Part shown: piece by piece, positions 1 to 64,000 of the stretch
How the letters are laid out: every line of letters starts with the position of its first letter
How positions within the stretch are numbered: the stretch's first letter is position 1
DNA from: Alkaliphilus sp. B6464
Lineage (GTDB): Bacteria; Bacillota; Clostridia; Peptostreptococcales; Natronincolaceae
Length of the DNA stretch: 64,000 bases
Direction of reading: 5' to 3'
Assembly: GCF_018141165.1 (NCBI RefSeq)
Contig: NZ_CP058557.1
Span: 3,348,001 to 3,412,000, forward strand
Position numbers and translations under genes: made by a program
Notes under the pieces: model-generated
Seen by the model: the letters and a program-made list of their open reading frames with translations, nothing else
Told to the model about the DNA's origin: nothing
Databases searched by the model: none

Positions 1-654
1 ATTTGTTTTTCCTGCCCATGCTCCTGTTGCTCCTGTAGGTATTATCCATCTAAAGTTTTTCTGTGGAGTTACTGGAGGAGTTGTCAATGCTTTAGATCCT
101 ACACTATCTTGCCAATCTAATCCTCTTACAGCATTAGATATTTCTGTATTAATTTTCTGTGCTGACCATAAATCAGTAGCTCCTATGGAAGTGTCGTTTA
201 TTTTCCTATGTCGTGTTATATCGTCTATATGATCTCTAATTTCAGCAGCAGTAGCACTTTTGGATCCATCAGAAACTTTGTTTACCTGTCCATTAGTAAT
301 ATCTGCTTTCTTTACCTTTGCATAAGTAGCTCCATCTTTTATATTATCAATATTACCTGTTAAATCTGTAAGAGCTAAAGAATTGATTCTGTTCCATGTT
401 GAACCATTATCTATATAGATGTACCCTAAGTTAGCCCCTTCTGTTACATAAAAAAACCGACCTTCTACTCCTGCATTCGGTCGACTTGCATATGGTCCTG
501 ATAAAACTTTACCTACAAATATATTTTTAGAACCATCCCCTATATACACCTCTTTAGTGTCAGTACAAAATCCCATTTCTCCTTGTGATAATGTGCCTAA
601 AGTATTTAACTGTGCTTTAGTACCTCTACGAATTTTTATTGTTTGCTGTGCCAT
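1..654 (-). CDS. Phage tail fibre protein, N-terminal part (cut by window edge)
   Basis: This reading frame is open from an ATG at 654 to base 1 with no stop, so 218 residues are visible and the C-terminus lies outside. The start MAQQTIKIRRGTKAQL is typical of the N-terminal attachment segment of tail fibres and tropism proteins in Firmicute phages. It is followed by a region reading GDGSKNIFVG and then fibre-like repeats including DLWSAQKINTEI. Its stop-start overlap with the upstream gene (TAATG) places it last in the visible tail operon, where receptor-binding proteins normally lie. The host receptor cannot be inferred. Confidence 0.8.
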   Translation of the reverse strand, partial: MAQQTIKIRRGTKAQLNTLGTLSQGEMGFCTDTKEVYIGDGSKNIFVGKVLSGPYASRPNAGVEGRFFYVTEGANLGYIYIDNGSTWNRINSLALTDLTGNIDNIKDGATYAKVKKADITNGQVNKVSDGSKSATAAEIRDHIDDITRHRKINDTSIGATDLWSAQKINTEISNAVRGLDWQDSVGSKALTTPPVTPQKNFRWIIPTGATGAWAGKTN

Positions 655-1025
655 TACATATCACCATCCCTTATAAAATAGCCACCATCTATAACCCCAT
701 TTTCTCTGTAATCATCAAATCTTTGATTGATTGAGTTTATATCCTCCGCTTCAACTTGGTCACCTGTAGTTTCATAGACGATATAGATTTTTTCTGATTT
801 AGAAAACACCTTCAAATGAGTTTTCCATGGTGTTTCAGAAGGGGTGGAAATAAAATAATTATCTACCTTTTCCCCTGTAAATTTAGGTTCTGTATAGATT
901 GATATAGATTGGTGATTTACATTATCATGGTCTAAAAATCCTTCCCAAATGCCATTAACTATATCTTTTTCTTCTTCTATTATATATACTCCGCTTGGTT
1001 TCTTATTTAATTTCTCTACAAACAA
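654..1025 (-). CDS. Hypothetical phage tail protein between baseplate J and fibre
   Basis: The product is 123 residues with no family I can name. The start is TTG, preceded by AGGTGATATAGA inside the end of the baseplate J gene, so translation is probably coupled. In related phages this slot holds the gpI/YmfQ-type baseplate wedge or a short fibre-connector protein, but no such domain is evident here. The sequence is soluble, acidic and beta-rich in appearance, without membrane segments. Role in baseplate or fibre attachment is inferred from position only. Confidence 0.7.
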   Translation of the reverse strand: MFVEKLNKKPSGVYIIEEEKDIVNGIWEGFLDHDNVNHQSISIYTEPKFTGEKVDNYFISTPSETPWKTHLKVFSKSEKIYIVYETTGDQVEAEDINSINQRFDDYRENGVIDGGYFIRDGDM

Positions 1026-1026
1026 T

Positions 1027-2073
1027 CTATATCACCTCTAATTCTACTAAGTTGAACATAGGTATTTCTTCTTCATTTAGCGATATATTTTTCATTTCTT
1101 CATTTAACTTTAAATCAGCATAATCCAGTACTCCATCTATATTTAATAGAATGCTCCCAATCTTCGCATAAGAAATATAGCTATCTTTAAACGCTATATC
1201 TTTTCGGTACTGCTCTAACGCCTTCTTAAATTCATCTTGTAGTAACTGTATTCTATATCCTTCTGCTAAACTCACTTTAGCTTTTATGCTTATGTCCTTG
1301 GCAACTGCTGACACAACCGTCACTTTAGCACCTATAGGTCTTTCCTCTTCTATATGATCAAATACCTTTGTGACAAGTTCCTTCCCTGCTGGATTTTTAT
1401 TAGAATCTACTATTACTATCTTTACTGTGCCTTTTCCGTTCCACAAAGGTATTACTTTCGCATCTCCTACTCCGACAACTTCTTTTGCCCAATTAAGATA
1501 GTGATATTTATTTCCGCTTGTTGCAGGGGTTCTAATTCTCTCATAGTATCTTTCCAGTAAACTCTCATCACTTTCAGCCTCGTATCCATAAATCAATACA
1601 TCGGTCAACTGAGCCTTTCCTAATCCATTTATATAATCCACTGGTATTAATGAACCAACATAAATATTACCAGGTTCGCCAACTTCCTCACATTCAAGCT
1701 TAAATTCTCCATCGGTTATTTTTTCTATAACTACATAATACAAATCTTCACCCGCGAACCTGCTACCTGTCGTTACATTAAAAAAACTACCATCTTCTTT
1801 AGAAAATACACCTTTTCTGATAGCGTTAGTAGCATATTTTCTTATTATTCCTGTTTTTTGATATACAAACCTTTCTAACTCCTCGCCTTCAAGATTTTCA
1901 GCATTTAATTTACCATAGAGATAATCTAATGTAATATACGTTTGTGCTAATTCAGTAGCTGCAGGAGCCATTGCGTCATATATAACTGAACCTGGTCTTT
2001 TATCCATACTATTTGGTATCTTATCTAACATTCTTTTTAATATGTTCTCAAAGCCCATTTCTTCAAAAATCAT
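1027..2073 (-). CDS. Baseplate J / gp47 family protein (XkdT-like)
   Basis: The 348-residue product matches the baseplate J family, which forms the wedge of contractile-tail baseplates. Supporting features are the N-terminal helical segment with PGSVIYDAMAPAA, the central YERIRTPATSGNKYHYLNWA stretch diagnostic of the family, and KVIPLWNGKGTVKIVI just after it. Length is normal for XkdT-like members. The ATG overlaps the stop of the DUF2634 gene (ATGA), as expected for a translationally coupled tail operon. Confidence 0.93.
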   Translation of the reverse strand: MIFEEMGFENILKRMLDKIPNSMDKRPGSVIYDAMAPAATELAQTYITLDYLYGKLNAENLEGEELERFVYQKTGIIRKYATNAIRKGVFSKEDGSFFNVTTGSRFAGEDLYYVVIEKITDGEFKLECEEVGEPGNIYVGSLIPVDYINGLGKAQLTDVLIYGYEAESDESLLERYYERIRTPATSGNKYHYLNWAKEVVGVGDAKVIPLWNGKGTVKIVIVDSNKNPAGKELVTKVFDHIEEERPIGAKVTVVSAVAKDISIKAKVSLAEGYRIQLLQDEFKKALEQYRKDIAFKDSYISYAKIGSILLNIDGVLDYADLKLNEEMKNISLNEEEIPMFNLVELEVI

Positions 2074-2477
2074 ATAGTCACCTCCTTTTGCACTCCTACT
2101 TCTCCCAATGTGGTTATCACTGTAAATTTGACTGTTAATGCATCTTTTTGATCTATATCCAACATTGTAAAATCTTTTATTTCAATTATTCTATCATCTG
2201 TCAAAAGCGCATCTCTTATCATTCTTTCTACCTCTGACTCTACATAAAATCTATCTTGCCCAATAAGTGAACACAGTTCATGTCCGTACCAATCCGGATA
2301 TATTTTATGCGAGTATCTAGGTGTATTCAGTATCTTGTCCACTGCTTGTTCTACTGCTTTAATTGAATCAATTGTACCTCCTATCCTATTGTTTTTGTAA
2401 TCTATCGTATACGTCAAAGAAGGCATATTTACTACTTCTAATTCATCTGAATATGTTAATTCTCTCTGAGGTATCAT
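2070..2477 (-). CDS. DUF2634 baseplate protein (XkdS-like)
   Basis: The 135-residue product resembles PBSX XkdS, a gp25-type baseplate component. Visible hallmarks are an N-terminal SLTYTIDYKNNRIGG segment, NTPRYSHKIYPDWYGHEL in the middle, and a C-terminal beta region about local reference values (DALLTDDRIIEIKDF). A strong GGAGG precedes the ATG. It lies between the DUF2577 and baseplate J genes, the same order as in PBSX and skin. Confidence 0.9.
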   Translation of the reverse strand: MIPQRELTYSDELEVVNMPSLTYTIDYKNNRIGGTIDSIKAVEQAVDKILNTPRYSHKIYPDWYGHELCSLIGQDRFYVESEVERMIRDALLTDDRIIEIKDFTMLDIDQKDALTVKFTVITTLGEVGVQKEVTI

Positions 2478-2488
2478 TTAATCCCTCC

Positions 2489-2743
2489 TTAATACTTGTC
2501 TAATACTACAAAGAGCTGTCCATTTTGGACTCTTAAAAGAAGAAGCTTTTCCCCTATATCATCACTGTCTATCTTTATACTTGATGGAACATGTATAAAG
2601 TCTTCATCAATAGGAAGTTTGCTATCTATTTTTACTATCAGTGGGTTTGTTTTTTCTATGGTTCCGACTATAGATTCCGTTAACTTTTTAGCTTCTAAAT
2701 AACTCTCAATTATGTTTTGAATTTGGTCTAATAATTTTGCCAT
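2489..2743 (-). CDS. DUF2577 tail protein (XkdR-like)
   Basis: This short protein (84 residues) has the features of XkdR/DUF2577: an N-terminal helix, the phrase TNPLIVKIDSKLPI, and a C-terminal LLRVQNGQLFVVLDK strand pair. The family is part of the baseplate hub assembly in PBSX-like tails, exact job unknown. Order with its XkdQ-like and XkdS-like neighbours supports the call. The ATG follows an AGGTGATGGG ribosome binding site. Confidence 0.85.
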   Translation of the reverse strand: MAKLLDQIQNIIESYLEAKKLTESIVGTIEKTNPLIVKIDSKLPIDEDFIHVPSSIKIDSDDIGEKLLLLRVQNGQLFVVLDKY

Positions 2744-2751
2744 CCCATCAC

Positions 2752-3705
2752 CTACTCATATATAAGATTTAAGCTCATAGTATGATGTCTTCCCTTAATT
2801 TTATGGGTTACACTATCTATAATCATTAATTGATTTACACTTATATCCCCTAGCTCTTGAATAAATACCCCTACCGAATTACCTGCCCTTAATTGAGTAA
2901 ATCCTATACAGTCTATAGACAGTGTACGTTTTAAACGATTTCTAACTTTTAATAGGGTCTTAGCTTGTTGATTAGCTCTACCTTCCGGAATGTTTTCGTT
3001 TAACTTTTCTGTATACTGCAATATGCCCCATTTGCTTATATTCTCACTATCAAAAACTATATAGACATCTCTCTTACCAGTTTCTTTATTATCTTTAAAT
3101 AATTTAATCCGATTATAAACATCACTGTCTATAGATGTAGTATATTTAAAATTAGTAGCTAAACTTTCATCACCTATTATAAGGTTAGTTTTTAAGCTAT
3201 CAATGTCCTTAATAGTCAGATATCCAAAGTCATCATATACCACATAAATTTTACCTGTATTTATTAGTGTTTTATCTAGTGCTCCTTGTATAATATCTAA
3301 TAAAGTTTTATTATCTTCTATTAGTTTTTCTATTTTAAAAGGCGTATTTTGTATATCGCCATATTGCAATTCAAACTGTTTAAAGATATGCACTGCTATT
3401 TCTGAAGCAGTTTTATTTTTAAATATAAAAGTGTCTTTATTTTTCAGATATCTCATTTGATCGTATGCAGTTACTTCTATAATCTGTGATTTATCTCTAT
3501 CCTTCTTAAAGATATAACCTTTAAATAACTTCCTATCTCCATCTATAAGTTTTACAGTATCCCCTTCAAAGAAAGCCAACTCATCTACTCTTTGAACATT
3601 TACTTTTAGTGTAGCAGCTTTATTTAATTCTGTTTTCCATTCAATATTTGAACATAAATGAGTTACATTAAAAGTTTTTCCTCTACTTTCTATTAATACT
3701 TCCAT
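2752..3705 (-). CDS. XkdQ/YqbQ-like baseplate hub protein
   Basis: The product is related to XkdQ and the gpD-type hub of contractile tails: an N-terminal beta domain (EVLIESRGKTFNVT), an inserted helical part around residues 120-160, and a C-terminal segment ending SLNLIYE. I place the start at the ATG at 3705 (317 residues) because a GTG nine bases upstream is part of the AGGTGAT ribosome binding site. It directly follows the XkdP-like gene. Confidence 0.88.
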   Translation of the reverse strand: MEVLIESRGKTFNVTHLCSNIEWKTELNKAATLKVNVQRVDELAFFEGDTVKLIDGDRKLFKGYIFKKDRDKSQIIEVTAYDQMRYLKNKDTFIFKNKTASEIAVHIFKQFELQYGDIQNTPFKIEKLIEDNKTLLDIIQGALDKTLINTGKIYVVYDDFGYLTIKDIDSLKTNLIIGDESLATNFKYTTSIDSDVYNRIKLFKDNKETGKRDVYIVFDSENISKWGILQYTEKLNENIPEGRANQQAKTLLKVRNRLKRTLSIDCIGFTQLRAGNSVGVFIQELGDISVNQLMIIDSVTHKIKGRHHTMSLNLIYE

Positions 3706-3714
3706 TTTAATCAC

Positions 3715-4215
3715 CTACACTTTAGGTCTGTTAATGTTTTGCACATAGACCTGATCAATCTTACCTTTATCACTTCCTGCTACTGTAAACGTCTTTAAAC
3801 CATATTCTCTATACTCCTTAAGCTCTAATTTCACATATATATCATCTTCTTCTCCTGCCCTTTTTTCATATTCTACATTTTCTATGCTAACTAACTGATT
3901 GATTGCCATAGGATCTCCTGTGATTACAAGTCTTACAGGTTCTTTACTTTCCATGTATTTATCAAACTTATCTAAGTAAAAATCAGGACCCTTGAAATCA
4001 TTTTTAGTCAATACAAAAGGGTATGCCCTACCAGGTAATAAAACCTCAAAATCGATTTCATTAAGCTTCATATCTCCTAATATATTGATTTCTCCGAGTT
4101 TAAGGACTTGATACGTTTTGTTGTCTCCTTCTTTTCTGACTCTAATCGTCTCTGGGTTTACTGGAAGTCTTATTATTTCACCTTGGAAGTTAAAGAATAT
4201 GCCGTACTTATCCAT
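3715..4215 (-). CDS. XkdP-like tail protein lacking a LysM domain
   Basis: The 166-residue product matches the N-terminal domain of PBSX XkdP/YqbP, with the family's FNFQGEIIRLPVNPETI opening and a LPGRAYPF motif near residue 80. Family members usually carry a C-terminal LysM peptidoglycan-binding domain; this one stops at residue 166 and has none. It probably sits between the tape measure and baseplate hub. The start is a good ATG behind GGAGGTGCAAT. Confidence 0.85.
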   Translation of the reverse strand: MDKYGIFFNFQGEIIRLPVNPETIRVRKEGDNKTYQVLKLGEINILGDMKLNEIDFEVLLPGRAYPFVLTKNDFKGPDFYLDKFDKYMESKEPVRLVITGDPMAINQLVSIENVEYEKRAGEEDDIYVKLELKEYREYGLKTFTVAGSDKGKIDQVYVQNINRPKV

Positions 4216-4239
4216 ATTGCACCTCCTATTTTAAGCATT

Positions 4240-4268
4240 AGAAAAGACACCCTAATTTTAAGGTGCCT
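4240..4268 (-). terminator. Intrinsic terminator after the accessory gene
   Basis: On the minus strand AGGCACC pairs with GGGTGTCT around a short AT-rich loop, followed by TTTTC. It lies two bases past the stop of the gene at 4271-4858, inside the tail operon. Confidence 0.65.
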
Positions 4269-4270
4269 AT

Positions 4271-4858
4271 CTATATATTATTTAAAAGCTCTTGTTCCTG
4301 TTGTCTTTTTATTTCCTCTGAAGTTATTGCTTTATCCCCAAATATGTTTTTAAATTTCATTTCAAAAATATCTTTTGTTCCAGCTCTGCATTTAAAAAAT
4401 ATTTTATTTTCATCAGTTTCCATTACCATATATGCCTCTTGTTCAGCTATTTCTCCAATACCACTCATTCCACCAATAATAGTACCTACCGGACCCGCTA
4501 TAAGAGTGCCTGCAATCCCACGTTTAATTACACTTTTACTTTTTGTAATTACATCCCCATCAATAAAATACACTTTATGTACATAATCTTTGGATATTCC
4601 TATATACCAAGCTTCCTTACTAATTGCACTCATTAATTTAAAACTAACACCCCCATCATGAGCATAGATAAATGGCTCTAAAGACGCAGGATTTGAATTT
4701 TTACGATTTTCATCAATTGCTTTTATTCCTTGGATATAGCTTAATCCCAAATTCGGTACTTGTTTTCCCTTGCCCATTTCTTTTTCTAAATCTCTTTTAA
4801 AATCTTTTTCTTCTTTCGGTATAAAAACCAAATTAGGTTTAGTTGTAAGTACTTTCAC
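4271..4858 (-). CDS. Accessory (moron-like) protein with glycine-zipper segment
   Basis: The product has 195 residues and I do not recognise a family. The start is GTG after GGGAGGAG. The central part reads KRGIAGTLIAGPVGTIIGG, a glycine-zipper-like hydrophobic stretch that could be membrane-inserting; the N-terminal part is charged and lysine-rich and the C-terminus is a short charged helix. It is wedged between the XkdP-like and tape-measure genes, where PBSX has no gene. With its own promoter-like inverted repeat upstream and a terminator directly downstream it looks like an independently expressed moron. Confidence 0.75.
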   Translation of the reverse strand: MKVLTTKPNLVFIPKEEKDFKRDLEKEMGKGKQVPNLGLSYIQGIKAIDENRKNSNPASLEPFIYAHDGGVSFKLMSAISKEAWYIGISKDYVHKVYFIDGDVITKSKSVIKRGIAGTLIAGPVGTIIGGMSGIGEIAEQEAYMVMETDENKIFFKCRAGTKDIFEMKFKNIFGDKAITSEEIKRQQEQELLNNI

Positions 4859-4870
4859 ATTAATCTCCTC

Positions 4871-4908
4871 CCAACCAATGTCATTTATAATATTATAACA
4901 TTAGTTGG
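4871..4908 (-). promoter_or_regulatory. Candidate promoter flanked by an operator-like inverted repeat
   Basis: On the minus strand CCAACTAATGT (4898-4908) is repeated inverted as ACATTGGTTGG (4871-4881), 10 of 11 positions matching. Between the arms lies TATAATATTATAA, a good -10 region for the accessory gene starting at 4858. No clear -35 is visible. The layout fits a repressor-controlled promoter. Confidence 0.5.
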
Positions 4909-4927
4909 AAAGATTTTCATTTATATT

Positions 4928-7021
4928 TTACCCATAAGACAATTCTGTACTAATAGCAATCTGTTCTTCTAACATTTCTTCAATTATTTTTGGTATTCCA
5001 TCCATATCTGCGGTTTGGTGTACGTCTCCAAAATTCGCGTTAGACTCAAGTTTAAATGAATTATATTGAACAACAGCTTCTTTCATCGCCACATCTCTTA
5101 GTAGTTTAATGTCTTCATCTGATATATCTACTTCTTTTACACTTTTTACTTTATCTACACTCCCTATATCCATTTTAGTTGGAAACTCTGGAAGTTCTGG
5201 CTTTTCCGGTTCTTCTGGCAATTCCCCCATAAGTTTGTCTGGATCAAACATATCCTCCAAAGGATTTCTAAATTTAAGGCCAGTTTTTTCATCTAGCTCC
5301 TTTATTCTAAAATTTCCAATTAAGTTACCAATAACGGGTACTTGAGATACTTGATCTAATAAATCATTAACAAAGCCAATTACGCCATTTATAAATTTTA
5401 CCATTGCAACTCTCACCCAATCAAATTTTTGTGCTAATGCAACTAAAACAATTATTACTGCACCTATGACAGTTATAATAGCTAAAGCTGGACTTATTAA
5501 CGCTATTTCCGCCACAGCCTTTGCGACTAATGCTGGAATAGACATAAATATTGCTTTTAATAGTCCTTTTTCTGCTATAGTCTTAGCGATTGTCGCAAGT
5601 ACACTTTCTTGAGCTAAGAGTGTTTGAATCTTAGTTTGTATGGCTTGCGCACTTTGTGCTAACCAAAGTACTCCCATTGCTGCTATTAGTCCCCATATAA
5701 CAGGCGCTAAAGGATCTAGTTGAGCAAGGAATATCATAAGCATACTAGCTAAAAGGCCTATTCCACCAGCAACCATTTGAATTAATACAAAAAAAGTACT
5801 ACCTATATCAGATTGAGCTATTGTAAGAAGTAACATGCCGACAGGCTCTAATGCCGCACCCAATCCAACTAGCCATGTATTAAATTGTGATAAAAAACCT
5901 CTGAACTCTCCACCTATTCCACCATCTATTGTGGCTATCATGTCATTTAAAGCACCATCAGATTGCTCTATCTGATCTTTATACTCTGGGAGCTTATCAA
6001 GTTGTGTCATTAATGCATTTAATCCTACTTCGTCGTAAACATTAAACATTCCTGACATAATTTGCTTTTTACTTTGATCGTCATATTGATTTAATTTATT
6101 TCCAAATTCCTGTAATAAATCAAAAGCATTTCTTGACTCACCATTTTTATAAGCTTCTATGCCCATTTTTTCTAGTATTTCTTGTGTCTTTTTCTCCGTT
6201 CCATATAATCCATTCATAATATTTCTGACCTGTGTTCCTGCTTCTGTTCCTTTTATACCAGCATTTCCAAACACCCCTATAAGGGCATTTAACTCTGGCA
6301 TAGACATTTTACCAGTTTGAACGCCTTTAAATCCTCCACCTTGATAAGCATTTAAAAGCTGTTCAATATTAGTATTAGAAATCCTTTGAGTTACTGCCAT
6401 TTGATCTGCAAATTCGGGCAATTTATCTATACTTAACTGTAATGGCGTCATGGAATCTGTAATTAAATCTGATATTCTCCCAAACTCTGCTCCTGTAACT
6501 CTTTTTAAGCCACTCATAATCGGCATAGCAAAAGTTGACTCATCAAAATCCCATCCTGCCAAAGAAGTATACTGATAGCCTTCTGCAATATCCTTTTTAG
6601 TTAATCCTCCCGTAGCAAAAGCTGTTGTGTACCTGTCTAACTGCTGCATCATGTCTGAAGAATTGTCTCCTGTTATACCCATTACCTGTCTAGTGGCATC
6701 ATCATAGGTCATTGATGCATTAAAAGCTCTTCTTCCACCTTCTATAGCAGCACCTATACCCAGATATCTTTTGAAAGAGTTAAATAAACTGTTACTACTT
6801 TGTTCAGCTACTTGTAAACCTTGGGCCATTTCATTAACCTGTGTAGTAAAGGCTCCTATATCTGTTCTAGCTTCTCTAATAGAACTAGTTAAATCCATAT
6901 TTCTGGCTGTTGTATCTAAGTTTTCCATAACCCTAAGCATTTTATCTAAGCTCTGAAAAACACCATTTAAAGGCTGAGAAAAGTTATCGAATAGTTTTAA
7001 TGTAGTTCCTACTGCACTCAC
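4928..7021 (-). CDS. Phage tail tape measure protein (TP901 core type)
   Basis: The 697-residue product sets tail length and occupies the tail lumen. An N-terminal coiled region is followed by the TP901 core between about residues 95 and 350 (MSGLKRVTGAEFG, FGNAGIKGTEAGTQVRN), and by two hydrophobic blocks near residues 385-460 and 480-535. The C-terminus is proline and glutamate rich (LPEEPEKPELPEFP). The start is GTG after TAGGTGAGACA. At about 700 residues it is short for a myovirus tape measure, implying a short tail. Confidence 0.93.
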   Translation of the reverse strand: MSAVGTTLKLFDNFSQPLNGVFQSLDKMLRVMENLDTTARNMDLTSSIREARTDIGAFTTQVNEMAQGLQVAEQSSNSLFNSFKRYLGIGAAIEGGRRAFNASMTYDDATRQVMGITGDNSSDMMQQLDRYTTAFATGGLTKKDIAEGYQYTSLAGWDFDESTFAMPIMSGLKRVTGAEFGRISDLITDSMTPLQLSIDKLPEFADQMAVTQRISNTNIEQLLNAYQGGGFKGVQTGKMSMPELNALIGVFGNAGIKGTEAGTQVRNIMNGLYGTEKKTQEILEKMGIEAYKNGESRNAFDLLQEFGNKLNQYDDQSKKQIMSGMFNVYDEVGLNALMTQLDKLPEYKDQIEQSDGALNDMIATIDGGIGGEFRGFLSQFNTWLVGLGAALEPVGMLLLTIAQSDIGSTFFVLIQMVAGGIGLLASMLMIFLAQLDPLAPVIWGLIAAMGVLWLAQSAQAIQTKIQTLLAQESVLATIAKTIAEKGLLKAIFMSIPALVAKAVAEIALISPALAIITVIGAVIIVLVALAQKFDWVRVAMVKFINGVIGFVNDLLDQVSQVPVIGNLIGNFRIKELDEKTGLKFRNPLEDMFDPDKLMGELPEEPEKPELPEFPTKMDIGSVDKVKSVKEVDISDEDIKLLRDVAMKEAVVQYNSFKLESNANFGDVHQTADMDGIPKIIEEMLEEQIAISTELSYG

Positions 7022-7029
7022 TGTCTCAC

Positions 7030-7205
7030 CTACTTTCTTTTAGCCTTATCCATAGCCTTTTTCTCATCTTCTATCCTTACATCTATACTGGCCATAATAA
7101 AAGCTTTTTCATATGGCGGTAAATTAGAAAACCTACTAGGCATTATTCTAAGTTTGTGGAGGGCATAGTGAGCATAAACAGCCTCACCATCACCCTCCTT
7201 TATTA
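7030..7205 (-). CDS. Tail assembly chaperone extension expressed by -1 frameshift
   Basis: This frame, read after a -1 slip at 7206-7212, continues the chaperone for about 57 codons to a TAG at 7030. It contains the phrase LPPYEKAFIMASID, typical of the second (GT-like) reading frame of tail chaperone pairs. No start codon with a ribosome binding site exists near its 5' end: the first in-frame ATG is at 7143 with no Shine-Dalgarno, so independent initiation would lose half the segment. The tape measure gene follows at once, as in lambda G/GT-H order. Confidence 0.8.
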
Positions 7206-7625
7206 GTTTTTTGCTTCTTCTTTTAACTCATTCATATCTTGATTTAATCCTGATATCTCCATAATTTTATTTGATAGATTTGTGATTTCTTCAATTGTAA
7301 GCATTGCATCTAATAATTCTGTTTCTGACATAACCTCATAAAAATCTTGAAGCTCTGCATTTTTTAAATCTGGATATACAACACATTTTGCACATAATGC
7401 CAAAGTAGTTGCTCCTTCATTAGTCTTTTTAATCATTTGCTTATTTTTTATTTCTGTCATAGAGTTTTGTTCTCTTATAGCTGAAAATTGTCCAAAGCCA
7501 ATAGGTTTAATTTTAAATGGTTCTATGTCCCCATCTGAATTTTTAAAGTCCTCTGATACTACAAACTCTACTATTTGATTCTTTCTATCTCTTTTATCTT
7601 TATTTAAAAATGCTTGTAAACTCAT
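7203..7625 (-). CDS. Tail assembly chaperone (XkdN-like)
   Basis: The 140-residue protein resembles PBSX XkdN, a chaperone that coats the tape measure during tail assembly. Features include the KIKPIGFGQFSAIRE segment and an alpha-helical C-terminal half. The 0-frame stop TAA lies directly after the slippery heptamer A-AAA-AAC (7212-7206), so a fraction of ribosomes should make a longer product ending at 7030. Position between tube and tape-measure genes matches all known chaperone pairs. Confidence 0.9.
   Translation of the reverse strand: MSLQAFLNKDKRDRKNQIVEFVVSEDFKNSDGDIEPFKIKPIGFGQFSAIREQNSMTEIKNKQMIKKTNEGATTLALCAKCVVYPDLKNAELQDFYEVMSETELLDAMLTIEEITNLSNKIMEISGLNQDMNELKEEAKN
7206..7212 (-). 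promoter_or_regulatory. Programmed -1 frameshift slippery site
   Basis: The minus strand reads GC-A-AAA-AAC-TAA in the chaperone frame, an exact X-XXY-YYZ slippery heptamer one codon before the stop. The strong GGAGGG just downstream (around 7196-7200) is not followed by a usable start in the -1 frame. Confidence 0.8.
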
Positions 7626-7637
7626 TTAAATTCCTCC

Positions 7638-8111
7638 TTAATTTCCATAGCTTAACTTTTTATATTTTTTAATAATATCTATATCTTCACAGGTAAAGCT
7701 TACTTCCTGTTCAAGCGAATCCGCATCTGCATCTAACATGGCAAGGGTAGCATTATCTAGGTTACAATCCCTAACTATCGTTTGCTTATTCCCTGCCTCT
7801 GATGTTGGGTCATCATTTTCTATAAGTAACTCAAAATACATATCTTGGCCAGTTCTAATGTAGTCAATAGCCATTTCTGTAAAGGTATCTTCTGGCTGAA
7901 GTATAGTCATATCTCCTTTTAACGAGAAACCTGTTGCTTTATGCCCGGTGACCCTTCTTCCAATTGTTTTGATTTCAGCCTTCTGTTTTTCAAAGTCTAT
8001 CTTTATTTTTTTAGCACAAAAAAGAAGATGTCTCCTACCATTTATAACTAGATAGGCTCTACCTTCTTTACCTGATATAGCATCTTTTGATTTAAGTTCA
8101 ACTCTACTCAT
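7638..8111 (-). CDS. Tail tube protein (XkdM-like)
   Basis: The 157-residue product belongs to the XkdM/DUF2001 tail tube family. It shows the N-terminal SGKEGRAYLVINGRR segment and the KTIGRRVTGHKATG stretch characteristic of the family. The tube is polymerised inside the sheath and conducts DNA. It overlaps the sheath stop by TAATG, and the gene order sheath-tube-chaperone-tape measure is that of PBSX. Confidence 0.92.
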   Translation of the reverse strand: MSRVELKSKDAISGKEGRAYLVINGRRHLLFCAKKIKIDFEKQKAEIKTIGRRVTGHKATGFSLKGDMTILQPEDTFTEMAIDYIRTGQDMYFELLIENDDPTSEAGNKQTIVRDCNLDNATLAMLDADADSLEQEVSFTCEDIDIIKKYKKLSYGN

Positions 8112-9415
8112 TATTTAATCACCCTTTCTATGTAGATTTTGTCTACACTATCGACAGGTTGTACAGCATATCTTATGAACACGGAATCTATATCATCACC
8201 CTCAAATATTTCAAAATCTTCTAATGTTGTATTTTGAAAGGCTCCTAATTCTTCGTACTTTTTAGCTAGTTTATAAATCTCATTTTTAAGAATAGCTCTA
8301 CCTGCCTCATCATTATCTTCTTTACCAATATAGTAAGTGTAAAAAGTCTTATCTATGTCTCCGTCAAAGTTATCTAGTGCTCTGGATGGCCTTCCTTTTC
8401 TTAATGCCTTTGGTCTTTCTTTCGATAATGATTTTAAAGTAGTGACATCTTGTTCTATTACTACATTGCCATCTCTAGACATGGTAAAAACAACTTCACC
8501 CTTAAGCAACGCTTTCTTGATATCCTCATTTTGTAGCTCCCCGGTTACATTGGTAGCACCCATCTTATATTTATGATAGGTTAGTGATTCGTTAATTCTT
8601 GCTCCTGCTACGGCCCCTAATACATAAGGTACACATTCAGCTGAGGTCAATTTTGATGCACCCATCACGACTCCATTTTTAACGGAATAAATAGCCTCAT
8701 GATCCGCTTCTGGATATTCAGATAGTACGCATTGAATTTTGTACCCGACTTCATCTCGAATCCGATTAATAAAACTAACAAAGAGTTCTTTAATAGGTTC
8801 TTCAGTTCCTGGATAACCAATGGCATTGATATTACCTACTTCTCTTTCTACAGCTTCAAGAAACTGAATATAGCTTTCATTGGTAACTGTTCCTGTTTCC
8901 CCACCTGTTAATTTTAATCCGGCCACTTCCTGCAAGGTTCCTGAAAGGGTAATAAAATCACTTTTGAATTCTTTTATAGTGGTAATGTTCTGTTTCTCTA
9001 CCTCTATGGTTCCAAGGGTTATAATCACTTGATAACTATCATCTAAGTTCTTTTCAATGACAACTGTGATATCATTCCCTCTAATTCCTTCATATTTGGC
9101 CTCTGCTATAAGTTCCCCTTCTGTAGCCTTTGATTTCTTTCCTTGCTCCGCTACATTGTATAAGTAAATAATTCTAGCATTTTTAAAGGCTTCTTTGATA
9201 GGGAATACTTCTTGGTCAGTAATTGAATACCCAATCTTTTTTAGTAGGTTTTCCCCATTTACTATCTGAATAAATCCTTTTTCTCCCCAATTTAACTTAA
9301 GGGGTAAAGCACATACGCCTCGATCGGATACTTGAGATAGATCCATATCCTCTGATGTATTTCTGCTATACACACCTGGTCTTCCTTTATTTTGACTTTC
9401 CCACCTAGCACCCAT
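8111..9415 (-). CDS. Contractile tail sheath protein (XkdK-like)
   Basis: The 434-residue product is a phage tail sheath subunit, which defines this phage as a myovirus. It opens with the family's RPGVYSRNTS segment and carries a middle domain (ITVVIEKNLDDSYQVII) and the C-terminal SVFIRYAVQPVDSVDKIYI conserved strand. Length is typical of PBSX-type sheaths. The ATG follows GGAAGTGAAATA. Confidence 0.95.
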   Translation of the reverse strand: MGARWESQNKGRPGVYSRNTSEDMDLSQVSDRGVCALPLKLNWGEKGFIQIVNGENLLKKIGYSITDQEVFPIKEAFKNARIIYLYNVAEQGKKSKATEGELIAEAKYEGIRGNDITVVIEKNLDDSYQVIITLGTIEVEKQNITTIKEFKSDFITLSGTLQEVAGLKLTGGETGTVTNESYIQFLEAVEREVGNINAIGYPGTEEPIKELFVSFINRIRDEVGYKIQCVLSEYPEADHEAIYSVKNGVVMGASKLTSAECVPYVLGAVAGARINESLTYHKYKMGATNVTGELQNEDIKKALLKGEVVFTMSRDGNVVIEQDVTTLKSLSKERPKALRKGRPSRALDNFDGDIDKTFYTYYIGKEDNDEAGRAILKNEIYKLAKKYEELGAFQNTTLEDFEIFEGDDIDSVFIRYAVQPVDSVDKIYIERVIK

Positions 9416-9606
9416 TATTTCACTTCCTTTCTTCTAAAAGCTTCTAACTCGCTTTTTACTTCTTCCTTTGTATACTTCTTATCATTATCTAAGATAATTT
9501 TTAATATATCTTGATCTATTGCTGAGTATAACTTGGATTGAATGAATTGATTTTTAGAGTATCTATGTTCTTTTACCGCTTCTTCACTCTTTTTTAATTT
9601 ACTCAT
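9415..9606 (-). CDS. Small hypothetical protein before tail sheath
   Basis: The product has 63 mostly helical and charged residues and no recognised domain. It overlaps both neighbours by a few bases, so it is translated with the operon. PBSX has the small XkdJ-like gene near this place, but similarity is not visible. A head-tail or tail completion role is inferred from position only. Confidence 0.7.
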   Translation of the reverse strand: MSKLKKSEEAVKEHRYSKNQFIQSKLYSAIDQDILKIILDNDKKYTKEEVKSELEAFRRKEVK

Positions 9607-10027
9607 CCTTAACCACTCCTTCCTTCTCTAAAGCCTCCATTTTGATACCTTCTTCTATCTCGATTAATCCAACATCTACATCAAAGAAATAATGTAATAT
9701 ATCGTTGACCTTCTCTACTTTTCTATTGTTTAGTCTTATCACCTTACCATCTTCAAGTTGTATATATTCTATAGATCTTAATAACTTATTTTGTACTATC
9801 ATAAAGTCACTGTTACTATCTTCTAGATCGCTAAAATACTGAACATCAAAGAATATATTATCTGTATAGGTCTTGCATAATCCTTTTTCGGTGCTTGTAT
9901 TTAAAATGGCAACAAAAAAACAAGGTGCTTTAAAACCTTGCTTAATAGCTTCGTTATAAATTGTAACTTCGGAAAAAATCTTTTCTAATTCTTGATTTAT
10001 AGCAACTACTATTTTATCAATAGTCAT
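9599..10027 (-). CDS. Tail terminator-like protein (DUF6838-type)
   Basis: The 142-residue product looks like the tail terminator/completion family found before sheath genes: an N-terminal helix (TIDKIVVAINQELEKIF), then APCFFVAIL and DVQYFSD, a pattern shared by these proteins. It would cap the finished tail for joining to the head. Family assignment is from pattern memory and moderately sure; position is exactly as expected. Confidence 0.75.
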   Translation of the reverse strand: MTIDKIVVAINQELEKIFSEVTIYNEAIKQGFKAPCFFVAILNTSTEKGLCKTYTDNIFFDVQYFSDLEDSNSDFMIVQNKLLRSIEYIQLEDGKVIRLNNRKVEKVNDILHYFFDVDVGLIEIEEGIKMEALEKEGVVKDE

Positions 10028-10036
10028 CGTATCACC

Positions 10037-10474
10037 TTATTCTGTTTTAAGAATTTCTTCTAATAATTTGGCTGCTCTATTCTCTAAAAACCTAGGTAAT
10101 TCTCGTTCTATTTCCTTCATTGAAATAGTCATCATAAATCTTCCCTGTACCCACCCTGTATGATCTCTGGTTCTATGGCCATATTCCACAAAATTAGCAT
10201 ATTCTGTTGGATTATATATCTCTACTACATAAGAGCTGCCTTGCTTTTCTACATTCCCTACTTTCCAGTTACGTCTAAGGTTACCTCCTGTTCTTCCAGA
10301 ACCTTGAGGGTATACTCCAACAGGGGTACGTTTCTTAATCTTTCTTTCTGCTCTAAAAGCCATTTCCAAAATAAATTCTTCCAGAAACTTATCTACTACT
10401 TTTCTATTTATGGATCTTTGAAAGTTGTCTGCAAGTTTCTTAAAATCCGAATAATCAAAGCTACCTTTACCCAT
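10037..10474 (-). CDS. HK97 gp10-like head-tail protein (XkdI-like)
   Basis: The 145-residue protein has the hallmark RTGGNLRRNWKVG and NPTEYANFVEYGHRTRDHTG segments of the HK97 gp10 family, neck/tail-completion proteins. In PBSX the homologue is XkdI. The ATG overlaps the upstream stop (TAGATG), with AGAAGG upstream. Confidence 0.92.
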   Translation of the reverse strand: MGKGSFDYSDFKKLADNFQRSINRKVVDKFLEEFILEMAFRAERKIKKRTPVGVYPQGSGRTGGNLRRNWKVGNVEKQGSSYVVEIYNPTEYANFVEYGHRTRDHTGWVQGRFMMTISMKEIERELPRFLENRAAKLLEEILKTE

Positions 10475-10864
10475 CTATGCTTTACCTTCTTTTAACAGGA
10501 TAACTTCTTGATGATTATTATAAGGGAATCCTTCTCCAGCTTTATATGTCTCTTTAACCCCAAGTTTATTAGTAACCTCTATAGTATCACCTTGCTTATT
10601 TTCTAGTTCTGGGGCTATGAAGAGTTTAAGTTCATAAGCTATCTGGTTTACTGTATCAGTTTGATTATTTTTAGATAGGCTTTGCTTAGATACTTTGCAA
10701 GGTTGATCTTCATATTTAACTTTGGGTACTTGCTTAGTTGCTCTAGTGACGGGATCTTTATAATCTTCGCAGCCTGTCACATTGCATGTGCAATCATATA
10801 AGCTCTCTATAGCTTTTCTTGCCTTAGCCCTAGCTTTCTCTATACCTTTAAACATGATTACCAT
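10475..10864 (-). CDS. Head closure protein (XkdH-like)
   Basis: The 129-residue product resembles XkdH/gp16-type head-closure proteins: a basic N-terminal helix (KARAKARKAIESLY), a cysteine-bearing beta barrel part (CNVTGC, QPCKVSK) and an LGVKETYKAGE turn. It lies between the connector and gp10-like genes as expected. Two in-frame ATGs (10864, 10855) are possible; neither has a strong ribosome binding site and initiation is likely coupled to the overlapping upstream gene. Confidence 0.8.
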   Translation of the reverse strand: MVIMFKGIEKARAKARKAIESLYDCTCNVTGCEDYKDPVTRATKQVPKVKYEDQPCKVSKQSLSKNNQTDTVNQIAYELKLFIAPELENKQGDTIEVTNKLGVKETYKAGEGFPYNNHQEVILLKEGKA

Positions 10865-11196
10865 ACCAGCTTTCTATATCTATTAAGTTGCTCTTTGTAA
10901 TTCTTTATTAATGTGTCTTTAAATTCATTAGCCGAACTCCTATAGCTTACAGTAGTATCTCCTTCGCTTATGGAAGAGACAGAACCCAGGGGACTCTCTT
11001 CTTCTCCTAGGTTCTCATTTCTATATAGATCTACCGCCATGCTTAAAACTGTATTGTTAAGCTCTGTTGGAATCTCTTTTATATTGCAATAGTTCTTTAT
11101 AGTATCTTCTGTTTTTTCTAGTGTAAACTGGAGTATAAAGTCTTTTGTATCATCTGTAATACCTAATAGTTGTTTCAACTTCTCTAACTGAGTCAT
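10858..11196 (-). CDS. Head-tail connector protein (gp6/YqbG-like)
   Basis: This small, helix-rich product matches the gp6-like head-tail connector family that forms the ring below the portal. Typical traits are an N-terminal LKQLLGITDD helix, a middle LNNTVLSMAVDLYRNENLG helix and a short Tyr/Ser-rich end of the fold (TVSYRSS). I choose ATG 11196 because the GTG at 11205 is inside the AGAAGGTGA ribosome binding site; the protein is then 112 residues. Confidence 0.85.
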   Translation of the reverse strand: MTQLEKLKQLLGITDDTKDFILQFTLEKTEDTIKNYCNIKEIPTELNNTVLSMAVDLYRNENLGEEESPLGSVSSISEGDTTVSYRSSANEFKDTLIKNYKEQLNRYRKLVW

Positions 11197-11209
11197 CTTA
11201 TTCACCTTC

Positions 11210-12220
11210 TTATAGCTTATGCTTAAATGCTACTATTCTTATTTGTTTTGGCTCATATACTCTTTGCCAGTTGGCTTTATTTGCTAACTCTAATCTAGAT
11301 GGCCCTTCTGTTTTAGCTACACTTGCATTGGTAAATCTAATCCCTCTAGGATGTAAAATATAAGTCTTTCTATTGATTAAATAATCAACTCCAGAACCTT
11401 TTTTCTTGTCTCTATCGGTTTCGGTAGCTATAAATCCTACTGGATTGCCATTTCCTAATGCTAAAGCTCCTTGACCAAATAGGTAAGTTGTGTAAGTTCC
11501 GCCAGTCTCCACAGGACAACCATCATCAATTACTACTCTTTTACCTTGATAAACGTTAAATGCGGGACTATCACTTGGCTTTATTACATCTATTAAGTTT
11601 TGCTTTCTTAAAGCTGATTCTGTAGCACTATGCATAACAACTGCCGTTAAAAGTTCTTTTGCATCTCCTAGCATTTGTTGTGCGTCTATAAAGGCACTAG
11701 CTGACCATTTGGAAGCATCACCTTCTAATGCAGATATGTCTAGAAGATTATCCTTCATTGTTGGAGCTAAAAACACACCTTTAAGAATTGCAATTAATTC
11801 TTTCTGCATATCTCTAGTCCAAAATCCACTTACTAATTCTGCTATAGCTGCCATTGGGTCCTTACCTGCAAGTGCAGCAGATAAGTCCGTAGCACTCCAC
11901 ATTTTTGCACGTCTTATAATAGCTGCCACATCTTTATTACTTGTAATCTTAGCTGCTTCTAAATCTGCATCTTCGATTATTTGTTCTGACTCTCCTGTTA
12001 AATCCTCGAAGAACGGCATGTTAATAGTTGGAGCTGCTTGAGAAGCTAGATTGTCAAACTCTGAATTGTTTGTTATTATGCCACTTTGTACTAAAGCACT
12101 TTTCTCCATTGTTCTATTGATTACATAAGGATTAAATAATTCTGGTACGATAACATCTGATAATTTAGTACCTCCACTTGAAGCGAATAATTGCAGATCC
12201 ATTTTAAATTTTGTTTTCAT
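11210..12220 (-). CDS. Major capsid protein
   Basis: The 336-residue coat protein has a conserved N-terminal LSDVIVPELFNPYV segment and a C-terminal region with NRKTYILHPRGIRF, as in gp13/XkdG-like capsids of Firmicute phages. The start at 12220 is preceded by AAAGGTGAT, which contains the alternative GTG. Its first residues (KFKMDLQLFA) nearly copy those of the scaffold encoded next to it. The capsid lies directly after the scaffold gene, the standard order. Confidence 0.92.
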   Translation of the reverse strand: MKTKFKMDLQLFASSGGTKLSDVIVPELFNPYVINRTMEKSALVQSGIITNNSEFDNLASQAAPTINMPFFEDLTGESEQIIEDADLEAAKITSNKDVAAIIRRAKMWSATDLSAALAGKDPMAAIAELVSGFWTRDMQKELIAILKGVFLAPTMKDNLLDISALEGDASKWSASAFIDAQQMLGDAKELLTAVVMHSATESALRKQNLIDVIKPSDSPAFNVYQGKRVVIDDGCPVETGGTYTTYLFGQGALALGNGNPVGFIATETDRDKKKGSGVDYLINRKTYILHPRGIRFTNASVAKTEGPSRLELANKANWQRVYEPKQIRIVAFKHKL

Positions 12221-12238
12221 ATTTATCACCTTTCCTTT

Positions 12239-12883
12239 TTATATACTTACTCCAGCTTGGCTCATTAATTGTCTAGCCTGTTCTGGGTTTTCTTTAAATA
12301 TCTTTCCTTGATCCGTTAAGTTAAAAGTTTCTTTCTTCCAAGGATTATTCTTCATCGATGGATCAATTGTATTAGTATCTTTATTTGGATCTCTACCTTT
12401 CAATATATCCTCACCAAATAAATAAGAGTCCGATTCTTTCAGACCCTTTAATTGTTCTTCTAACCCTATTAAATTGTCTCCATCAATACTTACCTTGTCT
12501 AAATCTAACAGAGCTTTTATAACCTTAATATTCCTTACATTTGCACCCTTTAAAGCTCCTTCTAATGCATAATTAAATTGCATATCCTGTATCTGTTTTT
12601 CATAGTCCTTTACTTTAGTCTCATACTCTCCTACTTTAGTTTGTAATGCTTCATTATCCTTGTTACTCTTTTTTAAATCATCAATAGTATTACTCGCTGT
12701 TTTAAGTTGTTCATTTAAAGCATTGAACTTATCTTTAGGTATCCAATTACCATCTGACACTATTGCTATCTTTTGATCTCCTAGCTTTTCTGTAACTTGC
12801 TTATATAGATCCTCACCTAATAGTTGCTCTAGTGTTTCACCTGCGAATAATTGCAAGTTCATTTTAAATTTATTGATTGTCAT
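12239..12883 (-). CDS. Capsid scaffolding protein (GP20 family)
   Basis: The 214-residue protein has the GP20 minor structural/scaffold layout: a short N-terminus (KFKMNLQLFA), a long coiled coil from about residue 50 to 105 (LKTASNTIDDLKKS, TKVKDYEKQI), then YALEGALKGANVRN, a motif shared by the family, and a C-terminal NPWKKETFNLT. It would guide capsid assembly and be lost on maturation. A GGAGGAAT site precedes the ATG. Confidence 0.92.
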   Translation of the reverse strand: MTINKFKMNLQLFAGETLEQLLGEDLYKQVTEKLGDQKIAIVSDGNWIPKDKFNALNEQLKTASNTIDDLKKSNKDNEALQTKVGEYETKVKDYEKQIQDMQFNYALEGALKGANVRNIKVIKALLDLDKVSIDGDNLIGLEEQLKGLKESDSYLFGEDILKGRDPNKDTNTIDPSMKNNPWKKETFNLTDQGKIFKENPEQARQLMSQAGVSI

Positions 12884-12980
12884 TCCTATTCCTCCTATTA
12901 TTGTTCTAACCTTTTTAAAGTGGCCGGCTCCACCTTTGAACTCTTGTTTCTTTATGCCCTAACAATACTAAAAAAGGGCA

Positions 12981-13017
12981 ATATAAAAGCACCTACTACT
13001 TTTCTAGCAAGTGCCTT
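12981..13017 (-). terminator. Intrinsic terminator inside head operon
   Basis: Minus-strand GCACTTGCTA (13005-13014) pairs with TAGTAGGTGC (12989-12998) around a six-base loop, with two G-U pairs, then TTTTATAT. It lies directly past the stop of the 13018-13254 gene and ahead of the scaffold gene, so it may attenuate rather than end transcription. Confidence 0.6.
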
Positions 13018-13254
13018 CTAATTAAAAGTTATATAGTTTTTTAATTCTATTTCAGATTCTATATAGGTCGCTCCTACATCTTCATCCATTATTAGCTTTA
13101 TTTTTTTATCATCCAAGTAATATATTTGTATCAATGATCCGTTGACATCTTCTAATAGGGTTTCTGCTTTTACATTTGGAATTTTCTTTATCATTTCATC
13201 ATACTTATTAAACACTGTAGCGTCTACTTCTGTACTCAAAGTATAGTCAAACAT
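13018..13254 (-). CDS. Hypothetical protein between MuF and scaffold
   Basis: The 78-residue acidic product has no recognised domain. It begins MFDYTLSTEVDATVF and has a beta-hairpin-like middle (GSLIQIYYLDDKKIKLIMD). A very good GGAGGGG site precedes the ATG, and a terminator hairpin follows its stop immediately. It may be an accessory gene inserted in the packaging/head operon. Confidence 0.7.
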   Translation of the reverse strand: MFDYTLSTEVDATVFNKYDEMIKKIPNVKAETLLEDVNGSLIQIYYLDDKKIKLIMDEDVGATYIESEIELKNYITFN

Positions 13255-13265
13255 TTTAACCCCTC

Positions 13266-14831
13266 CTAGTTTACTCCAAATTTCTCATTTACTGATTTCC
13301 TAGTGGTGCTTGAACTACCAATTATATCTTTATAAACCTCATCTAATGAAAGTTTCTTATATTTAACTTTGTAATCTACTAACTGTTCAAATGTTTTAAT
13401 CGCTTCTTCTAAATTTAGTCTTTCAGCTTCTTTTCTATCTTTCATCATCAATCTAGCTTCTGTTTTATATTTATTTCTCAAACTATAAGATTCCATAGCC
13501 TGTTCTTTAATGTCCTTAGACTTATCTATTACATTAGGTATATCGCTACATTTATGAACATACCACTCTCTTACTTCTTTATTACCCAATTTTCCATATA
13601 AAGAATCTCTATAATCTAAAGAATTTAACGTATCTTGTTTCTTAGTCTTAATATTTTCCCATTCTTTAATATTATTATACTTTAGTTCTTGGAAGTCCTC
13701 AAGTTTAGAAGGTATTTTATCACCAAATATTAATTTATATTTACTGTGCTGTGCCGTATCACTATACTTATTATGTAGTTTCTTCTCTGCTAATAATTCT
13801 TCTGGATCACTTTCAACATATTTCTCATACCATTCTTTGTAATTCATATTTCCATCTACATAATAAACGTTACCATCACTATCTCTCGCAATTCTATTTT
13901 CATCTATAGTATCTGAAAAATAGGCTATAGTTGTGGTTCTACAGTTCGGATGGAATGGTGGAGCATTTACTCCAGGTTGCATTTCTGATACTTTAAATAT
14001 ATTCCCATCCATGGATCTACATATCTGGCTAGTACTAAGGTCTAATGTAGCTAATACTTCATATTCTTTTACTACTCCACTATTCTTGTATGAATCCATT
14101 GTAGCTTTATTAGTTATATAAGCACTTTCTGTATTAACAAGGGTAGCTGCTCTACTCCTGGATACATTCATCCTATCTGCTAGTAACCTTGATGTTTTAT
14201 CTATACTATCCCCGCGAATTAATGATTGTACAAGAGTTGTCTGCAACTCCGTCAGAAGTTTAGTTCTATTATCCCATACTCGGCTACTAAAATTTCCTTC
14301 CATCCACTTTTGGGCTATGGCTTTTTCTATGGTGTTTGTATCTAGCTTTGCAAAGTTTACTCCTATACCTAGTCCCTTTTGAAATTCATAAATGTTCCTG
14401 TAATAGGTATCTTCGTAAATATCCGATAGTAGTCTGTTCATTCCTTCTAGCTGACCATTCATTACCATCTCTACTTGATGTCGTATTTGGGTTTGTAAGG
14501 CTTCTAACCTACTGACCCTAACTTTATACGATACATTATTTAGTTCCTGCTCCCATATGCCATTAGTATTGTTTTTAGCCTTAGATGTGAACTCCTCTAA
14601 AGTCATTTTAAACTCAGATGACTCTCGGCCACCTAGTAATTTTTTAGCCTCTGACATATCTACTTTATTTTCAATTGCAAATCTTTGATAGAAAATTTCT
14701 ATATCCTGCTGAATACTTAATTTAGCTTTTTCATATTCTTTGATCATAGAAGTTACATATTCATCCGTTTTCTTAAATTGCTTTGAAGCTATCTGCTCTG
14801 AACGTTTTTCCCAGTATTCTTTATTCTTCAT
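13266..14831 (-). CDS. Phage minor head protein (MuF/SPP1 gp7 type) with long C-terminal extension
   Basis: The 521-residue product carries the Mu F-like minor head domain around residues 190-310, with the signature SRSRAATLVNTESAYI and the zinc-like NAPPFHPNCRTTTIAYF. Such proteins are ejected with DNA and bind the portal. After residue 320 a lysine-rich extension of about 200 residues follows (REWYVHKCSDIPNVI, RLMMKDRKEAERLN). MuF proteins often carry variable C-terminal effector or toxin domains; this one is unassigned. The ATG overlaps the end of the portal gene. Confidence 0.88.
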   Translation of the reverse strand: MKNKEYWEKRSEQIASKQFKKTDEYVTSMIKEYEKAKLSIQQDIEIFYQRFAIENKVDMSEAKKLLGGRESSEFKMTLEEFTSKAKNNTNGIWEQELNNVSYKVRVSRLEALQTQIRHQVEMVMNGQLEGMNRLLSDIYEDTYYRNIYEFQKGLGIGVNFAKLDTNTIEKAIAQKWMEGNFSSRVWDNRTKLLTELQTTLVQSLIRGDSIDKTSRLLADRMNVSRSRAATLVNTESAYITNKATMDSYKNSGVVKEYEVLATLDLSTSQICRSMDGNIFKVSEMQPGVNAPPFHPNCRTTTIAYFSDTIDENRIARDSDGNVYYVDGNMNYKEWYEKYVESDPEELLAEKKLHNKYSDTAQHSKYKLIFGDKIPSKLEDFQELKYNNIKEWENIKTKKQDTLNSLDYRDSLYGKLGNKEVREWYVHKCSDIPNVIDKSKDIKEQAMESYSLRNKYKTEARLMMKDRKEAERLNLEEAIKTFEQLVDYKVKYKKLSLDEVYKDIIGSSSTTRKSVNEKFGVN

Positions 14832-16242
14832 TATCTACATCACCACTTTTAAAGTTAGGTGGATATACTTGAAGATCTTTTTCTCTCTGTTTCTCTAACC
14901 TGTCTAATTCCTCCGACACATCTTCTACCCATGGATGATTAGCAACTATTGTTTCATCAGATATAACTCCTTTAGATTGAGCCGCTATTTGTACATCCTC
15001 TAAATCGTTGGTTATCATGGTCCTTCTAAATGTTACTTGTACGGTAGTACTATTATAATCTTTCTTATCTATGATATTGATATATTCAGTAGTAAACCAT
15101 AGTAGCCTTTTAACTGCCTTTCTAAACTTCCTTTCCATGACAGAAGCTTTCATATTCAATAGAGCATAAAGGAATTTAAGAGCTACACCGCTAGGACTAT
15201 TCCCGAATCTATCTGTTTTTACATTTACACCTTGACCGAATAAGAATATATTTTCTTCTAGTCGGTCCAGCATTTCTTTCTTAGCATCTATAGGAATATT
15301 TAGCTCTAACTTGTCTACTCCGCTACCTGGTTCGCCACTAACCTTTATAGTTTTGTAGTGTCTTAGGTTCTCACTAAATTGTGATAGGTCGGTATCTTCA
15401 TATCCTTTTAATATAGTTATGATTTCTTGTACTTCTGATAGATTATTGGCTAGATCGGATACATTAAGGTCATAGTTATCTATAAGTTCTTTATAGTATT
15501 TCAAATCACTATTTCTTTCCTCGTTATTAGGAAACTCAATAAAAGGTACTTTGCCCCATCCATAGCCTACATTATTGTAGTAGAAGTGCGAATCCGGATT
15601 CTTAAGTTCTGTATCATCTAACACAAATACTCCGTTTTCTTCTTCAATGTAAAAGGTTACAGTGTCTCTAGTCCACCATTCTACTCTAATTCTATCTTTG
15701 CCATTAACCTCTACTAAATAATACCTTAATACCGCTTCTAGGTTCTCTTGTAGGCTTGTATCATAGATAGGTATAACTTCTTCTGCCGGAATGATTATAA
15801 ACTTAAATTTGCCCTCACTATTAATATATATATGTAGCCATTCAGTACCCTTATTGGAACTATTCTTTGCTAATTCTGTTAGTCTATCGTCCCATTCTTC
15901 ACCTAATATTAAATTGAGCCTTTCCTCGTAATCCTTATCCTTTTTATCGCATTGAAACACTATAGGCTTACCAACTAAATAAGATACCTTCTGGTCAACT
16001 AGGAGCTTATGCCAGTTGTGAGGTATCTTATGGTTTGCTTTTGTATCATCTTCTAGTTTGCGGCCATCTTTATAGTAGTACTGTTTACGTTTTAATATGT
16101 CATTCTCATTTTCGTAGTACCTTTGCCCTTCTACCATTTTCATGGTATCATGGCTATCTATTAAATCTTTAATAATACTAGAATCATTAATATTGGATTC
16201 GCTTATAAGCTTCTGCTCTAATAACTTTTGATACGTTATCAA
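14821..16242 (-). CDS. Portal protein (SPP1 gp6-like)
   Basis: The product matches SPP1-type portal proteins, the dodecameric ring through which DNA enters and leaves. Features are HNWHKLLVDQKVSYLVGKP near residue 75, the WLHIYINSEGKFKFIIIPAEE core, and DRFGNSPSGVALKFLY near residue 350. I prefer the TTG at 16242, placed correctly after AAGGTGATAGA, over the ATG at 16260 which has no ribosome binding site. The product is then 473 residues. Confidence 0.93.
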   Translation of the reverse strand: MITYQKLLEQKLISESNINDSSIIKDLIDSHDTMKMVEGQRYYENENDILKRKQYYYKDGRKLEDDTKANHKIPHNWHKLLVDQKVSYLVGKPIVFQCDKKDKDYEERLNLILGEEWDDRLTELAKNSSNKGTEWLHIYINSEGKFKFIIIPAEEVIPIYDTSLQENLEAVLRYYLVEVNGKDRIRVEWWTRDTVTFYIEEENGVFVLDDTELKNPDSHFYYNNVGYGWGKVPFIEFPNNEERNSDLKYYKELIDNYDLNVSDLANNLSEVQEIITILKGYEDTDLSQFSENLRHYKTIKVSGEPGSGVDKLELNIPIDAKKEMLDRLEENIFLFGQGVNVKTDRFGNSPSGVALKFLYALLNMKASVMERKFRKAVKRLLWFTTEYINIIDKKDYNSTTVQVTFRRTMITNDLEDVQIAAQSKGVISDETIVANHPWVEDVSEELDRLEKQREKDLQVYPPNFKSGDVDNEE

Positions 16243-16397
16243 TCTATCACCTTCTTTCATATGTATTCATAAGAACAGGTCAAAAATCATAGCATATCTA
16301 TACATTTTCATTGAATAATAACACATTTGTTGTATTATCAATACTTACAATCATTTTTGTATGTTACAGAACTATGATTATGTTACATTCGACCTAT

Positions 16398-17672
16398 TTA
16401 TTTAAGAAATTCTATCGACTTATTACCAAATATAATTGTATTTACAAAGTATCTATCAGCATCTAATTGGTGATCGTTTTCCTTTGAAGGTTTATCCTCT
16501 CCCCTATCGGCCGCTTTAGAATCCCATATGTAAGACGAAAATTCTCTGAATGTCTCTTTACAACAATCGTTATAAACTATAAGTAAATTATTAAGAGCAG
16601 ATGCCATATTTCTAATGCCATCTAATACATCATTCTTAGCTTTTCTTACTTTTATCTTACGTTTTTTTAGCTCTGCAATAAACGAAGCGGCAGAAGGGTC
16701 TACTATAACACTTTTTATATTTAATTCACCTATAAAGTCTACTAAATCATCAGCATATTCTGTATCTGTTTTTTGTTTGGATTGTTTTCTACCATCATAA
16801 TGGTATTCTTTGATCTTATACCATTTATTTTGATATTTGCCCCACAAACCAAATGTGGTTGGGTTTTGTGTACCATAGTCAATAGATACATAATATTCGG
16901 TGTATGCTCTATTTGTAGTTTTAACTGTATGTTTTTCATGACTAAACATATCATATATAACACCTTCGGCCATTACCCATAATCCAAGGATATACCTCTT
17001 AAAAAACACACCAGAATACATCTTCCTATATCTTTCCTTGATCTTTTCTGTTAGGGAAAGATTATCGTCCATAGTAAAGTGTAAATAGATTAAATTTTTA
17101 TCTTTAATTCTATCTATCCATCCAATCTTAAACCAATGATGTGGTCCGGCAGGGTTACAGTTAAACCAAAATTTAGAGCCATCAACTGAACAACGACCTG
17201 TAGCTTGACTAACAAAACTCTCGGGCATCAAAGCCACTTCATCAAAGAATACTCCAGCTAGTGTTATCCCTTGAATAAGATCCTGTGACCTTTCATCTTT
17301 ACCACCAAAAATATAAAAATAGTTAGTGATATTACCTTTACTAACTATGACTAGATTATCAGCTCTATGATCCTTAACTTTATATCCTCTGGACTTTAAC
17401 ATTAACTTAAGCCAAAAGAGAACATTACGTCTAAATGAGCCTATGGTTTTACCGCACATTCCAAAGTTCTGTTGGTCAAAAGTCTCCATGGCCCACATTA
17501 CGTATGACAATGACATAGATAGAGTTTTACCACTTCTTATGGCTCCATCGGCTATAATGCCATCTTTATCCTTTACCGGAGAATTGGGAAGCCACCAAGT
17601 TAATATTTTCTTCTGCTTTTTAGAGAAGGGTTTGAACTTAAATACTGCCTTTTTAATCTTCTTCAGCATCAT
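16398..17672 (-). CDS. Terminase large subunit (PBSX XtmB-like)
   Basis: This 424-residue motor ATPase/nuclease packages DNA. Visible motifs are the Walker A-like [12 protein letters not shown] (about residues 44-55), the Walker [11 protein letters not shown] (about residue 140), coupling motif [19 protein letters not shown], and the nuclease acidic residues in [15 protein letters not shown] and [10 protein letters not shown], then DHQLDADRY near the end. Length and motif spacing are those of Terminase_3 proteins. It overlaps the small subunit gene. Confidence 0.95.
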
Positions 17673-18531
17673 CCCAAACCTCGCTTACCTCTCCTTTAAG
17701 AGCTTCTATGAATCCATCGTCTTCTACTTCTTCATCTTCTCCAAGGACTTTAGTCTTCTCTAATTCAAGTTTTTCTCTAGCCATCTTAATCTTTTCTTCT
17801 TCGATTTGTCGTCTAAACCTATCTGGGAATAGATCAAAATACTTTTCTAATTTTTCAAGAGCTTTCATTTTGTCATGGAGTTTTATAGATATTCCTTCCT
17901 TGCCTTGTTTAACTTCGCTTATTAAAGAACCGTCTACATTGACGGAGTCATTTAAATCCACATAGTTTAATACAAGTTCCTTTGGCTCTCCATCTACTAT
18001 ACCGACTACAACTGGCTTTTTACCAAACTCAACATAATCGGTTATATCTGCAAATGCTATATCCATATACTTTTGAAGTACTGCCATTGCATCTAAGCCT
18101 ATTCCTTCTCTAATACTTTGCTTTAATTTATCTATTTCTTTTTTTATGTTAGGTTTTGCTAGGTTTCTACTTCCTTCAACTCGTGCTGTAAGATAATTAG
18201 AATCATAAGCTTTTTGATATGCCTTAGTTGCATTCCAATATTTAACGTAATACATACAAAAAAGATGCTGTTTGTCTGTTAATTCAGCATCTTCTATTTC
18301 ATCATCATTCATAGCTTTTTTAATTATTTCCTTGCTGATTGCACTCTCTTTTTGTGTATGCACCCTTTTAGATTTTGTATGCACACCTTTTCTACTCCAA
18401 TTGTATCTCTGTTTCCATGACTTAACTGTATTAATAGATACATTGTACTTCTCTGCTATGTCCTTATACTTCATTCCTAACATGTAGTCTTTTTCTGCTA
18501 GTTCGTAATCTGGACCTCTTATTTCCGTCAT
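17653..18531 (-). CDS. Terminase small subunit (PBSX XtmA-like)
   Basis: The 292-residue DNA-recognition subunit has an N-terminal helix-turn-helix ([20 protein letters not shown]) followed by a Terminase_2 domain ([37 protein letters not shown]) and a charged C-terminal coiled tail. The pac or cos site it recognises is usually in or near this gene. It starts at the first ATG after a GGGGTGGTGGT tract, downstream of a terminator. Confidence 0.93.
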
Positions 18532-18570
18532 ACCACCACCCCATTGCTAGTTGCTTTGTTTGTTTTTCCC

Positions 18571-18620
18571 AAAAGAAAAGCACATCTCAAATGTTATTTT
18601 GCTTAACACTTGAGATGCAC
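18571..18620 (-). terminator. Strong intrinsic terminator before terminase genes
   Basis: A minus-strand hairpin of about 15 base pairs (arms 18604-18618 and 18580-18596) is followed by TTTTCTTTT. It closes the transcript of the two-gene cassette at 18644-20347 and would insulate the late genes from it. Confidence 0.8.
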
Positions 18621-18643
18621 TTAAGTTGCCTTACTATTTATTT

Positions 18644-19315
18644 TTATATTTTTTCACAATTTTTTCTTTGTATATCCATAGCTTCCTTCATCTCATTAAA
18701 ATACTCAGTATTTGATTTAGTATTTTCAACTTGTAAATCATCCTTTATTTGCCTTAAAAGTTTTATTGTTTCATCTTGATACTTTTTCTGTTTCTCTACT
18801 GCACTAGATGCATCACTAATGTTAACATCATACATTTTAAGTACAATTGCTGAAAAACGTATAAATTCCATAATGACAGATATAAATACACTTATGTAAA
18901 TGAACACAAAAAACTCCCATTTCATTACATCATAAAAAATAGTTATTATAAAAAAAATAAATGTTACAATTAAAAATTTCTTTGCATATTTAATGAAATT
19001 TTCACAAAGGTTTTTATCCGAAATTTCAACAACCGCTTGTGAATAACTTGATCCAAATACAGACATAATCGTTACATTAAATCCAATTAAAACAACAGAT
19101 ATTGTTGTCAACATTTCTACCCTTGCATCAGTCAATATATCTGCATTAAGAAAGCTAAATATACAATTATAAGTCTCCATAAATATTGTATATTTCAAAG
19201 ACAATAATTTTAAAATAATCATTATAATGAAAAATATAATCGCGGTGTATTGTAACTTTTCCTCAATTACACAGTTAATACATTTATTAAGTGAATTGCT
19301 ATTCTTTCTCTTCAT
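18644..19315 (-). CDS. Predicted four-helix membrane protein of accessory cassette
   Basis: The 223-residue product has hydrophobic segments at about residues 22-46, 67-88, 112-130 and 132-155, then a charged, coiled-coil-like cytoplasmic tail (KQKKYQDETIKLLRQIKDDL). No family is recognised. I start at ATG 19315; the GTG at 19324 overlaps its AGGTGAT site. It directly follows the 340-residue partner gene and ends before a strong terminator. A membrane protein in this late-region slot is not a structural phage protein and suggests an accessory, perhaps defence, role. Confidence 0.8.
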   Translation of the reverse strand: MKRKNSNSLNKCINCVIEEKLQYTAIIFFIIMIILKLLSLKYTIFMETYNCIFSFLNADILTDARVEMLTTISVVLIGFNVTIMSVFGSSYSQAVVEISDKNLCENFIKYAKKFLIVTFIFFIITIFYDVMKWEFFVFIYISVFISVIMEFIRFSAIVLKMYDVNISDASSAVEKQKKYQDETIKLLRQIKDDLQVENTKSNTEYFNEMKEAMDIQRKNCEKI

Positions 19316-19324
19316 ACTTATCAC

Positions 19325-20347
19325 CTATTTTTCTACCGACTTCAAAATAACTCTACTCTCTTTATTAGGTTCTTTTTGCAACTTAGGAAAATCAGCTGTT
19401 ACCATATCGATTATAAATTCCTCATAAGATTTTGACAACGTACCCTCATAACCTTCATACATTCCAATAATCGTTGATCCCACATATTCAGAATCAGGAT
19501 TAATATTTTCGTCTTTTTCAAGTATTTTATCTTTAAATTGCTTGCCAATATATTTTAAGTCTATTGTGTCTAATTTATCTGTTTTAGCATCTCTATACCT
19601 CACTTTAACACTCTCAATGTAATTGCTATCCAGATTTAAAACCTTTGTCAGATGTTTAACAGTTTCCAAATTCATTGTTCCTGTTTTGTTTTGCCCCAAA
19701 TTAAACTCTAATTTTAATGTATTTGCATCTAATGAAGTATTTCCCGCTCTAAAATTACTTAATACATCTAAAATTAATTTGCTGTTATTATCATCTACTT
19801 TAACTCCTCTTGCAATTATATTTTCACTATATTTGTCTAGTTTTAATTTAATCTCTAACTGTCTTATTTGCATTGATTCTTCTATATTTTCTATGCCTTT
19901 TTTAGATATGACTGGTATGAGTTTTACAGCCCATTCAATTCCTTCTATTCTATGTATAAATGATGTGAAATATTCCTCGATGTTTTTAGGCTTAAGTCCA
20001 TTTTGATTATAATCTAAAACAGCAGTCCTATATTTTTGATCGTAAACCATAGTAACAAGTTCTACAACATCTAAGTCTTTTTGTATTTCTCTTAAATCAG
20101 ATGTAGTTACCTTTCCTAAAAATGGTTTATAGTCTGTTCTAAATTTCCCTATAGGTATAATTCTTTTTTCTTTATGGAGTTCACTTAGATGCAGTGGAAA
20201 TAGTGCAGAAATATTTCCACTTAAGTTTCTAACTCTGCATTCCCAAGGAAAACATGCAATTTGATCAATAAATTTTAAAAAGTCTAAATCAGTTTTTTCT
20301 CCATTTTTAAATATTGCAACGTTAAAAAAGTTAATAGTTTTGCTCAT
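19325..20347 (-). CDS. Cytoplasmic partner protein of accessory cassette (DUF6731-like?)
   Basis: The 340-residue protein begins MSKTINFFNVAIF and includes IPIGKFRTDYKPFLGKV near residue 85; I think it resembles DUF6731-type proteins but am not certain. The middle has two helical and beta stretches (VELVTMVYDQKYRTAV, IEGIEWAVKLIPVISKK). No signal, membrane segment or catalytic motif is clear. It forms a two-gene unit with the four-helix membrane protein at 18644-19315. Function is unknown; prophage-carried anti-phage or exclusion activity is an inference from architecture. Confidence 0.75.
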   Translation of the reverse strand: MSKTINFFNVAIFKNGEKTDLDFLKFIDQIACFPWECRVRNLSGNISALFPLHLSELHKEKRIIPIGKFRTDYKPFLGKVTTSDLREIQKDLDVVELVTMVYDQKYRTAVLDYNQNGLKPKNIEEYFTSFIHRIEGIEWAVKLIPVISKKGIENIEESMQIRQLEIKLKLDKYSENIIARGVKVDDNNSKLILDVLSNFRAGNTSLDANTLKLEFNLGQNKTGTMNLETVKHLTKVLNLDSNYIESVKVRYRDAKTDKLDTIDLKYIGKQFKDKILEKDENINPDSEYVGSTIIGMYEGYEGTLSKSYEEFIIDMVTADFPKLQKEPNKESRVILKSVEK

Positions 20348-20439
20348 TTCAATTTAGCTCCCTTTTATTATTTTCCTAGTTGTTAAATTCGACAAAAGGA
20401 GTCTAAATCCTATAATAATCGTTCGCAAGTTTCGACAAA

Positions 20440-20595
20440 TTATTTAATGCACCTTAAGAACATGCAAGTATACTTTGTTCCTGTCCACCTACTCCACTCA
20501 CATCTATGACACTTACAACTTTCTATTTCATCCTGTCTTTTCTTTTCTCTTTCTAACTCTTTTCTATAGAGTATATCAATGTATTTTTCTTTCAT
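20440..20595 (-). CDS. Small Cys-rich protein (51 aa)
   Basis: The ATG follows a good AGGTGAT site. The product has a charged helix (YRKELEREKKRQDEIE) and then a cysteine cluster CKCHRC with two further cysteines, suggesting a small zinc knuckle. Function unknown. It lies in the late-control region next to another tiny gene with the same type of ribosome binding site. Confidence 0.65.
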   Translation of the reverse strand: MKEKYIDILYRKELEREKKRQDEIESCKCHRCEWSRWTGTKYTCMFLRCIK

Positions 20596-20607
20596 AATAT
20601 CACCTAA

Positions 20608-20742
20608 TTAAAATATCATATAGAAATCATCCCAATCCTTAACTTCTGTGATCTCAACATCGTCATATACAACTGACACATACCTTATTTCCTTCTCTTG
20701 ATCTAGCTTAGAAAGTAATTCGATTAATTCTTTTACCGACAT
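20608..20742 (-). CDS. Small acidic protein (44 aa)
   Basis: The reading frame starts with MSVKELIELLSKLDQEKEI after GAGGTGATTAT and ends in an acidic, aromatic tail. No domain is recognised. It is the first gene after the tandem terminators of the late-control region, ahead of the Cys-rich gene. Confidence 0.65.
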   Translation of the reverse strand: MSVKELIELLSKLDQEKEIRYVSVVYDDVEITEVKDWDDFYMIF

Positions 20743-20763
20743 ATAATCACCTCATTTTTGGTA

Positions 20764-20798
20764 ATAAAAAACCCCACTGAGCGAGTCCCAGCGAGGTT
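20764..20798 (-). terminator. Intrinsic terminator 2 of tandem pair
   Basis: Minus-strand arms 20787-20798 and 20770-20781 form a 12-pair stem with wobble pairs and a five-base loop, followed by TTTTTTATT. It shares the ending GTGGGGTTTTT-type pattern with the terminator at 20926-20960. Confidence 0.8.
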
Positions 20799-20850
20799 AA
20801 ATAAAGGGGAGGAAACATTTTCTACCTAAGTTATAATTTTCTATAATGCT

Positions 20851-20880
20851 ATTATACTAGGTTTGACTTACATTTTAGTT
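20851..20880 (-). promoter_or_regulatory. Candidate late promoter region between tandem terminators
   Basis: A consensus TATAAT (20851-20856, minus strand) has no recognisable -35 at the right distance. It sits directly downstream of the late regulator gene and upstream of the late operon, as expected of an activator-dependent late promoter. A second weaker -10-like TATAGA lies further on. Confidence 0.35.
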
Positions 20881-20925
20881 ACTTTTTGATGTCTTTTTGA
20901 TTACTTTTCATCAAGTTTATCTAAA

Positions 20926-20960
20926 GTAAAAACCCCAGCGACCTCAGTCGGTAGGGTTTC
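20926..20960 (-). terminator. Intrinsic terminator 1 of tandem pair
   Basis: Minus-strand AACCCTACCGAC (20947-20958) pairs with GTCGCTGGGGTT (20931-20942) around a four-base loop, followed by TTTTTAC. It ends the early operon just past the regulator at 21002-21454. Confidence 0.8.
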
Positions 20961-20977
20961 TTGAAAGGAGAACACTT

Positions 20978-21064
20978 ATGTATATTCTTTCTATACTATC
21001 ATTATATAACGTCTTTTTTATCTTGTCTTACTACATCTTTACTATGTTTGCTGATGGTATTTGA
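20978..21064 (+). CDS. Possible 28-aa hydrophobic peptide, antisense to late regulator
   Basis: On the plus strand an ATG preceded by GAAAGGAGAACACTT opens a 28-codon frame rich in Ile, Leu, Phe and Tyr (MYILSILSLYNVFFILSYY). It overlaps the 3' end of the regulator gene antisense. Size and hydrophobicity resemble type I toxins, but no plus-strand promoter is clear, so it may be chance. Confidence 0.2.
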   Translation: MYILSILSLYNVFFILSYYIFTMFADGI

Positions 21065-21454
21065 TACATGAGAATAGCTATATCCTAATTCATCCGCTAT
21101 TTTTTGATTATCTTTTCCGTCAACAAATCTCATATATAGTATTTTATGATCTACCCCTTCTAACTTTTTAAGCATTCCCTCTATTTGCTCCTTACAAGCA
21201 TTTTTTTCTTTTACAGTATCCTCTAATACTTCTAATGTATTTTCAGCTCTCTTTAACCTGTCTATGAGTCTGTCTAATGGAATATGAACTACGCTTCCCG
21301 AAGGCTCTTTTGAATAATCTATCCCAGTAATCCCTTTAGGTCCTGTATGCATTAGTTTATAAATATTTTCAATTTCTTTTTTTATATTTTCAATTCTATA
21401 TTCAAACCCCTCAATTTCAGTACATAATTCAATGTAACTTTGTGTTAATTTCAA
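21002..21454 (-). CDS. Late transcription regulator, sigma-70 region 4-like (DUF1492/ArpU type)
   Basis: The 150-residue product has an N-terminal coiled coil (EGFEYRIENIKKEIENIY), a middle helix pair, and a C-terminal helix-turn-helix near residues 108-140 (DHKILYMRFVDGKDNQKIAD, LGYSYSHVSNTISKH), as in RinA/ArpU-like late activators. It is the last gene of the early operon, where late regulators of Firmicute phages lie. The start is TTG after GGGGGCGATGAA. Confidence 0.82.
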   Translation of the reverse strand: MKLTQSYIELCTEIEGFEYRIENIKKEIENIYKLMHTGPKGITGIDYSKEPSGSVVHIPLDRLIDRLKRAENTLEVLEDTVKEKNACKEQIEGMLKKLEGVDHKILYMRFVDGKDNQKIADELGYSYSHVSNTISKHSKDVVRQDKKDVI

Positions 21455-21466
21455 TTCATCGCCCCC

Positions 21467-21640
21467 TTAATCTTCTTTAACTTGCTCTAGTTTCATCTTT
21501 CTAAATGTAGTTATAATTTCATCTAGTCCGTATATATCTGCTAATCTATTTAATTCTTTTTCTAAATTCTCTATCATTTCTTGTCTATATGTGCCTGGTT
21601 CTATGCCCATAACACTCCAATATACTCTGTGGCGATTCAT
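21467..21640 (-). CDS. Small helical protein (57 aa)
   Basis: The ATG overlaps the stop of the gene at 21637-21825 (ATGA) and follows GGAGAGGCAAAT. The product begins MNRHRVYWSVMGIEPGTYRQ and is otherwise one or two charged helices. Phages often carry a small gene before the late regulator; function unknown. Confidence 0.7.
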   Translation of the reverse strand: MNRHRVYWSVMGIEPGTYRQEMIENLEKELNRLADIYGLDEIITTFRKMKLEQVKED

Positions 21641-21825
21641 ATTTGCCTCTCCTGGTCTTCGCCATACTCTACTAAATGTTTTCTAACTAAAGTTTTAATA
21701 ATAGGTCGCGCAAAATCCGAATAGCTATCTCCTGCTTTTCTTACACATTGATCTATAACTTCTTGAAGTAACATATCCTTTTCAAATTGTGATAAATGTT
21801 TTATAGTTAAATTGCCGTATTTCAT
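21637..21825 (-). CDS. Small hypothetical protein (62 aa)
   Basis: A helical, charged protein with the segment QFEKDMLLQEVIDQCVRKAG; no recognised domain. It lies between the HNH nuclease gene and the 57-residue gene, overlapping the latter by four bases. Confidence 0.7.
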   Translation of the reverse strand: MKYGNLTIKHLSQFEKDMLLQEVIDQCVRKAGDSYSDFARPIIKTLVRKHLVEYGEDQERQI

Positions 21826-21827
21826 AT

Positions 21828-22532
21828 TTAACCCTCCTGGTCTTCGTGGTTTTCTAATTCATCTACTTTATAACCCAATTCTTTTAAAGTTTCATCATCT
21901 ACCTGTATTCCGTAGACATGGTATTTTTCAAAGAAACTCTTATCCCCAATTACATGTATTTCATCATGAAGTTTTCTCGATACAGGTAAGAAATACTTAC
22001 CACTATGACTAATTTTATGTCTATTTCTTCCCATTCCAACTTTACTACCTGTACAGTGGTGTAAATCTGCTAGTTTTCCTGTGCTGAAACATTTGCGATA
22101 TTTAATACACATGTAAAGGTAGTTGCTTATATCATCTGTCCGATCTAACCCACTATCAGCTAATGGAATGTCCCATTGAAATGCAAATTCGATTAAGTAG
22201 TTTATGAATAACCTTGCTGTTGTTACACTACAGTTGGATAAGGAGAAATAATCTTCTCCACTATCCGCTATGTAGTAATACTTCATGATTTCCTTTAATT
22301 CTTCCGGTAGATGCCCAGTATGTAGGCTTATATCCTTAATTGTTGCATATATCTTCTTCCTTTGGTCAGCCGATATGGTTCTACCATCATCTAACCGCAA
22401 TTCAGCTTGTACTATTCCGTTCTTGCTAAATCGTTTTATATAGTCCCCTAACTCTTTCTTAGGTATAATAACCCTTAATTCTGTTCCTCTTTCAGTGTGT
22501 TTATATGCCTTAATCTCTGCGTATTCATGCAA
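21828..22532 (-). CDS. HNHc-type phage nuclease
   Basis: The 234-residue product looks like the putative HNHc nuclease family common in Lactobacillus and Clostridium phages. An N-terminal NinB-like part (KIYATIKDISLHTGHLPEEL) is followed by the nuclease core near residues 160-215 with LHHCTGSKVGMGRNRH, a conserved SRKLHDEIH and a distal FFEKYHV. It probably works with the RusA resolvase and annealing protein in recombination. It ends in a tail DELENHEDQEG. Confidence 0.82.
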   Translation of the reverse strand: MHEYAEIKAYKHTERGTELRVIIPKKELGDYIKRFSKNGIVQAELRLDDGRTISADQRKKIYATIKDISLHTGHLPEELKEIMKYYYIADSGEDYFSLSNCSVTTARLFINYLIEFAFQWDIPLADSGLDRTDDISNYLYMCIKYRKCFSTGKLADLHHCTGSKVGMGRNRHKISHSGKYFLPVSRKLHDEIHVIGDKSFFEKYHVYGIQVDDETLKELGYKVDELENHEDQEG

Positions 22533-22832
22533 CTATAACACCTCTTTAACTGCTTCCCATAGTGCATCACATAATTCTGGTTTTGCTACATGAAACTGAT
22601 GATATAATGTAATTTTTTCTTTCTCATATAAAACTACATGCCATGAATTGTTTTTGTCTTGTTCTAGCGTAATCCAATATTTGTGTTGTAAAACCCCTAT
22701 CATTCTTCCAATATTAACATCATATTCACTTACGTAAATTTTTTTTTCCGGAAGACCCATTAAATTAAATAATTTGTCTAAATGTTCATCAGTTAATGAG
22801 TCAAATTCTTCAAACGTAATATGCTGTTTCAT
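22533..22832 (-). CDS. Hypothetical phage protein (99 aa)
   Basis: An acidic protein starting MKQHITFEEFDSLTDEHLDK with a beta-strand middle (YWITLEQDKNNSWHVVLYE). No family recognised. It is embedded in the recombination block directly before the HNH nuclease gene and starts after GGAGGATTAG. Confidence 0.75.
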   Translation of the reverse strand: MKQHITFEEFDSLTDEHLDKLFNLMGLPEKKIYVSEYDVNIGRMIGVLQHKYWITLEQDKNNSWHVVLYEKEKITLYHQFHVAKPELCDALWEAVKEVL

Positions 22833-23006
22833 CTAATCCTCCCTTTCCTCTCTCAGATCACACTTATTAGGTGGAAAACTAGGAAGTATAATTTTATCTT
22901 TTATTTTGCAAAACGTTAAATTGTTCTTAGGTGATATAAGATGTTTGCAATCATTGCATGGTGGTTCTTGTGATTTAGCCTTAAGTATTTTCTCTAGTAA
23001 ACTCAC
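22833..23006 (-). CDS. Small Cys-rich protein (57 aa), GTG start
   Basis: A GTG after AGGGTGGGATAG opens 57 codons. The product holds CNDCKH, a later single Cys and a final NKCDLRE, a four-cysteine zinc-binding pattern. It abuts the next gene's ATG. Function unknown; one of several such proteins in the prophage early region. Confidence 0.65.
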   Translation of the reverse strand: MSLLEKILKAKSQEPPCNDCKHLISPKNNLTFCKIKDKIILPSFPPNKCDLREERED

Positions 23007-23020
23007 CTATCCCACCCTTT

Positions 23021-23290
23021 CTATTTAACAATTTCATGCAGTAGCCAAAATGGATATGTTATTAGCTTAATTACTAAAAACAAAACGTTTGATGGTGCTA
23101 ACAAGATTAAAAGTAGCCACATTTTTATAATCCGTTTTAACTTGTAATATCTTACCTTGTGCTTAAATAAATAGTGATATTGCACTTTTAAATCAAATAT
23201 CAATTCATCTATTATGAAGAATCCGTATTTATGTTTTATTGTTTTGTTGCAGATGCCACATTGCCTTGATGATGTTTGTGTGTATCTCAT
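23021..23290 (-). CDS. Small membrane protein with N-terminal CxxC
   Basis: The 89-residue product has CGICNKTIKHKYG near the N-terminus, a basic middle and hydrophobic segments near residues 56-86 (MWLLLILLAPSNVLFLVIKL), predicting a membrane anchor. It overlaps the RusA gene stop. Function unknown. Confidence 0.7.
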   Translation of the reverse strand: MRYTQTSSRQCGICNKTIKHKYGFFIIDELIFDLKVQYHYLFKHKVRYYKLKRIIKMWLLLILLAPSNVLFLVIKLITYPFWLLHEIVK

Positions 23291-23655
23291 TATCCCACCC
23301 TTTCTATTTCAATTTCAGTTCTTGGATTACTTCTATCATAGTCACCTTTAAGAATAAGCTCTATATTACTAAAACTATCGTCTACTAATATCCCAGACCT
23401 TACTAATCCATCTAGTATGAATTTACCGCTATAGTTGTCGGGATCTCGTCTGTGCTTAGTAGGAAAATAATATGTTATTTTGACTACTGCTTTCTTATAT
23501 GCGTTGTCAATCTTTTCTTTTTTAACTAACCATCCTATCGTGTCTGCCCAATGTTTCTTTATATTCTGATATTCAAAAGCCTGTGTCCTGGTGCTACCTC
23601 TGCCCATATACTTGTTATTACTTGGAGGTATGTCTGGTATAACTAATTTAATCAT
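23290..23655 (-). CDS. rusA: RusA-family Holliday junction resolvase
   Basis: This 121-residue endonuclease resolves recombination and replication intermediates. RusA hallmarks are IPPSNNKYMGRG near the start, the acidic metal-binding HRRDPDNYSGKFILDGL, and GILVDDSFSNIEL. I start at ATG 23655 because the upstream ATG at 23679 lacks a ribosome binding site and the internal sequence AAGGAGGGGGACA fits the chosen one. Neighbours are other recombination genes. Confidence 0.92.
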   Translation of the reverse strand: MIKLVIPDIPPSNNKYMGRGSTRTQAFEYQNIKKHWADTIGWLVKKEKIDNAYKKAVVKITYYFPTKHRRDPDNYSGKFILDGLVRSGILVDDSFSNIELILKGDYDRSNPRTEIEIERVG

Positions 23656-23735
23656 TGTCCCCCTCCTTGCAAATTTCATAAATCTATATTAATTTCCGTA
23701 TAATTTGTTATAATTTCAATGAGTCATGTTGTAAT

Positions 23736-24554
23736 TTAAATTATAGATAGCTGTTCGAATTCATCCTCATTTTCTATTAGCATTTGTTCTGTTGCTTTTC
23801 TAAAAAAATCTTTAGATATTTCAAATCCATAGCTGCTTCTATTTAGCTCCTTGCAAGCCCTTAATGTGGTTCCACTACCTGCTACTGGATCTATTACAAC
23901 ATCACCTTCATCGGTAAAAATTTCAATAAGTTGTTTTAATACAGTTATTGGCTTCTGTGTTGGATGTATTTTGGGATAAGATTTAGAATTATCTCTTTTC
24001 CATTCAAACCAATTAAAAATCATTTTCCCTTTTTGTGTGTCTGTTCGGCCGTTATTGAACTTAGGGAGTTTATCTCTGTATAAAACAACTGCATGTTCCG
24101 TTGCCCCGACTATTTTCATATTCGCTTTTAATACTTGTGCTGAATAATTTTTAATAAAAAATAATGGATAACTTTTTTTAAAACCATGCTTTTTGCCATA
24201 TTCAATAACTGTAGGAATTTGTTCAAATGAACAAAATACAATCATAGCTGGAGCTTTCCCTTTTTCTTTCGGCTCTTTTTTTAATAATTTATTACAGAAA
24301 TGGAAGTATTCAGCTATATTAAAATTATGATCAGTATTGAAAAATGCTTTTCCTGCTTTCTTACTTTCTCCGTTTTTGTTGTTCCCACCTATATACCATT
24401 CAGGGTTTGAAGCGTAAGCATTAACTCCTAGGTTATACGGTATATCTGCTATTACTAGTTGTGCCTTTGGTATCCCATATCTTTTGTAATTTTGAAAATT
24501 ATCATTGTATAATTCTGTGTATAATTCTGTTTTTATTTTTTTATTATTTTTCAA
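23736..24554 (-). CDS. Orphan DNA N6-adenine/N4-cytosine methyltransferase
   Basis: The product belongs to the N6/N4 DNA methylase family. Motif IV reads ADIPYNLG (a DIPY variant of DPPY) near residue 40 and the SAM-binding motif I reads DPVAGSGTT near residue 235, so the order is of the beta class. The HPTQKP motif precedes motif I. No restriction gene is near, so it is an orphan, perhaps protecting phage DNA. I choose TTG 24554, eight bases after GGAGG, rather than GTG 24569 which overlaps that site. The leader contains hairpins (24563-24589, 24657-24710). Confidence 0.88.
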   Translation of the reverse strand: MKNNKKIKTELYTELYNDNFQNYKRYGIPKAQLVIADIPYNLGVNAYASNPEWYIGGNNKNGESKKAGKAFFNTDHNFNIAEYFHFCNKLLKKEPKEKGKAPAMIVFCSFEQIPTVIEYGKKHGFKKSYPLFFIKNYSAQVLKANMKIVGATEHAVVLYRDKLPKFNNGRTDTQKGKMIFNWFEWKRDNSKSYPKIHPTQKPITVLKQLIEIFTDEGDVVIDPVAGSGTTLRACKELNRSSYGFEISKDFFRKATEQMLIENEDEFEQLSII

Positions 24555-24562
24555 TTTATTTT

Positions 24563-24589
24563 CCTCCACGTCTGGAGGTGCAGCTGCAC
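24563..24589 (-). promoter_or_regulatory. Hairpin covering methyltransferase ribosome binding site
   Basis: On the minus strand CCTCCA-gacg-TGGAGG forms a perfect six-pair stem in which the GGAGG Shine-Dalgarno is one arm (24563-24578). Directly upstream lies the 12-base palindrome GTGCAGCTGCAC (24578-24589). Together they could block or gate translation of the methyltransferase. Confidence 0.6.
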
Positions 24590-24656
24590 TTTTATCTAGA
24601 ATTACTCCGTTTTTATATATTTAAATTTCATTTTGAATGCTATAATTTAATTGTGT

Positions 24657-24710
24657 GTGCTTGTGGAGAAGTCTCCTCGGTCGCCAAACTAAAGTGACTT
24701 CCCCTTGCAC
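24657..24710 (-). ncRNA. Long stem-loop in methyltransferase leader
   Basis: Arms 24696-24710 and 24657-24673 pair over about 13 positions (GTGC with GCAC, GGGGAAGTC with GACTTCTCC) and enclose a 22-base loop. There is no U-tract in the minus direction, so it is not a simple terminator. It may be a cis-regulatory RNA; class unknown. Confidence 0.45.
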
Positions 24711-24719
24711 ATGCCCTTA

Positions 24720-24857
24720 TTACTTTTTCTGTCTAAAATACTCGCAATAACTATCTAACTTAGTTTCTTTTTCTTCTATAATGCACATGTGTATAGTGCC
24801 TATTAGAGATTCTTGTTCATATCTCAATTTACAAAATTTACAGCTTCTATCTTGCAT
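24720..24857 (-). CDS. Small Cys-rich protein (45 aa)
   Basis: The frame starts MQDRSCKFCKLRYEQES after GGAGGTATACAA and includes two later cysteines (HMC, YCEYF), a CxxC...C...C pattern that could bind zinc. Function unknown. It lies between the dUTPase and methyltransferase genes. Confidence 0.65.
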   Translation of the reverse strand: MQDRSCKFCKLRYEQESLIGTIHMCIIEEKETKLDSYCEYFRQKK

Positions 24858-24868
24858 TTGTATACCTC

Positions 24869-25402
24869 CTAATATCCATTCTCCTGTCTATCGTGGTTGA
24901 TCTTATTTTTATCCATATAGGCTTGTACAATATTTTTTTCTGTAAATCCTAATAGTTGCCCTAATCCTAAAAATGTTTCAACTAGCTGTATGTATATAAT
25001 GCATTTAATAGTGTAGTCTAATTCGCTTTCTAACTCTGTTGCATATCTAAAAACTTTATTGAATTGTTTAGTTATGTCTGTACTATATATATTAGTTTTG
25101 TATTCGTCTTGCACTCTCCAATTCATACCATAATCAAGTCCTATGCTCAGTATAAAATGCAAACAATCAACGTATTCTTCTAAGAGTGGATTACCAGCCA
25201 ATTGATTTGGATGATTATTGTCCCTTGGTATCTGATCTTCACTCCAAAATTTAAATCCTCTCCACTCGTTAGCCAATTCTCCGAGTTCCACCTGTAAAGC
25301 TAATATCTTTTTATGTATCAAAATATGAACTGTAAGTCCTTTTTCTTCTATTATGCAAATATCTAACTTACTTTGTTTTTTAAACAGTTCTTTGAGTTTC
25401 AT
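24869..25402 (-). CDS. Dimeric dUTPase (dUTPase_2 family)
   Basis: The 177-residue all-alpha enzyme hydrolyses dUTP to dUMP and pyrophosphate. Metal-binding motifs are visible: ALQVELGELANEWRGFKFWS near residue 32-51 (ExxE) and LLEEYVDCLHFILS near residue 73 (ExxD), with DYGMNW after it. It overlaps the DUF1599 gene by one base and lies among nucleotide and replication genes. Confidence 0.9.
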   Translation of the reverse strand: MKLKELFKKQSKLDICIIEEKGLTVHILIHKKILALQVELGELANEWRGFKFWSEDQIPRDNNHPNQLAGNPLLEEYVDCLHFILSIGLDYGMNWRVQDEYKTNIYSTDITKQFNKVFRYATELESELDYTIKCIIYIQLVETFLGLGQLLGFTEKNIVQAYMDKNKINHDRQENGY

Positions 25403-25668
25403 TATTCCGCCTCTCTTTCTATAAGTTCTAAAATCGCATAATTCGCAAGGTCTAAAAGTGTATCGTTTATGCTCTCATCAACTTGTGGTTCGTAGTCTAT
25501 TTCATACAACCTTTTTAATCGTTCTAACTTGTCCATTAGTCGAATTAAAATAGCCTTAGGATACTCTTGTCTAACCTTTGAAAAACTATCTCCGTAATCG
25601 GCATTTTTAGCCTTATAAGTATCATGTAATGTATTGCATATTTCTTTATGAATTTCTACTTTGTTCAT
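25402..25668 (-). CDS. DUF1599 / nucleotide modification associated domain protein
   Basis: The 88-residue product carries the KNADYGDSFSKV motif and LIRLMDKLERLKRLY helix of the DUF1599 (Nmad1) family, an all-alpha NTP pyrophosphohydrolase-like group often found in phages. With the adjoining dUTPase it probably acts on the nucleotide pool. It overlaps neighbours on both sides. Confidence 0.85.
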   Translation of the reverse strand: MNKVEIHKEICNTLHDTYKAKNADYGDSFSKVRQEYPKAILIRLMDKLERLKRLYEIDYEPQVDESINDTLLDLANYAILELIEREAE

Positions 25669-25859
25669 CCTTTCAACACCCTCCTTGCGTCTCTTAGTCC
25701 TTCAAATCCCATTCGCTTTAGTTCTTTCAATATAATCGGGTGACTGCACTTGAATTCTATCTCTAACTTTGTCATGCTTGCATTTTCTTCTATTAATTTC
25801 AACATTAAGTCTTGATCTTGTTTTTCCCAAATGTATTCACCCTTTTTCCCTCTTATCAT
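25665..25859 (-). CDS. Small helix-turn-helix-like protein (64 aa)
   Basis: The segment MLKLIEENASMTKLEIEFKC, followed by HPIILKELKRMGFEGLRDAR, looks like a compact helix-turn-helix. I choose ATG 25859 because the GTG at 25868 is part of the AGGTGG ribosome binding site. It may regulate early genes; no family name can be given. Confidence 0.7.
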   Translation of the reverse strand: MIRGKKGEYIWEKQDQDLMLKLIEENASMTKLEIEFKCSHPIILKELKRMGFEGLRDARRVLKG

Positions 25860-25861
25860 TT

Positions 25862-26020
25862 TTACCACCTATCCTTATAATTTTTGTGTTTCCAACCACT
25901 TTCAATCCTGCTCATTCGTTGTACTGCTTGATATGTGTACTGTCTTAATTCCCTTTCCTTCTGCCTATTCTCCTTAATCTTTTGTCTATCTTCCTCAGTT
26001 ATATATCTTGCAGCAAACAT
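25862..26020 (-). CDS. Small basic protein (52 aa)
   Basis: A strong GGAGG eight bases upstream precedes the ATG. The product (MFAARYITEEDRQKIKENRQ and onward) is a basic helix with several Arg and Gln. No domain recognised; a DNA-associated role is possible. Its stop lies against the ribosome binding site of the helix-turn-helix gene. Confidence 0.65.
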   Translation of the reverse strand: MFAARYITEEDRQKIKENRQKERELRQYTYQAVQRMSRIESGWKHKNYKDRW

Positions 26021-26062
26021 ATGCTTGTCCTCCTTACGCATAATTCTTGCAATGCGACATTA

Positions 26063-26212
26063 TTATTTTTCTATTTCATTTAAATCTACACCATAAATTT
26101 CCTTAACCCAACTTTTAATAGTTTCTGAATAACAACCTAATAATCCATAGTTAAAACCATCACAACTCAAATTGTTTCTTTCTAATATTGTAAAAATGTT
26201 TTCCTTATTCAT
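26063..26212 (-). CDS. Small hypothetical protein (49 aa)
   Basis: The frame begins MNKENIFTILERNNLSCDGF after GGAAGGTGC and has two cysteines and a C-terminal helix (IKSWVKEIYGVDL). No family recognised. A promoter-like TTGAAA...TATTTT lies about 30 bases upstream. Confidence 0.6.
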   Translation of the reverse strand: MNKENIFTILERNNLSCDGFNYGLLGCYSETIKSWVKEIYGVDLNEIEK

Positions 26213-26268
26213 TTTAAATGCACCTTCCTTTTAAAATATAATGAATCGTACAATTTTCAAAATATGTA

Positions 26269-26478
26269 CTAAAATATGTTACCAGATGAAGCAATAACTT
26301 TTGCTGTGCCTTCAACTGTACCCATATATGTGAGTTCCATATTTCCAACACTAACTTTATAAAGATTCATTCCGATATCCGTTACAGGTGATATAACTGC
26401 CCCAGCTTCGATTGCCTTCACGTAAAATCTTTTTACTGATCTTTCAATAAATAGCTTAGTTTCATCGGACAAATTCAT
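26269..26478 (-). CDS. Small hypothetical phage protein (69 aa)
   Basis: The product has a helical first half (DETKLFIERSVKRFYVKAIE) and a beta second half (MELTYMGTVEGTAKVIAS). I use ATG 26478; the GTG at 26487 lies inside the AAGGAG region. Function unknown. Confidence 0.7.
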   Translation of the reverse strand: MNLSDETKLFIERSVKRFYVKAIEAGAVISPVTDIGMNLYKVSVGNMELTYMGTVEGTAKVIASSGNIF

Positions 26479-26506
26479 TAATTTCACTCCTTCGCATAAT
26501 TTTCAT

Positions 26507-26656
26507 TTAACGTAAAGATAAGTTTTTATAATATTCTTCTCTTTTGTCTTGTTCTTCTTTTACAATTATCTTCCATGTTTCCCTTATTTCTTTCTCTGTG
26601 GTTATGCCTTTTGTTATTAAAATTCTTTCTAAAACTTTTAAATCTAAATTAGCCAT
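26507..26656 (-). CDS. Small helical protein (49 aa)
   Basis: An ATG after GGAGGTAATTAAAA opens this frame (MANLDLKVLERILITKGITT onward), rich in Glu and Lys with no cysteine. The KGITTEKEI phrase could be a helix-turn. Function unknown; it is in the early operon between SSB and the 69-residue gene. Confidence 0.65.
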   Translation of the reverse strand: MANLDLKVLERILITKGITTEKEIRETWKIIVKEEQDKREEYYKNLSLR

Positions 26657-26710
26657 TTTTAATTACCTCCATATTTTTTAATTTAAGTCGTATAATCTTC
26701 ATATTGTGTC

Positions 26711-26815
26711 TTACTTCTTATCAGTCCGCTCTAAGTAACCATTGTTAATTCCATAAGCAACTCCACACATGCAAGCCATAAATCCTGCTGCAAATCCTAT
26801 TAATTCACTTAACAT
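26711..26815 (-). CDS. Small single-span membrane peptide (34 aa)
   Basis: A GGGGAGAAAAT site precedes an ATG for a 34-residue peptide with a hydrophobic core (LIGFAAGFMACMCGVAYGI) and a charged end. It resembles small phage membrane peptides of unknown role. It abuts the SSB gene. Confidence 0.55.
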   Translation of the reverse strand: MLSELIGFAAGFMACMCGVAYGINNGYLERTDKK

Positions 26816-26832
26816 ATTTTCTCCCCACTTCA

Positions 26833-27225
26833 TCAGAATGGTATATCGCTGTCCGAGTCTATAGCTGTAAAATCATCATAATTAGAATCACCTGTAGAAT
26901 TATTCTCCTGCTTCTTATCCCCCCACTCTAAAAACTCCACATTGTCCGCAATCACTTCCGTAACATATCGTTTTTGTCCGTCTTGAGCTTCATAGGACCT
27001 ACTTTGAAGTCTACCTTCAAGTCCTACCAATCTACCTTTTGCAAGATAGTTAGCACAGTTTTCGGCAGTTTTACCCCATACAACTACGTTGAAAAAATCT
27101 GCTTCCTTTTTTTTTGAAAAAGGTCTATTTACTGCTATACTAAATGTTGCTACTGCTTTGCCACTTGCTATATATTTAAACTCTACGTCTCTAGCAAGAC
27201 GACCTATTAAAATTACTCTATTCAT
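26833..27225 (-). CDS. ssb: Single-stranded DNA-binding protein
   Basis: This 130-residue OB-fold protein covers single-stranded DNA during replication and recombination. It opens MNRVILIGRLARDVEFKY, carries FNVVVWGKTAENCANYL, and ends in the protein-interaction tip SDSDIPF. I choose ATG 27225, correctly spaced after GGAGG; an ATG two codons upstream also exists. It belongs to the replication cluster. Confidence 0.95.
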   Translation of the reverse strand: MNRVILIGRLARDVEFKYIASGKAVATFSIAVNRPFSKKKEADFFNVVVWGKTAENCANYLAKGRLVGLEGRLQSRSYEAQDGQKRYVTEVIADNVEFLEWGDKKQENNSTGDSNYDDFTAIDSDSDIPF

Positions 27226-27382
27226 CTTCATCCTCCACTTCTTCTAAGTAATTTTCGTATGCTTGATCGCAACGTGTACCTTCACATAGATTCCAAGGTC
27301 CCGTGTTTACCTTCTGGGTTCCAAATTCCGTCCACGGACAATAATCGCATAATTCTTCTTCTAATTCCTCTCTTGATTTCAT
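27218..27382 (-). CDS. Small acidic Cys-rich protein (54 aa)
   Basis: The frame (MKSREELEEELCDYCPWTEF onward) contains CDYC, a central tryptophan-rich loop and two further cysteines (LCEGTRC), a zinc-ribbon-like pattern, and an acidic tail that includes the ribosome binding site of ssb. Function unknown. Confidence 0.65.
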   Translation of the reverse strand: MKSREELEEELCDYCPWTEFGTQKVNTGPWNLCEGTRCDQAYENYLEEVEDEDE

Positions 27383-27398
27383 ATCTACTCAACCCCCA

Positions 27399-27488
27399 CT
27401 AAGATTTATTTGTATGTACTAAACTAGACCACATCAACCTAGACTTAATTGGTAACTTTAGAAACTCAAAATTTAATATTGGTCTCAT
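27399..27488 (-). CDS. Tiny protein (29 aa), coupled to upstream gene
   Basis: ATG overlaps the stop of the 43-residue gene (ATGA) and has GGGGGTGAAACA upstream. The product begins MRPILNFEFLKLPIKSRLMW. Translation is plausible, but the size makes the call uncertain. Confidence 0.4.
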   Translation of the reverse strand: MRPILNFEFLKLPIKSRLMWSSLVHTNKS

Positions 27489-27616
27489 TGTTTCACCCCC
27501 TCATATATTTCCATCGCTTTTTCTATAGCTTCTTTAGCACTACAATTTTGATCAAAATATATTTTTACTGCTTCTTCCGCCACTTTGATGATTTTCTTCT
27601 CCTCTTGCTTGTCCAT
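27485..27616 (-). CDS. Small helical protein (43 aa)
   Basis: The frame (MDKQEEKKIIKVAEEAVKIY onward) is a charged amphipathic helix pair. It overlaps the 3' end of the gene at 27552-27878 by 65 bases in another frame, more than usual, and is coupled to the next tiny gene. Function unknown. Confidence 0.5.
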   Translation of the reverse strand: MDKQEEKKIIKVAEEAVKIYFDQNCSAKEAIEKAMEIYEGVKQ

Positions 27617-27878
27617 GCCCAAATATTCCGCCCTCCCTTGACTCTATTTTGTTCTGTCTGCCTAGATGCATTATTAGTAGTGCTACTTCATCAACTGCAT
27701 TTCTAATGCCATCATACTTTCTTAACTTTCGAGCCATTTCTTCAATGCTCCATCCACAAGTCCACATGAATATTGCTTGTTGAATTTGTTCCGTAGTCCA
27801 AGTTAAATCTAAGTCGTCTAAAATTATGACGTAGTCTTTTAGATTGCGCTTAATTTTATCCGTTGTGGTAGTTGCCAT
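27552..27878 (-). CDS. Hypothetical early phage protein, helix-turn-helix-like
   Basis: The 108-residue product contains FMWTCGWSIEEMARKLRKY, a helix-turn-helix-like stretch, and DEVALLIMHLGRQNKIE. The last 25 residues are Gly, Gln and Ser rich and overlap another gene. Similar proteins sit after phage replication initiators; a role as helicase-loader-associated or regulatory protein is a guess. Its ATG overlaps the stop of the O-like gene. Confidence 0.65.
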   Translation of the reverse strand: MATTTTDKIKRNLKDYVIILDDLDLTWTTEQIQQAIFMWTCGWSIEEMARKLRKYDGIRNAVDEVALLIMHLGRQNKIESREGGIFGHGQARGEENHQSGGRSSKNIF

Positions 27879-28771
27879 CAGTTCCCCTCCCTGCGTTTCT
27901 TCTGATTATTTAATATAAGTTGCTCTAATTCATCTGCCGAATACTTATCGCCCCTACTTTTAGCAAGGTGGAATTTAGTCTTAGGCTTTGGTGGTTGATT
28001 CCGTTGTTGTGGTACTACTTGTTGACTTGGACCTTTACTTTTAAAGTCACTATAGTTAATCCACTTCTGCCCTTCATCTAGCCAATCATAGTAGCCATTA
28101 TTTTGAGTTAAGAATTTATCCAGTGTCATTTTGTACTTACAGAATTGATAATTTGGATCTCTAAAAGCTTCTCCGTATCTTTTAATAGCTTCTAGGATAG
28201 TATCTTGTTTATCTCTCTTTAATGCTTTATCTATAGCCTGTTTCATTTTAGAAGTAAGTTCTTTATGAGTAATAATATTTTGATTGTTATAAGTTTCAAA
28301 AACTCTTTCTTTAATATTTTCTTTATATATTTCTTTAATCTTTCTTTCTTGGTAGAAGGATTCTTCTACTGGGGTGTTGAACAACTCTTCATCTGGGGTA
28401 TTGAATAACTCTTCATCTGTTGAACAATTCTTCACCTGTTGAACAATAGTTCCACACCCTACCCAAGTTTGATACTTTTTATTGATCATCAATTTTCGAC
28501 TTTCTATATCGGTGTATTTCTTTGAAACCAACACTACATTAGATTCAATTAACTTATTCAATTCGCTAGATACATATCTTCGACTTACTCCAGTAGCTTT
28601 ACTTATGAAAGATAGTGACAACTCATGTTCTTTACGTCCAAATCCGTAAGTATAGCGAATGATACAAAGTAAAATTTTAAGTTGGGTAGCATTAAACTTA
28701 GTACTATATATCACTTCCAATAATTCGTTTGCTATCCTAGTGTACCCATTTTCTAATTGAGGATTAGCCAT
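27878..28771 (-). CDS. Phage replication initiation protein (O-like, winged helix)
   Basis: The 297-residue product has an N-terminal Phage_rep_O winged-helix domain (about residues 1-105: NGYTRIANELLEVIYSTKF, LKILLCIIRYTYGFGRKEHE, FISKATGVSRRYVSSELNKL). A linker (residues 106-135) repeats DEELFNTP-like units, and a C-terminal part follows (SKMKQAIDKALKRDKQ). The repeated linker is encoded by iteron-like DNA at 28376-28456, as in lambda O, where the origin lies inside the gene. It would bind those sites and recruit host helicase. Confidence 0.88.
   Translation of the reverse strand: MANPQLENGYTRIANELLEVIYSTKFNATQLKILLCIIRYTYGFGRKEHELSLSFISKATGVSRRYVSSELNKLIESNVVLVSKKYTDIESRKLMINKKYQTWVGCGTIVQQVKNCSTDEELFNTPDEELFNTPVEESFYQERKIKEIYKENIKERVFETYNNQNIITHKELTSKMKQAIDKALKRDKQDTILEAIKRYGEAFRDPNYQFCKYKMTLDKFLTQNNGYYDWLDEGQKWINYSDFKSKGPSQQVVPQQRNQPPKPKTKFHLAKSRGDKYSADELEQLILNNQKKRREGN
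28376..28456. repeat. Iteron-like direct repeats, candidate prophage replication origin
   Basis: Three near-identical 19-base repeats with plus-strand consensus GTTGAACAAYTCTTCAYCT lie at 28376-28394, 28400-28418 and 28419-28437, with a partial fourth (GTTGAACAAT) from 28438. Spacing is 24, 19 and 19 bases. They are inside the O-like gene. Confidence 0.7.
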
Positions 28772-28812
28772 TTAATCACCTTCTTTGTCCCCCTTTCGGG
28801 TAGGGCTATCGG

Positions 28813-29409
28813 CTAGCCCTGTTTTACATTCTTCTTCTGACAGTCCATGCACAAACCTTTTCCGTAGTATTGTTTGCTGTATGTTTCAACCGCAGGCTTT
28901 ATTTCTACACCACAATCCACACAACTTCCACTATTGGCTTCTTTATTTTCTTTTTTACTAGAACTACTTTGTTTAGGTTTATCATCCGTTTTAGCAGGCT
29001 TGTCCTTTGTTTTTCCATGTGTATTCGTACTATCCGAATCCTTAGTATCATCTATGCAGAATAGTCCGTTTAAAGCGTATTTACGAGCATATGAAGATGT
29101 ACTCCCTGTCACTTGACTAAGGTCCATACCTTTTTTAGTTTCGTCTTCTCTAGCATAAGAAGTTGAAGTAATCTCCTGCCCTTCTTCTGCGTCAATCAAT
29201 GTCGCTGTAGCTTTTACATAGTATCTGTCACCTATTTGGGTTATTTCATCATTGATTACTAGAGTTGCTTTATGTTCTTCTAATAAAGGTTTCAAGCCTT
29301 CTAAAATATCTTCACAACTTCTATAATGGTATTTTCCGAACGAATTATATTGTCCCTTTGGTGCTTTAAGCTCTGTTTGTATCTTCAATAATTTTTCAAA
29401 TATACTCAC
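28813..29409 (-). CDS. ERF-family single-strand annealing protein with C-terminal zinc ribbon
   Basis: The 198-residue recombinase has the ERF core (residues 1-120: KGQYNSFGKYHYRSCEDILE, DLSQVTGSTSSYARKYALNGLF split here as two blocks), then a Lys/Ser-rich linker and an end with CVDCGVEIK and CMDCQKK, a four-cysteine ribbon. It anneals DNA strands for phage recombination, working with Gam, SSB and RusA. The GTG start overlaps the upstream stop (TAGTG) after AAAGGAGG. Confidence 0.9.
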   Translation of the reverse strand: MSIFEKLLKIQTELKAPKGQYNSFGKYHYRSCEDILEGLKPLLEEHKATLVINDEITQIGDRYYVKATATLIDAEEGQEITSTSYAREDETKKGMDLSQVTGSTSSYARKYALNGLFCIDDTKDSDSTNTHGKTKDKPAKTDDKPKQSSSSKKENKEANSGSCVDCGVEIKPAVETYSKQYYGKGLCMDCQKKNVKQG

Positions 29410-29561
29410 TATGCTTGTCCTCCTTTCAGGAATTCCAGTTCATCTTCCACAGGCTTAAAGTGTACTAATTCAAGGTAATTTCTAAGTGGCATAATATTAA
29501 TTTGTCTTAGATCTTCTTCACTTTCAAATACTTCTAATGTTAGAGTATTAATGTATTTCAT
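29409..29561 (-). CDS. Small hypothetical protein (50 aa)
   Basis: The frame begins MKYINTLTLEVFESEEDLRQ and overlaps both Gam (TAATG) and ERF genes, so it is translationally coupled. The NIMPLRNYLELVHFKPVED part is typical of a short beta-helix protein; function unknown. Confidence 0.65.
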   Translation of the reverse strand: MKYINTLTLEVFESEEDLRQINIMPLRNYLELVHFKPVEDELEFLKGGQA

Positions 29562-30106
29562 TAGTCCATCACAACCTCAAATTTATCTTCTCTTTCAATT
29601 GCCTTTACATGTTCTATAATTTCCCCTGTATGCTTGTCCACTACATTCCCAGCAACTACTGTTATATCTTTCTTTAATGTGCTCCAATCAAAACTCTCTT
29701 TAACTTTGATTAAATCTGCTCTTGTCGACCCTTTGGCCCACTTTATTAAGTTTTCTTCGTCTCTAACATACTCTAGTGGTTGCTTTCTAAATCGTACTGT
29801 ACCATGTGGTAATTTAATAGATTTAGTCTCAGGGTCCTTCTCACGTTCCTTAACCATGTACTCTAGTAGTAACCCCTCGAATCTAGCTATATCATACTTA
29901 CTTTTCTTGTTTTCGCTTTCTTGCCACGCTTTGATACGTTCAATTTCAGCCTCTGCTAATTGGTCAGTTTCTTCTATTTGCTCTTTTAATACCTTAATTT
30001 TTCTTAACGCCCATTCTGCCGATTGTTTGTTCTCAATCTTGTAGCCTTCTCTTTCTACAGTTTCAACCTCTTGTATTTCAGCTAATTGTAATCTATTCAT
30101 CCTCAT
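29561..30106 (-). CDS. gam: Host-nuclease inhibitor Gam-like protein
   Basis: The 181-residue product matches the Mu Gam family: a long N-terminal coiled coil (KIKVLKEQIEETDQLAEAE), then GLLLEYMVKEREKDPETKSI, LPHGTVRFRKQP, and a C-terminal DITVVAGNVVDKHTGEII. Gam binds DNA ends and protects them from host exonuclease, fitting the adjacent ERF recombinase. Two close ATGs (30106 and 30100) are possible. Confidence 0.88.
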   Translation of the reverse strand: MRMNRLQLAEIQEVETVEREGYKIENKQSAEWALRKIKVLKEQIEETDQLAEAEIERIKAWQESENKKSKYDIARFEGLLLEYMVKEREKDPETKSIKLPHGTVRFRKQPLEYVRDEENLIKWAKGSTRADLIKVKESFDWSTLKKDITVVAGNVVDKHTGEIIEHVKAIEREDKFEVVMD

Positions 30107-30239
30107 GTTCCCCTTTCAAAATTCGTATTTGTCTTTTCAAGTAACTATTTTCCTGTTCTAGCAGGTTTATATAATTAAACAGTCGTGATACTCCGTTATT
30201 AACATCTGCTTTTATCTCTTGTAACTGCCGATCAGTCAT
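30093..30239 (-). CDS. Small coiled-coil protein (48 aa)
   Basis: An ATG after GGGGGGTGTCCT opens a frame (MTDRQLQEIKADVNNGVSRL onward) with leucine-heptad character (LLEQENSYLKRQIRIL). It overlaps the Gam start. Function unknown. Confidence 0.65.
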   Translation of the reverse strand: MTDRQLQEIKADVNNGVSRLFNYINLLEQENSYLKRQIRILKGEHEDE

Positions 30240-30250
30240 AGGACACCCCC

Positions 30251-30619
30251 CTAATCTATGTACCATTTGCCATAAAGGATTTCTCCTATGCTTATGCCAG
30301 CTCCATTTGTGCCTAAAATTTCATGAAATTCGTGTTTAGGTGCTTTATACAAATAAAGTCTTTGATCGACTTCGCAATAAACACTAGACTCTTTTTCTAA
30401 AGCCTTTATTGCTTCTGTAAATGTAACTGGCTGTTTTACTTCTTGCCAGTCTCTATCAATAAATATAGCTCGAACAAATTCGTTATTATCTTGTGTGTAC
30501 CTAAAGGATATAACTGTGTTATTTGATTGAGCGGTAATTTCATTTGGCGTATCTTTATCACTTATAAATGTTTTATTTGGTTTTTCCTCTAATATCGCAA
30601 TAACTTCACTTAATTTCAT
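30251..30619 (-). CDS. Hypothetical early phage protein (122 aa)
   Basis: The product starts MKLSEVIAILEEKPNKTFIS and has a beta-rich middle and PVTFTEAIKALEKES, a phrase seen in many small phage early proteins whose job is unknown. AGGGAGGTTGTAAAC precedes the ATG. Confidence 0.75.
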   Translation of the reverse strand: MKLSEVIAILEEKPNKTFISDKDTPNEITAQSNNTVISFRYTQDNNEFVRAIFIDRDWQEVKQPVTFTEAIKALEKESSVYCEVDQRLYLYKAPKHEFHEILGTNGAGISIGEILYGKWYID

Positions 30620-30633
30620 GTTTACAACCTCCC

Positions 30634-30894
30634 TTATATCTCTGCGAACTCTGATTCGAGTCGCTTAATCTCTGCATTGGCTAAATCTATAAAATTATTA
30701 ATTAAATGTGCTCCCGCATAAGTTGTAAAATTATAGTTTTCTTCTTCAAGAAAGTCGAGCTTAAATCCATCCGTATAAACACCACGTGTTGTTTTTACTA
30801 GTTTTATTCTCTTTTTCCATCTATCAATTTCATTTAAAATACGATTTCCATCGTTAACTCTTACCTGCATATATTCCAAAGTTTTAATATCCAT
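30634..30894 (-). CDS. Hypothetical early phage protein (86 aa)
   Basis: A helical N-terminus (VNDGNRILNEIDRWKKRIKL) and FTTYAGAHLINNFIDLANAE near the end; no family recognised. It shares the ribosome binding region sequence GGAGGTTGTAAACAATG-like with the gene downstream, hinting at a small duplication of leader sequence. Confidence 0.75.
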   Translation of the reverse strand: MDIKTLEYMQVRVNDGNRILNEIDRWKKRIKLVKTTRGVYTDGFKLDFLEEENYNFTTYAGAHLINNFIDLANAEIKRLESEFAEI

Positions 30895-30950
30895 TGTTTA
30901 CAACCTCCCAATTTGTGTTATAATACTGTTAACTTGTTTTTCTAAGCCCC

Positions 30951-31055
30951 TTATTCGTTGGCAGACGATAGGGCTTTTTCTATTTCTGCTAATCTTTTTA
31001 GCTGTTTTCTAAGTTCTTTTACTGCGCCTGTGTAGCGAAATAACATTACTTTCAT
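30951..31055 (-). CDS. Tiny basic protein (34 aa)
   Basis: GAGGTGTAACT precedes the ATG of a 34-residue basic helical peptide (VKELRKQLKRLAEIEKAL). The stop overlaps a weak stem AAGCCC/GGGGCTT. Translation is plausible; function unknown. Confidence 0.45.
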   Translation of the reverse strand: MKVMLFRYTGAVKELRKQLKRLAEIEKALSSANE

Positions 31056-31057
31056 AG

Positions 31058-31222
31058 TTACACCTCACTTATTTCTATAGATTCTTCCAAACATTCATCA
31101 CATATTGGTGGATTTATAGGTTGTCCCATGCATCCACAATCCCGACCACTACAACAACCTTCTGGCTCATACTTTGTAAATTCTTCTACTGACTTTTCTT
31201 TTAAACAGTAATAACATTTCAT
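31058..31222 (-). CDS. Small protein with eight cysteines (54 aa)
   Basis: The ATG follows an excellent AAAGGAGGTGCGAAG. Cysteines at positions 3, 6, 23, 24, 29, 31, 41 and 44 form paired CxxC units (MKCYYC and ICDEC) typical of a double zinc ribbon. It directly precedes the 34-residue gene. Function unknown; possibly an inhibitor or adaptor of host proteins. Confidence 0.7.
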   Translation of the reverse strand: MKCYYCLKEKSVEEFTKYEPEGCCSGRDCGCMGQPINPPICDECLEESIEISEV

Positions 31223-31237
31223 CTTCGCACCTCCTTT

Positions 31238-31996
31238 CTAAGCTCCGTATTTAATCGCCATTTCTTTTACTACTGCTATATAAATTTCTTTAAGTCTTTT
31301 ATCCTCTGCTATTACATCGACTTGCGATACTGCTTTAACTTTAGATTCGCTTGTACCTTCTCTACGCATACGATCTTGTTTATTTACAATTCGTGTTTTC
31401 AAATTAGCACCTGCTCTTTGCTCTACTAGGTTATAGACTTCTTCTCTAACACCTCTGTAGGCTTCGCCTGTGCCACCTCTTTGCTTTGCAATCTTATTAA
31501 TAAGGGTATTGCATTCTTTTCTCCATGAATCGTGATCTAGCACCATTGCGTCCCTTATTCCCTGTACTTCTTGCTTAGTTTCTGTTATGGCCATTTCTAT
31601 TTCTCTTTGCTTTAGCTCCATATTGATTAATAACTGTAGCTGTGGACTTAACTCCTGCATTGGTGCTTTTAATTGCTTGTCCATTTCGTGAAAACGATTA
31701 ATGTATGTAGCTGTAAATATTGCTCCTTTTTGTCCTGTAAGTTTGTGTGCTATGAACTCACAACCTTTTTTAGTTATCTTGTAATTAGGTCTTTCTTCTC
31801 CTTTACTATCAACATAAGTACTACTAATAAAGAAACTTTCAACCTCCCCAACTTTGGGGTCGTTAGCATTTTTAAGGTATTGACTATAATTTTCTATATC
31901 CCTCAATAAATGATCGTGTCTTTTCCCTACCATTTCTGTTACTTCTCTACTGTCTAAAGTTGATTCTTGAATTGATACGTTTACTAAACTTTTCAT
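31238..31996 (-). CDS. Phage antirepressor/regulator (Rha N-terminal, ORF6C C-terminal)
   Basis: The 252-residue product has the Rha domain (residues 8-105: LDSREVTEMVGKRHDHLLRD, PNYKITKKGCEFIAHKLTG, THE FATYINRFHEMD-type end) and a C-terminal ORF6C domain (DSWRKECNTLINKIAKQRGG, VYNLVEQRAGANLKTRI). Such proteins act as antirepressors or lysogeny regulators. It is the second or third gene of the rightmost early transcript starting at the Cro-like gene, fitting that role. Confidence 0.88.
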   Translation of the reverse strand: MKSLVNVSIQESTLDSREVTEMVGKRHDHLLRDIENYSQYLKNANDPKVGEVESFFISSTYVDSKGEERPNYKITKKGCEFIAHKLTGQKGAIFTATYINRFHEMDKQLKAPMQELSPQLQLLINMELKQREIEMAITETKQEVQGIRDAMVLDHDSWRKECNTLINKIAKQRGGTGEAYRGVREEVYNLVEQRAGANLKTRIVNKQDRMRREGTSESKVKAVSQVDVIAEDKRLKEIYIAVVKEMAIKYGA

Positions 31997-32026
31997 TTAC
32001 TTGTCCTCCTTTGTTCTATTTTTAGG

Positions 32027-32215
32027 CTAATTAGCCCGATTTTCTTCCTTAGCATATTTCCTCATTAAACCCTCTACAGCTATATCTTCAATTCTTTTAA
32101 TGATTGCATCTATTTCAGCTTGCGTTTTATTCTTATAACATGCATTGTTAATTTTAATTTTTGTATTCCCTAACATATACTCCTCAACTATTTCACCTTC
32201 TAATGGTTCTTTCAT
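32027..32215 (-). CDS. Small hypothetical protein (62 aa)
   Basis: The frame begins MKEPLEGEIVEEYMLGNTKI, followed by a charged helix (AEIDAIIKRIEDIAVEGLMR). Small proteins of this kind commonly sit between cro and antirepressor genes. Good GGGGGGCTACTT site; function unknown. Confidence 0.7.
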   Translation of the reverse strand: MKEPLEGEIVEEYMLGNTKIKINNACYKNKTQAEIDAIIKRIEDIAVEGLMRKYAKEENRAN

Positions 32216-32275
32216 AAGTAGCCCCCCTTTTGCTTAAATGTATGTTGCTAAAAGAATGTCCTATTACTATGTAAC

Positions 32276-32506
32276 TTACATTTCAATTTGTTTTAATATC
32301 TTATTTACATCAAGTTCTAAACATTTAGCTAAAAGAAGTAATTTTTCTGAACTTGGTGCATATCTTCCATTTTCTAAATCAGATAGATAATTTCTAGATA
32401 TATTAATTTTTTCTGCTACTTCTAATTGAGTCATTGATTTACTTTTTCTAGCTTTCTTAATGTTTGCTCCAATGATTTTTTTGTTGTCGGTTTGCATTGT
32501 ATTCAC
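32276..32506 (-). CDS. Cro-like XRE-family regulator
   Basis: The 76-residue protein is a single helix-turn-helix domain (IKKARKSKSMTQLEVAEKIN, ISRNYLSDLENGRYAPSSE). It is divergent from the repressor at 32725 and should act as the lytic switch. The start is either GTG 32506, very near the AAAGGAGG, or ATG 32497 with a longer spacer. Its promoter (32524-32552) contains an operator-like sequence. Confidence 0.9.
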   Translation of the reverse strand: MNTMQTDNKKIIGANIKKARKSKSMTQLEVAEKINISRNYLSDLENGRYAPSSEKLLLLAKCLELDVNKILKQIEM

Positions 32507-32523
32507 GACCTCCTTTCAATAAC

Positions 32524-32552
32524 ATTGTATTAAATACACGTCATTTTGTAAA
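32524..32552 (-). promoter_or_regulatory. Promoter of Cro-like gene with operator in the spacer
   Basis: Minus strand TTTACA (32547-32552), 17-base spacer, TACAAT (32524-32529). The spacer and -35 include CAAAATGACGTG (32537-32548), repeated at 32611-32622. Confidence 0.75.
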
Positions 32553-32610
32553 ACAGTAAAAACGAGCATTAATTCAAATTACTAAGGATTATCAATATAA
32601 TTCGTTAATT

Positions 32611-32622
32611 CACGTCATTTTG
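32611..32622. promoter_or_regulatory. Second operator-like repeat in the switch region
   Basis: Plus-strand CACGTCATTTTG at 32611-32622 exactly repeats 32537-32548, 74 bases away. A related half (TACGTGAATT) is at 32631 onward and CGACATTTTATCG overlaps the repressor promoter. They are likely binding sites for the XRE regulators. Confidence 0.6.
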
Positions 32623-32656
32623 CTTTAATATACGTGAATTTCCGTCTAAAAAGTAA

Positions 32657-32685
32657 TTGTATAACCGACATTTTATCGTTATAAT
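32657..32685 (+). promoter_or_regulatory. Repressor promoter
   Basis: TTGTAT (32657-32662), 17-base spacer, consensus TATAAT (32680-32685). Transcription would begin near 32692, so the upstream in-frame ATG at 32686 cannot be the start of the repressor. Confidence 0.75.
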
Positions 32686-32724
32686 ATGATTATCAAAATA
32701 ATTAAACAGTTCGGAGGCAATAAA

Positions 32725-33087
32725 ATGAATATAGGATTAAGAGTTAAAGAATTAAGAAAACAACTTGGATTAACACAAGCTGAGTTTGCTAAAAAAGCAA
32801 ATATATCAAGAACCTATCTATCAGATGTAGAAAATAATAGGTACAACCCAAGCATTGATACATTACAAAATATAGCTAACCATTTAGAAGTGCCTTTAAG
32901 TGATTTTTTTGATACAAGTACGGATAATGAACGAAAAACAATCGATGATATAAATAAAATAGTTGAAAAAAACAAAATAGAAACTATAGCTGCACATCTT
33001 GATGCGGAAGAATTTACTGATGCAGATTTAGAAGATATTGAAGAATTCATTAAATATGTTGCATCTAGAAAGAAAAAAAGAGAGTAA
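32725..33087 (+). CDS. Lysogeny repressor, XRE family (ImmR-like)
   Basis: The 120-residue repressor has an N-terminal helix-turn-helix (VKELRKQLGLTQAEFAKKAN, ISRTYLSDVENNRYNPS) and an acidic C-terminal helical tail (EEFTDADLEDIEEFIKYVAS). The start at 32725 follows GGAGGCAATAAA and lies after the mapped promoter. Its helix-turn-helix is very similar to that of the Cro-like protein, so both may share operators. The next gene is an ImmA-like protein, a pair known in ICEBs1 and many prophages. Confidence 0.9.
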   Translation: MNIGLRVKELRKQLGLTQAEFAKKANISRTYLSDVENNRYNPSIDTLQNIANHLEVPLSDFFDTSTDNERKTIDDINKIVEKNKIETIAAHLDAEEFTDADLEDIEEFIKYVASRKKKRE

Positions 33088-33115
33088 TGCCTTGTGAATC
33101 AAAAGGGGGACAACT

Positions 33116-33577
33116 ATGCGTACATATGAAGAAATGATAATAAAAGCTGATGAAGAAGGTATTGAAGTTATTGAAATGGATTTTAAAGGAAATGCAAAAG
33201 GCTACTGCTGCGATAATGTAATTAGTATTTCTAATAAGTTAACTACAAATAAAGAAAAAAAATGTACCTTGATTGAAGAAATCAGCCACCTTAAAAATAA
33301 CATTGGGAATATACTAGATCAGTCTGATATTAGAAATAGAAAACAAGAAAGACTAGCTAGAACATGGGGATATGAGAAATTAGTCGGAATTATAGATTTA
33401 GTTAGTGCTTATAACAATGGTGTACGAAATAGATACGAACTATCTGAATATCTAGATGTAACAGAAGAATTTATCGATAGTGCATTAAAATATTATAAAG
33501 AAAAATACGGTCTTTTTTATGAAATAGATAACTATATAGTCTATTTTGAACCATTAGTTATAATTAAAAAATTTTAA
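33116..33577 (+). CDS. ImmA/IrrE-like metallopeptidase
   Basis: The 153-residue product resembles ImmA-type peptidases that cleave the lysogeny repressor to trigger induction. The metal motif reads LIEEISHLKNN, an EExxH variant of HExxH seen in phage members, and RNRKQERLARTWGYEKLV holds the second conserved segment. It ends with a winged, beta C-terminal part. It follows the repressor by 28 bases with a GGGGGA site and is transcribed with it. Confidence 0.82.
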   Translation: MRTYEEMIIKADEEGIEVIEMDFKGNAKGYCCDNVISISNKLTTNKEKKCTLIEEISHLKNNIGNILDQSDIRNRKQERLARTWGYEKLVGIIDLVSAYNNGVRNRYELSEYLDVTEEFIDSALKYYKEKYGLFYEIDNYIVYFEPLVIIKKF

Positions 33578-33625
33578 TTTTTTTTAATTATTTACTCGAA
33601 CATACGTTTGAAAGAAGGTTATTAT

Positions 33626-35215
33626 ATGACAAAGGGTTATTGTATATATTTGAGAAAATCAAGAGCAGACGTTGAAGCAGAGTCTAGGGGTGAAGGTGAA
33701 ACTTTAGCTCGACATGAGAATATTTTATTAGAGCTGGCCAAAAAACAAAGTCTACATATAACACAAATTTACAAAGAAGTTGTTTCTGGAGAAACCATTT
33801 CCTCTCGCCCTGTAATGCAACATTTACTTTCAGAAGTGGAACAAGATTTATGGAAAGGCGTATTAGTTGTCGAAGTAGAGCGTCTTGCTAGAGGAGACAC
33901 TATAGATCAAGGTATAGTTGCACAGGCATTTAAGTATTCTAATACAAAAATAATAACTCCTATGAAAGTCTATGACCCTAATAACGAATTCGATGAGGAG
34001 TATTTTGAATTCGGACTGTTTATGTCTAGGAGAGAATATAAAACCATCAATAGGCGTTTACAACGTGGTCGACTTGAAAGTGTTAAGGAAGGCAAATATG
34101 TTGGCAACACTCCTCCATACGGCTATGTAAGAAAGAAACTTGAGAATCAAAAAGGTTACACTTTGGAGATTATTCCAGACGAAGCTAATGTTGTTAAACT
34201 AATATTTGAATTGTACACTAAAGGCGAATTACAAGAAGATGGGACACATAACAGATTAGGTGTATCTCTTATAGTTAGAAAGCTGAACGATCTTAAAATA
34301 CCAACTATTAAAGGTGGCGATTGGACTCCTGCAACTATTCGAGGAATACTTAGAAATCCAGTATACATGGGAAAGATTCGTTGGAATGCACGTCCAGAAG
34401 TTAAAAAGATGGTTGATGGAAAAATGATAAAAGAAAGACCTCATGCTAAGGAAGAAGATATAGTTTTAGTTGACGGACTACATGAATCTATTATAGATGA
34501 AGAATTATTCGAATTAACACAAAAGTTTTTAAAAGAAAACCCAATGTTTCCTGTACCAAATAAACATGTTGTAAAAAATCCATTAGCCGGGATCATAACC
34601 TGTGGTATGTGTAATAGAAAAATGACTAGACGACCATATGGTGATAAATATCCAGATGCTTTAATCTGTGCTTTTACTTCTTGTAAAAATGTAAGTTCTC
34701 AACTCTCCTTAGTAGAAGAAAAATTGTTACATGCTTTGGAAAGTTGGCTTACAAATTATAAATTAAATTTAAAATCAATAAAAAATAATAAGTCAGAAAA
34801 GAATCTTGAATCAGATATTATAAATAAAAACATAGATAAATTAAATAGCGAAATTGAAACTTTACAAAAACAGTTGGATAATTTACACGACTTGCTAGAG
34901 CAAGGAATCTATACAACCAAAACATTTCTTGAAAGATCTAAAAAGATTAATGATAAAATTGAGATTGCCAAGAATGACAGAAACGCATTAGTCGATAGTT
35001 TGAATAAGAGTACTATTACAGAAAAAGAAGCAAGCATAATTATACCTAAGATAGAAAATATAATAAGGGTATATCATGAATTAGATGCAAAAGCTAAAAA
35101 TATATTGTTAAAGGAAGTTTTAAATAAAGTTGTTTATATTAAAAATAAAAGTGGACGATGGCACGCTAAACCAGATGATTTCGAGCTTGAACTTTTCATA
35201 GAACTACCGAAGTAG
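33626..35215 (+). CDS. Large serine integrase
   Basis: The 529-residue recombinase integrates and excises the prophage. The resolvase domain starts YCIYLRKSRADVE (catalytic Ser is in RKSRAD-type motif), with EVVSGETISSRPVMQHL and VVEVERLARGDTIDQG; the recombinase domain spans about 160-270 (YGYVRKKLENQKGY, GGDWTPATIRGILRNPVY); a zinc ribbon with four Cys follows (ITCGMCNRKM, ICAFTSCKN); and a coiled coil near residues 395-450. I start at ATG 33626 since the TTG at 33608 lies before the AAAGAAGG site. It is the last prophage gene, next to the interrupted cotJC. Confidence 0.95.
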   Translation: MTKGYCIYLRKSRADVEAESRGEGETLARHENILLELAKKQSLHITQIYKEVVSGETISSRPVMQHLLSEVEQDLWKGVLVVEVERLARGDTIDQGIVAQAFKYSNTKIITPMKVYDPNNEFDEEYFEFGLFMSRREYKTINRRLQRGRLESVKEGKYVGNTPPYGYVRKKLENQKGYTLEIIPDEANVVKLIFELYTKGELQEDGTHNRLGVSLIVRKLNDLKIPTIKGGDWTPATIRGILRNPVYMGKIRWNARPEVKKMVDGKMIKERPHAKEEDIVLVDGLHESIIDEELFELTQKFLKENPMFPVPNKHVVKNPLAGIITCGMCNRKMTRRPYGDKYPDALICAFTSCKNVSSQLSLVEEKLLHALESWLTNYKLNLKSIKNNKSEKNLESDIINKNIDKLNSEIETLQKQLDNLHDLLEQGIYTTKTFLERSKKINDKIEIAKNDRNALVDSLNKSTITEKEASIIIPKIENIIRVYHELDAKAKNILLKEVLNKVVYIKNKSGRWHAKPDDFELELFIELPK

Positions 35216-35227
35216 TTCTATTTTTTA
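35198..35227 (+). terminator. Intrinsic terminator overlapping the integrase stop codon
   Basis: ATAGAACTAC pairs perfectly with GTAGTTCTAT around CGAA, followed by TTTTT. The integrase stop TAG (35213-35215) lies inside the stem. It would stop integrase transcripts from running antisense into cotJC. Confidence 0.85.
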
Positions 35228-35244
35228 TTATGTATAACATATAT

Positions 35245-35263
35245 GTACTTATTCTTCCGTACC
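35245..35263. other. Prophage right attachment junction (attR/attL) inside cotJC
   Basis: Homology to CotJC ends at Gly-Thr-Glu-Glu (35252-35263) and an in-frame TAA follows at 35249. The crossover of the serine integrase must lie in or beside this stretch. The phage-side arm TGTATAACATATATGTAC (35231-35248) is AT-rich and partly symmetrical, as in attP half sites. Confidence 0.75.
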
Positions 35264-35446
35264 AATATCTGTTAGAAGACCTTTCGCTTCATTAGTAGGT
35301 ATTGTATATCTTTGATTTAAATATCTTATAGCTGCAGAAAGTTCTCCATCTGGGCCTCCGTATTGAGTTAATAAATATTTAGCCATTCTTAAGTCTTTGC
35401 AATGAATTTTAACTGGATACTCTAGTTTTTTTTCATAAATCCACAT
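35249..35446 (-). pseudogene. cotJC: cotJC 5' fragment interrupted by prophage (spore coat Mn-catalase-like)
   Basis: The 65 residues begin MWIYEKKLEYPVKI and include QYGGPDGELSAAIRYLNQRY and GLLTDIGTEE, matching the N-terminus of CotJC, a spore inner-coat protein related to manganese catalase of about 190-220 residues. The match stops in the conserved EExxH metal motif, where the prophage begins; the phage supplies the stop. The 3' part should be on the far side of the prophage, left of base 1, on the same strand. Excision would restore the gene. Confidence 0.9.
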
Positions 35447-35475
35447 ATATTTCCCTCCTTAATTTCCTTTTAGCA

Positions 35476-35724
35476 TTATTCTTCCCATGGCCATGGACTA
35501 TCGAGCCATCTCCATGAACAATGATTAGGAGAGAACCCAAAATTTAAAAGTGGTCCATAGAGCATTTCATATTGCTGCTTTAACATTAATAACTGGTTGG
35601 AGTAGTTGTTATACTCCATTAATGCTCTTTGATCATAGAGATGTGTATCTAAGTACAGTTGCCACTCTATTGCAGCAAATTCTACCTCCTGAATTTGTCT
35701 TAATAATTTATGTCTATCGCCCAT
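35476..35724 (-). CDS. cotJB: Spore coat protein CotJB
   Basis: The 82-residue product matches CotJB: RQIQEVEFAAIEWQLYLDTH and an aromatic C-terminus (SWRWLDSPWPWEE). It is needed for assembly of the CotJ proteins into the spore coat. ATG overlaps the cotJA stop; cotJC follows 29 bases on. The operon order cotJA-cotJB-cotJC is the same as in Bacillus subtilis, where it is made in the mother cell under sigma E. Confidence 0.93.
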   Translation of the reverse strand: MGDRHKLLRQIQEVEFAAIEWQLYLDTHLYDQRALMEYNNYSNQLLMLKQQYEMLYGPLLNFGFSPNHCSWRWLDSPWPWEE

Positions 35725-35957
35725 TATTTTTCCTCCTTCCAGGGGTCTTCATGCGGATTATACACATTAGATAACTCCGGAAATATAGTCCCCTTCATCA
35801 ATGCTTCTCTTATAGGAAATGTAGTCGTAAAGGATTGATAGGGTACATAAGCATGAGCGTACAATGGGTTAATAGGCATAAATGGGACTGGATAAATCTG
35901 ACATGGTCCATAGTTTCCATGTTTGTATAGATATTGATTACATCCGTTGTGACACAC
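35724..35957 (-). CDS. cotJA: Spore coat protein CotJA
   Basis: The 77-residue product is proline- and tyrosine-rich with the conserved LYAHAYVPYQSFTTTFPIRE and ALMKGTIFPEL segments of CotJA. The GTG start follows GGGAGGTAATTAAAA. First gene of the cotJ operon. A sigma E promoter was sought in 35958-36060 but not found with confidence. Confidence 0.9.
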   Translation of the reverse strand: MCHNGCNQYLYKHGNYGPCQIYPVPFMPINPLYAHAYVPYQSFTTTFPIREALMKGTIFPELSNVYNPHEDPWKEEK

Positions 35958-36123
35958 TTTTAATTACCTCCCTTAAATTAGCTTTATATATTAAATCACT
36001 CGTCATACCATAATATTCAATAGACCTGAATAGTGTGATTTACTTTATATATAATTACATAATATAAGCTTGTTTTCAGAGTTCTACCTGTTAGTACTTT
36101 GTAAAGACTGCGTCATTAGAATA

Positions 36124-36168
36124 CAAAAAAACACCTAGAATGTATCAAATACCATTCTAGGTGTTTTA
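36124..36168 (-). terminator. Intrinsic terminator after cyclophilin gene
   Basis: Arms 36153-36166 and 36130-36142 (minus AAACACCTAGAATG with CATTCTAGGTGTT) form a perfect stem followed by TTTTTTT. It separates the cyclophilin gene from cotJ. Confidence 0.9.
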
Positions 36169-36175
36169 AAATAAT

Positions 36176-36694
36176 CTATATTTTTTCTGGTTCTGGATAA
36201 TCTACTCCAAATGTATCTACAGTTACTTCTTTCATTCTTTGGTCAACATTTGGCTTATCGCTATAGTTACGATCTACTGATACAATTTCATCTGCTACTT
36301 CTATTCCTTCAATCACCTTGCCAAAAGCAGCATATTGACCATCTAAGTGTGGAGAGTTAGCCACCATAACAAAAAACTGGGAGCCCGCCGAGTTAGGAGC
36401 CATTGTTCTTGCCATTGAAAGAACACCTTTGGTATGCTTTAAATCATTTTTAAAGCCATTTCCACTAAACTCTCCCTTTATACTATATCCTGGTCCACCA
36501 GTACCTGTTCCATTTGGATCTCCACCTTGAATCATAAATCCTGGTATTACCCTATGGAAAATAACACCATTATAGTACCCTTTGTTTATTAAGGATATAA
36601 AATTATTAACAGTATTAGGGGCTATCTCTGGATAAAGTTCTGCCTTCATTTGCTTTCCATTTTCCATTGTAATTTTAACTATTGGATTTTTCAT
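36176..36694 (-). CDS. ppiB: Peptidyl-prolyl cis-trans isomerase, cyclophilin type
   Basis: The 172-residue enzyme assists protein folding by proline isomerisation. Cyclophilin motifs are clear: NNFISLINKGYYNGVIFHRV, PGFMIQGGDPNGTGTGGPGY, KGVLSMARTMAPNSAGSQFF and GKVIEGIEVADEI. No signal peptide, so cytoplasmic. It is a single-gene unit with its own terminator. Confidence 0.95.
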   Translation of the reverse strand: MKNPIVKITMENGKQMKAELYPEIAPNTVNNFISLINKGYYNGVIFHRVIPGFMIQGGDPNGTGTGGPGYSIKGEFSGNGFKNDLKHTKGVLSMARTMAPNSAGSQFFVMVANSPHLDGQYAAFGKVIEGIEVADEIVSVDRNYSDKPNVDQRMKEVTVDTFGVDYPEPEKI

Positions 36695-36964
36695 ATGTAT
36701 TTCCTCTCTTTCTTATTGCTAAGTTTTCTTACTCTATACGAAAATATAAATTTTTTAATTCTTTATCTTTTCTACATATTCCATATTACTATAGTGTAGT
36801 CAAAATTTCTATATTATATTATTAAATTGCCAAAATTTATGATGCTATAGTATTTAATCTAAGTATTTTAACAAATTAACTTTATATGAATCACATATAT
36901 TTTACTAAATGTTTGATAATATATATTTACTGTTCACTTACATACAAATGAGGATTTTTATGTA

Positions 36965-37279
36965 TCTATTATAATAAAAACTATTACAGATATAGCAAAA
37001 CAAACAAATTTATTAGCACTAAATGCAGCTATTGAGCTGCAATGGCAGATAGAATTAATATGGGACAAATAGTAAATACTAAAATTGAAGAAATGGTTCA
37101 AGGCTTTAAATATATTGGAGATGTCTTAAACCAAACAGAACAATCTGACTACATATTAGCAAATATGCATGAAAAAATGAAAAACTTATTAGTCATGTAG
37201 ATAGATCGTACACCGTTGATAAAATCTTGAAGAAAACTTAACTGAAATGAGAGCCATGTTAACAAAATCTGATATTTAA
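36965..37279 (+). pseudogene. Relic of a methyl-accepting chemotaxis protein C-terminus
   Basis: The plus strand reads ITDIAKQTNLLALNAAIE, the invariant tip of chemotaxis receptor signalling domains. A one-base deletion after GAG shifts the frame; the other frame continues ADRINMGQIV and KIEEMVQGFKYIGDVL to a TAG at 37200. A further shifted segment (EENLTEMRAMLTKSDI) ends at 37279. The upstream receptor part is absent. It is a decayed fragment. Confidence 0.85.
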
Positions 37280-37387
37280 AAATTTATAATTTATTACATA
37301 AAAACGAGCAGAATCTTTTCTTTTGTGATTGTTTTTAGATTGAATACTTGATTTTATAAGTATTCAATAAAATGTTATAAAAAATAC

Positions 37388-37416
37388 TTGACACTTATTT
37401 TTATATATCGTAATAT
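37388..37416 (+). promoter_or_regulatory. Promoter of ArsR-type regulator
   Basis: TTGACA (37388-37393), 17-base spacer, TAATAT (37411-37416). The palindrome at 37405-37424 overlaps the -10, so the regulator probably represses itself. Confidence 0.8.
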
Positions 37417-37424
37417 TATGATAT
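37405..37424. promoter_or_regulatory. ArsR-family operator 1
   Basis: ATATCGTAATATTATGATAT is a 20-base palindrome with one mismatched pair. A close copy lies at 37778-37797 before the CoA-disulfide reductase gene. Confidence 0.7.
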
Positions 37425-37446
37425 TAGGATTCAAGGAGGTTATTTT

Positions 37447-37737
37447 ATGGACCATTTTTCAAATGATACTAAGATTTTTGATGAAAATGCCGAGATTTTA
37501 AAAGCGCTCGCTCACCCTATACGGCTCTGTATAGTTCAAGGATTGCTTAGCTGCAATGGATGCAATGTGTCTAAAATTCAAAATTGCTTAGATATCCCTC
37601 AGTCTACTATTTCTCAGCACCTGGCTAAACTTAGAAGCTCTGGTATTATTGCTGGCGAAAGAAACGGTTTAGAAATCGTTTACAAGGTTGTTAATCCTAA
37701 GGCCAAGGCTATCGTTAATGCTATTGTCAATAACTAA
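37447..37737 (+). CDS. ArsR/SmtB-family transcriptional regulator
   Basis: The 96-residue winged-helix repressor has KALAHPIRLCIVQGLL, a CNGCNV pair of cysteines near residues 37-40, and the recognition helix DIPQSTISQHLAKLRSSGII. The CxxC may sense thiol or sulfane sulfur rather than a metal, since the next gene is a CoA-disulfide reductase with a rhodanese domain. GGAGG precedes the ATG. Operator palindromes lie in its own promoter and before the downstream gene. Confidence 0.93.
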   Translation: MDHFSNDTKIFDENAEILKALAHPIRLCIVQGLLSCNGCNVSKIQNCLDIPQSTISQHLAKLRSSGIIAGERNGLEIVYKVVNPKAKAIVNAIVNN

Positions 37738-37746
37738 ATTTAGTTA

Positions 37747-37775
37747 TTGACACAGTGTTAATTTATATTTATAGT
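37747..37775 (+). promoter_or_regulatory. Promoter of CoA-disulfide reductase gene
   Basis: TTGACA (37747-37752), 17-base spacer, TATAGT (37770-37775), directly followed by the second operator palindrome. Confidence 0.75.
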
Positions 37776-37777
37776 TA

Positions 37778-37797
37778 ACATCGTAATATTACAATAT
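37778..37797. promoter_or_regulatory. ArsR-family operator 2
   Basis: ACATCGTAATATTACAATAT shares TCGTAATATTA with operator 1 and overlaps the expected transcription start of the downstream gene. Confidence 0.65.
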
Positions 37798-37850
37798 ATA
37801 AATTTAAAGTTTTATAATTTAATATATCAATTAAAGACTAGGAGGATTTA

Positions 37851-39584
37851 ATGATGAGTAAAAAAGTAATTATTGTGGGTGGTGTAGCGGGCGGTGCTTC
37901 TACTGCTGCTAGATTACGAAGAATGGATGAAAATGCAGAAATTATTATGTTTGAAAGAGGAGAGTATATTTCATTCGCTAACTGTGGTCTTCCTTATTAT
38001 ATTGGAAACATTATTGAAAGAAGAGAGGCTTTGCTAGTTCAAACTGTAGAAGGAATGTCAAAAAAGTTTAATATGGATATTCGTATTCTAAGCGAAGTTA
38101 TTGCAATAGATCCTTCCCAAAAGAAGTTAACTATTAAAAACTTAAAAACTAACGAAATATATGAAGAATCCTATGATGTACTTGTTCTTTCACCTGGTGC
38201 TAATCCAATTAAACCACCTATCCCTGGAATAAATGAAGCTAAAAATCTGTTTACATTACGCAATATACCAGATACAGATGCTATTAAATCTTTTGTAGAT
38301 ACTAAAAAACCAAAGTCCGCAATAGTTATAGGTGGTGGTTTTATCGGTATCGAAATGGCAGAAAGTTTACATCATAGAGGTATACATGTAACTCTTGTAG
38401 AAGCGGCTGATCAAATAATGGGACCTATCGACTACGAAATGGCTTCTATTTTGCACAATCATATAAAGTCTAAGGGCGTAGATCTGATCCTAGGTGATGG
38501 AGTTAAATCCTTTGAAAACCAAGGTAAAAAGTTAGTTCTACAAAGTGGAAAAGAAATAGAAACTGATCTAATTATATTTTCCATAGGTGTTAGGCCTGAA
38601 AACCAACTTGCTAAAGATGCAGGGTTGAAAGTTGGTGAAAGAGGGGGTATTCAAGTAAATGAATATCTTCAGACTTCAGATGAAACCATATATGCAATAG
38701 GAGACGCTATTGAAGTAGTAGACTTTATTAGCGGTAAACCAACAATGATTCCTCTAGCTGGCCCAGCTAATAAACAAGGTAGGATTGTAGCAAATAACAT
38801 TTGCGGCAAATCTGAAAAATATGTTGGCACTATAGGAACTTCTGTAGCTAAAGTTTTCGATATGGCTGTGGCATCCACTGGTAATAACGAGAAACTACTA
38901 AAGGCTAGAGGGGTTAAATATGAAGCAATTCATATACATCCAGGTTCTCATGCAGGTTATTATCCTGGTGCCTTCCCTATTTCTATGAAAATGCTATTTG
39001 ATCCTGAAACAGGCAAAATTTTCGGCGCGCAAGCAGTTGGATATGATGGTGTCGAAAAAAGAATCGATGTTATTGCTACAGCTATAGCTGCTAATATGAA
39101 TGTCATAGATTTAAAAGAATTAGAATTATCCTATGCACCTCCATTCTCTTCTGCCAAAGATCCAGTTAATATGTTTGGATTTGTTGCTTCAAATATAATG
39201 AATGGACTAGTAAGTACTGTACAGTGGCATGAGATTGATAATATTGTGAAAGATGGTGGCATCCTAGTAGACGTTAGAGAAGCAGAAGAAAATCAATTAG
39301 GATTTATTAAAGGTTCTATACTAATACCACTTGGAGAGCTTAGAAGCCGCTTAGGAGAATTACCCAAGGATAAAACAATCCATATATACTGTCAAGTTGG
39401 TATTAGAGGATATAATGCTAGTAGAATATTGATACAAAATGGTTATAGTGCTAAAAACCTAGATGGTGGATATAAAACTTATCAATGTGTATTTTCAAAT
39501 GATTCATCTAATGATTGTATTGCACAAATAGATGATTCTGGTGTTGCAAAGATAGATTGCTCAACTGGTGAGAAAAAACTTTAA
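37851..39584 (+). CDS. CoA-disulfide reductase with C-terminal rhodanese domain
   Basis: The 577-residue flavoprotein has an N-terminal FAD-binding GGVAGGASTAARLRR, the single redox cysteine in SFANCGLPYY, an NAD(P)H-binding VIGGGFIGIEMAESL near residue 165, the FAD-contacting YAIGDAIE, and the dimerisation domain. A rhodanese domain from about 465 holds the active cysteine in IYCQVGIRGYNAS. Such fusions reduce CoA disulfides or per- and polysulfides. A short tail (CIAQIDDSG... CSTGE) follows where relatives carry a TusA domain. It is controlled with the ArsR-type gene. Confidence 0.93.
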   Translation: MMSKKVIIVGGVAGGASTAARLRRMDENAEIIMFERGEYISFANCGLPYYIGNIIERREALLVQTVEGMSKKFNMDIRILSEVIAIDPSQKKLTIKNLKTNEIYEESYDVLVLSPGANPIKPPIPGINEAKNLFTLRNIPDTDAIKSFVDTKKPKSAIVIGGGFIGIEMAESLHHRGIHVTLVEAADQIMGPIDYEMASILHNHIKSKGVDLILGDGVKSFENQGKKLVLQSGKEIETDLIIFSIGVRPENQLAKDAGLKVGERGGIQVNEYLQTSDETIYAIGDAIEVVDFISGKPTMIPLAGPANKQGRIVANNICGKSEKYVGTIGTSVAKVFDMAVASTGNNEKLLKARGVKYEAIHIHPGSHAGYYPGAFPISMKMLFDPETGKIFGAQAVGYDGVEKRIDVIATAIAANMNVIDLKELELSYAPPFSSAKDPVNMFGFVASNIMNGLVSTVQWHEIDNIVKDGGILVDVREAEENQLGFIKGSILIPLGELRSRLGELPKDKTIHIYCQVGIRGYNASRILIQNGYSAKNLDGGYKTYQCVFSNDSSNDCIAQIDDSGVAKIDCSTGEKKL

Positions 39585-39622
39585 ATAATATTAAGTATAT
39601 TAAAAATACACCTATGCACTGT

Positions 39623-39660
39623 AAAGATCCTAGTACAATTAATTGTACTAGGATCTTTTA
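39623..39660. terminator. Bidirectional intrinsic terminator
   Basis: A perfect 36-base inverted repeat (AAAGATCCTAGTACAATT and its complement) with T- and A-runs on either side separates the converging CoA-disulfide reductase and mnmA genes. Confidence 0.92.
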
Positions 39661-39671
39661 AACTTTAAATA

Positions 39672-40805
<1,134 letters not shown>

Positions 40806-40824
40806 TTAGCCTATATTAAATCAT

Positions 40825-41076
40825 CTAAATTAGTGTCTCGTCAAAAATAAACTTTTCTCCATTATTTATAACTATACAAGGTATTCCTATAGATCCCTTT
40901 TTCTTAATTTCTTCAAACTCAGAATAATTATCCCTATATTTTAGAAATTGCTTTAAGTTAAACATACTATCTGTTATATCTAAGTAAGCATATTTAATAT
41001 TTTTTTCTGAAAGAAACTCTTTCAACGGTGCACAGCCTGGTCAATGTTGACTTCCAAGTACAATTATTTTTTTGAT
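40825..41076 (-). CDS. Glutaredoxin-like protein with in-frame UGA at the redox Cys (probable selenoprotein)
   Basis: Reading through one TGA (41043-41041) gives an 83-residue glutaredoxin-related protein: KKIIVLGSQH, then U-P-G-C, then APLKEFLSEKNIKYAYLDI, DSMFNLKQFLKYRD and GIPCIVINNGEKFIF. The UGA occupies exactly the first Cys of the CPxC motif of this family, so selenocysteine is likely. The start position, five bases after AGGAGGG (41082-41088), is occupied by ATC, not ATG; an upstream in-frame TAA forbids a longer start. The promoter at 41099-41127 supports expression. A double-lesion pseudogene (Cys to stop, lost ATG) is the alternative. Confidence 0.7.
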
Positions 41077-41098
41077 TTATGCCCTCCTGTAAAGTTAT

Positions 41099-41127
41099 AT
41101 TTATTATTTTAGCACTTTTTACTCAAA
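41099..41127 (-). promoter_or_regulatory. Promoter of UGA-containing glutaredoxin gene
   Basis: Minus strand TTGAGT (41122-41127), 17-base spacer, TAAAAT (41099-41104). It begins within the U-tract of the preceding terminator, so the glutaredoxin (and perhaps mnmA) is its own unit. Confidence 0.6.
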
Positions 41128-41152
41128 AAGAGTAGCATAATTGCTACTCTTC
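41126..41152 (-). terminator. Intrinsic terminator after CofE-like gene
   Basis: AAGAGTAGCA and TGCTACTCTT (41129-41138, 41143-41152) pair around a four-base loop, followed by TTTTT on the minus strand. The stem includes the gene's stop region. Confidence 0.85.
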
Positions 41153-42331
41153 TGCATAACTATCAAAATATCCTTGAATTAGTACTATTGGTGTTCCTTT
41201 ATCTCCACTTCCACTTGTTAAGTCACATAGACTTCCTAAAAGATCCGTAATTTGTCTAGGCGTTGTTCCTAACTTCTGTCCTAAATGACCTTCATCATTA
41301 CCTTTTTCTTTTATTTTTTTCTTAATAGCATCAGTCATCTCTTCACTACTTAAGTTGCCAAGTTCATTATCAGCAACATACTTTATTTTTATTTCATTAG
41401 GTGTTCCTTCTAGTCCCTTTGTGTATCCAGGAGATACTACTGGATCCGCTAGCTCCCATATTTTACCCATTGGGTCTTTAAAAGCACCATCTCCATAAAC
41501 CATAACTTCTACATGCTTACCAGTTTTCTCTTTTATTAACTGTTGAATATTTTCAACCGTATTTTGACAATTCTTAGGAAATAATTTTATTTTAGTATGC
41601 GTAGCTGTATTAGAACCAAGAAGACCATAGTCTGGATTAAATCCACTTCCATTTATAGATTCATTTAATACTTCATCTAAGCCATAAACATTTTTCGCTC
41701 CTGCATTTAATAGTAATTTCTTAGTTCTTTTTCTCTCATGTATATTAGCTACTAAAACATCCTTTGTATACTTTAATGCCGCCCTTGCATCATTTGCAAG
41801 AAATATTTCAATATTATTATCTACTGCAAGCTCTTTATACATTTGCACATAGTCTATTCCTGTAAATGGATGAGCTACTTTTTGTCCAAATAGTGATCTG
41901 TATTTCTCTTCAGTTAGAACATCAGTATACGGATTAACACCGGCTTCATCCATCATATCAATATCCATCAAGTGGTTTCCTACCTCATCAGATGGATAAT
42001 TTAAAAATAAATATATCTTTTTACCACTCGTTGCTAATCCCTTTAGTATTAAAGAAAATCTATTTCTACTTAATATAGGGAAAACTACTGCAAAGTCTCC
42101 TTCGAACTTTCTATTAATATCTGCTGCAATATCATCAATATCTGCATAATTCCCCTGTGATCTAGCTACTAGAGATTCTGTTACACCTATTACGTCCTTA
42201 TCATTAAGTGTAAATTTTTCAGCATCTATGGACTTTAGAACTGAATCGACTACAATATTAACTAAGTCGTCTCCTTCTTTTATAATAGGAGCTCTAATTC
42301 CTCTAACTGTAGTACCTACTGTTCTTACCAT
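41144..42331 (-). CDS. F420-0:L-glutamate ligase (CofE) family protein
   Basis: The 395-residue product belongs to the CofE-like amide ligase family. Visible marks are the opening RTVGTTVRGIRAPIIKEGDD, KDVIGVTESLVARSQGNYA with the conserved ESxVA, FNPDYGLLGSNTATHTKIKL and VYGDGAFKDP. In methanogens CofE adds glutamate to F420; many Clostridia without F420 carry this longer relative with unknown substrate. No cofactor genes lie nearby. Single-gene unit with its own terminator. Confidence 0.85.
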   Translation of the reverse strand: MVRTVGTTVRGIRAPIIKEGDDLVNIVVDSVLKSIDAEKFTLNDKDVIGVTESLVARSQGNYADIDDIAADINRKFEGDFAVVFPILSRNRFSLILKGLATSGKKIYLFLNYPSDEVGNHLMDIDMMDEAGVNPYTDVLTEEKYRSLFGQKVAHPFTGIDYVQMYKELAVDNNIEIFLANDARAALKYTKDVLVANIHERKRTKKLLLNAGAKNVYGLDEVLNESINGSGFNPDYGLLGSNTATHTKIKLFPKNCQNTVENIQQLIKEKTGKHVEVMVYGDGAFKDPMGKIWELADPVVSPGYTKGLEGTPNEIKIKYVADNELGNLSSEEMTDAIKKKIKEKGNDEGHLGQKLGTTPRQITDLLGSLCDLTSGSGDKGTPIVLIQGYFDSYAEE

Positions 42332-42481
42332 CTAAACATCTCTCCTTTTAGGTTATATAGTAAAACCTGAATTTTAATGAGTCAATTAATCATTAATATA
42401 CGTATCTATGAATATCTTCTATCATATTATAACATTTATAGTTCATGTTTGGTAGTTTTTTTTATAAAAAAACATTTCTGG

Positions 42482-43399
42482 TTACATAACATTTGAATGC
42501 TCACTAATACTATTTTCTTTATTTTCTTTTAGTTGCTCTTTTATTATTCCATAAATAGACATAACTATCAAAATAGTTCCTAATATGATATTAATAGTGA
42601 TCTTCTCTTTAAAGATTATAGCACTTAGTACTATACTTGTAATAGGTTCAAAGGTACTAAGTATCGATGTGTTAGATGAACCAATTAGTTTTACAGCTAT
42701 TGCAAAAGCCACTAGACCATATATAGAAGAAAGCGCAATAAGTACTATAGGTATTAATGAAATAAATTGTATTTTAAAGCTTATAGTTCTCGTTATTATA
42801 CCAAATACAAAAATCCCTATAGAGGAAAATAAAGAAACATAGAAGGTTAAAAGTAAGCTTTCTATATTTTTAATTTTACTATGGGCTATTGATAAGATAT
42901 ATATTGAATAAAACACTCCTGATGCGAGCGCTAGCATTATCCCTGTAAAATTATTTTTCACGTTTCCAAACCCTACTAGAATATATATCCCTACTATAGA
43001 AAGTATTAAAGAGACAACCTTTATAGTGCTTAGACTTTCTTTAAATAGTATAAAGGATAAAAATATAACTAATGCTGGATATATAAAATGCAGTATAGTA
43101 GCAAGTCCCGGTGAAATGTATGTAAAAGATGAAAATAATGTTAATGCAGTTGCCGCATACCCAACGAGAGAGGCGAAAACCATACTAGGAATAATCTCTC
43201 TATTTATTTTGAAACTTATTTTTTTAATTAAGAAATAAATAAAAAGTATAATAGTTGAAAAAAGAAATCTATAAAATGCAACCGTTATAGAATTTGTACC
43301 CCCTTTATATGCAAGTGTTGCAAAAATTGGTAAAACTCCTAAAGCAATAGCTGACAATACCGCATAAACTACACCCTTTGTTTTTTGTCTAATTCCCAT
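42482..43399 (-). CDS. EamA-family (DMT) transporter
   Basis: The 305-residue protein has ten hydrophobic helices arranged as two EamA repeats (VLSAIALGVLPIFATLAYKG; ASGVFYSIYILSIA; ALSSIYGLVAFAIAV; FEPITSIVLSAIIFKE). DMT exporters move amino acids, sugars or drugs across the membrane; the substrate is not predictable. Good ribosome binding site; no operon partner. Confidence 0.92.
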   Translation of the reverse strand: MGIRQKTKGVVYAVLSAIALGVLPIFATLAYKGGTNSITVAFYRFLFSTIILFIYFLIKKISFKINREIIPSMVFASLVGYAATALTLFSSFTYISPGLATILHFIYPALVIFLSFILFKESLSTIKVVSLILSIVGIYILVGFGNVKNNFTGIMLALASGVFYSIYILSIAHSKIKNIESLLLTFYVSLFSSIGIFVFGIITRTISFKIQFISLIPIVLIALSSIYGLVAFAIAVKLIGSSNTSILSTFEPITSIVLSAIIFKEKITINIILGTILIVMSIYGIIKEQLKENKENSISEHSNVM

Positions 43400-43490
43400 A
43401 TAATTACCTCCCTTATATTTAAACCATTATCTATTTTCATTATACATTATTTAACACTTAAGTTTGATCACTTTAATAATATATATGCAC

Positions 43491-43520
43491 AAAAAAAATG
43501 AACTCAAAAGAGTCCATTTT
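43491..43520 (-). terminator. Intrinsic terminator after yitT-like gene
   Basis: Minus strand AATGGACTC pairs with GAGTTCATT around TTTT and is followed by TTTTTTT. Confidence 0.85.
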
Positions 43521-43536
43521 CTATAGTTCTATATTT

Positions 43537-44418
43537 TTATATTCCTATATTTCTAAAGCCAGAACCTTGTACCTCTTGAATGCCTTGAATAGCCATAAAG
43601 GCCTTAGGGTCATGTTCTTCTATTATTTCCTTTAGTTTTGCAATTTGGGTAGTAGTTAATATACAGTAAATAACTTTTTTATTGGATTTTGAATATCCTC
43701 CTTCGGCCTGCAAAAATGTTACTCCTCTATTTAGTTTATCCATTATTACTTCCGCCATTACCTCTGCTTTATCTGATACAATCATTACATTTTTCTTTTG
43801 ATTTAGTCCTTCTTGCACTTTATCTACAACTTGGTATGCAACATACATAGCTATTAATGTATACATAGCAGGTTTTAATCCAAATAATGTTGATGCTACT
43901 GCAACAATAACAGTGTTGAATAGCATTAGTCCAGTTCCTACATTAATACTGTATTTCTTTTTAAAGATTGCAGCTATAATATCTAATCCACCTTGACTAA
44001 CTCGACTTCTAAACAATATCCCCATTCCTATACCATTTAAAATGGCTCCAAATATTGCAGCTAAAATAATATCGTCTAAAACTATATGCTTATTTATTCC
44101 TGTTGTAATTTCCATTAAAAACGATAAGCAGAACATTGATATAAAGCTATACGCCGCAAACTCCTTATCAACTATTCTCATCCCTATTAAAAATATAGGA
44201 ATATTTATTAAAAATATTAAAAGTCCAGTAGGAATTTGTGTTAAATAGTAAATCATAATAGATACTCCACCAACACCACCGCTAAGTAGTTTATTTGGTA
44301 TAAAAAATCCATTTATAGCAATTGAGCATAATAAATTACCTAAAATAATAGCTCCTATTTTATTCATATTAATCGAAATATTTTTTGAGCTTAAAAAAGC
44401 CCTTTTTGTAGATTCCAA
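43537..44418 (-). CDS. YitT family membrane protein (DUF161 + DUF2179)
   Basis: The 293-residue product has five or six membrane helices (IGAIILGNLLCSIAINGFFI, GGVGGVSIMIYYL, IDIIAAIF region) and a soluble C-terminal DUF2179 domain with GVTFLQAEGGYSKSNKKVIY and DPKAFMAIQGIQEVQGSGF. Function of the family is not settled. Start is TTG after GAGAGGTATTTAC. Confidence 0.93.
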   Translation of the reverse strand: MESTKRAFLSSKNISINMNKIGAIILGNLLCSIAINGFFIPNKLLSGGVGGVSIMIYYLTQIPTGLLIFLINIPIFLIGMRIVDKEFAAYSFISMFCLSFLMEITTGINKHIVLDDIILAAIFGAILNGIGMGILFRSRVSQGGLDIIAAIFKKKYSINVGTGLMLFNTVIVAVASTLFGLKPAMYTLIAMYVAYQVVDKVQEGLNQKKNVMIVSDKAEVMAEVIMDKLNRGVTFLQAEGGYSKSNKKVIYCILTTTQIAKLKEIIEEHDPKAFMAIQGIQEVQGSGFRNIGI

Positions 44419-44802
44419 AGTAAATACCTCTCTTTTATTTTATTTTATTAATTGTTACAACTCATTATACTAATATGAATTTTTTCTTTCAATATTCATA
44501 AAAATAGATTTATCCCTTCTATCACTCATTTCAAAGGATATACTGCATTAAACTGCAAATTATACGCCTAATCGCCCTATTGCTACTAATTGACAGAAGC
44601 ATACCATTAACATTTAATAAACAAAATACAATAGCGAAAAAAAAAATTATTAATTTATAAATAAGTTCTGTAAACGTGATAAAATAGCCAATAGAGCATT
44701 ATTTAAGAAATAATGCTCTATTTATAATTATCTGTAATGCGAAAATGATTCCTATTAAACTTGCTAAATATTTTTATATTATAATGAAATTTTTCTTGCT
44801 AT
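44419..44802. other. Non-coding interval between yitT-like and lytTR genes
   Basis: No gene is visible. The only clear structure is the perfect 15-base inverted repeat at 44690-44722. The rest is AT-rich and holds the upstream region of the yitT-like gene. Confidence 0.6.
44690..44722. terminator. Perfect hairpin, probable terminator of lytTR operon
   Basis: AATAGAGCATTATTT and its exact complement flank three bases. U-tract support is weak on the minus strand (GGCTATTTT) and moderate on the plus strand. It lies 80 bases past the response regulator stop. Confidence 0.6.
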
Positions 44803-45573
44803 TTAGCTTATATTCATTATTGTCCTAAAATCTTTTATCTTACTTCGGCTTACAGGTATCTTTTCCTCAACATTCTTAAGTTCTATTAAATATGTGGAGT
44901 TAAACCAAGGCACAATCTCTTCTATAAAATCTAGATTTATCAGAAAGCTTTTGTGGGTTCTAAAAAAATTCTGGTAGTTCAACTTCTCTTCAAGTTGGCT
45001 TAAAGTATTATTAAATTCAAATATACCCTTAGTAGATATTATTAAGGTATTTCGCTCTTCAACGGTTGCATATACTATTTCCGATGGATCTACTGGTATT
45101 AGTTTCCCATTACTGTAAATAGAAATTTTAGATACTTTGTTTTGCTTATGGGTATTAAAAGTATTAATTAAATTCTCTATCTGTTTTCCATAGCTAATAT
45201 TTTTAGTCTCATATATCATATGTGAAACTCTTTTTATACTTTTTTCTAGTCTTTCTTTAGCTGTAGGCTTTAATAAATAATCTATAGCATTTACTTCAAA
45301 AGCTTCTACTGCGAATTCTTCGAAGGCTGTAACAAATATGATTAAGGGCGCATATCCTTCTTTAATTATTTTTTCAGCAACTTCTATACCACTCATCTTT
45401 GGCATATGTATATCTAGAAAAATAACGTCAGGTTTTAGTTTCCGATTTAGCTCTATTGCTTCAAATCCATAGGCAGCTTCCCCTATAACCTCTATATCTT
45501 TGAGCTGTTGCAATAAAAACCTCAGCTCCTTCCTTGCTGGTAACTCATCATCCACAATCAAGCACCTTATCAT
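44803..45573 (-). CDS. lytT: LytTR-family response regulator (LytT/LytR-like)
   Basis: The 256-residue regulator has a receiver domain (MIRCLIVDDELPARKELRF, phospho-acceptor in DVIFLDIHMPKMSG, later AIDYLLKPTAKERL) and a C-terminal LytTR DNA-binding domain (FRTHKSFLINLDFIEEIVPW, IPVSRSKIKDFRTIM). It lies 15 bases after the LytS-like kinase. In other Firmicutes this pair controls lrgAB-type genes, and lrgAB is only 4 kb upstream here. Confidence 0.94.
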   Translation of the reverse strand: MIRCLIVDDELPARKELRFLLQQLKDIEVIGEAAYGFEAIELNRKLKPDVIFLDIHMPKMSGIEVAEKIIKEGYAPLIIFVTAFEEFAVEAFEVNAIDYLLKPTAKERLEKSIKRVSHMIYETKNISYGKQIENLINTFNTHKQNKVSKISIYSNGKLIPVDPSEIVYATVEERNTLIISTKGIFEFNNTLSQLEEKLNYQNFFRTHKSFLINLDFIEEIVPWFNSTYLIELKNVEEKIPVSRSKIKDFRTIMNIS

Positions 45574-45588
45574 AAGACTCTCCCCTTA

Positions 45589-47280
45589 TCATTTAGGAAT
45601 TCTAACTATTACTGTGGTTCCTTTATCAACCTGGCTATATATTTCAAGAGCATTTTTTTCGCCGTATTTATTTTTCAACCTATTATTAACATTAATTAAT
45701 CCTATTGAATCATTTTGTAATTTATTATCAAACAATGAATCTAAAAAACTTTTCTCCATACCAACACCATTATCTCTTATAACTATAACTGTTTCATCTT
45801 CATTATCTGTAGCCTTGACTTCAATATTGCCTCCTTCAATCTTTTCTAATATACCATGCTTTATTCCATTCTCTACTATGGGCTGGAGTATCAAGGGTGG
45901 TAGTACACAATTTATATTATTAGGTATATCAAACTTTACATTTAATTTATCTCCAAACCTTGCTTGTTCTATCTCTATATAAGACTCTATATGCTCTATT
46001 TCTTCAAATAAATTTACTTCTTCCACATTCTTCTGTAGATTTTTTCTAAAATAGGATCCAAGATGTATCAATAGCTCCCTTGCCCTATCAGGATTCGTCC
46101 TAGTAAAGGATACTATGGTATTAATTGCATTGAATAAAAAGTGAGGATTTATCTGAGCCTGTAATGCTCTAAGTTCAGCCTTTGACAACAATTTAGATTG
46201 ATAATCTATTTTACTCAATTCTATTTGAGTGGAAAATAGCAATCCCAAACCTAAAGCAAGCTCTAAATCCACTTGAGTAATTGAATCTTCCTTGTCCTTG
46301 TAGAGTTTTAAGGTTCCTATAGTCTCATTTTCTTCTTTTAGAGGCACTATTATGGCAGATTTCAACTTGCAGCAGTCATAACTACAACCAATTTCGTCCT
46401 TAGTACCTGCTACTTGATATACTCCTGTATTTACAACATCCTTAGTAAGGCTTGTCATTATATTATCCCCAGATTTATGATGGTCTTCTCCTAAACCGAC
46501 GTGGGCCAATATATTTTCCTTATCAGTGAAGGCAACCCCTTTGATGGCTGTCATATCCTTAATAATCTTAGCCGTTTCTAATGCTGTTTCTAATGCTGTT
46601 TCTCTATTAAATCCCTTTCTAAAATATTTAAGGGTTCTATTTGCAATTTTTAGCACCATTTGAGCTTGATAAGCTGCAGCCCTTTCTTGATCTGTAAAGA
46701 CACTATCTACTATAGCTATAAATATGGCTACTCCCAAGGCATTGGTTACTGTCACAGGAATGGCAATGATTTTAACTAATTTAATGGCTTCATCAAATGG
46801 TCTTGAAAACAATAAAATAGCTCCTAATTCAATTAACTCTGGTATTATTGCAGTTATCATAGCAAATAGCCATTTATTATTGTTTTTATGAAACTTCTTG
46901 CTTAACAATCCAGAAATTATTCCTGCTAGAACAGTTGAAATTGTGCAAGGAACTGTTGTAAACCCTCCTATCTCAATTATGCATCTATGTAGTCCAGCTA
47001 TTAGTCCAGATATAACCCCTACAGTTGGTCCCCCCAAAAGCCCACCCACAATTATGCCAATAATCCTAGAATTTGCTAAGGCTCCATCTATAGGTATTCC
47101 TATATAGGTGCCTATTATTCCAAACATTCCAAAAATCATTGATAAAATAAGTTTATCCTTTCTACTAATATTGTTTTTTGTAACTAAGTTTCTTATTAAT
47201 TTAATCTTCGATACTATAAAAGCTAGTATCATAATTATTCCAATTCTATTGATGAGATTACTAAATATGTCAATTATCAG
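45589..47280 (-). CDS. lytS: LytS-family sensor histidine kinase
   Basis: This membrane kinase has 5TM-LYT helices in the first 190 residues, a GAF domain (MTAIKGVAFTDKENILAHVG region), a His-kinase segment with the phosphorylated His in QAQINPHFLFNAINTIVSF, and an ATPase domain (LQPIVENGIKHGIL, IRDNGVGMEKSFLDSL). The obvious ATG is at 47232, but the frame extends upstream through IIDIFSNLINRIGII, a match to the usual LytS N-terminus, to a CTG at 47280 six bases after AAGGAGAG. I prefer that start. Ligand may be pyruvate or a related acid. Confidence 0.92.
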   Translation of the reverse strand: MIIDIFSNLINRIGIIMILAFIVSKIKLIRNLVTKNNISRKDKLILSMIFGMFGIIGTYIGIPIDGALANSRIIGIIVGGLLGGPTVGVISGLIAGLHRCIIEIGGFTTVPCTISTVLAGIISGLLSKKFHKNNNKWLFAMITAIIPELIELGAILLFSRPFDEAIKLVKIIAIPVTVTNALGVAIFIAIVDSVFTDQERAAAYQAQMVLKIANRTLKYFRKGFNRETALETALETAKIIKDMTAIKGVAFTDKENILAHVGLGEDHHKSGDNIMTSLTKDVVNTGVYQVAGTKDEIGCSYDCCKLKSAIIVPLKEENETIGTLKLYKDKEDSITQVDLELALGLGLLFSTQIELSKIDYQSKLLSKAELRALQAQINPHFLFNAINTIVSFTRTNPDRARELLIHLGSYFRKNLQKNVEEVNLFEEIEHIESYIEIEQARFGDKLNVKFDIPNNINCVLPPLILQPIVENGIKHGILEKIEGGNIEVKATDNEDETVIVIRDNGVGMEKSFLDSLFDNKLQNDSIGLINVNNRLKNKYGEKNALEIYSQVDKGTTVIVRIPK

Positions 47281-47404
47281 TTTTAGCTCTCCTTCCTGTT
47301 AATTTATTGTCAATTTGATTATATTACAATTATGGTATTAATGGCAAAGGAGAATAAGCGTTGTTACTGCCTATCCTCCTTAATATATATTATTCAGATT
47401 TACC

Positions 47405-48550
47405 TTACTTTAGTAATTCTTTCATTAAAATACCTACACCTTTACCTAATTCCACATCTTTACCACTTCTATATAATGCCCTTTCTATAGTTGCAATTAC
47501 AGATACCATATCGTGAATGTCTATATTACCCATGTGTCCTAATCTAAACATTTTGCCCGCATAGGCTCCAAGTCCACCAGCAACAACAATACCCTCTTCA
47601 GCTAACATTTTTCTAAATTCTACATCATCGATACCTTCCATATATAGTACGTTGGATAAGGTCACCGCTCTACATTCTTTCTGTGCAAGTAAGTTAAATC
47701 CTAGACCCTCTAAAGCAGCTTGCATTGCCCTTGCATTTTTTTCGTGTCTCTTATATCTATTTTCCAACCCTTCTTCCTTAATAAGTCTGACGGATTCTTT
47801 TAAGGCCCAAATAAGATTTATAGCTGGTGTAGCAAAGTATTTTGAAGGATCTTGCATTATCGGTAACCATTTTTCGAAATCTATATAATACTCTGGTATA
47901 GTGCCTAATGCTTTTCTTCTTTCTAATGCTCTAGGTCCCGCCCATACAATTGCAAGTCCTGGTGCAACACCAAAAGCTTTTTGCGTTCCTGTAAGTAATA
48001 CGTCTATTTTCATTTCATCCACGTATTCAGGTTCCGCAGCAGTAGCACAAACTCCATCTACTATAAATAAAGTATCTTCGAACTTACTGATTACTTCTCC
48101 AATTTCTTTAATAGGTGCAACTACTCCTGTGGCAGTATCAACGTGAGTCGCAGTAACAGCTTTATAGTTCTTGTCTTTTAATTTTGCCTCAATGTCTGCT
48201 ACTGGTACAATTGTACCCCATTCACTTCCAATTACATCAACATTGATACCTTTTCTTTTACACAAATCAATAAATCTGTCACCGAAGAATCCTTGAGATA
48301 CAATAAGTAGGTTGTCACCAGCTTTTAAGGTGTTAGCAATTGCCATTTCCATAGCCATTGTACCTGTACCAGCAATTACAAATACTTCACCTGATGTTCC
48401 CCACATTTCCTTCATATCTGTTAATAGGTCTTTGTAGTCCTTAACGAAAGCCGGATCTCCAAATGCAACTGTTTCTCTACCCATTTGATCCTGAATAGAT
48501 CTAACTACAGGTGTTGGTCCAGGAATCATAACTAGTTTTTTAGTTTTCAT
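47405..48550 (-). CDS. Class V aminotransferase, alanine-glyoxylate/serine-pyruvate type
   Basis: The 381-residue PLP enzyme opens MIPGPTPVVRSIQDQM, carries GTGTMAMEMAIANTL, DGVCATAAEPEYVDEMKIDV, and the PLP lysine in LLTGTQKAFGVAPGLAI, with AGKMFRLGHMGN near the end. It transfers amino groups between alanine or serine and glyoxylate or pyruvate; exact pair unknown. It ends the lrgAB-cupin operon, which suggests its substrates enter through LrgAB. Confidence 0.92.
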   Translation of the reverse strand: MKTKKLVMIPGPTPVVRSIQDQMGRETVAFGDPAFVKDYKDLLTDMKEMWGTSGEVFVIAGTGTMAMEMAIANTLKAGDNLLIVSQGFFGDRFIDLCKRKGINVDVIGSEWGTIVPVADIEAKLKDKNYKAVTATHVDTATGVVAPIKEIGEVISKFEDTLFIVDGVCATAAEPEYVDEMKIDVLLTGTQKAFGVAPGLAIVWAGPRALERRKALGTIPEYYIDFEKWLPIMQDPSKYFATPAINLIWALKESVRLIKEEGLENRYKRHEKNARAMQAALEGLGFNLLAQKECRAVTLSNVLYMEGIDDVEFRKMLAEEGIVVAGGLGAYAGKMFRLGHMGNIDIHDMVSVIATIERALYRSGKDVELGKGVGILMKELLK

Positions 48551-48596
48551 ATATATCTACCTCCTAAATTTTATATGGCTTATTAAATACTTATCC

Positions 48597-48944
48597 TTAA
48601 ACGTTGTGAATTAAACCTATGAATTCCAAGTCAGAATCTCCAGTATTTTTAATCGAATGACCTTCTCCACTTCTACAAAGAGTAAAGTCACCTGCTTGTA
48701 TTTCTACCTCGTTACCGTTGTCACTATATAATGCTTTACCTTTTAATATGTAATATGCTTCTTGCTCTCCTTCATGCTTATGGAATCCAATAGAATTTCC
48801 TGACTCTATAATATGTCTTGCATACAATCTTCCTTTTCCACAGAAATCTTCTGATTCAAATAAATGAACTCGGTTTATGTCTCCGTCACCTTTCATTAGA
48901 TTTGTAACTACATCTGTTCTTAATTCTCCTGCTCTTTTAATCAT
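48597..48944 (-). CDS. Small cupin-domain protein
   Basis: The 115-residue single cupin has the metal-binding motifs GNSIGFHKHEGEQEAYYILK and GDFTLCRSGEGHSIKN. Such proteins bind small carboxylates or act as isomerases. It lies between lrgB and the aminotransferase gene with short gaps, so it probably works in the same pathway. Confidence 0.92.
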   Translation of the reverse strand: MIKRAGELRTDVVTNLMKGDGDINRVHLFESEDFCGKGRLYARHIIESGNSIGFHKHEGEQEAYYILKGKALYSDNGNEVEIQAGDFTLCRSGEGHSIKNTGDSDLEFIGLIHNV

Positions 48945-48974
48945 AGTATTTCCTCCTTAAATTATTTTTTAAAA

Positions 48975-49667
48975 TTAAGATAATATTTGAAGTAATAAGG
49001 GCGCTAAGAAAACTGTGAATAAACCTGCCACACTTATTGCAAGAGATCCCATTGCGCCCTGAACCTCTCCCATTTGCATGGCCTTTGCAGTCCCAATAGC
49101 ATGGGAAGCTGTACCTAAAGCTATACCAGCTGCAACTTCGTCTTTTATTCTGAAAAGCTTAATTAAAATTGGTCCTAAAACATTTCCTGTTATACCTGTA
49201 AGTACTGTTACAGCTATAGTTAAAGCGGGAATACCTCCGATTTGCTTTGAAATTTCTGATGAAATAGCTGCTGTTACAGATTTAGGAAATAATGATATTG
49301 CAACAGGATCTACTATACCAATTAGTTTATTTAGATAAAATACTCCAACTAATGCAGTAACACAACCAACAAATATACCAACTACAACAGCAATACCACT
49401 TTCTTTTAATTTATTTATTTGTTTATACAGTGGAATCGCTAACACTACGGTTGTAGGCCCTAGAAGGAAGCTGATTATACTTCCACCCTTATTATAAACA
49501 TCATACTCAATACCAGTAGCCATTAATAAAGCAATTATTAAGCCTATAGCAATAAGTAGCGGATTAAGAAGTGGTTGTTTAGTCTTTTTATTTATTAAAA
49601 CTCCAATTTCATAAGCTACAAGTGTAATAAGAATTCCAAAGACTGGCACGTTTACTAAATCAAGCAT
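48975..49667 (-). CDS. lrgB: LrgB-family membrane protein
   Basis: The 230-residue product has about eight hydrophobic helices and the family's SFLLGPTTVVLAIPLYKQ and GTASHAIGTAKAMQMGEVQGAM motifs. LrgB forms a transporter with LrgA; homologues move pyruvate in Bacillus and glycolate/glycerate in plant plastids. It overlaps lrgA by eight bases. Confidence 0.95.
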   Translation of the reverse strand: MLDLVNVPVFGILITLVAYEIGVLINKKTKQPLLNPLLIAIGLIIALLMATGIEYDVYNKGGSIISFLLGPTTVVLAIPLYKQINKLKESGIAVVVGIFVGCVTALVGVFYLNKLIGIVDPVAISLFPKSVTAAISSEISKQIGGIPALTIAVTVLTGITGNVLGPILIKLFRIKDEVAAGIALGTASHAIGTAKAMQMGEVQGAMGSLAISVAGLFTVFLAPLLLQILS

Positions 49668-50025
49668 TTATCTTCTCCTCCTTTTTACCACCTTTTAAAG
49701 CTTGAACTGTTAAGCCAGTAACAGTGATGACTATAGAAGTTGATACCACAATAAGAATTAAAATTTGCAACCATTGATCTTTAATAAGATCTAAAGATGC
49801 TATTAGTCCAACTCCACCCGGAATAAAAAGAAATGTCAGATGATCTAGAAGGAATTGACCTACAGCGTCAATTTGTTCAAGCTTTACAATTCCCGCAAGA
49901 AGTAATATTAAGAGAAAAATCATTCCTAAAACTGTTGCGGGTATGGGAAATTTTGTTAATGTTTGAAAAATATGCCCCGCAAAGAAAATACCGCATATTA
50001 TTGCTAATTGCTTCAAAAGTTTCAA
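49660..50025 (-). CDS. lrgA: LrgA/CidA-family membrane protein
   Basis: The protein (121 residues from the TTG at 50025) has four hydrophobic helices and the LrgA motif FPIPATVLGMIFLL with FLLDHLTFLFIPGGVGL. I prefer TTG 50025 to GTG 50034, which is part of the GGGGTGA site. First gene of the lrgA-lrgB-cupin-aminotransferase operon. Confidence 0.92.
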   Translation of the reverse strand: MKLLKQLAIICGIFFAGHIFQTLTKFPIPATVLGMIFLLILLLAGIVKLEQIDAVGQFLLDHLTFLFIPGGVGLIASLDLIKDQWLQILILIVVSTSIVITVTGLTVQALKGGKKEEKINA

Positions 50026-50232
50026 TACTCTCACCCCATTCTAATTGTTCAATACCCCTTTTATTAACCCTCTTTTAAATGTAAAGATGTTCTAACTAAT
50101 CTTGGCTCATCAACTCCTTTTGCTTATTTTTTAACAAATAGATCTTTTAATACTTATAGTCTAATACTCTTCTAGTTAATAAAATAATATAATTTGTTCG
50201 TTGAAAAAAATACACTTCATGGGTAAGATAAC

Positions 50233-50272
50233 AAAAATCATGGTTGAAATACATTTTTCAAACCATGATTTT
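50233..50272 (-). terminator. Hairpin with U-tract upstream of lrgA
   Basis: AAAATCATGGTT (50234-50245) and AACCATGATTTT (50261-50272) pair, with further pairing inside; the minus strand continues TTTTTGTT. It is a second terminator behind the lipoprotein gene. The remainder of 50035-50425 is AT-rich leader with no gene. Confidence 0.65.
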
Positions 50273-50361
50273 CATATTAATTATTGAGCTAACTAGTCTC
50301 TGATTATAGCTAACTTTTAGTACTTAAATGCTGTTATAATATTAATTAATTTTGATTAAAC

Positions 50362-50401
50362 AAAACTCCCCAATCATCATAATTGATAGGGGAGTTTTTA
50401 A
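50362..50401 (-). terminator. Intrinsic terminator of repeat lipoprotein gene
   Basis: AAAACTCCCC and GGGGAGTTTT pair over ten positions, followed on the minus strand by GTTT. Confidence 0.8.
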
Positions 50402-50425
50402 TAAATTATTTATTATATGCTATCT

Positions 50426-51568
50426 TTATTTGGCGTTTGCATAAGCCTCTGCAACAGCAGCTATATAACCTTCAACAGTTACAGTTACAGTTGATGTAAG
50501 TTCTGGTATATCTGGCACATGTTTGTGAGACGCGTCACGTTCTTTAACCTTTAAAGCCTTAATTTCGTCTACACTCTTACCAACCATCCACTTTTCAAAC
50601 TCTGCAATCTGTTCAAACCATTCTTTACCAATTGTAGATGCTTTTTTCATGCCATATGCATCACCAAGTTCAACCTTAGTTTTAATTTCTGTATTTTTAT
50701 CTGTAGTTATTATACCTTTATTATCAAACTCAACTTTAGTTTGCGCATTATCAATTATAGTTCCTACAACTTTACCGTCTTCATCGAAAGCTGTTGCAGC
50801 CATTACTGTGTCAACTTGTGCAGCTGGTAGAGTTTCTTTGCCGTCTTTAACTTCAAGTCCCTTAGACTTACCGATTGAAATTTCATGTCCAAGACCTAAT
50901 GTTTCGGCACCTGACCCAATTTCAACTGCAGTTTTGTATGCTTCTTCAACAGCTGCTATATAACCTTCAACGGTTACAGTTACAAGTGATGTAAGTTCTG
51001 GTACATCCGGTACACTCTTGTGAGATTCATCCCGTTCTTTAACCTTCATAGACTTAATCTCATCTACAGTCTTACCTATCATCCATTTTTCAAGCTCTTC
51101 AATCTGCTGATACCATTCTTTTTTAATTTCTGAAGCTTTAACCATTCCATAATCGTCTTTTAGCTCAACCTTGGTTTTATTCACAGCTGTTAAATCAGAA
51201 GTTACTTTAAGATCTTTGTCAAAGTTTACTTTAGTTTGAGCAGTATCAATAGTTACTTTAACCACTTTACCATCTTTGTCAAATCCAACAGCAGCAATAA
51301 CTGTATCGACCTGACCTACCGGAAGAATATCTTTGCCATCTTTATCTACTGCAAGATCTTTAGATTTGCCAATAGATGTACTATGCCCAAGACCTATCTT
51401 TACAATATTTCCATCATTTGAAGAAGTATCTTCTACAGGCTTGTTCTCATTTGGAGAAGTATTTTCCGCAGGTGGTGTCTCATTTGAAGATGTGTTCTTT
51501 GGTGTACATCCCGCTAACATAGAAACCATTAAAATAAGTACTAGAAAGATCGAAAAAATTTTTTTCAT
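50426..51568 (-). CDS. Lipoprotein with two tandem FMN_bind-like repeats, paralogue 1
   Basis: The 380-residue product has a lipoprotein signal (LVLILMVSMLAGC, Cys near residue 21), a Thr/Pro/Asn-rich linker, and two repeats at about residues 58-215 and 222-380. Each repeat carries QVDTVxAA, FDxDGKVV, DxAQTKVxFD, KTKVEL...YGM, KEW, GK(T/S)VDEIK, PELTS and a final TVEGYIAAVxEAY helix. The plan recalls FMN-binding domains, but the flavin-accepting SGAT-type motif is not intact. A close paralogue is at 60350-61447 and the ApbE flavin transferase is between them. Function unknown; cell-surface redox role is an inference. Confidence 0.8.
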   Translation of the reverse strand: MKKIFSIFLVLILMVSMLAGCTPKNTSSNETPPAENTSPNENKPVEDTSSNDGNIVKIGLGHSTSIGKSKDLAVDKDGKDILPVGQVDTVIAAVGFDKDGKVVKVTIDTAQTKVNFDKDLKVTSDLTAVNKTKVELKDDYGMVKASEIKKEWYQQIEELEKWMIGKTVDEIKSMKVKERDESHKSVPDVPELTSLVTVTVEGYIAAVEEAYKTAVEIGSGAETLGLGHEISIGKSKGLEVKDGKETLPAAQVDTVMAATAFDEDGKVVGTIIDNAQTKVEFDNKGIITTDKNTEIKTKVELGDAYGMKKASTIGKEWFEQIAEFEKWMVGKSVDEIKALKVKERDASHKHVPDIPELTSTVTVTVEGYIAAVAEAYANAK

Positions 51569-51998
51569 GTTTCTCCCTCCACTTTTTAAGTAAATTTTAC
51601 TACTATTTGATTATATCAGATAGTTAAATAATAGACAATATATTTTTCTATTAATTAATTATTTTTATTATTCGGTACATTTTGCTTTATAGTTAACTAT
51701 ACAAACAAATTCATTTTATATTTAAACAATACTAATTTAATAGTAGTGTTTTGAAGAATTATGTCGTATTTAAGCATTTTTTGTCTTTTTTTGTATTATC
51801 TATTTATTATATATAATTTAAGATTTTAAAATATAAAATTTACATATAAATTCCATTAAATATTACATTTTTTAAAATAATTGTTAAAAATATAACTATT
51901 TTTACTATCTTTCATTATATACCTTTCTACTCTAAATTTATTGTATATAGCTAATCTTAATATTGTAATATTCTGGAAATAATTATTTTTTTATATTT
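51569..51998. other. AT-rich non-coding interval
   Basis: Very AT-rich sequence upstream of the lipoprotein gene. No ORF with a ribosome binding site, RNA gene or strong hairpin is visible. It borders a decayed transporter fragment. Confidence 0.5.
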
Positions 51999-52222
51999 GG
52001 CAGGCTTCAAGATGCTAAAGGTCCAAGACTAACCGCAACCATAGGAAGTATACTCATGGATTTAGTCTTATTTTATCTGGTATTATATTTGACTCTACAA
52101 ATAGTTATAATACAGCCTACATTGTAGCTTTGATATTACTAGTAATATCAACTGTAATAACATTTACCATTAAATCTACAACCGAAACATCTGAACCTAA
52201 TTTCACCAAAGAAAATATATAA
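51999..52222 (+). pseudogene. Relic of an MFS transporter C-terminus
   Basis: The plus strand encodes GRLQDAKGPRLTATIGSIL in one frame and, after a shift, GFSLILSGIIFDS and ALILLVISTVITFTIKST, then a TAA at 52222. This matches the last two helices of a major facilitator family transporter, oxalate/formate antiporter-like. The start and most of the gene are missing. Confidence 0.75.
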
Positions 52223-52230
52223 AGGTATAT

Positions 52231-52260
52231 AAAAATAGGCCTATTACTGGGCCTATTTTT
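52231..52260 (-). terminator. Intrinsic terminator after glycine betaine operon
   Basis: AAAAATAGGCC and GGCCTATTTTT form a perfect stem with T-runs in both directions. Confidence 0.88.
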
Positions 52261-52270
52261 ACCTAATAAT

Positions 52271-53179
52271 CTATTTAGCTAAATCTTCTATAGAATCAAT
52301 TTTCATATACGCGGGAACAGCTAAACCTATCTTTGCTCCTTCTAAGTTTGGACCTAAATCTTCTACTTGATCATTGTAGTCTGCCATATACTTTTCATGA
52401 GTTCCTGGTAACCATGCTGCAACAATAGCGTCTACATCTCCACTGGCTACGGCAGCCCACATTGGTCCTGCTTCCACCTGTGTAAGTGTAACATTATATC
52501 CCATATCCTCTAATACTTTTCCGATAACATTAGTAGATGCAATTTCTGAGTCCCAAGCAACATAAGCAAGTTTAATTTTTTCTCCATCTACTTTGTGTGC
52601 ACCGTCTGTCCACTCGCTTACTTTATCTTGATTGTCATTAATCCATTGTGTTGCAACTTCGACTACATTTTCTCCCTCATTAACTTTAAGCATAACAGAT
52701 TCCATATCCTCTGGAGTCCAATAAAATTGATCTAAGATTTTATGAGCATTTGACATATCTTCCTTTAATTCTAAGCGCGTAATTGTATGAATTTTCTCTT
52801 CTCCACCAAATGATCCCTTAGGGTCATCTAAATATTTTAAGTCATACTTAGCAAATTTCCAATGTGGTGTCCAAGCAGTAACTATAATAGGCCTATTATT
52901 TTCAATTGCATCTCCAAGAGCTTGAGTCATAGCAGCTCCAGAACTAGTTTGTACCTTAAAATCTAAATCATAATCTTCAACAGCTTTTTCAGCAGCCTGT
53001 ACTACTCCTGCACCAGCATCTATACCTATAATTTTATAATCTACTTGTTGGCCCAATGTTTTTTCGGAATTTTTATTTGATGCCCCATTATTCCCACTAT
53101 TGCTACTGCAACCTACTATAGTTAAAGCTAATATAGTGCATACTAGCACACTAAGTTTTTTCCATTTGTTTTTAATCAT
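52271..53179 (-). CDS. opuAC: Glycine betaine ABC transporter, substrate-binding lipoprotein
   Basis: The 302-residue lipoprotein has a signal ending LTIVGCSS and an OpuAC fold with KIIGIDAGAGVVQAAEKAV, PIIVTAWTPHWKFAKYDLKY, AYVAWDSEIASTNVIG-type and VDAIVAAWLPGTHEKY segments; the tryptophans form the betaine-binding box. Third gene of the ATPase-permease-binding protein operon for osmoprotectant uptake. Confidence 0.94.
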   Translation of the reverse strand: MIKNKWKKLSVLVCTILALTIVGCSSNSGNNGASNKNSEKTLGQQVDYKIIGIDAGAGVVQAAEKAVEDYDLDFKVQTSSGAAMTQALGDAIENNRPIIVTAWTPHWKFAKYDLKYLDDPKGSFGGEEKIHTITRLELKEDMSNAHKILDQFYWTPEDMESVMLKVNEGENVVEVATQWINDNQDKVSEWTDGAHKVDGEKIKLAYVAWDSEIASTNVIGKVLEDMGYNVTLTQVEAGPMWAAVASGDVDAIVAAWLPGTHEKYMADYNDQVEDLGPNLEGAKIGLAVPAYMKIDSIEDLAK

Positions 53180-53263
53180 TAATTTGTTCCTCCCTTTATT
53201 TTCTACTATTGCTTGCTGAAAATTATAACAAACAACGGATAATAGTATATAAGAATTAACTTC

Positions 53264-54109
53264 TTAAGAATGTTTTTGTATGTTTAGTGCTTGGGTAATA
53301 CGATCTAATACTATAGCTAATATTACAATAGATAGTCCAGATGCAAAGCCTTGTCCAGCTTCATTTCTTGTAACAGCTCTGAAGACTTCAACTCCAAGAC
53401 CTTCAGCACCTATCATTGAAGCTATAACAACCATAGATAACGCCAACATAATTGTTTGGTTAATACCTGCCATTATCGTATTTTTAGCCATTGGAAGTTG
53501 AACTTTAAACAGTTTTTGCATGCTAGTCGATCCAAAAGCATCTGCCGCTTCAATTAGTTCTGTAGAAACCTGTCGAATGCCTAGATTGGTTAATCGAACA
53601 ACTGGAGGCATTGCAAATATAACCGAAGCAATAATTCCTGGTACCATTCCTATTCCAAAAAAAGAAACTGCTGGTATTAAATAAACAAAGGCAGGCATGG
53701 TTTGCATAAAGTCTAATATAGGGGTTACTATATCTTGTATTATCTTATTTCTAGACATCCAAATTCCGAGAGGAACACCAATTATAATTGATATTAAACT
53801 AGCCGTTAAAACTAACGAAAGAGTTAGCATAGTGTCTTCCCAGTATCCAAGATTTTGTATTAATAGTAGCCCAAGTAAAACAAATATGGATAATCCCCAT
53901 TTTCTCTTAGTTATAAATATAGTTAATCCTACAATAATAATAACAAAAAGTAATGGTGGGATAGTTGTTAATATTTCGCTTAATCCACTTACAAATCCAT
54001 CTAGCAAAGTCTTAATTGGGCTAAAAAACCACTGAGCATCTTTTCTTAACCACGCTACAAGCAGATCAGCCCATTTAACTAGGGGTATTTGGGGTATGTT
54101 AGTCATCAT
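53264..54109 (-). CDS. opuAB: Glycine betaine ABC transporter permease
   Basis: The 281-residue permease has six or more membrane helices and the EAA motif for ATPase contact (STELIEAADAFGSTSMQKLF). It opens with a short N-terminal amphipathic part and has PAFVYLIPAVSFFGIG and LALSMVVIASMIGAEGLG, typical of ProW/OpuAB. It overlaps the ATPase gene by eleven bases. Confidence 0.94.
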   Translation of the reverse strand: MMTNIPQIPLVKWADLLVAWLRKDAQWFFSPIKTLLDGFVSGLSEILTTIPPLLFVIIIVGLTIFITKRKWGLSIFVLLGLLLIQNLGYWEDTMLTLSLVLTASLISIIIGVPLGIWMSRNKIIQDIVTPILDFMQTMPAFVYLIPAVSFFGIGMVPGIIASVIFAMPPVVRLTNLGIRQVSTELIEAADAFGSTSMQKLFKVQLPMAKNTIMAGINQTIMLALSMVVIASMIGAEGLGVEVFRAVTRNEAGQGFASGLSIVILAIVLDRITQALNIQKHS

Positions 54110-55292
54110 CTTTCACCTCATTTCCTGCAAGAGCTGCTAGTACAGCTCCACGAACGATAATTCCTTTTAATATTTTGTCTTCAACAACAGCTACCGGAAC
54201 TGGAGAATTGTGTATTACCTCAAATAAATCATTTAATGATAAATCCGGCGAAACCTTAGGAATATCTGTCTCCATTACATCATAGATATTTCTATTTCCA
54301 TCCTTTACAGCCTCAGATGCCGCATCTGCAGTCACAACTCCAAGAAGCTGTTTATTTTTATTAATAACATAAATACTTGAAATTCCAACTTGTTTCATAC
54401 GCTGTAACGCAACTCGTGGACCATGTTTTTCAATATCAATAGTTTCTGGACGTTTCATAACATGTTGTGCTGAAAGGACCTTAGACCTATCAACATCTTC
54501 CACAAACTTTTCTACATATTCATTTGCAGGATTCGTCATAATTTCCTCTGGGGTACCAACTTGTACAATCACCCCATCTTTCATTAATGCAATTCTGTCT
54601 CCAATTCTGAGTGCCTCATCTAAGTCATGGGTTATAAATATAATTGTTTTTTGCATAGATGATTGTAACTCTACAAGTTCATCTTGCATTTCTTTTCTGA
54701 TTAGTGGATCAAGTGCTGAAAAGGCTTCATCCATTAATAAAATATCTGGATCATTAGCTAAAGCTCTTGCAAGACCTACCCTTTGTTGCATTCCCCCCGA
54801 TAATTGACTAGGGTATTGATCTTCATATCCTTCTAACCCTACCATTTTTAACGAATTAATAGCTTTCTCATGAATCTCTTTTTTGTCCATACCTTGTACT
54901 TCTAACCCATATCCAGCATTTTCTAAAATAGTACGATGGGGAAATAATCCAAACTTTTGAAAAACCATACTTAATTTTTTTCTTCTAGTTTCTCTTAGTT
55001 TATATTTATCCATTTGGGCTAAATCCTCACCATCTACTAGTACACTACCTGCACTCGGCTCGATTAGGCGATTAATTAATCTAATAAGAGTAGACTTTCC
55101 ACTTCCCGATAATCCCATAATCACAAAAATTTCTCCAGAGTATACTTCAAATGATACGCGATTTACACCTACGGTCATTCCTGTTTCTTTTAAAATCTCC
55201 GTTTTTGTTTTTCCTTGTTCTAACAGTTGTATGCCTTGCTTTGGATTTCTGCCAAAGATCTTTGTCAATCCTTTTACTTCAATTTTTAGCAT
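54099..55292 (-). CDS. opuAA: Glycine betaine ABC transporter ATP-binding protein with CBS domains
   Basis: The 397-residue ATPase has the Walker A GLSGSGKSTLIRL, signature YPSQLSGGMQQRVGLARALA, Walker B PDILLMDEAFSALDPL, and a C-terminal pair of CBS domains (residues 275-390: ISSIYVINKNKQLLGVVTAD, PVAVVEDKILKGIIVRG), which sense ionic strength in OpuA. The N-terminal GRNPKQGIQLLEQGKTKTEI is typical of ProV/OpuAA. First gene of the operon. Confidence 0.95.
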   Translation of the reverse strand: MLKIEVKGLTKIFGRNPKQGIQLLEQGKTKTEILKETGMTVGVNRVSFEVYSGEIFVIMGLSGSGKSTLIRLINRLIEPSAGSVLVDGEDLAQMDKYKLRETRRKKLSMVFQKFGLFPHRTILENAGYGLEVQGMDKKEIHEKAINSLKMVGLEGYEDQYPSQLSGGMQQRVGLARALANDPDILLMDEAFSALDPLIRKEMQDELVELQSSMQKTIIFITHDLDEALRIGDRIALMKDGVIVQVGTPEEIMTNPANEYVEKFVEDVDRSKVLSAQHVMKRPETIDIEKHGPRVALQRMKQVGISSIYVINKNKQLLGVVTADAASEAVKDGNRNIYDVMETDIPKVSPDLSLNDLFEVIHNSPVPVAVVEDKILKGIIVRGAVLAALAGNEVKDDD

Positions 55293-55430
55293 ATATTCAC
55301 CTCATTTATTGTTTAACACTTGATATTGGTTATAAACTCGTCCATTTAGTTTTACAGCTTACTTATATATTATACTAAATTTTACCTAAACACTTCAAAC
55401 GTTAAATCTGTTGATATTGCATAAACTAAA

Positions 55431-55450
55431 CGTACAGTTTAAACTGTACG
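55431..55450. promoter_or_regulatory. Perfect 20-base operator palindrome
   Basis: CGTACAGTTTAAACTGTACG lies between the divergent opuA-type operon and the GbsR-type regulator. The 311-base interval 55293-55603 has no gene. The site is probably bound by the regulator to control the transporter. Confidence 0.75.
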
Positions 55451-55556
55451 AACATATGTTAGATCATTCTTAATAATGCTCTACTTTACTCCAATTTAGT
55501 TCTATTGTTCTTTCTTGATTTTTTATTTTATTAACTATAGAATATTATGTAGTACG

Positions 55557-55565
55557 TGGTATAAT
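55557..55565 (+). promoter_or_regulatory. Extended -10 promoter of GbsR-type gene
   Basis: TGGTATAAT is an extended -10. It is flanked by TAGTAC (55550-55555) and GTACTA (55580-55585), an inverted repeat that shares GTAC with the palindrome at 55431, suggesting autoregulation. Confidence 0.55.
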
Positions 55566-55603
55566 ATAGTTTGAAACATGTACTATAAGGAGGAGACCCT
55601 TTA

Positions 55604-56134
55604 ATGACTCAAAGTGATATACAAATAATAAACGAAATTGAAGAAATAAAAAATGAAGCTACTTTAACTTTAACAAAATTAATTAATCTGTATGGGCTTA
55701 CACTTTCCGAATCCCGCCTGTTTTCAATTATGTTTCTTGAAAATAATCCAATGACCTTAGATGAGATGAGCCAATCCTTAGGAATGAGCAAAACCTCAAT
55801 GAGTACAGGTGTCCGTAGTCTGCTAGATGCTCAAATGGTTGAGCGAATATGGAAAAAAGGCATAAGGAAAGATTTATATATGGTAGAGAAAGATTTGTAT
55901 AAAACCTTCTCAAATGCATTTATAGAAAATTGGCACTCTGCAATTTACCACAATACTAAAACCTTTAATGAAATATTGGAGCAATTAAATATTCTTTCAC
56001 AAACAGTTGAGGATCCAGAACTACAAATTGCTCTATCTCAGTATTCAAAAAAAATAGATAGCATTATTCACTTTTATAAATGGCTAGCAGAAGTGTTTAA
56101 GGAAATTCAAGAGAAAATTGAATCTCGACAATAA
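55604..56134 (+). CDS. GbsR/OpuAR-type MarR-like regulator
   Basis: The 176-residue regulator has a MarR-type winged helix (NPMTLDEMSQSLGMSKTSMS, VRSLLDAQMVERIWKKGIRK) and the long helical C-terminus of the GbsR family, which represses glycine betaine or choline uptake genes in response to choline. Divergent from the opuA-like operon; GGAGGAGA before the ATG. Confidence 0.9.
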   Translation: MTQSDIQIINEIEEIKNEATLTLTKLINLYGLTLSESRLFSIMFLENNPMTLDEMSQSLGMSKTSMSTGVRSLLDAQMVERIWKKGIRKDLYMVEKDLYKTFSNAFIENWHSAIYHNTKTFNEILEQLNILSQTVEDPELQIALSQYSKKIDSIIHFYKWLAEVFKEIQEKIESRQ

Positions 56135-56180
56135 AAAGCTGATAAGTGAGAGTTATATAACTCTTACTTATCAGCTTTTT
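56133..56180. terminator. Bidirectional intrinsic terminator
   Basis: AAAAAGCTGATAAGT and ACTTATCAGCTTTTT pair perfectly, extended by GAGAGTTATATAACTCTT. It ends both the GbsR-type gene (+) and apbE (-). Confidence 0.92.
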
Positions 56181-56227
56181 ATAAGTCTAAGAAAGTATAC
56201 TTTTTTATTTTTATAGTGTCTATTATA

Positions 56228-57322
56228 TTATTCTGCCTTTGCTCCTGTTGCACCGTGACTTTTCATTATTTTTTTCATACCATCAGTTACCTCTACTGTT
56301 CCATCCTCCATAACCCATATAGCTTCAACCCCATCAAAGCTATTAACAAGGTTCCTGCTTTCTTCGTAAGGCATTAGAAATACAGCAGTTGATAAAAAAT
56401 CTGCAACACCAGAATCTTCTGCTACCACTGTAACAGCACGATAATAATCTCCTGGCATAAGTGTTTTAGGATCTATAAGATGATGAATAGGTTTTCCATC
56501 TATAACATAATATCTTTGATAATCTCCACTGGTTACTACAGAAGCATTATTAATAAAAATTGTTTCAAGGATATTACCCTCATCAGAAATTATAGATTTA
56601 TTAGGGTTTTGTATACCAATACCCCATCTTTCTCTAACACCATCAAGTGGTTTATCTAACACTCTAACATTACCGCCAGCACTTATAATTCCTGATGTAA
56701 ACCCTTCTTCCATGATTTCTTTTGCTACTACCTCAACTGCATAGCCTTTAGCTACTGAACCTACATCTAATCTCATGTTCTTATCCGCAAGATATACGGT
56801 GCTCTTTTCAACATCTACAATAACATTATCTATATCCGTATACTTCGATGCAGCTATTAGTTCATCCATAGGAGGTAACTCAGCATTTTCAGGATCATAT
56901 TCTCCTTCTTGTCGATAATCATGCCATATTCTTAGCACAGAACCCATAGCAATATTCGTTCGACCACCAGTTCGGCTATACCAGTCCTTAGCAAAAACAA
57001 TAAGATCTACTATTTCTTTATCAACTTTTACTGGCTTTACTCCAGCATTATCATTTATTGTTTTTACATTGTTAATTCCTTCATAGTTGTTATATATATC
57101 ATATAGCTTATGAAGCTGCTGAAATCTAGATTTCATCTTTTCAACATAGGAGTTAAACTGTTCCTCTGTTTCTGTATACCCTACAACCTGAACTATTGTA
57201 TCAAAGGTATCAAAAAAACTGTCGCTATATTTATTATATGTTTCTTCTTCTCTTATTTGACATCCCGCTAATAATGATATAACTACAATTACTACGATGC
57301 CTACTGAAGTTATTTTTCTCAT
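56228..57322 (-). CDS. apbE: FAD:protein FMN transferase (ApbE), lipoprotein
   Basis: The 364-residue lipoprotein (signal VVIVVISLLAGC) attaches FMN from FAD to Thr or Ser of target proteins outside the membrane. ApbE motifs are present: FDTFDTIVQVVGY, GRTNIAMGSVLRIWHDY, MRLDVGSVAKGYAVE, GIISAGGNVRVL and HHLIDPKTLMPG with the metal-binding Asp. Its substrates may be the two repeat lipoproteins nearby or proteins elsewhere; no Rnf or Nqr gene lies in the window. Confidence 0.95.
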   Translation of the reverse strand: MRKITSVGIVVIVVISLLAGCQIREEETYNKYSDSFFDTFDTIVQVVGYTETEEQFNSYVEKMKSRFQQLHKLYDIYNNYEGINNVKTINDNAGVKPVKVDKEIVDLIVFAKDWYSRTGGRTNIAMGSVLRIWHDYRQEGEYDPENAELPPMDELIAASKYTDIDNVIVDVEKSTVYLADKNMRLDVGSVAKGYAVEVVAKEIMEEGFTSGIISAGGNVRVLDKPLDGVRERWGIGIQNPNKSIISDEGNILETIFINNASVVTSGDYQRYYVIDGKPIHHLIDPKTLMPGDYYRAVTVVAEDSGVADFLSTAVFLMPYEESRNLVNSFDGVEAIWVMEDGTVEVTDGMKKIMKSHGATGAKAE

Positions 57323-57607
57323 TTATATCACCCTTATATATAATAACAAAATATAATGCATCAAACAATAACAATTAGCCTATTATGTTATTTAATTAAA
57401 TATTTATATTAAAAATTAATAGTTTTATATATGATATCCTACAAAAGTCCTATTTTATAAAAAATTCAGTAATTTGATGAAAATTTTTACATAAGCACTT
57501 GATATTGGTATGTTTTTTTTATAATATATATGTATTGTCGGATTTCCATTATTTATGTATTATTTTGTCACAATATGTAAAAAACAAAGAACTGAGGAGG
57601 ATTTATT

Positions 57608-57985
57608 ATGGTTATTAAAGACTCAAAAGGAACTTATGAACTAAAGGTAGATGCCAATAGAGGTATTGTCTATGAAACCTTCAATGGCTTTTTAGACATT
57701 GAGAGTATGCATAAAGATTATGTTTCTAAAGTAGCTTCATTATTAAAAGGAAAAAAATGGGCAAAATGTTCAGATTTAAGAAATTATAAAACAACAACTC
57801 TAGATGGAGGCGATACACATCTTAACTGGTGCTTAGAAAATGGCATGAAACAAGGTGCTATTATTGTTGAAAGCTCCATTATAAAAATGCAAATGAATAG
57901 GCTTTCAAAAGGATCTAACACACAGCCTACAGCATTTACTACCCTTGAAGAAGCTGATGCATGGCTTAAATCCCAAGGTTTCTAA
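57608..57985 (+). CDS. SpoIIAA-like / STAS-type hypothetical protein
   Basis: The 125-residue product has alternating strand-helix character: ANRGIVYETFNGFLDIES, KKWAKCSDLRNYKTTT and FTTLEEADAWLKSQGF, a C-terminal phrase shared with SpoIIAA-like/STAS proteins. Function unknown. First gene of a three-gene plus-strand group with the GAF-like and ThDP-enzyme genes, though 107 bases separate it from the next. Confidence 0.75.
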   Translation: MVIKDSKGTYELKVDANRGIVYETFNGFLDIESMHKDYVSKVASLLKGKKWAKCSDLRNYKTTTLDGGDTHLNWCLENGMKQGAIIVESSIIKMQMNRLSKGSNTQPTAFTTLEEADAWLKSQGF

Positions 57986-58092
57986 TATATCCTTATATGG
58001 CTTCTGTATTTTATATGCAGAAGTCATTACTCTATATGGCATTAGTATAAATTAAGTGAATACAATAACCACTACGAAAATGAGGGATATAC

Positions 58093-58530
58093 ATGGTTGA
58101 AGTATTAAAAGGACTATTCAAAGAAATTAGTACAATTATCAAAATTGAGGAAATTGCTTACCTATCCATAGAAGATGGAGAATTAATTCCTATTTATAAA
58201 AATGATACGGAGTTTCTACCATTAGAAAAATGGATAAACTTTCATAGAAAATATCGTTCCTTTGTAAAGGATAGTGATTTTTTAATAAAGTTAGTTGAAA
58301 CAAAGACATTATGTGCCATTGATAATACCAATGATCTATCTTCTAAACCAACTGAATTTAAAGTTTTGGACATAAAAAGCATATATTTATTTCCTGTAAT
58401 TCAAAACAATGAAGTTGTAGGTATTGTTGATATTGCGTTTATAAATAAAGATTATAAGCTGACTCAGGAACAAATAAGTCAGTGTGAAAAAATAATTGAT
58501 AAAAATATTGATTTACTAATTAACAACTAA
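58093..58530 (+). CDS. GAF-like sensor protein
   Basis: The 145-residue product looks like one GAF domain: LKGLFKEISTIIKIEEIAYL, a KTLCAIDNTNDLSSKP segment and SIYLFPVIQNNEVVGIVDIA. No output domain is attached. It directly precedes the ThDP enzyme gene (27 bases), so it may sense that enzyme's substrate or product. Confidence 0.75.
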   Translation: MVEVLKGLFKEISTIIKIEEIAYLSIEDGELIPIYKNDTEFLPLEKWINFHRKYRSFVKDSDFLIKLVETKTLCAIDNTNDLSSKPTEFKVLDIKSIYLFPVIQNNEVVGIVDIAFINKDYKLTQEQISQCEKIIDKNIDLLINN

Positions 58531-58557
58531 AATATGTTGATGAAAGGATAAAGTACT

Positions 58558-60183
58558 ATGAGAATATCTGATGCAATTTTAAAGTTTTTATATAATAATG
58601 GTGTAACCTGTTCTTTTGGAATTCCTACAGCTCAAATGTCAGCTTTTAATGATGGCTTAAATGATTGTGATATAGATTATATAGTTGTGAAAAATGAAGC
58701 TGCTGCCACATATTCGGCTGGTAGATATTCTGATTTAACTAGAGATTTAGGCGTATGCTTTGTTGGAGGATGCGTTGGAGTAAACAATGGGATTAACGGA
58801 ATAGCTGATGCATATAGAAATAAACTTCCCGTTGTTATCTTTAGTAGTTATGTTAATAACGCTACTATGAATAAAAATGCATTACAAGAATTAATAACAA
58901 CAGATATTACTTTGCCTATCACTAAATATAGCAAAACTATTTTTGATAAAGAAAATATTTTAGAGGAAGTTAAAAAAGCAATTGAAATTGCTTTAACTCC
59001 ACCTCATGGACCTGTACATATTTCAATACCAGCAGATATTCAAGCTATGCCTTTTGAAGGTGATATCCCCGAATCAATTAACAGAGAAGCCCTTGCTCCT
59101 AAATATGATATGGATAGTTTAAATAAAGCTATAGATACAATTAAATCAAATAAAACTGGCGTTATTATGGTAGGAAGAGGAGCTAGAGGATTATCTAAGG
59201 AAATTAAATCCCTAAGTAAAAAGCTACAGTGGCCTATTATCACAACACCTAATGCAAAAGGAATTATTAATGGCGACTTTGAGCTTAATCTAGGTAACTA
59301 TGGATGGTGTACAACTGATAGAGCCGCAGACTATATAAATACTACCAAATTTGAATGTACACTTATACTCGGTACATCTTTGGGACAAATGTCTACAGTA
59401 ATATATAATAAAAGTTTGGTAGAAGACAAAAAAGTTATACATATAGATTGGGATAAAACAGAATTAAATAAAATATTTAAAGCAGATATACCTGTGTTTT
59501 GTGATTTAAAGCTTGCAATTAATAAGCTAAATGAATCTATCATAGATACAGAAAATAATAAATTAGATATAAAGCAAGAAGCTAATGCTCCTTATGTACA
59601 AAATCATACAGGATTATCCCTACAATTATTCATGAACAAAATAACAGATATTGTACCTGACAACACATGTTTTGTACAAGACATGGGAGAAAATATGAAT
59701 TTTTCTTTTAGATATTTATTATTAAAAGAAAATATGGATTTCCAAACAAGTCTTAACTATGCTTGTATGGGTACAGCGGTGGGAGGGGCTCTAGGTTCAT
59801 ATATGGCCGACCCAAGCAAAACCTATGCAGTAATAGTAGGTGATGGATCATTTTTTATGAATGGTATGGAAATATTAACAGCTAAGGAACATAATATGCC
59901 TATTATTTATTTTGTAATTAATAATGCAATGTTAGCCTTAGTAGAACATGGGGGCAGATTTGTTTTTGGTAGAAGCCATAAAGGTGCTTGTACATACGAA
60001 AGAATATCAATTACCGATATGTCAAAGGCTATGGGAATTGATGCTGTTCAAATTAGTAATATTGAAGAGTTAGATATATTAAAGAGCAAGTTTGAAAATC
60101 TATCTAAACCTTTAGTTGTTGAACTAATTACCGATGGAAGTGAAACATGTATGGATAATTCTAGATGGAATAAATCTAAATAG
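58558..60183 (+). CDS. ThDP-dependent enzyme, acetolactate synthase-like
   Basis: The 541-residue product has the three-domain plan of the acetolactate synthase/benzoylformate decarboxylase family. The N-terminal catalytic Glu is in VVKNEAAATYSAGRYSDL, the middle domain follows (MVGRGARGLSKEIKSL), and the ThDP-Mg motif is GDGSFFMNGMEILTA with NN 25 residues on (VINNAMLALVEHGG). It could be a carboxylase-type synthase or decarboxylase such as sulfopyruvate or phosphonopyruvate type; the substrate is uncertain. It has its own terminator. Confidence 0.88.
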   Translation: MRISDAILKFLYNNGVTCSFGIPTAQMSAFNDGLNDCDIDYIVVKNEAAATYSAGRYSDLTRDLGVCFVGGCVGVNNGINGIADAYRNKLPVVIFSSYVNNATMNKNALQELITTDITLPITKYSKTIFDKENILEEVKKAIEIALTPPHGPVHISIPADIQAMPFEGDIPESINREALAPKYDMDSLNKAIDTIKSNKTGVIMVGRGARGLSKEIKSLSKKLQWPIITTPNAKGIINGDFELNLGNYGWCTTDRAADYINTTKFECTLILGTSLGQMSTVIYNKSLVEDKKVIHIDWDKTELNKIFKADIPVFCDLKLAINKLNESIIDTENNKLDIKQEANAPYVQNHTGLSLQLFMNKITDIVPDNTCFVQDMGENMNFSFRYLLLKENMDFQTSLNYACMGTAVGGALGSYMADPSKTYAVIVGDGSFFMNGMEILTAKEHNMPIIYFVINNAMLALVEHGGRFVFGRSHKGACTYERISITDMSKAMGIDAVQISNIEELDILKSKFENLSKPLVVELITDGSETCMDNSRWNKSK

Positions 60184-60206
60184 GCTATAGCATACATAAT
60201 AAAAAA

Positions 60207-60256
60207 CAAAAACATACTGTATTTAAAAAAGTATTATAAAATACAGTATGTTTTTT
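60207..60256 (+). terminator. Intrinsic terminator of ThDP enzyme gene
   Basis: AAACATACTGTATTT pairs with AAATACAGTATGTTT, followed by TTTTT on the plus strand. Confidence 0.88.
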
Positions 60257-60267
60257 CATATTTAATA

Positions 60268-60320
60268 TAAAAAGAAACTACCTTTTCAATGAAATTAAAG
60301 TCATTTTAAGGTAGTTTCTC
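60268..60320 (-). terminator. Intrinsic terminator of second repeat lipoprotein gene
   Basis: AGAAACTACCTT and AAGGTAGTTTCT (60273-60284, 60308-60319) pair; the minus strand continues TTTTTAT. Confidence 0.85.
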
Positions 60321-60349
60321 TTATTTATAGTAATATTACTTAATATATA

Positions 60350-61447
60350 TTATTTTGCGTTTGTAAGAGCTTCTTCAATAGTAGCTAAATAACTTTCAAC
60401 TGTAATTGTAACAGAAGATGTAAGTTCTGGAATATCTGGAACATTTTTATGAGATTCATCTCTTTCTTTAACTTTTAGAGACTTAATTTCATCTATTGAT
60501 TTTCCTTCCATCCATTCTCCAAGAGCTGCAGCTTGCTCGAACCACTCTTTTCCAATTTCAGAAGCTTTAGCCATTCCATATTCTGCTCCTAATTCAACTT
60601 TAGTTTTAATCTCTTCATTTTTATCTGTAGTTACTTTACCTTCTGCGTCAAATTGAACTTTAGTTTGAGCATTGTCAATTATAGTTCCAACAACTTTACC
60701 GTCTGCATCAAATGCACCAACAGTCATTACAGTATCAACTTGTGCAACTGGTAGAGTTTCTTTATCATCTACTTTTGCATATCCTTTAGATTTAGCCATT
60801 GAAATTTCAGTTCCAAGACCTAATTTCACAGCTCCATTTCCAATTTCTATAGCATTGTTATATGCTTCTTCAACAGCAGCTATATAATCTCCAACACTAA
60901 CAGTAACAGAAGATGCTAGTTCTGCATCAGCTACTTTACCGTCTGTAAGTTCCATAGCTTTAATTTCTTCTACTGTTTTACCAACCATCCACTCTCCTAA
61001 AGCAGCTGCTTGTTCAAACCACTCTTTTCCGATTTGAGAAGCCTTTTTCATACCATATTCTTCGCCAAGTTCAACCTTAGTTTTACCATTTTGAGCTACA
61101 TCAGTTGTAACTTGAAGATCTTTATCAAATTCTACTTTTGTCTGGGCAGTATCAATAGTTACTTTAATAACTTTACCATCTTTATCAAATCCAGCAGCAA
61201 CTATTACAGTATCTACTTGTCCAACTGGTGCTTTTTCACCTTCTAAATCTTTAGATTTAGCAATTGAAGTAATATGTCCAAGACCAATTTTCGCCATTTC
61301 TCCTTCTACTGCTTCATTTTCTTCTGGTTTTTGGTCAGTTACTGCAGGTGGTGTATCATCTCCAGCTGTTTCCTTTGGTGCACCACATCCTGCTAGTATA
61401 GAACCTGATAAAGTAAGTACTAATAACATAGCCATAAATCTCTTCAT
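60350..61447 (-). CDS. Lipoprotein with two tandem FMN_bind-like repeats, paralogue 2
   Basis: The 365-residue lipoprotein (signal LVLTLSGSILAGC) has the same two-repeat plan as the 50426 gene, at about residues 52-195 and 205-362, with QVDTVxxxxFDxDGKV, AQTKVxFD, KEWFEQAAALGEWM, and final SVGDYIAAVEEAY or TVESYLATIEEAL helices. The first repeat lacks the KERDxSHKxVPD segment present in the others (reads LTDGKVADAELAS), a natural deletion. Single-gene unit with its own terminator; its role is unknown. Confidence 0.8.
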   Translation of the reverse strand: MKRFMAMLLVLTLSGSILAGCGAPKETAGDDTPPAVTDQKPEENEAVEGEMAKIGLGHITSIAKSKDLEGEKAPVGQVDTVIVAAGFDKDGKVIKVTIDTAQTKVEFDKDLQVTTDVAQNGKTKVELGEEYGMKKASQIGKEWFEQAAALGEWMVGKTVEEIKAMELTDGKVADAELASSVTVSVGDYIAAVEEAYNNAIEIGNGAVKLGLGTEISMAKSKGYAKVDDKETLPVAQVDTVMTVGAFDADGKVVGTIIDNAQTKVQFDAEGKVTTDKNEEIKTKVELGAEYGMAKASEIGKEWFEQAAALGEWMEGKSIDEIKSLKVKERDESHKNVPDIPELTSSVTITVESYLATIEEALTNAK

Positions 61448-61772
61448 GTTTCATGCCTCCATTTTTAAAATAAAATTTAATCTTTCTTGATTATAACATG
61501 TTGTCCAAAAATAAACAATATCTTTTAATAACAAATGTTTATTTAGAATAATTTTTTGTTATGACTTATTATTCACAGGTTGATAGAATGAGTTTATATA
61601 TAAGTTAAGCTATATATACAAACATCTGTATTATCTATTCCATACACACTTTAACCTAAAATTTTGATAGATAATAAACTATCAATCATCCGTTTTTTCA
61701 TGATTTATACAATAATGGTAGTAATGTAAAAAATACTTAGTATGTCAGCTTTTTTACATTACTTATGCAGTT
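61448..61772. other. Non-coding interval between pckA and the lipoprotein
   Basis: Holds the pckA terminator at 61721-61762 and AT-rich sequence that should contain the lipoprotein promoter. No ORF or RNA gene is seen. Confidence 0.5.
61721..61762 (-). terminator. Intrinsic terminator of pckA
   Basis: GTAATGTAAAAAA and TTTTTTACATTAC form a perfect 13-pair stem around a 16-base loop, ten bases past the pckA stop. Confidence 0.8.
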
Positions 61773-63356
61773 CTAGCCAAGTATCTTAGGGTTAGCATTT
61801 TTAATATCTTCAGAAACATCCTTAAACTGTTCAAAGTTCTTAATAAAGCTTTCTGCTAATTCATTTGCTTTTGTATAATATGCATCTTCACTTCCCCAAG
61901 TATTAGATGGTTCTAAAACTGTTTGAGGTACATCTGGACATTCTGTTGGTATAGATAGGTTAAAGATTGGATCTTTAATATAATCTACATTGTCTAATTC
62001 ACCCTTCATAGCAGCTCTAACCATAGATCTTGTGTATTTAAGCTTCATGCGGTTACCTACTCCATAAGGACCACCTGTCCAGCCTGTATTTACTAAAAAT
62101 ACATTCGTATTATATTGTTCTATCTTTTCACCTAAAAGCTTAGCATACACTTGAGGCTTTAAAAGCATAAAAGGTCCTCCAAAGCAAGTCGAAAAAGTGG
62201 CTGTAGGCTCTACTATTCCTCTTTCAGTTCCAGCTAACTTGCTTGTATAGCCAGACATAAAGTGATACATAGCCTGTTCCTTTGTAAGCTTTGAAATAGG
62301 AGGTAATACTCCTGTAGCATCAGCAGTTAGGAAAATAATCGTTTTAGGAATTCCGCCTTTACCTTCCATTACAGCCCCATCAATATGCTCCACTGGATAA
62401 GCCGCACGGGTATTTTCTGTATATTTATCATCATCATAGTCTGGTTCACCACTAGTTTCATCAATTACTACATTTTCTAAAATCGCTCCATCTTTTATAG
62501 CGTTCCAGATTTGAGGTTCGTGTTCCTCAGTAAGATTTATGCACTTTGCATAACATCCTCCTTCAAAGTTAAATACTCCATTTTCTGTCCATCCATGCTC
62601 ATCGTCACCGATTAGTCTTCTATTTTTATCTGCAGATAAAGTAGTTTTACCTGTTCCTGATAGACCAAAGAATAAAGCCACATCTCCACCTTCACCTATA
62701 TTAGCGGAACAATGCATAGGTAATACATTTTTAAATGGTAGTAAATAGTTCATTACAGTAAATATAGATTTTTTAATTTCACCACTATATTTAGTACCAC
62801 CAATAAGAACAACTTTTTTCTCAAAACTAATTATTATAAATACCTCAGAGTTTGTACCGTCAACTTCCGGCACAGCTTTAAGGTCAGGTAAGGCAACTAC
62901 AGTAAATTCAGGTTTAAAGTTTTCTCTTTCGCCTTCTTTTGGCTTTATAAACATCTGTTGGGCAAATAAATTTTGATATGCAAACTCATTAATGACTCTA
63001 ATTGGCATTCTATACTCTAAATCAGCACCTACAAAGCCGTCAAATATAAATAATTCCTTATTATCAATATAATCCATAGCCTTATTAAATAAATTTTCGA
63101 ATTTCTCTGAAGAAATAGGTTTATTTCCTTTGCTCCAATTAATGTGATTATGCACTAATGGCTCATCTACAATAAATCTATCATTTGGAGATCTTCCAGT
63201 ATATTTTCCAGTATTAATACATAACGCTCCACTTTTAGCTATATAGCCATCCTCTTTCTCTACTGCAATATCTATTAATTGCTGTGTCGGAAGATTATAG
63301 TGGACTTTGTCAGATTTTAGAATATGTGAGTCAATCAACTCATTAACGTTATTCAA
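61773..63356 (-). CDS. pckA: Phosphoenolpyruvate carboxykinase (ATP)
   Basis: The 527-residue enzyme interconverts oxaloacetate + ATP and PEP + CO2 + ADP. Signatures are [20 protein letters not shown] near residue 45, the P-loop [20 protein letters not shown] near 240, IGDDEHGW, and the adenine-binding [19 protein letters not shown]. Length is normal for bacterial PckA. TTG start after GGGAGGTATTCATT. Own promoter region and terminator. Confidence 0.97.
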
Positions 63357-63562
63357 AATGAATACCTCCCTAGAAAAAATAAATTATACTTTTAATTGCC
63401 GTAATATATTATATCATAATATATTATTTATGCTATACTATTTACTTTTAAAATGTATATTTTTTTGTAACAATTAAAATAATTATAATAATTATTTTAT
63501 TTTTAATATACTCCAAAAGGCATTATATATAATTTTTTGACTTAAATCAACAGATTTATCCT

Positions 63563-63600
63563 AAAAAAAGTCGCCTGATGCAATAGCATCAGGCGACTTT
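63563..63600 (-). terminator. Intrinsic terminator of FtsX-like gene
   Basis: AAAGTCGCCTGATGC and GCATCAGGCGACTTT pair perfectly around CAATA-type loop, then TTTTTT on the minus strand. Confidence 0.93.
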
Positions 63601-64000
63601 CTATTCATCAGCTTTCATATTCTCTACTATTATACCTTCGTTAATTCGTTTTAAAGGGAATATTCCCGAAAATAAAGCCACCATAGTTGCTCCAACACAT
63701 GCTATACCTATGTTTTTCCAAGGAATAACCCATTGAAAATCACTAAGTCGAATAATTAAAGTAAACATTATATAGGCAAGTCCTGTTCCTATTGCTCCTC
63801 CTATTACAGCAGCATAGACTCCATAGAAAAGACTCTCTAAAGCAACCATTCGCTTTATACCCCTTTGGGTCATTCCCACTGCTTTTATCATTGAGATTTC
63901 TTTAGTTCTTAAAATAATATTTGTGCTTATTGTATTTATTATATTTATACTGCTTATTAGAGTAATTAAAGTTACAAAGCCATATAAAAATATGCTAGTT
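63601..64000 (-). CDS. FtsX-like ABC transporter permease, C-terminal part (cut by window edge)
   Basis: The frame is open to the right edge; 132 codons are visible. It reads LYGFVTLITLISSINIINT, then KEISMIKAVGMTQRGIKRMV, and two further hydrophobic helices (GGAIGTGLAYIMFTLII, IACVGATMVALFSGIFPLK) before the stop. This is the C-terminal four-helix FtsX domain of MacB-type permeases. The N-terminus and any ATPase partner lie outside. Confidence 0.9.
   Translation of the reverse strand, partial: TSIFLYGFVTLITLISSINIINTISTNIILRTKEISMIKAVGMTQRGIKRMVALESLFYGVYAAVIGGAIGTGLAYIMFTLIIRLSDFQWVIPWKNIGIACVGATMVALFSGIFPLKRINEGIIVENMKADE

Follow-up and report, generated by a model that had tools for sequence, protein, structure and literature searches.

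The sporulation gene cotJC of Alkaliphilus sp. B6464 is interrupted by a prophage within codon Glu65, its 3' half lying on the same strand to the left of the window (the whole 64-kb stretch of DNA analysed here), and joining the two halves restores the reading frame. It is probable that this prophage is a sporulation-controlled intervening element of cotJC, in which a small 62-aa protein would act as recombination directionality factor (RDF) and excision would take place in the mother cell. Intervening elements of sporulation genes are known, according to those parts of the literature that are accessible, from six genes (sigK, spsM, spoVFB, spoVR, gerE and yabG). A single case joins a known kind; what is new is the integrase clade, the recurrent codon and the multiply split genes.

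Table 1. The interrupted cotJC locus and its prophage. Coordinates are window positions, except where prefixed by G000:C1 (G000 being the window's genome).
Feature	Coordinates	Strand	Remarks
Prophage/intervening element, part in window	1..35254		further 4,274 bp left of base 1
Baseplate protein	1027..2073	-	
Tape measure protein	4928..7021	-	
Tail sheath (contractile tail)	8111..9415	-	
Major head protein	11210..12229	-	
Minor head protein	13266..14831	-	
Portal protein	14821..16260	-	
Terminase large subunit	16398..17672	-	
Phage regulatory protein Rha	31238..31996	-	PF09669
Candidate RDF, 62 aa	32027..32215	-	family co-occurrence, weak fold match
Promoter-like block TAGGACA-N12-CATA before RDF candidate	32241..32263	-	also before sigK-element small gene
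Cro-like HTH protein, first gene of leftward early operon	32276..32506	-	PF01381
CI-like HTH repressor	32686..33087	+	PF01381
ImmA/IrrE-like protein	33116..33577	+	PF06114
Large serine integrase	33626..35215	+	PF00239, PF07508 above cut-off; ORF listed from TTG at 33608
cotJC 5' part, 65 codons ending GTEE	35249..35446	-	PF05067, E 3.5e-21
Attachment core GGTACGGAAGAAT	35251..35263	-	shared with left end, one mismatch; inferred crossover GA 35253-35254
cotJB	35476..35724	-	PF12652
cotJA	35724..35957	-	PF11007
cotJC C part	G000:C1:3343367-3343735	-	PF05067; 39.5 kb left, beyond window

A profile search of the 3.86-Mb genome (2 contigs) with PF05067 (E <= 0.001) returned two pieces, of which the N part lies in the window and the C part beyond it, both above the family cut-off, and no second copy of cotJC. 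The TAA that closes the 65-codon frame is element DNA. Joined at the inferred crossover, the halves give an in-frame CotJC of 190 aa, 181 of which are identical to the intact CotJC of a sister species (genome G001), and over the 29 bases around the crossover the joined gene and the intact G001 gene are identical throughout. Chance is excluded by the shared frame of the two halves and by the full agreement of the joined gene with that of G001 over those 29 bases; a chance stop or frameshift in cotJC is ruled out by the presence of the second half with a matching att core. The initial annotation had described a cotJA-cotJB-cotJC operon intact up to residue 65 of CotJC, with homology ending at Thr-Glu-Glu, and both points are borne out, all three genes matching their own Pfam families and the break falling within the codon for Glu65. 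It had given its finding the span 35245-35446; the split is real, but 35245 lies a few bases inside the element, the inferred crossover being at 35253-35254. The 3' fragment of cotJC past the left prophage end, which had been set beforehand as a test of the proposal, is present, on the right strand and in frame, and the comparison with a relative lacking the prophage is provided by G001, in which cotJC is intact.

The core common to both junctions, GGTAC(G/A)GAAGAAT, is 13 bp long with one mismatch; the left junction reads ...GATGGTACAGAAGAA/TTAGCTCACGTAG and the right junction ...GATATTGGTACGGAAGAA/TAAGTACATATATG. Among about 40 C-side ends of interrupted genes the last GA(A/G) alone is common to all, its third base following the host, whilst on the N side host-like sequence continues through GAAGAA, and the attP arms form an inverted repeat (ATAACAT..GTAC) whose centre is this GA, in the codon for Glu65. 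Since only GA(A/G) is common to the C-side ends and the attP repeats are centred there, the crossover would fall on this GA (window 35253-35254, G000:C1:3343725-3343726), and the whole element between the inferred crossovers (G000:C1:3343727-3383254) measures 39,528 bp. A palindromic crossover permitting insertion in both orientations was rejected, the GA dinucleotide not being palindromic. Elements differ in whether the integrase lies beside the N or the C part; as GA is not palindromic, on this reading the integrase would have switched sides of attP between lineages. In a sister genome (G002) the break in cotJC falls in the same codon; a related integrase adjoins it and the other half has different neighbours, so that attB has been re-used.

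Judged from its genes, the element resembles an entire temperate phage, one whose tail is contractile. The complete-looking prophage that had been described to the left of the break is indeed there, with terminase, portal, head, sheath, tape measure and baseplate genes (Table 1) accompanied by endolysin and holin genes. The leftward early operon runs in the order cro-like gene, 62-aa protein, Rha, and the cI/immA-like pair precedes the integrase. The neighbour of cotJC is, as had been recognised, a large serine integrase that adjoins the junction; it has Resolvase and Recombinase domains together with a zinc ribbon just below the Pfam cut-off (E 9.2e-5, 23.2 bits against 25.3), and it matches the PHROG integrase at E 1.9e-102.

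The 62-aa protein is regarded as a candidate RDF on the grounds of co-occurrence with the integrase and a weak fold match. A family HMM, seeded with nine proteins and iterated over the integrase loci (cut-off E 1e-4), found relatives in 56 of 83 integrase loci, which had also served for its training, and in 36 of 69 viral-contig loci, which lay outside the training and some of which may stem from the same strains as the integrase loci; there were none in 56 unrelated loci from the same bacterial family, in 15 intact PF05067 loci or in the reversed integrase and reversed viral sets. The AlphaFold model of the protein (pLDDT 91) is a beta hairpin followed by a long helix, and Foldseek against 350,542 PDB chains gave six matches, the top two being weak ones (E 2.6-3.8) to the 56-57-residue chains of 9dxd, the SPbeta integrase-RDF complex, which are taken to be YotN/SprB. 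VIA-align scored 9dxd chain D at Z 2.5, below two unrelated helix matches, and an hhalign profile comparison detected no sequence homology to SprB (probability 0.4%). No Pfam match gives the protein a name, and the best PHROGs and NCBIfam hits, to it and to three relatives, were no stronger than E 0.03. Matches to complex I 24-kDa subunits in a PDB sequence search (24 positions, E 0.0008) were dismissed as irrelevant.

The region upstream of the RDF genes is distinctive. CATA ranks first of the 256 4-mers between -42 and -14, occurring in 32 of 48 non-redundant RDF upstreams versus 47 of 374 other genes from the same loci (Fisher 3e-15, with relatives treated as independent), and TATAAT, scored in a slightly wider region (-45..-12), is found in 0 of 48 RDF upstreams versus 36 of 374 control genes. 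These rows derive from 57 RDFs, of which 56 were used (L061, in which no start codon was found, was dropped) and 48 remained once near-copies had been collapsed; the start codons chosen for L049, L054, L072 and L090 are doubtful. A second set of 24 RDFs, kept as independent from 37 found in viral contigs, also had CATA as its most frequent 4-mer (13 of 24, against a mean of 4.6 and a maximum of 11 in 2000 shuffles) and TATAAT in 0 of 24. Upstreams of cotJA, meant as a positive control, contained CATA in 10 of 31 and were not a clean control, the cotJ -10 in this family resembling, by eye, AATAGTATA; integrase upstreams contained it in 11 of 61. The CATA of the RDF upstreams would on this evidence be a sporulation-sigma-like -10. 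The same four bases occur in -10 boxes of the sigma-G type.

The block before the RDF candidate in the window reads AATAGGACA-N12-CATACATTT, and exact TAGGACA-N12-CATA occurs at 2 sites in the genome, no more than chance (the reversed pattern occurs at 3). The second site, at C1:2522892, precedes a 67-aa ORF divergent from another serine recombinase in a skin-type element of about 5.5 kb that splits sigK (L247 7913-14214, equivalent to G000:C1:2519912-2526213), the two parts of which best match SigK (TIGR02846) over model positions 2-113 and 108-226 of 227. The small proteins of the sigK and cotJC elements are unlike in sequence, as judged by eye, but have the same promoter block. Exact block hits number 47 in 20 genomes of the family (reversed pattern 64) and 10 in the three genomes of the genus (reversed control also 10); the frequency of the block is uninformative and only its location is telling. 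A homologue of the sigK-element small gene was found in 4 of the 20 family genomes, with the exact block in G000, G001 and G002 and, in the case of G009, no exact block on its contig; within the genus all 5 such genes have it, counting the cotJC elements of G000 and G002. TAGGACA precedes 10 of the 57 RDFs, exact CATA is absent in the cotJC elements of G004 and G015, and the whole block is absent in that of G003. TAGGACA is nearer to the -10 than is usual for a -35, and GGACA was rejected as a canonical -35, N12 to CATA being too short a spacing. The ATA preceding GGACA is a better fit to a sigma-E -35, and TAGGACAAAT fits the SpoIIID consensus, WWRRACARNY; since few RDF upstreams fit this consensus, a role for SpoIIID is retained as a possibility. 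The best reason for supposing that the cotJC phage would leave in the mother cell is that the promoter block is common to its small gene and that of the sigK element.

PF05067 is present in 17 of the 20 genomes of the bacterial family, and in 5 of these 17 (G000, G002, G003, G004 and G015) cotJC is in two parts with the same cut. The insert of G003 (about 3.3 kb) carries an integrase, a 58-aa protein and a nucleotidyltransferase/HEPN-like pair, and that of G004 (7.2 kb) an integrase, a 59-aa protein, two-component genes and a flavoprotein, all names being given by eye; those of G002 and G015 are spread over contigs. Median pN/pS of the C-half was 0.141 for 10 interrupted pairs, 0.137 for 66 intact pairs and 0.139 for 60 mixed pairs, and 0.034 for G003 versus G004, both of them interrupted. 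Stop codons numbered 0 in 46 full-length C parts, a set that includes intact genes and duplicate loci and was preselected for full length. By these measures the interrupted C-halves look no more decayed than intact genes, whilst in any single case a low pN/pS could reflect recent insertion. In another genome of the same family, G008 (C39, C57 and C71), a single PF05067 match is full-length and several are partial, the latter perhaps the remains of earlier insertions.

Relatives of the integrase were confirmed in genome contigs in 156 cases, of which 80, at 45-62% identity, were kept. A cotJC part lies within the fetched stretch for 54 of the 80 and is absent in 26, a count obtained with queries cut at residue 65 and thus silent on the position of the break. 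With an uncut CotJC query the N parts mostly end at residues 65-70 (exceptions being L044 at 96, L047 at 80, L067 at 75 and L099 at 61) and the C parts start at 61-65 (at 55 in L063). The 13 elements with both ends in one fetched stretch are 3.3-9.7 kb in size and all have the integrase; the small RDF-candidate protein is found in 12 (all but L058), and no phage structural genes were seen in any of the 13 by eye. Cargo is varied among the small cotJC elements (L112 4040-4846; L099, L103, L106, L111, L113), their translations, read by eye, including a nucleotidyltransferase/HEPN-like pair, ATPase-containing modules, a two-component system and possible sortase/surface proteins. Seven of the 26 relatives without a cotJC part lie in or beside pieces of asparagine synthetase (L053, L060, L071, L073, L078, L081, L087) and six by pieces of LysM/GH18 (SleL/YaaH-like) genes (L066, L089, L101, L104, L107, L108), Pfam agreeing for the 5 of these 13 loci to which it was applied; the other 13 comprise two attP-like ends (L033, L040), L098, a near-copy of L100 on a contig that ends too early, and unexplained ends. 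In B. subtilis, asnO and sleL/yaaH belong to the genes that sigma-E controls. A tree of the integrases (84 rows, 58 of them cotJC) places the asparagine-synthetase and GH18 rows in two separate supported groups, each target taking 2 changes, and the window's integrase in a supported 7-row set, all of which are cotJC. Near the integrase 3' end of L033 and L040 a cotJC-like core is flanked on both sides by non-cotJC DNA, possibly the attP of unintegrated or tandem elements. Viral contigs yielded 69 integrase relatives, with a cotJC part in 15, many of the stretches stopping close behind the integrase, and phage records 396, all at less than 60% identity.

Glu65 is not the only point at which cotJC is cut. 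Among 20 genomes chosen from those behind the integrase loci, and with weak PF05067 pieces included, 7 had the gene in two pieces, 10 in three and 3 in four, those with three or four including gut Clostridia. The pieces retrieved for 10 of these genomes (loci including L128-L147) locate three breaks besides that at E65: one at GGP, immediately ahead of E35, one at HGV and one at AAE (E136). In the complete genome of Blautia parvula (L128, L129, L130) the gene forms a collinear set of four same-strand pieces that runs across the origin (residues 1-33, 30-62, 63-161 and 146-198, separated by about 6.8, 101 and 23 kb), besides which there is an intact paralogue; at the E65 point the N-side piece is without the usual GAAGA core, and this junction may have decayed. 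In draft genomes many pieces are on different contigs, so that order and strand there are unproven. One recombinase scanned at each of the HGV and AAE points was of DUF4368 type, and two at the pre-E35 point seemed, by eye, to be of another type. Glu65 corresponds to a metal-ligand glutamate of manganese catalase, and three of the four breaks fall at or beside codons of such glutamates; the earlier suggestion that the catalytic motif explains the choice of attB gains support from this. It is an evenly balanced question whether elements that excise during development generally use cotJC as a landing site in Clostridia, with the E65 clade as a portable cassette. If so, there would be at least four insertion points and at least three kinds of serine recombinase, the Blautia parvula gene, whose pieces span some 131 kb, would be rebuilt in the mother cell by three separate site-specific excisions, making it the DNA-level equivalent of a gene with several introns, and the cassette of integrase, RDF and sporulation promoter would have reached asparagine synthetase and SleL/YaaH-like genes as well.

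For the prophage in the window the following sequence of events is proposed. The integrase would have inserted it by attP x attB recombination in cotJC, with exchange on the GA of Glu65, and during growth cotJC would stay split, the prophage being retained since the RDF would not be made. A sporulation sigma, most likely sigma-E with or without SpoIIID, would transcribe the RDF gene from the promoter-like block in the mother cell, whereupon integrase and RDF would recombine attL x attR, a circle would leave and cotJABC would be restored in frame, as in the sequence join, to give a coat-associated Mn-catalase-like protein. The forespore chromosome would retain the prophage, so that phage and host gene would both pass through the spore. 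As the RDF candidate follows the cro-like gene, in second place in the early lytic operon, it could also serve excision on lytic induction.

This last feature would also suit an ordinary temperate phage, whose attB happened by chance to lie in a dispensable coat gene, which excised only lytically and whose sporulating lysogens were without CotJC. The structural, lysis and lysogeny modules are all there, and no apparent defect is reported for B. subtilis lacking CotJC in the accessible text of PMC12122855. However, in this genome the promoter block is shared only with the sigK-element gene, CATA-type -10 sequences run throughout the RDF family, the small related elements retain the integrase and in 12 of 13 cases the RDF candidate, and several kinds of recombinase converge on cotJC, all of which make an ordinary phage unlikely. 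The same dispensability in B. subtilis might suggest a dead insertion, the host having lost its need for the gene and the prophage persisting as a fixed remnant, but the integrase, the RDF candidate and both gene halves have open frames, both att sites are present, the genome has no further copy of cotJC and pN/pS of the C-half is low, and this explanation is barely credible.

A developmental element might also differ from skin in timing or compartment, the RDF being made in the forespore or in response to a general stationary-phase signal. The sigma factor is assigned here by motif and, as noted, that motif is shared with sigma-G, but the cotJ genes are mother-cell genes in B. subtilis, the sigK-element small gene bears the same block and, by analogy with the system in the accessible part of PMC5025042, the sigK element must leave the mother cell chromosome before sigma-K acts; there is only a slim chance that this variant is correct.

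Should the reading of the prophage as a sporulation-controlled element of cotJC be right, a coat gene has become the repeated target of one integrase clade throughout Clostridia, many of which live in the gut, and this clade comes with a recognisable family of small RDFs and a shared promoter signal. It would become testable why phages pick genes of the mother cell (being inherited via the spore without harm to the host gene), by what route an active phage is pared down to an excisable insert of only 3-10 kb, and how one terminal cell clears a single gene of two or three elements. A survey of serine recombinases names RDF discovery as a future direction (PMC10083194, as far as accessible), and the clade supplies many matched sets of integrase, att site and candidate RDF.

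No account of a cotJC-intervening element was found in the accessible passages of the literature, subscription papers and preprints excepted (passages including PMC7476324 and PMC11222575), the nearest mention, in a source accessible in part, being that C. difficile phi027 adjoins a CotJC-like gene. Elements of cyanobacterial heterocyst genes (nifD, fdxN, hupL), whose excision in the differentiated cell restores the genes (PMC4191935, PMC4874684, in their accessible parts), belong to another lineage and developmental programme. The sporulation-gene elements vfbin (spoVFB), vrin (spoVR), gin (gerE) and yin (yabG), described in the accessible parts of PMC4191935, PMC5595907 and PMC10747680, occupy other genes, whereas here one integrase clade targets one cotJC codon across many Clostridia. 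SPbeta in spsM (SprA/YokA with SprB/YotN) is likewise an apparently complete phage in a spore-envelope gene; the cotJC integrase is 30% identical to YokA, its closest solved structure, and the small chain of 9dxd is the best, albeit weak, fold match of the RDF candidate, but gene, host class and att core differ and the RDFs are without sequence similarity. The layout claimed at the outset, that of sporulation intervening elements, holds in the same-strand, in-frame halves and the serine integrase at the junction. As in skin, which splits sigK in B. subtilis and C. difficile, a mother-cell gene is divided by a prophage-like element with a serine recombinase at its end; the target of skin is a regulator, whereas here it is a coat/Mn-catalase gene and the element a complete-looking phage. 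In the C. difficile system (CD1231/CD1234) the 72-aa RDF CD1234, under sigma-E and SpoIIID, restricts excision, according to the accessible text of PMC5025042. The likeness to skin is closer than was first claimed, the same genome having a skin-type sigK element with the same promoter block. This genome contains eight PF07508 serine recombinase matches, including those of the cotJC and sigK elements.
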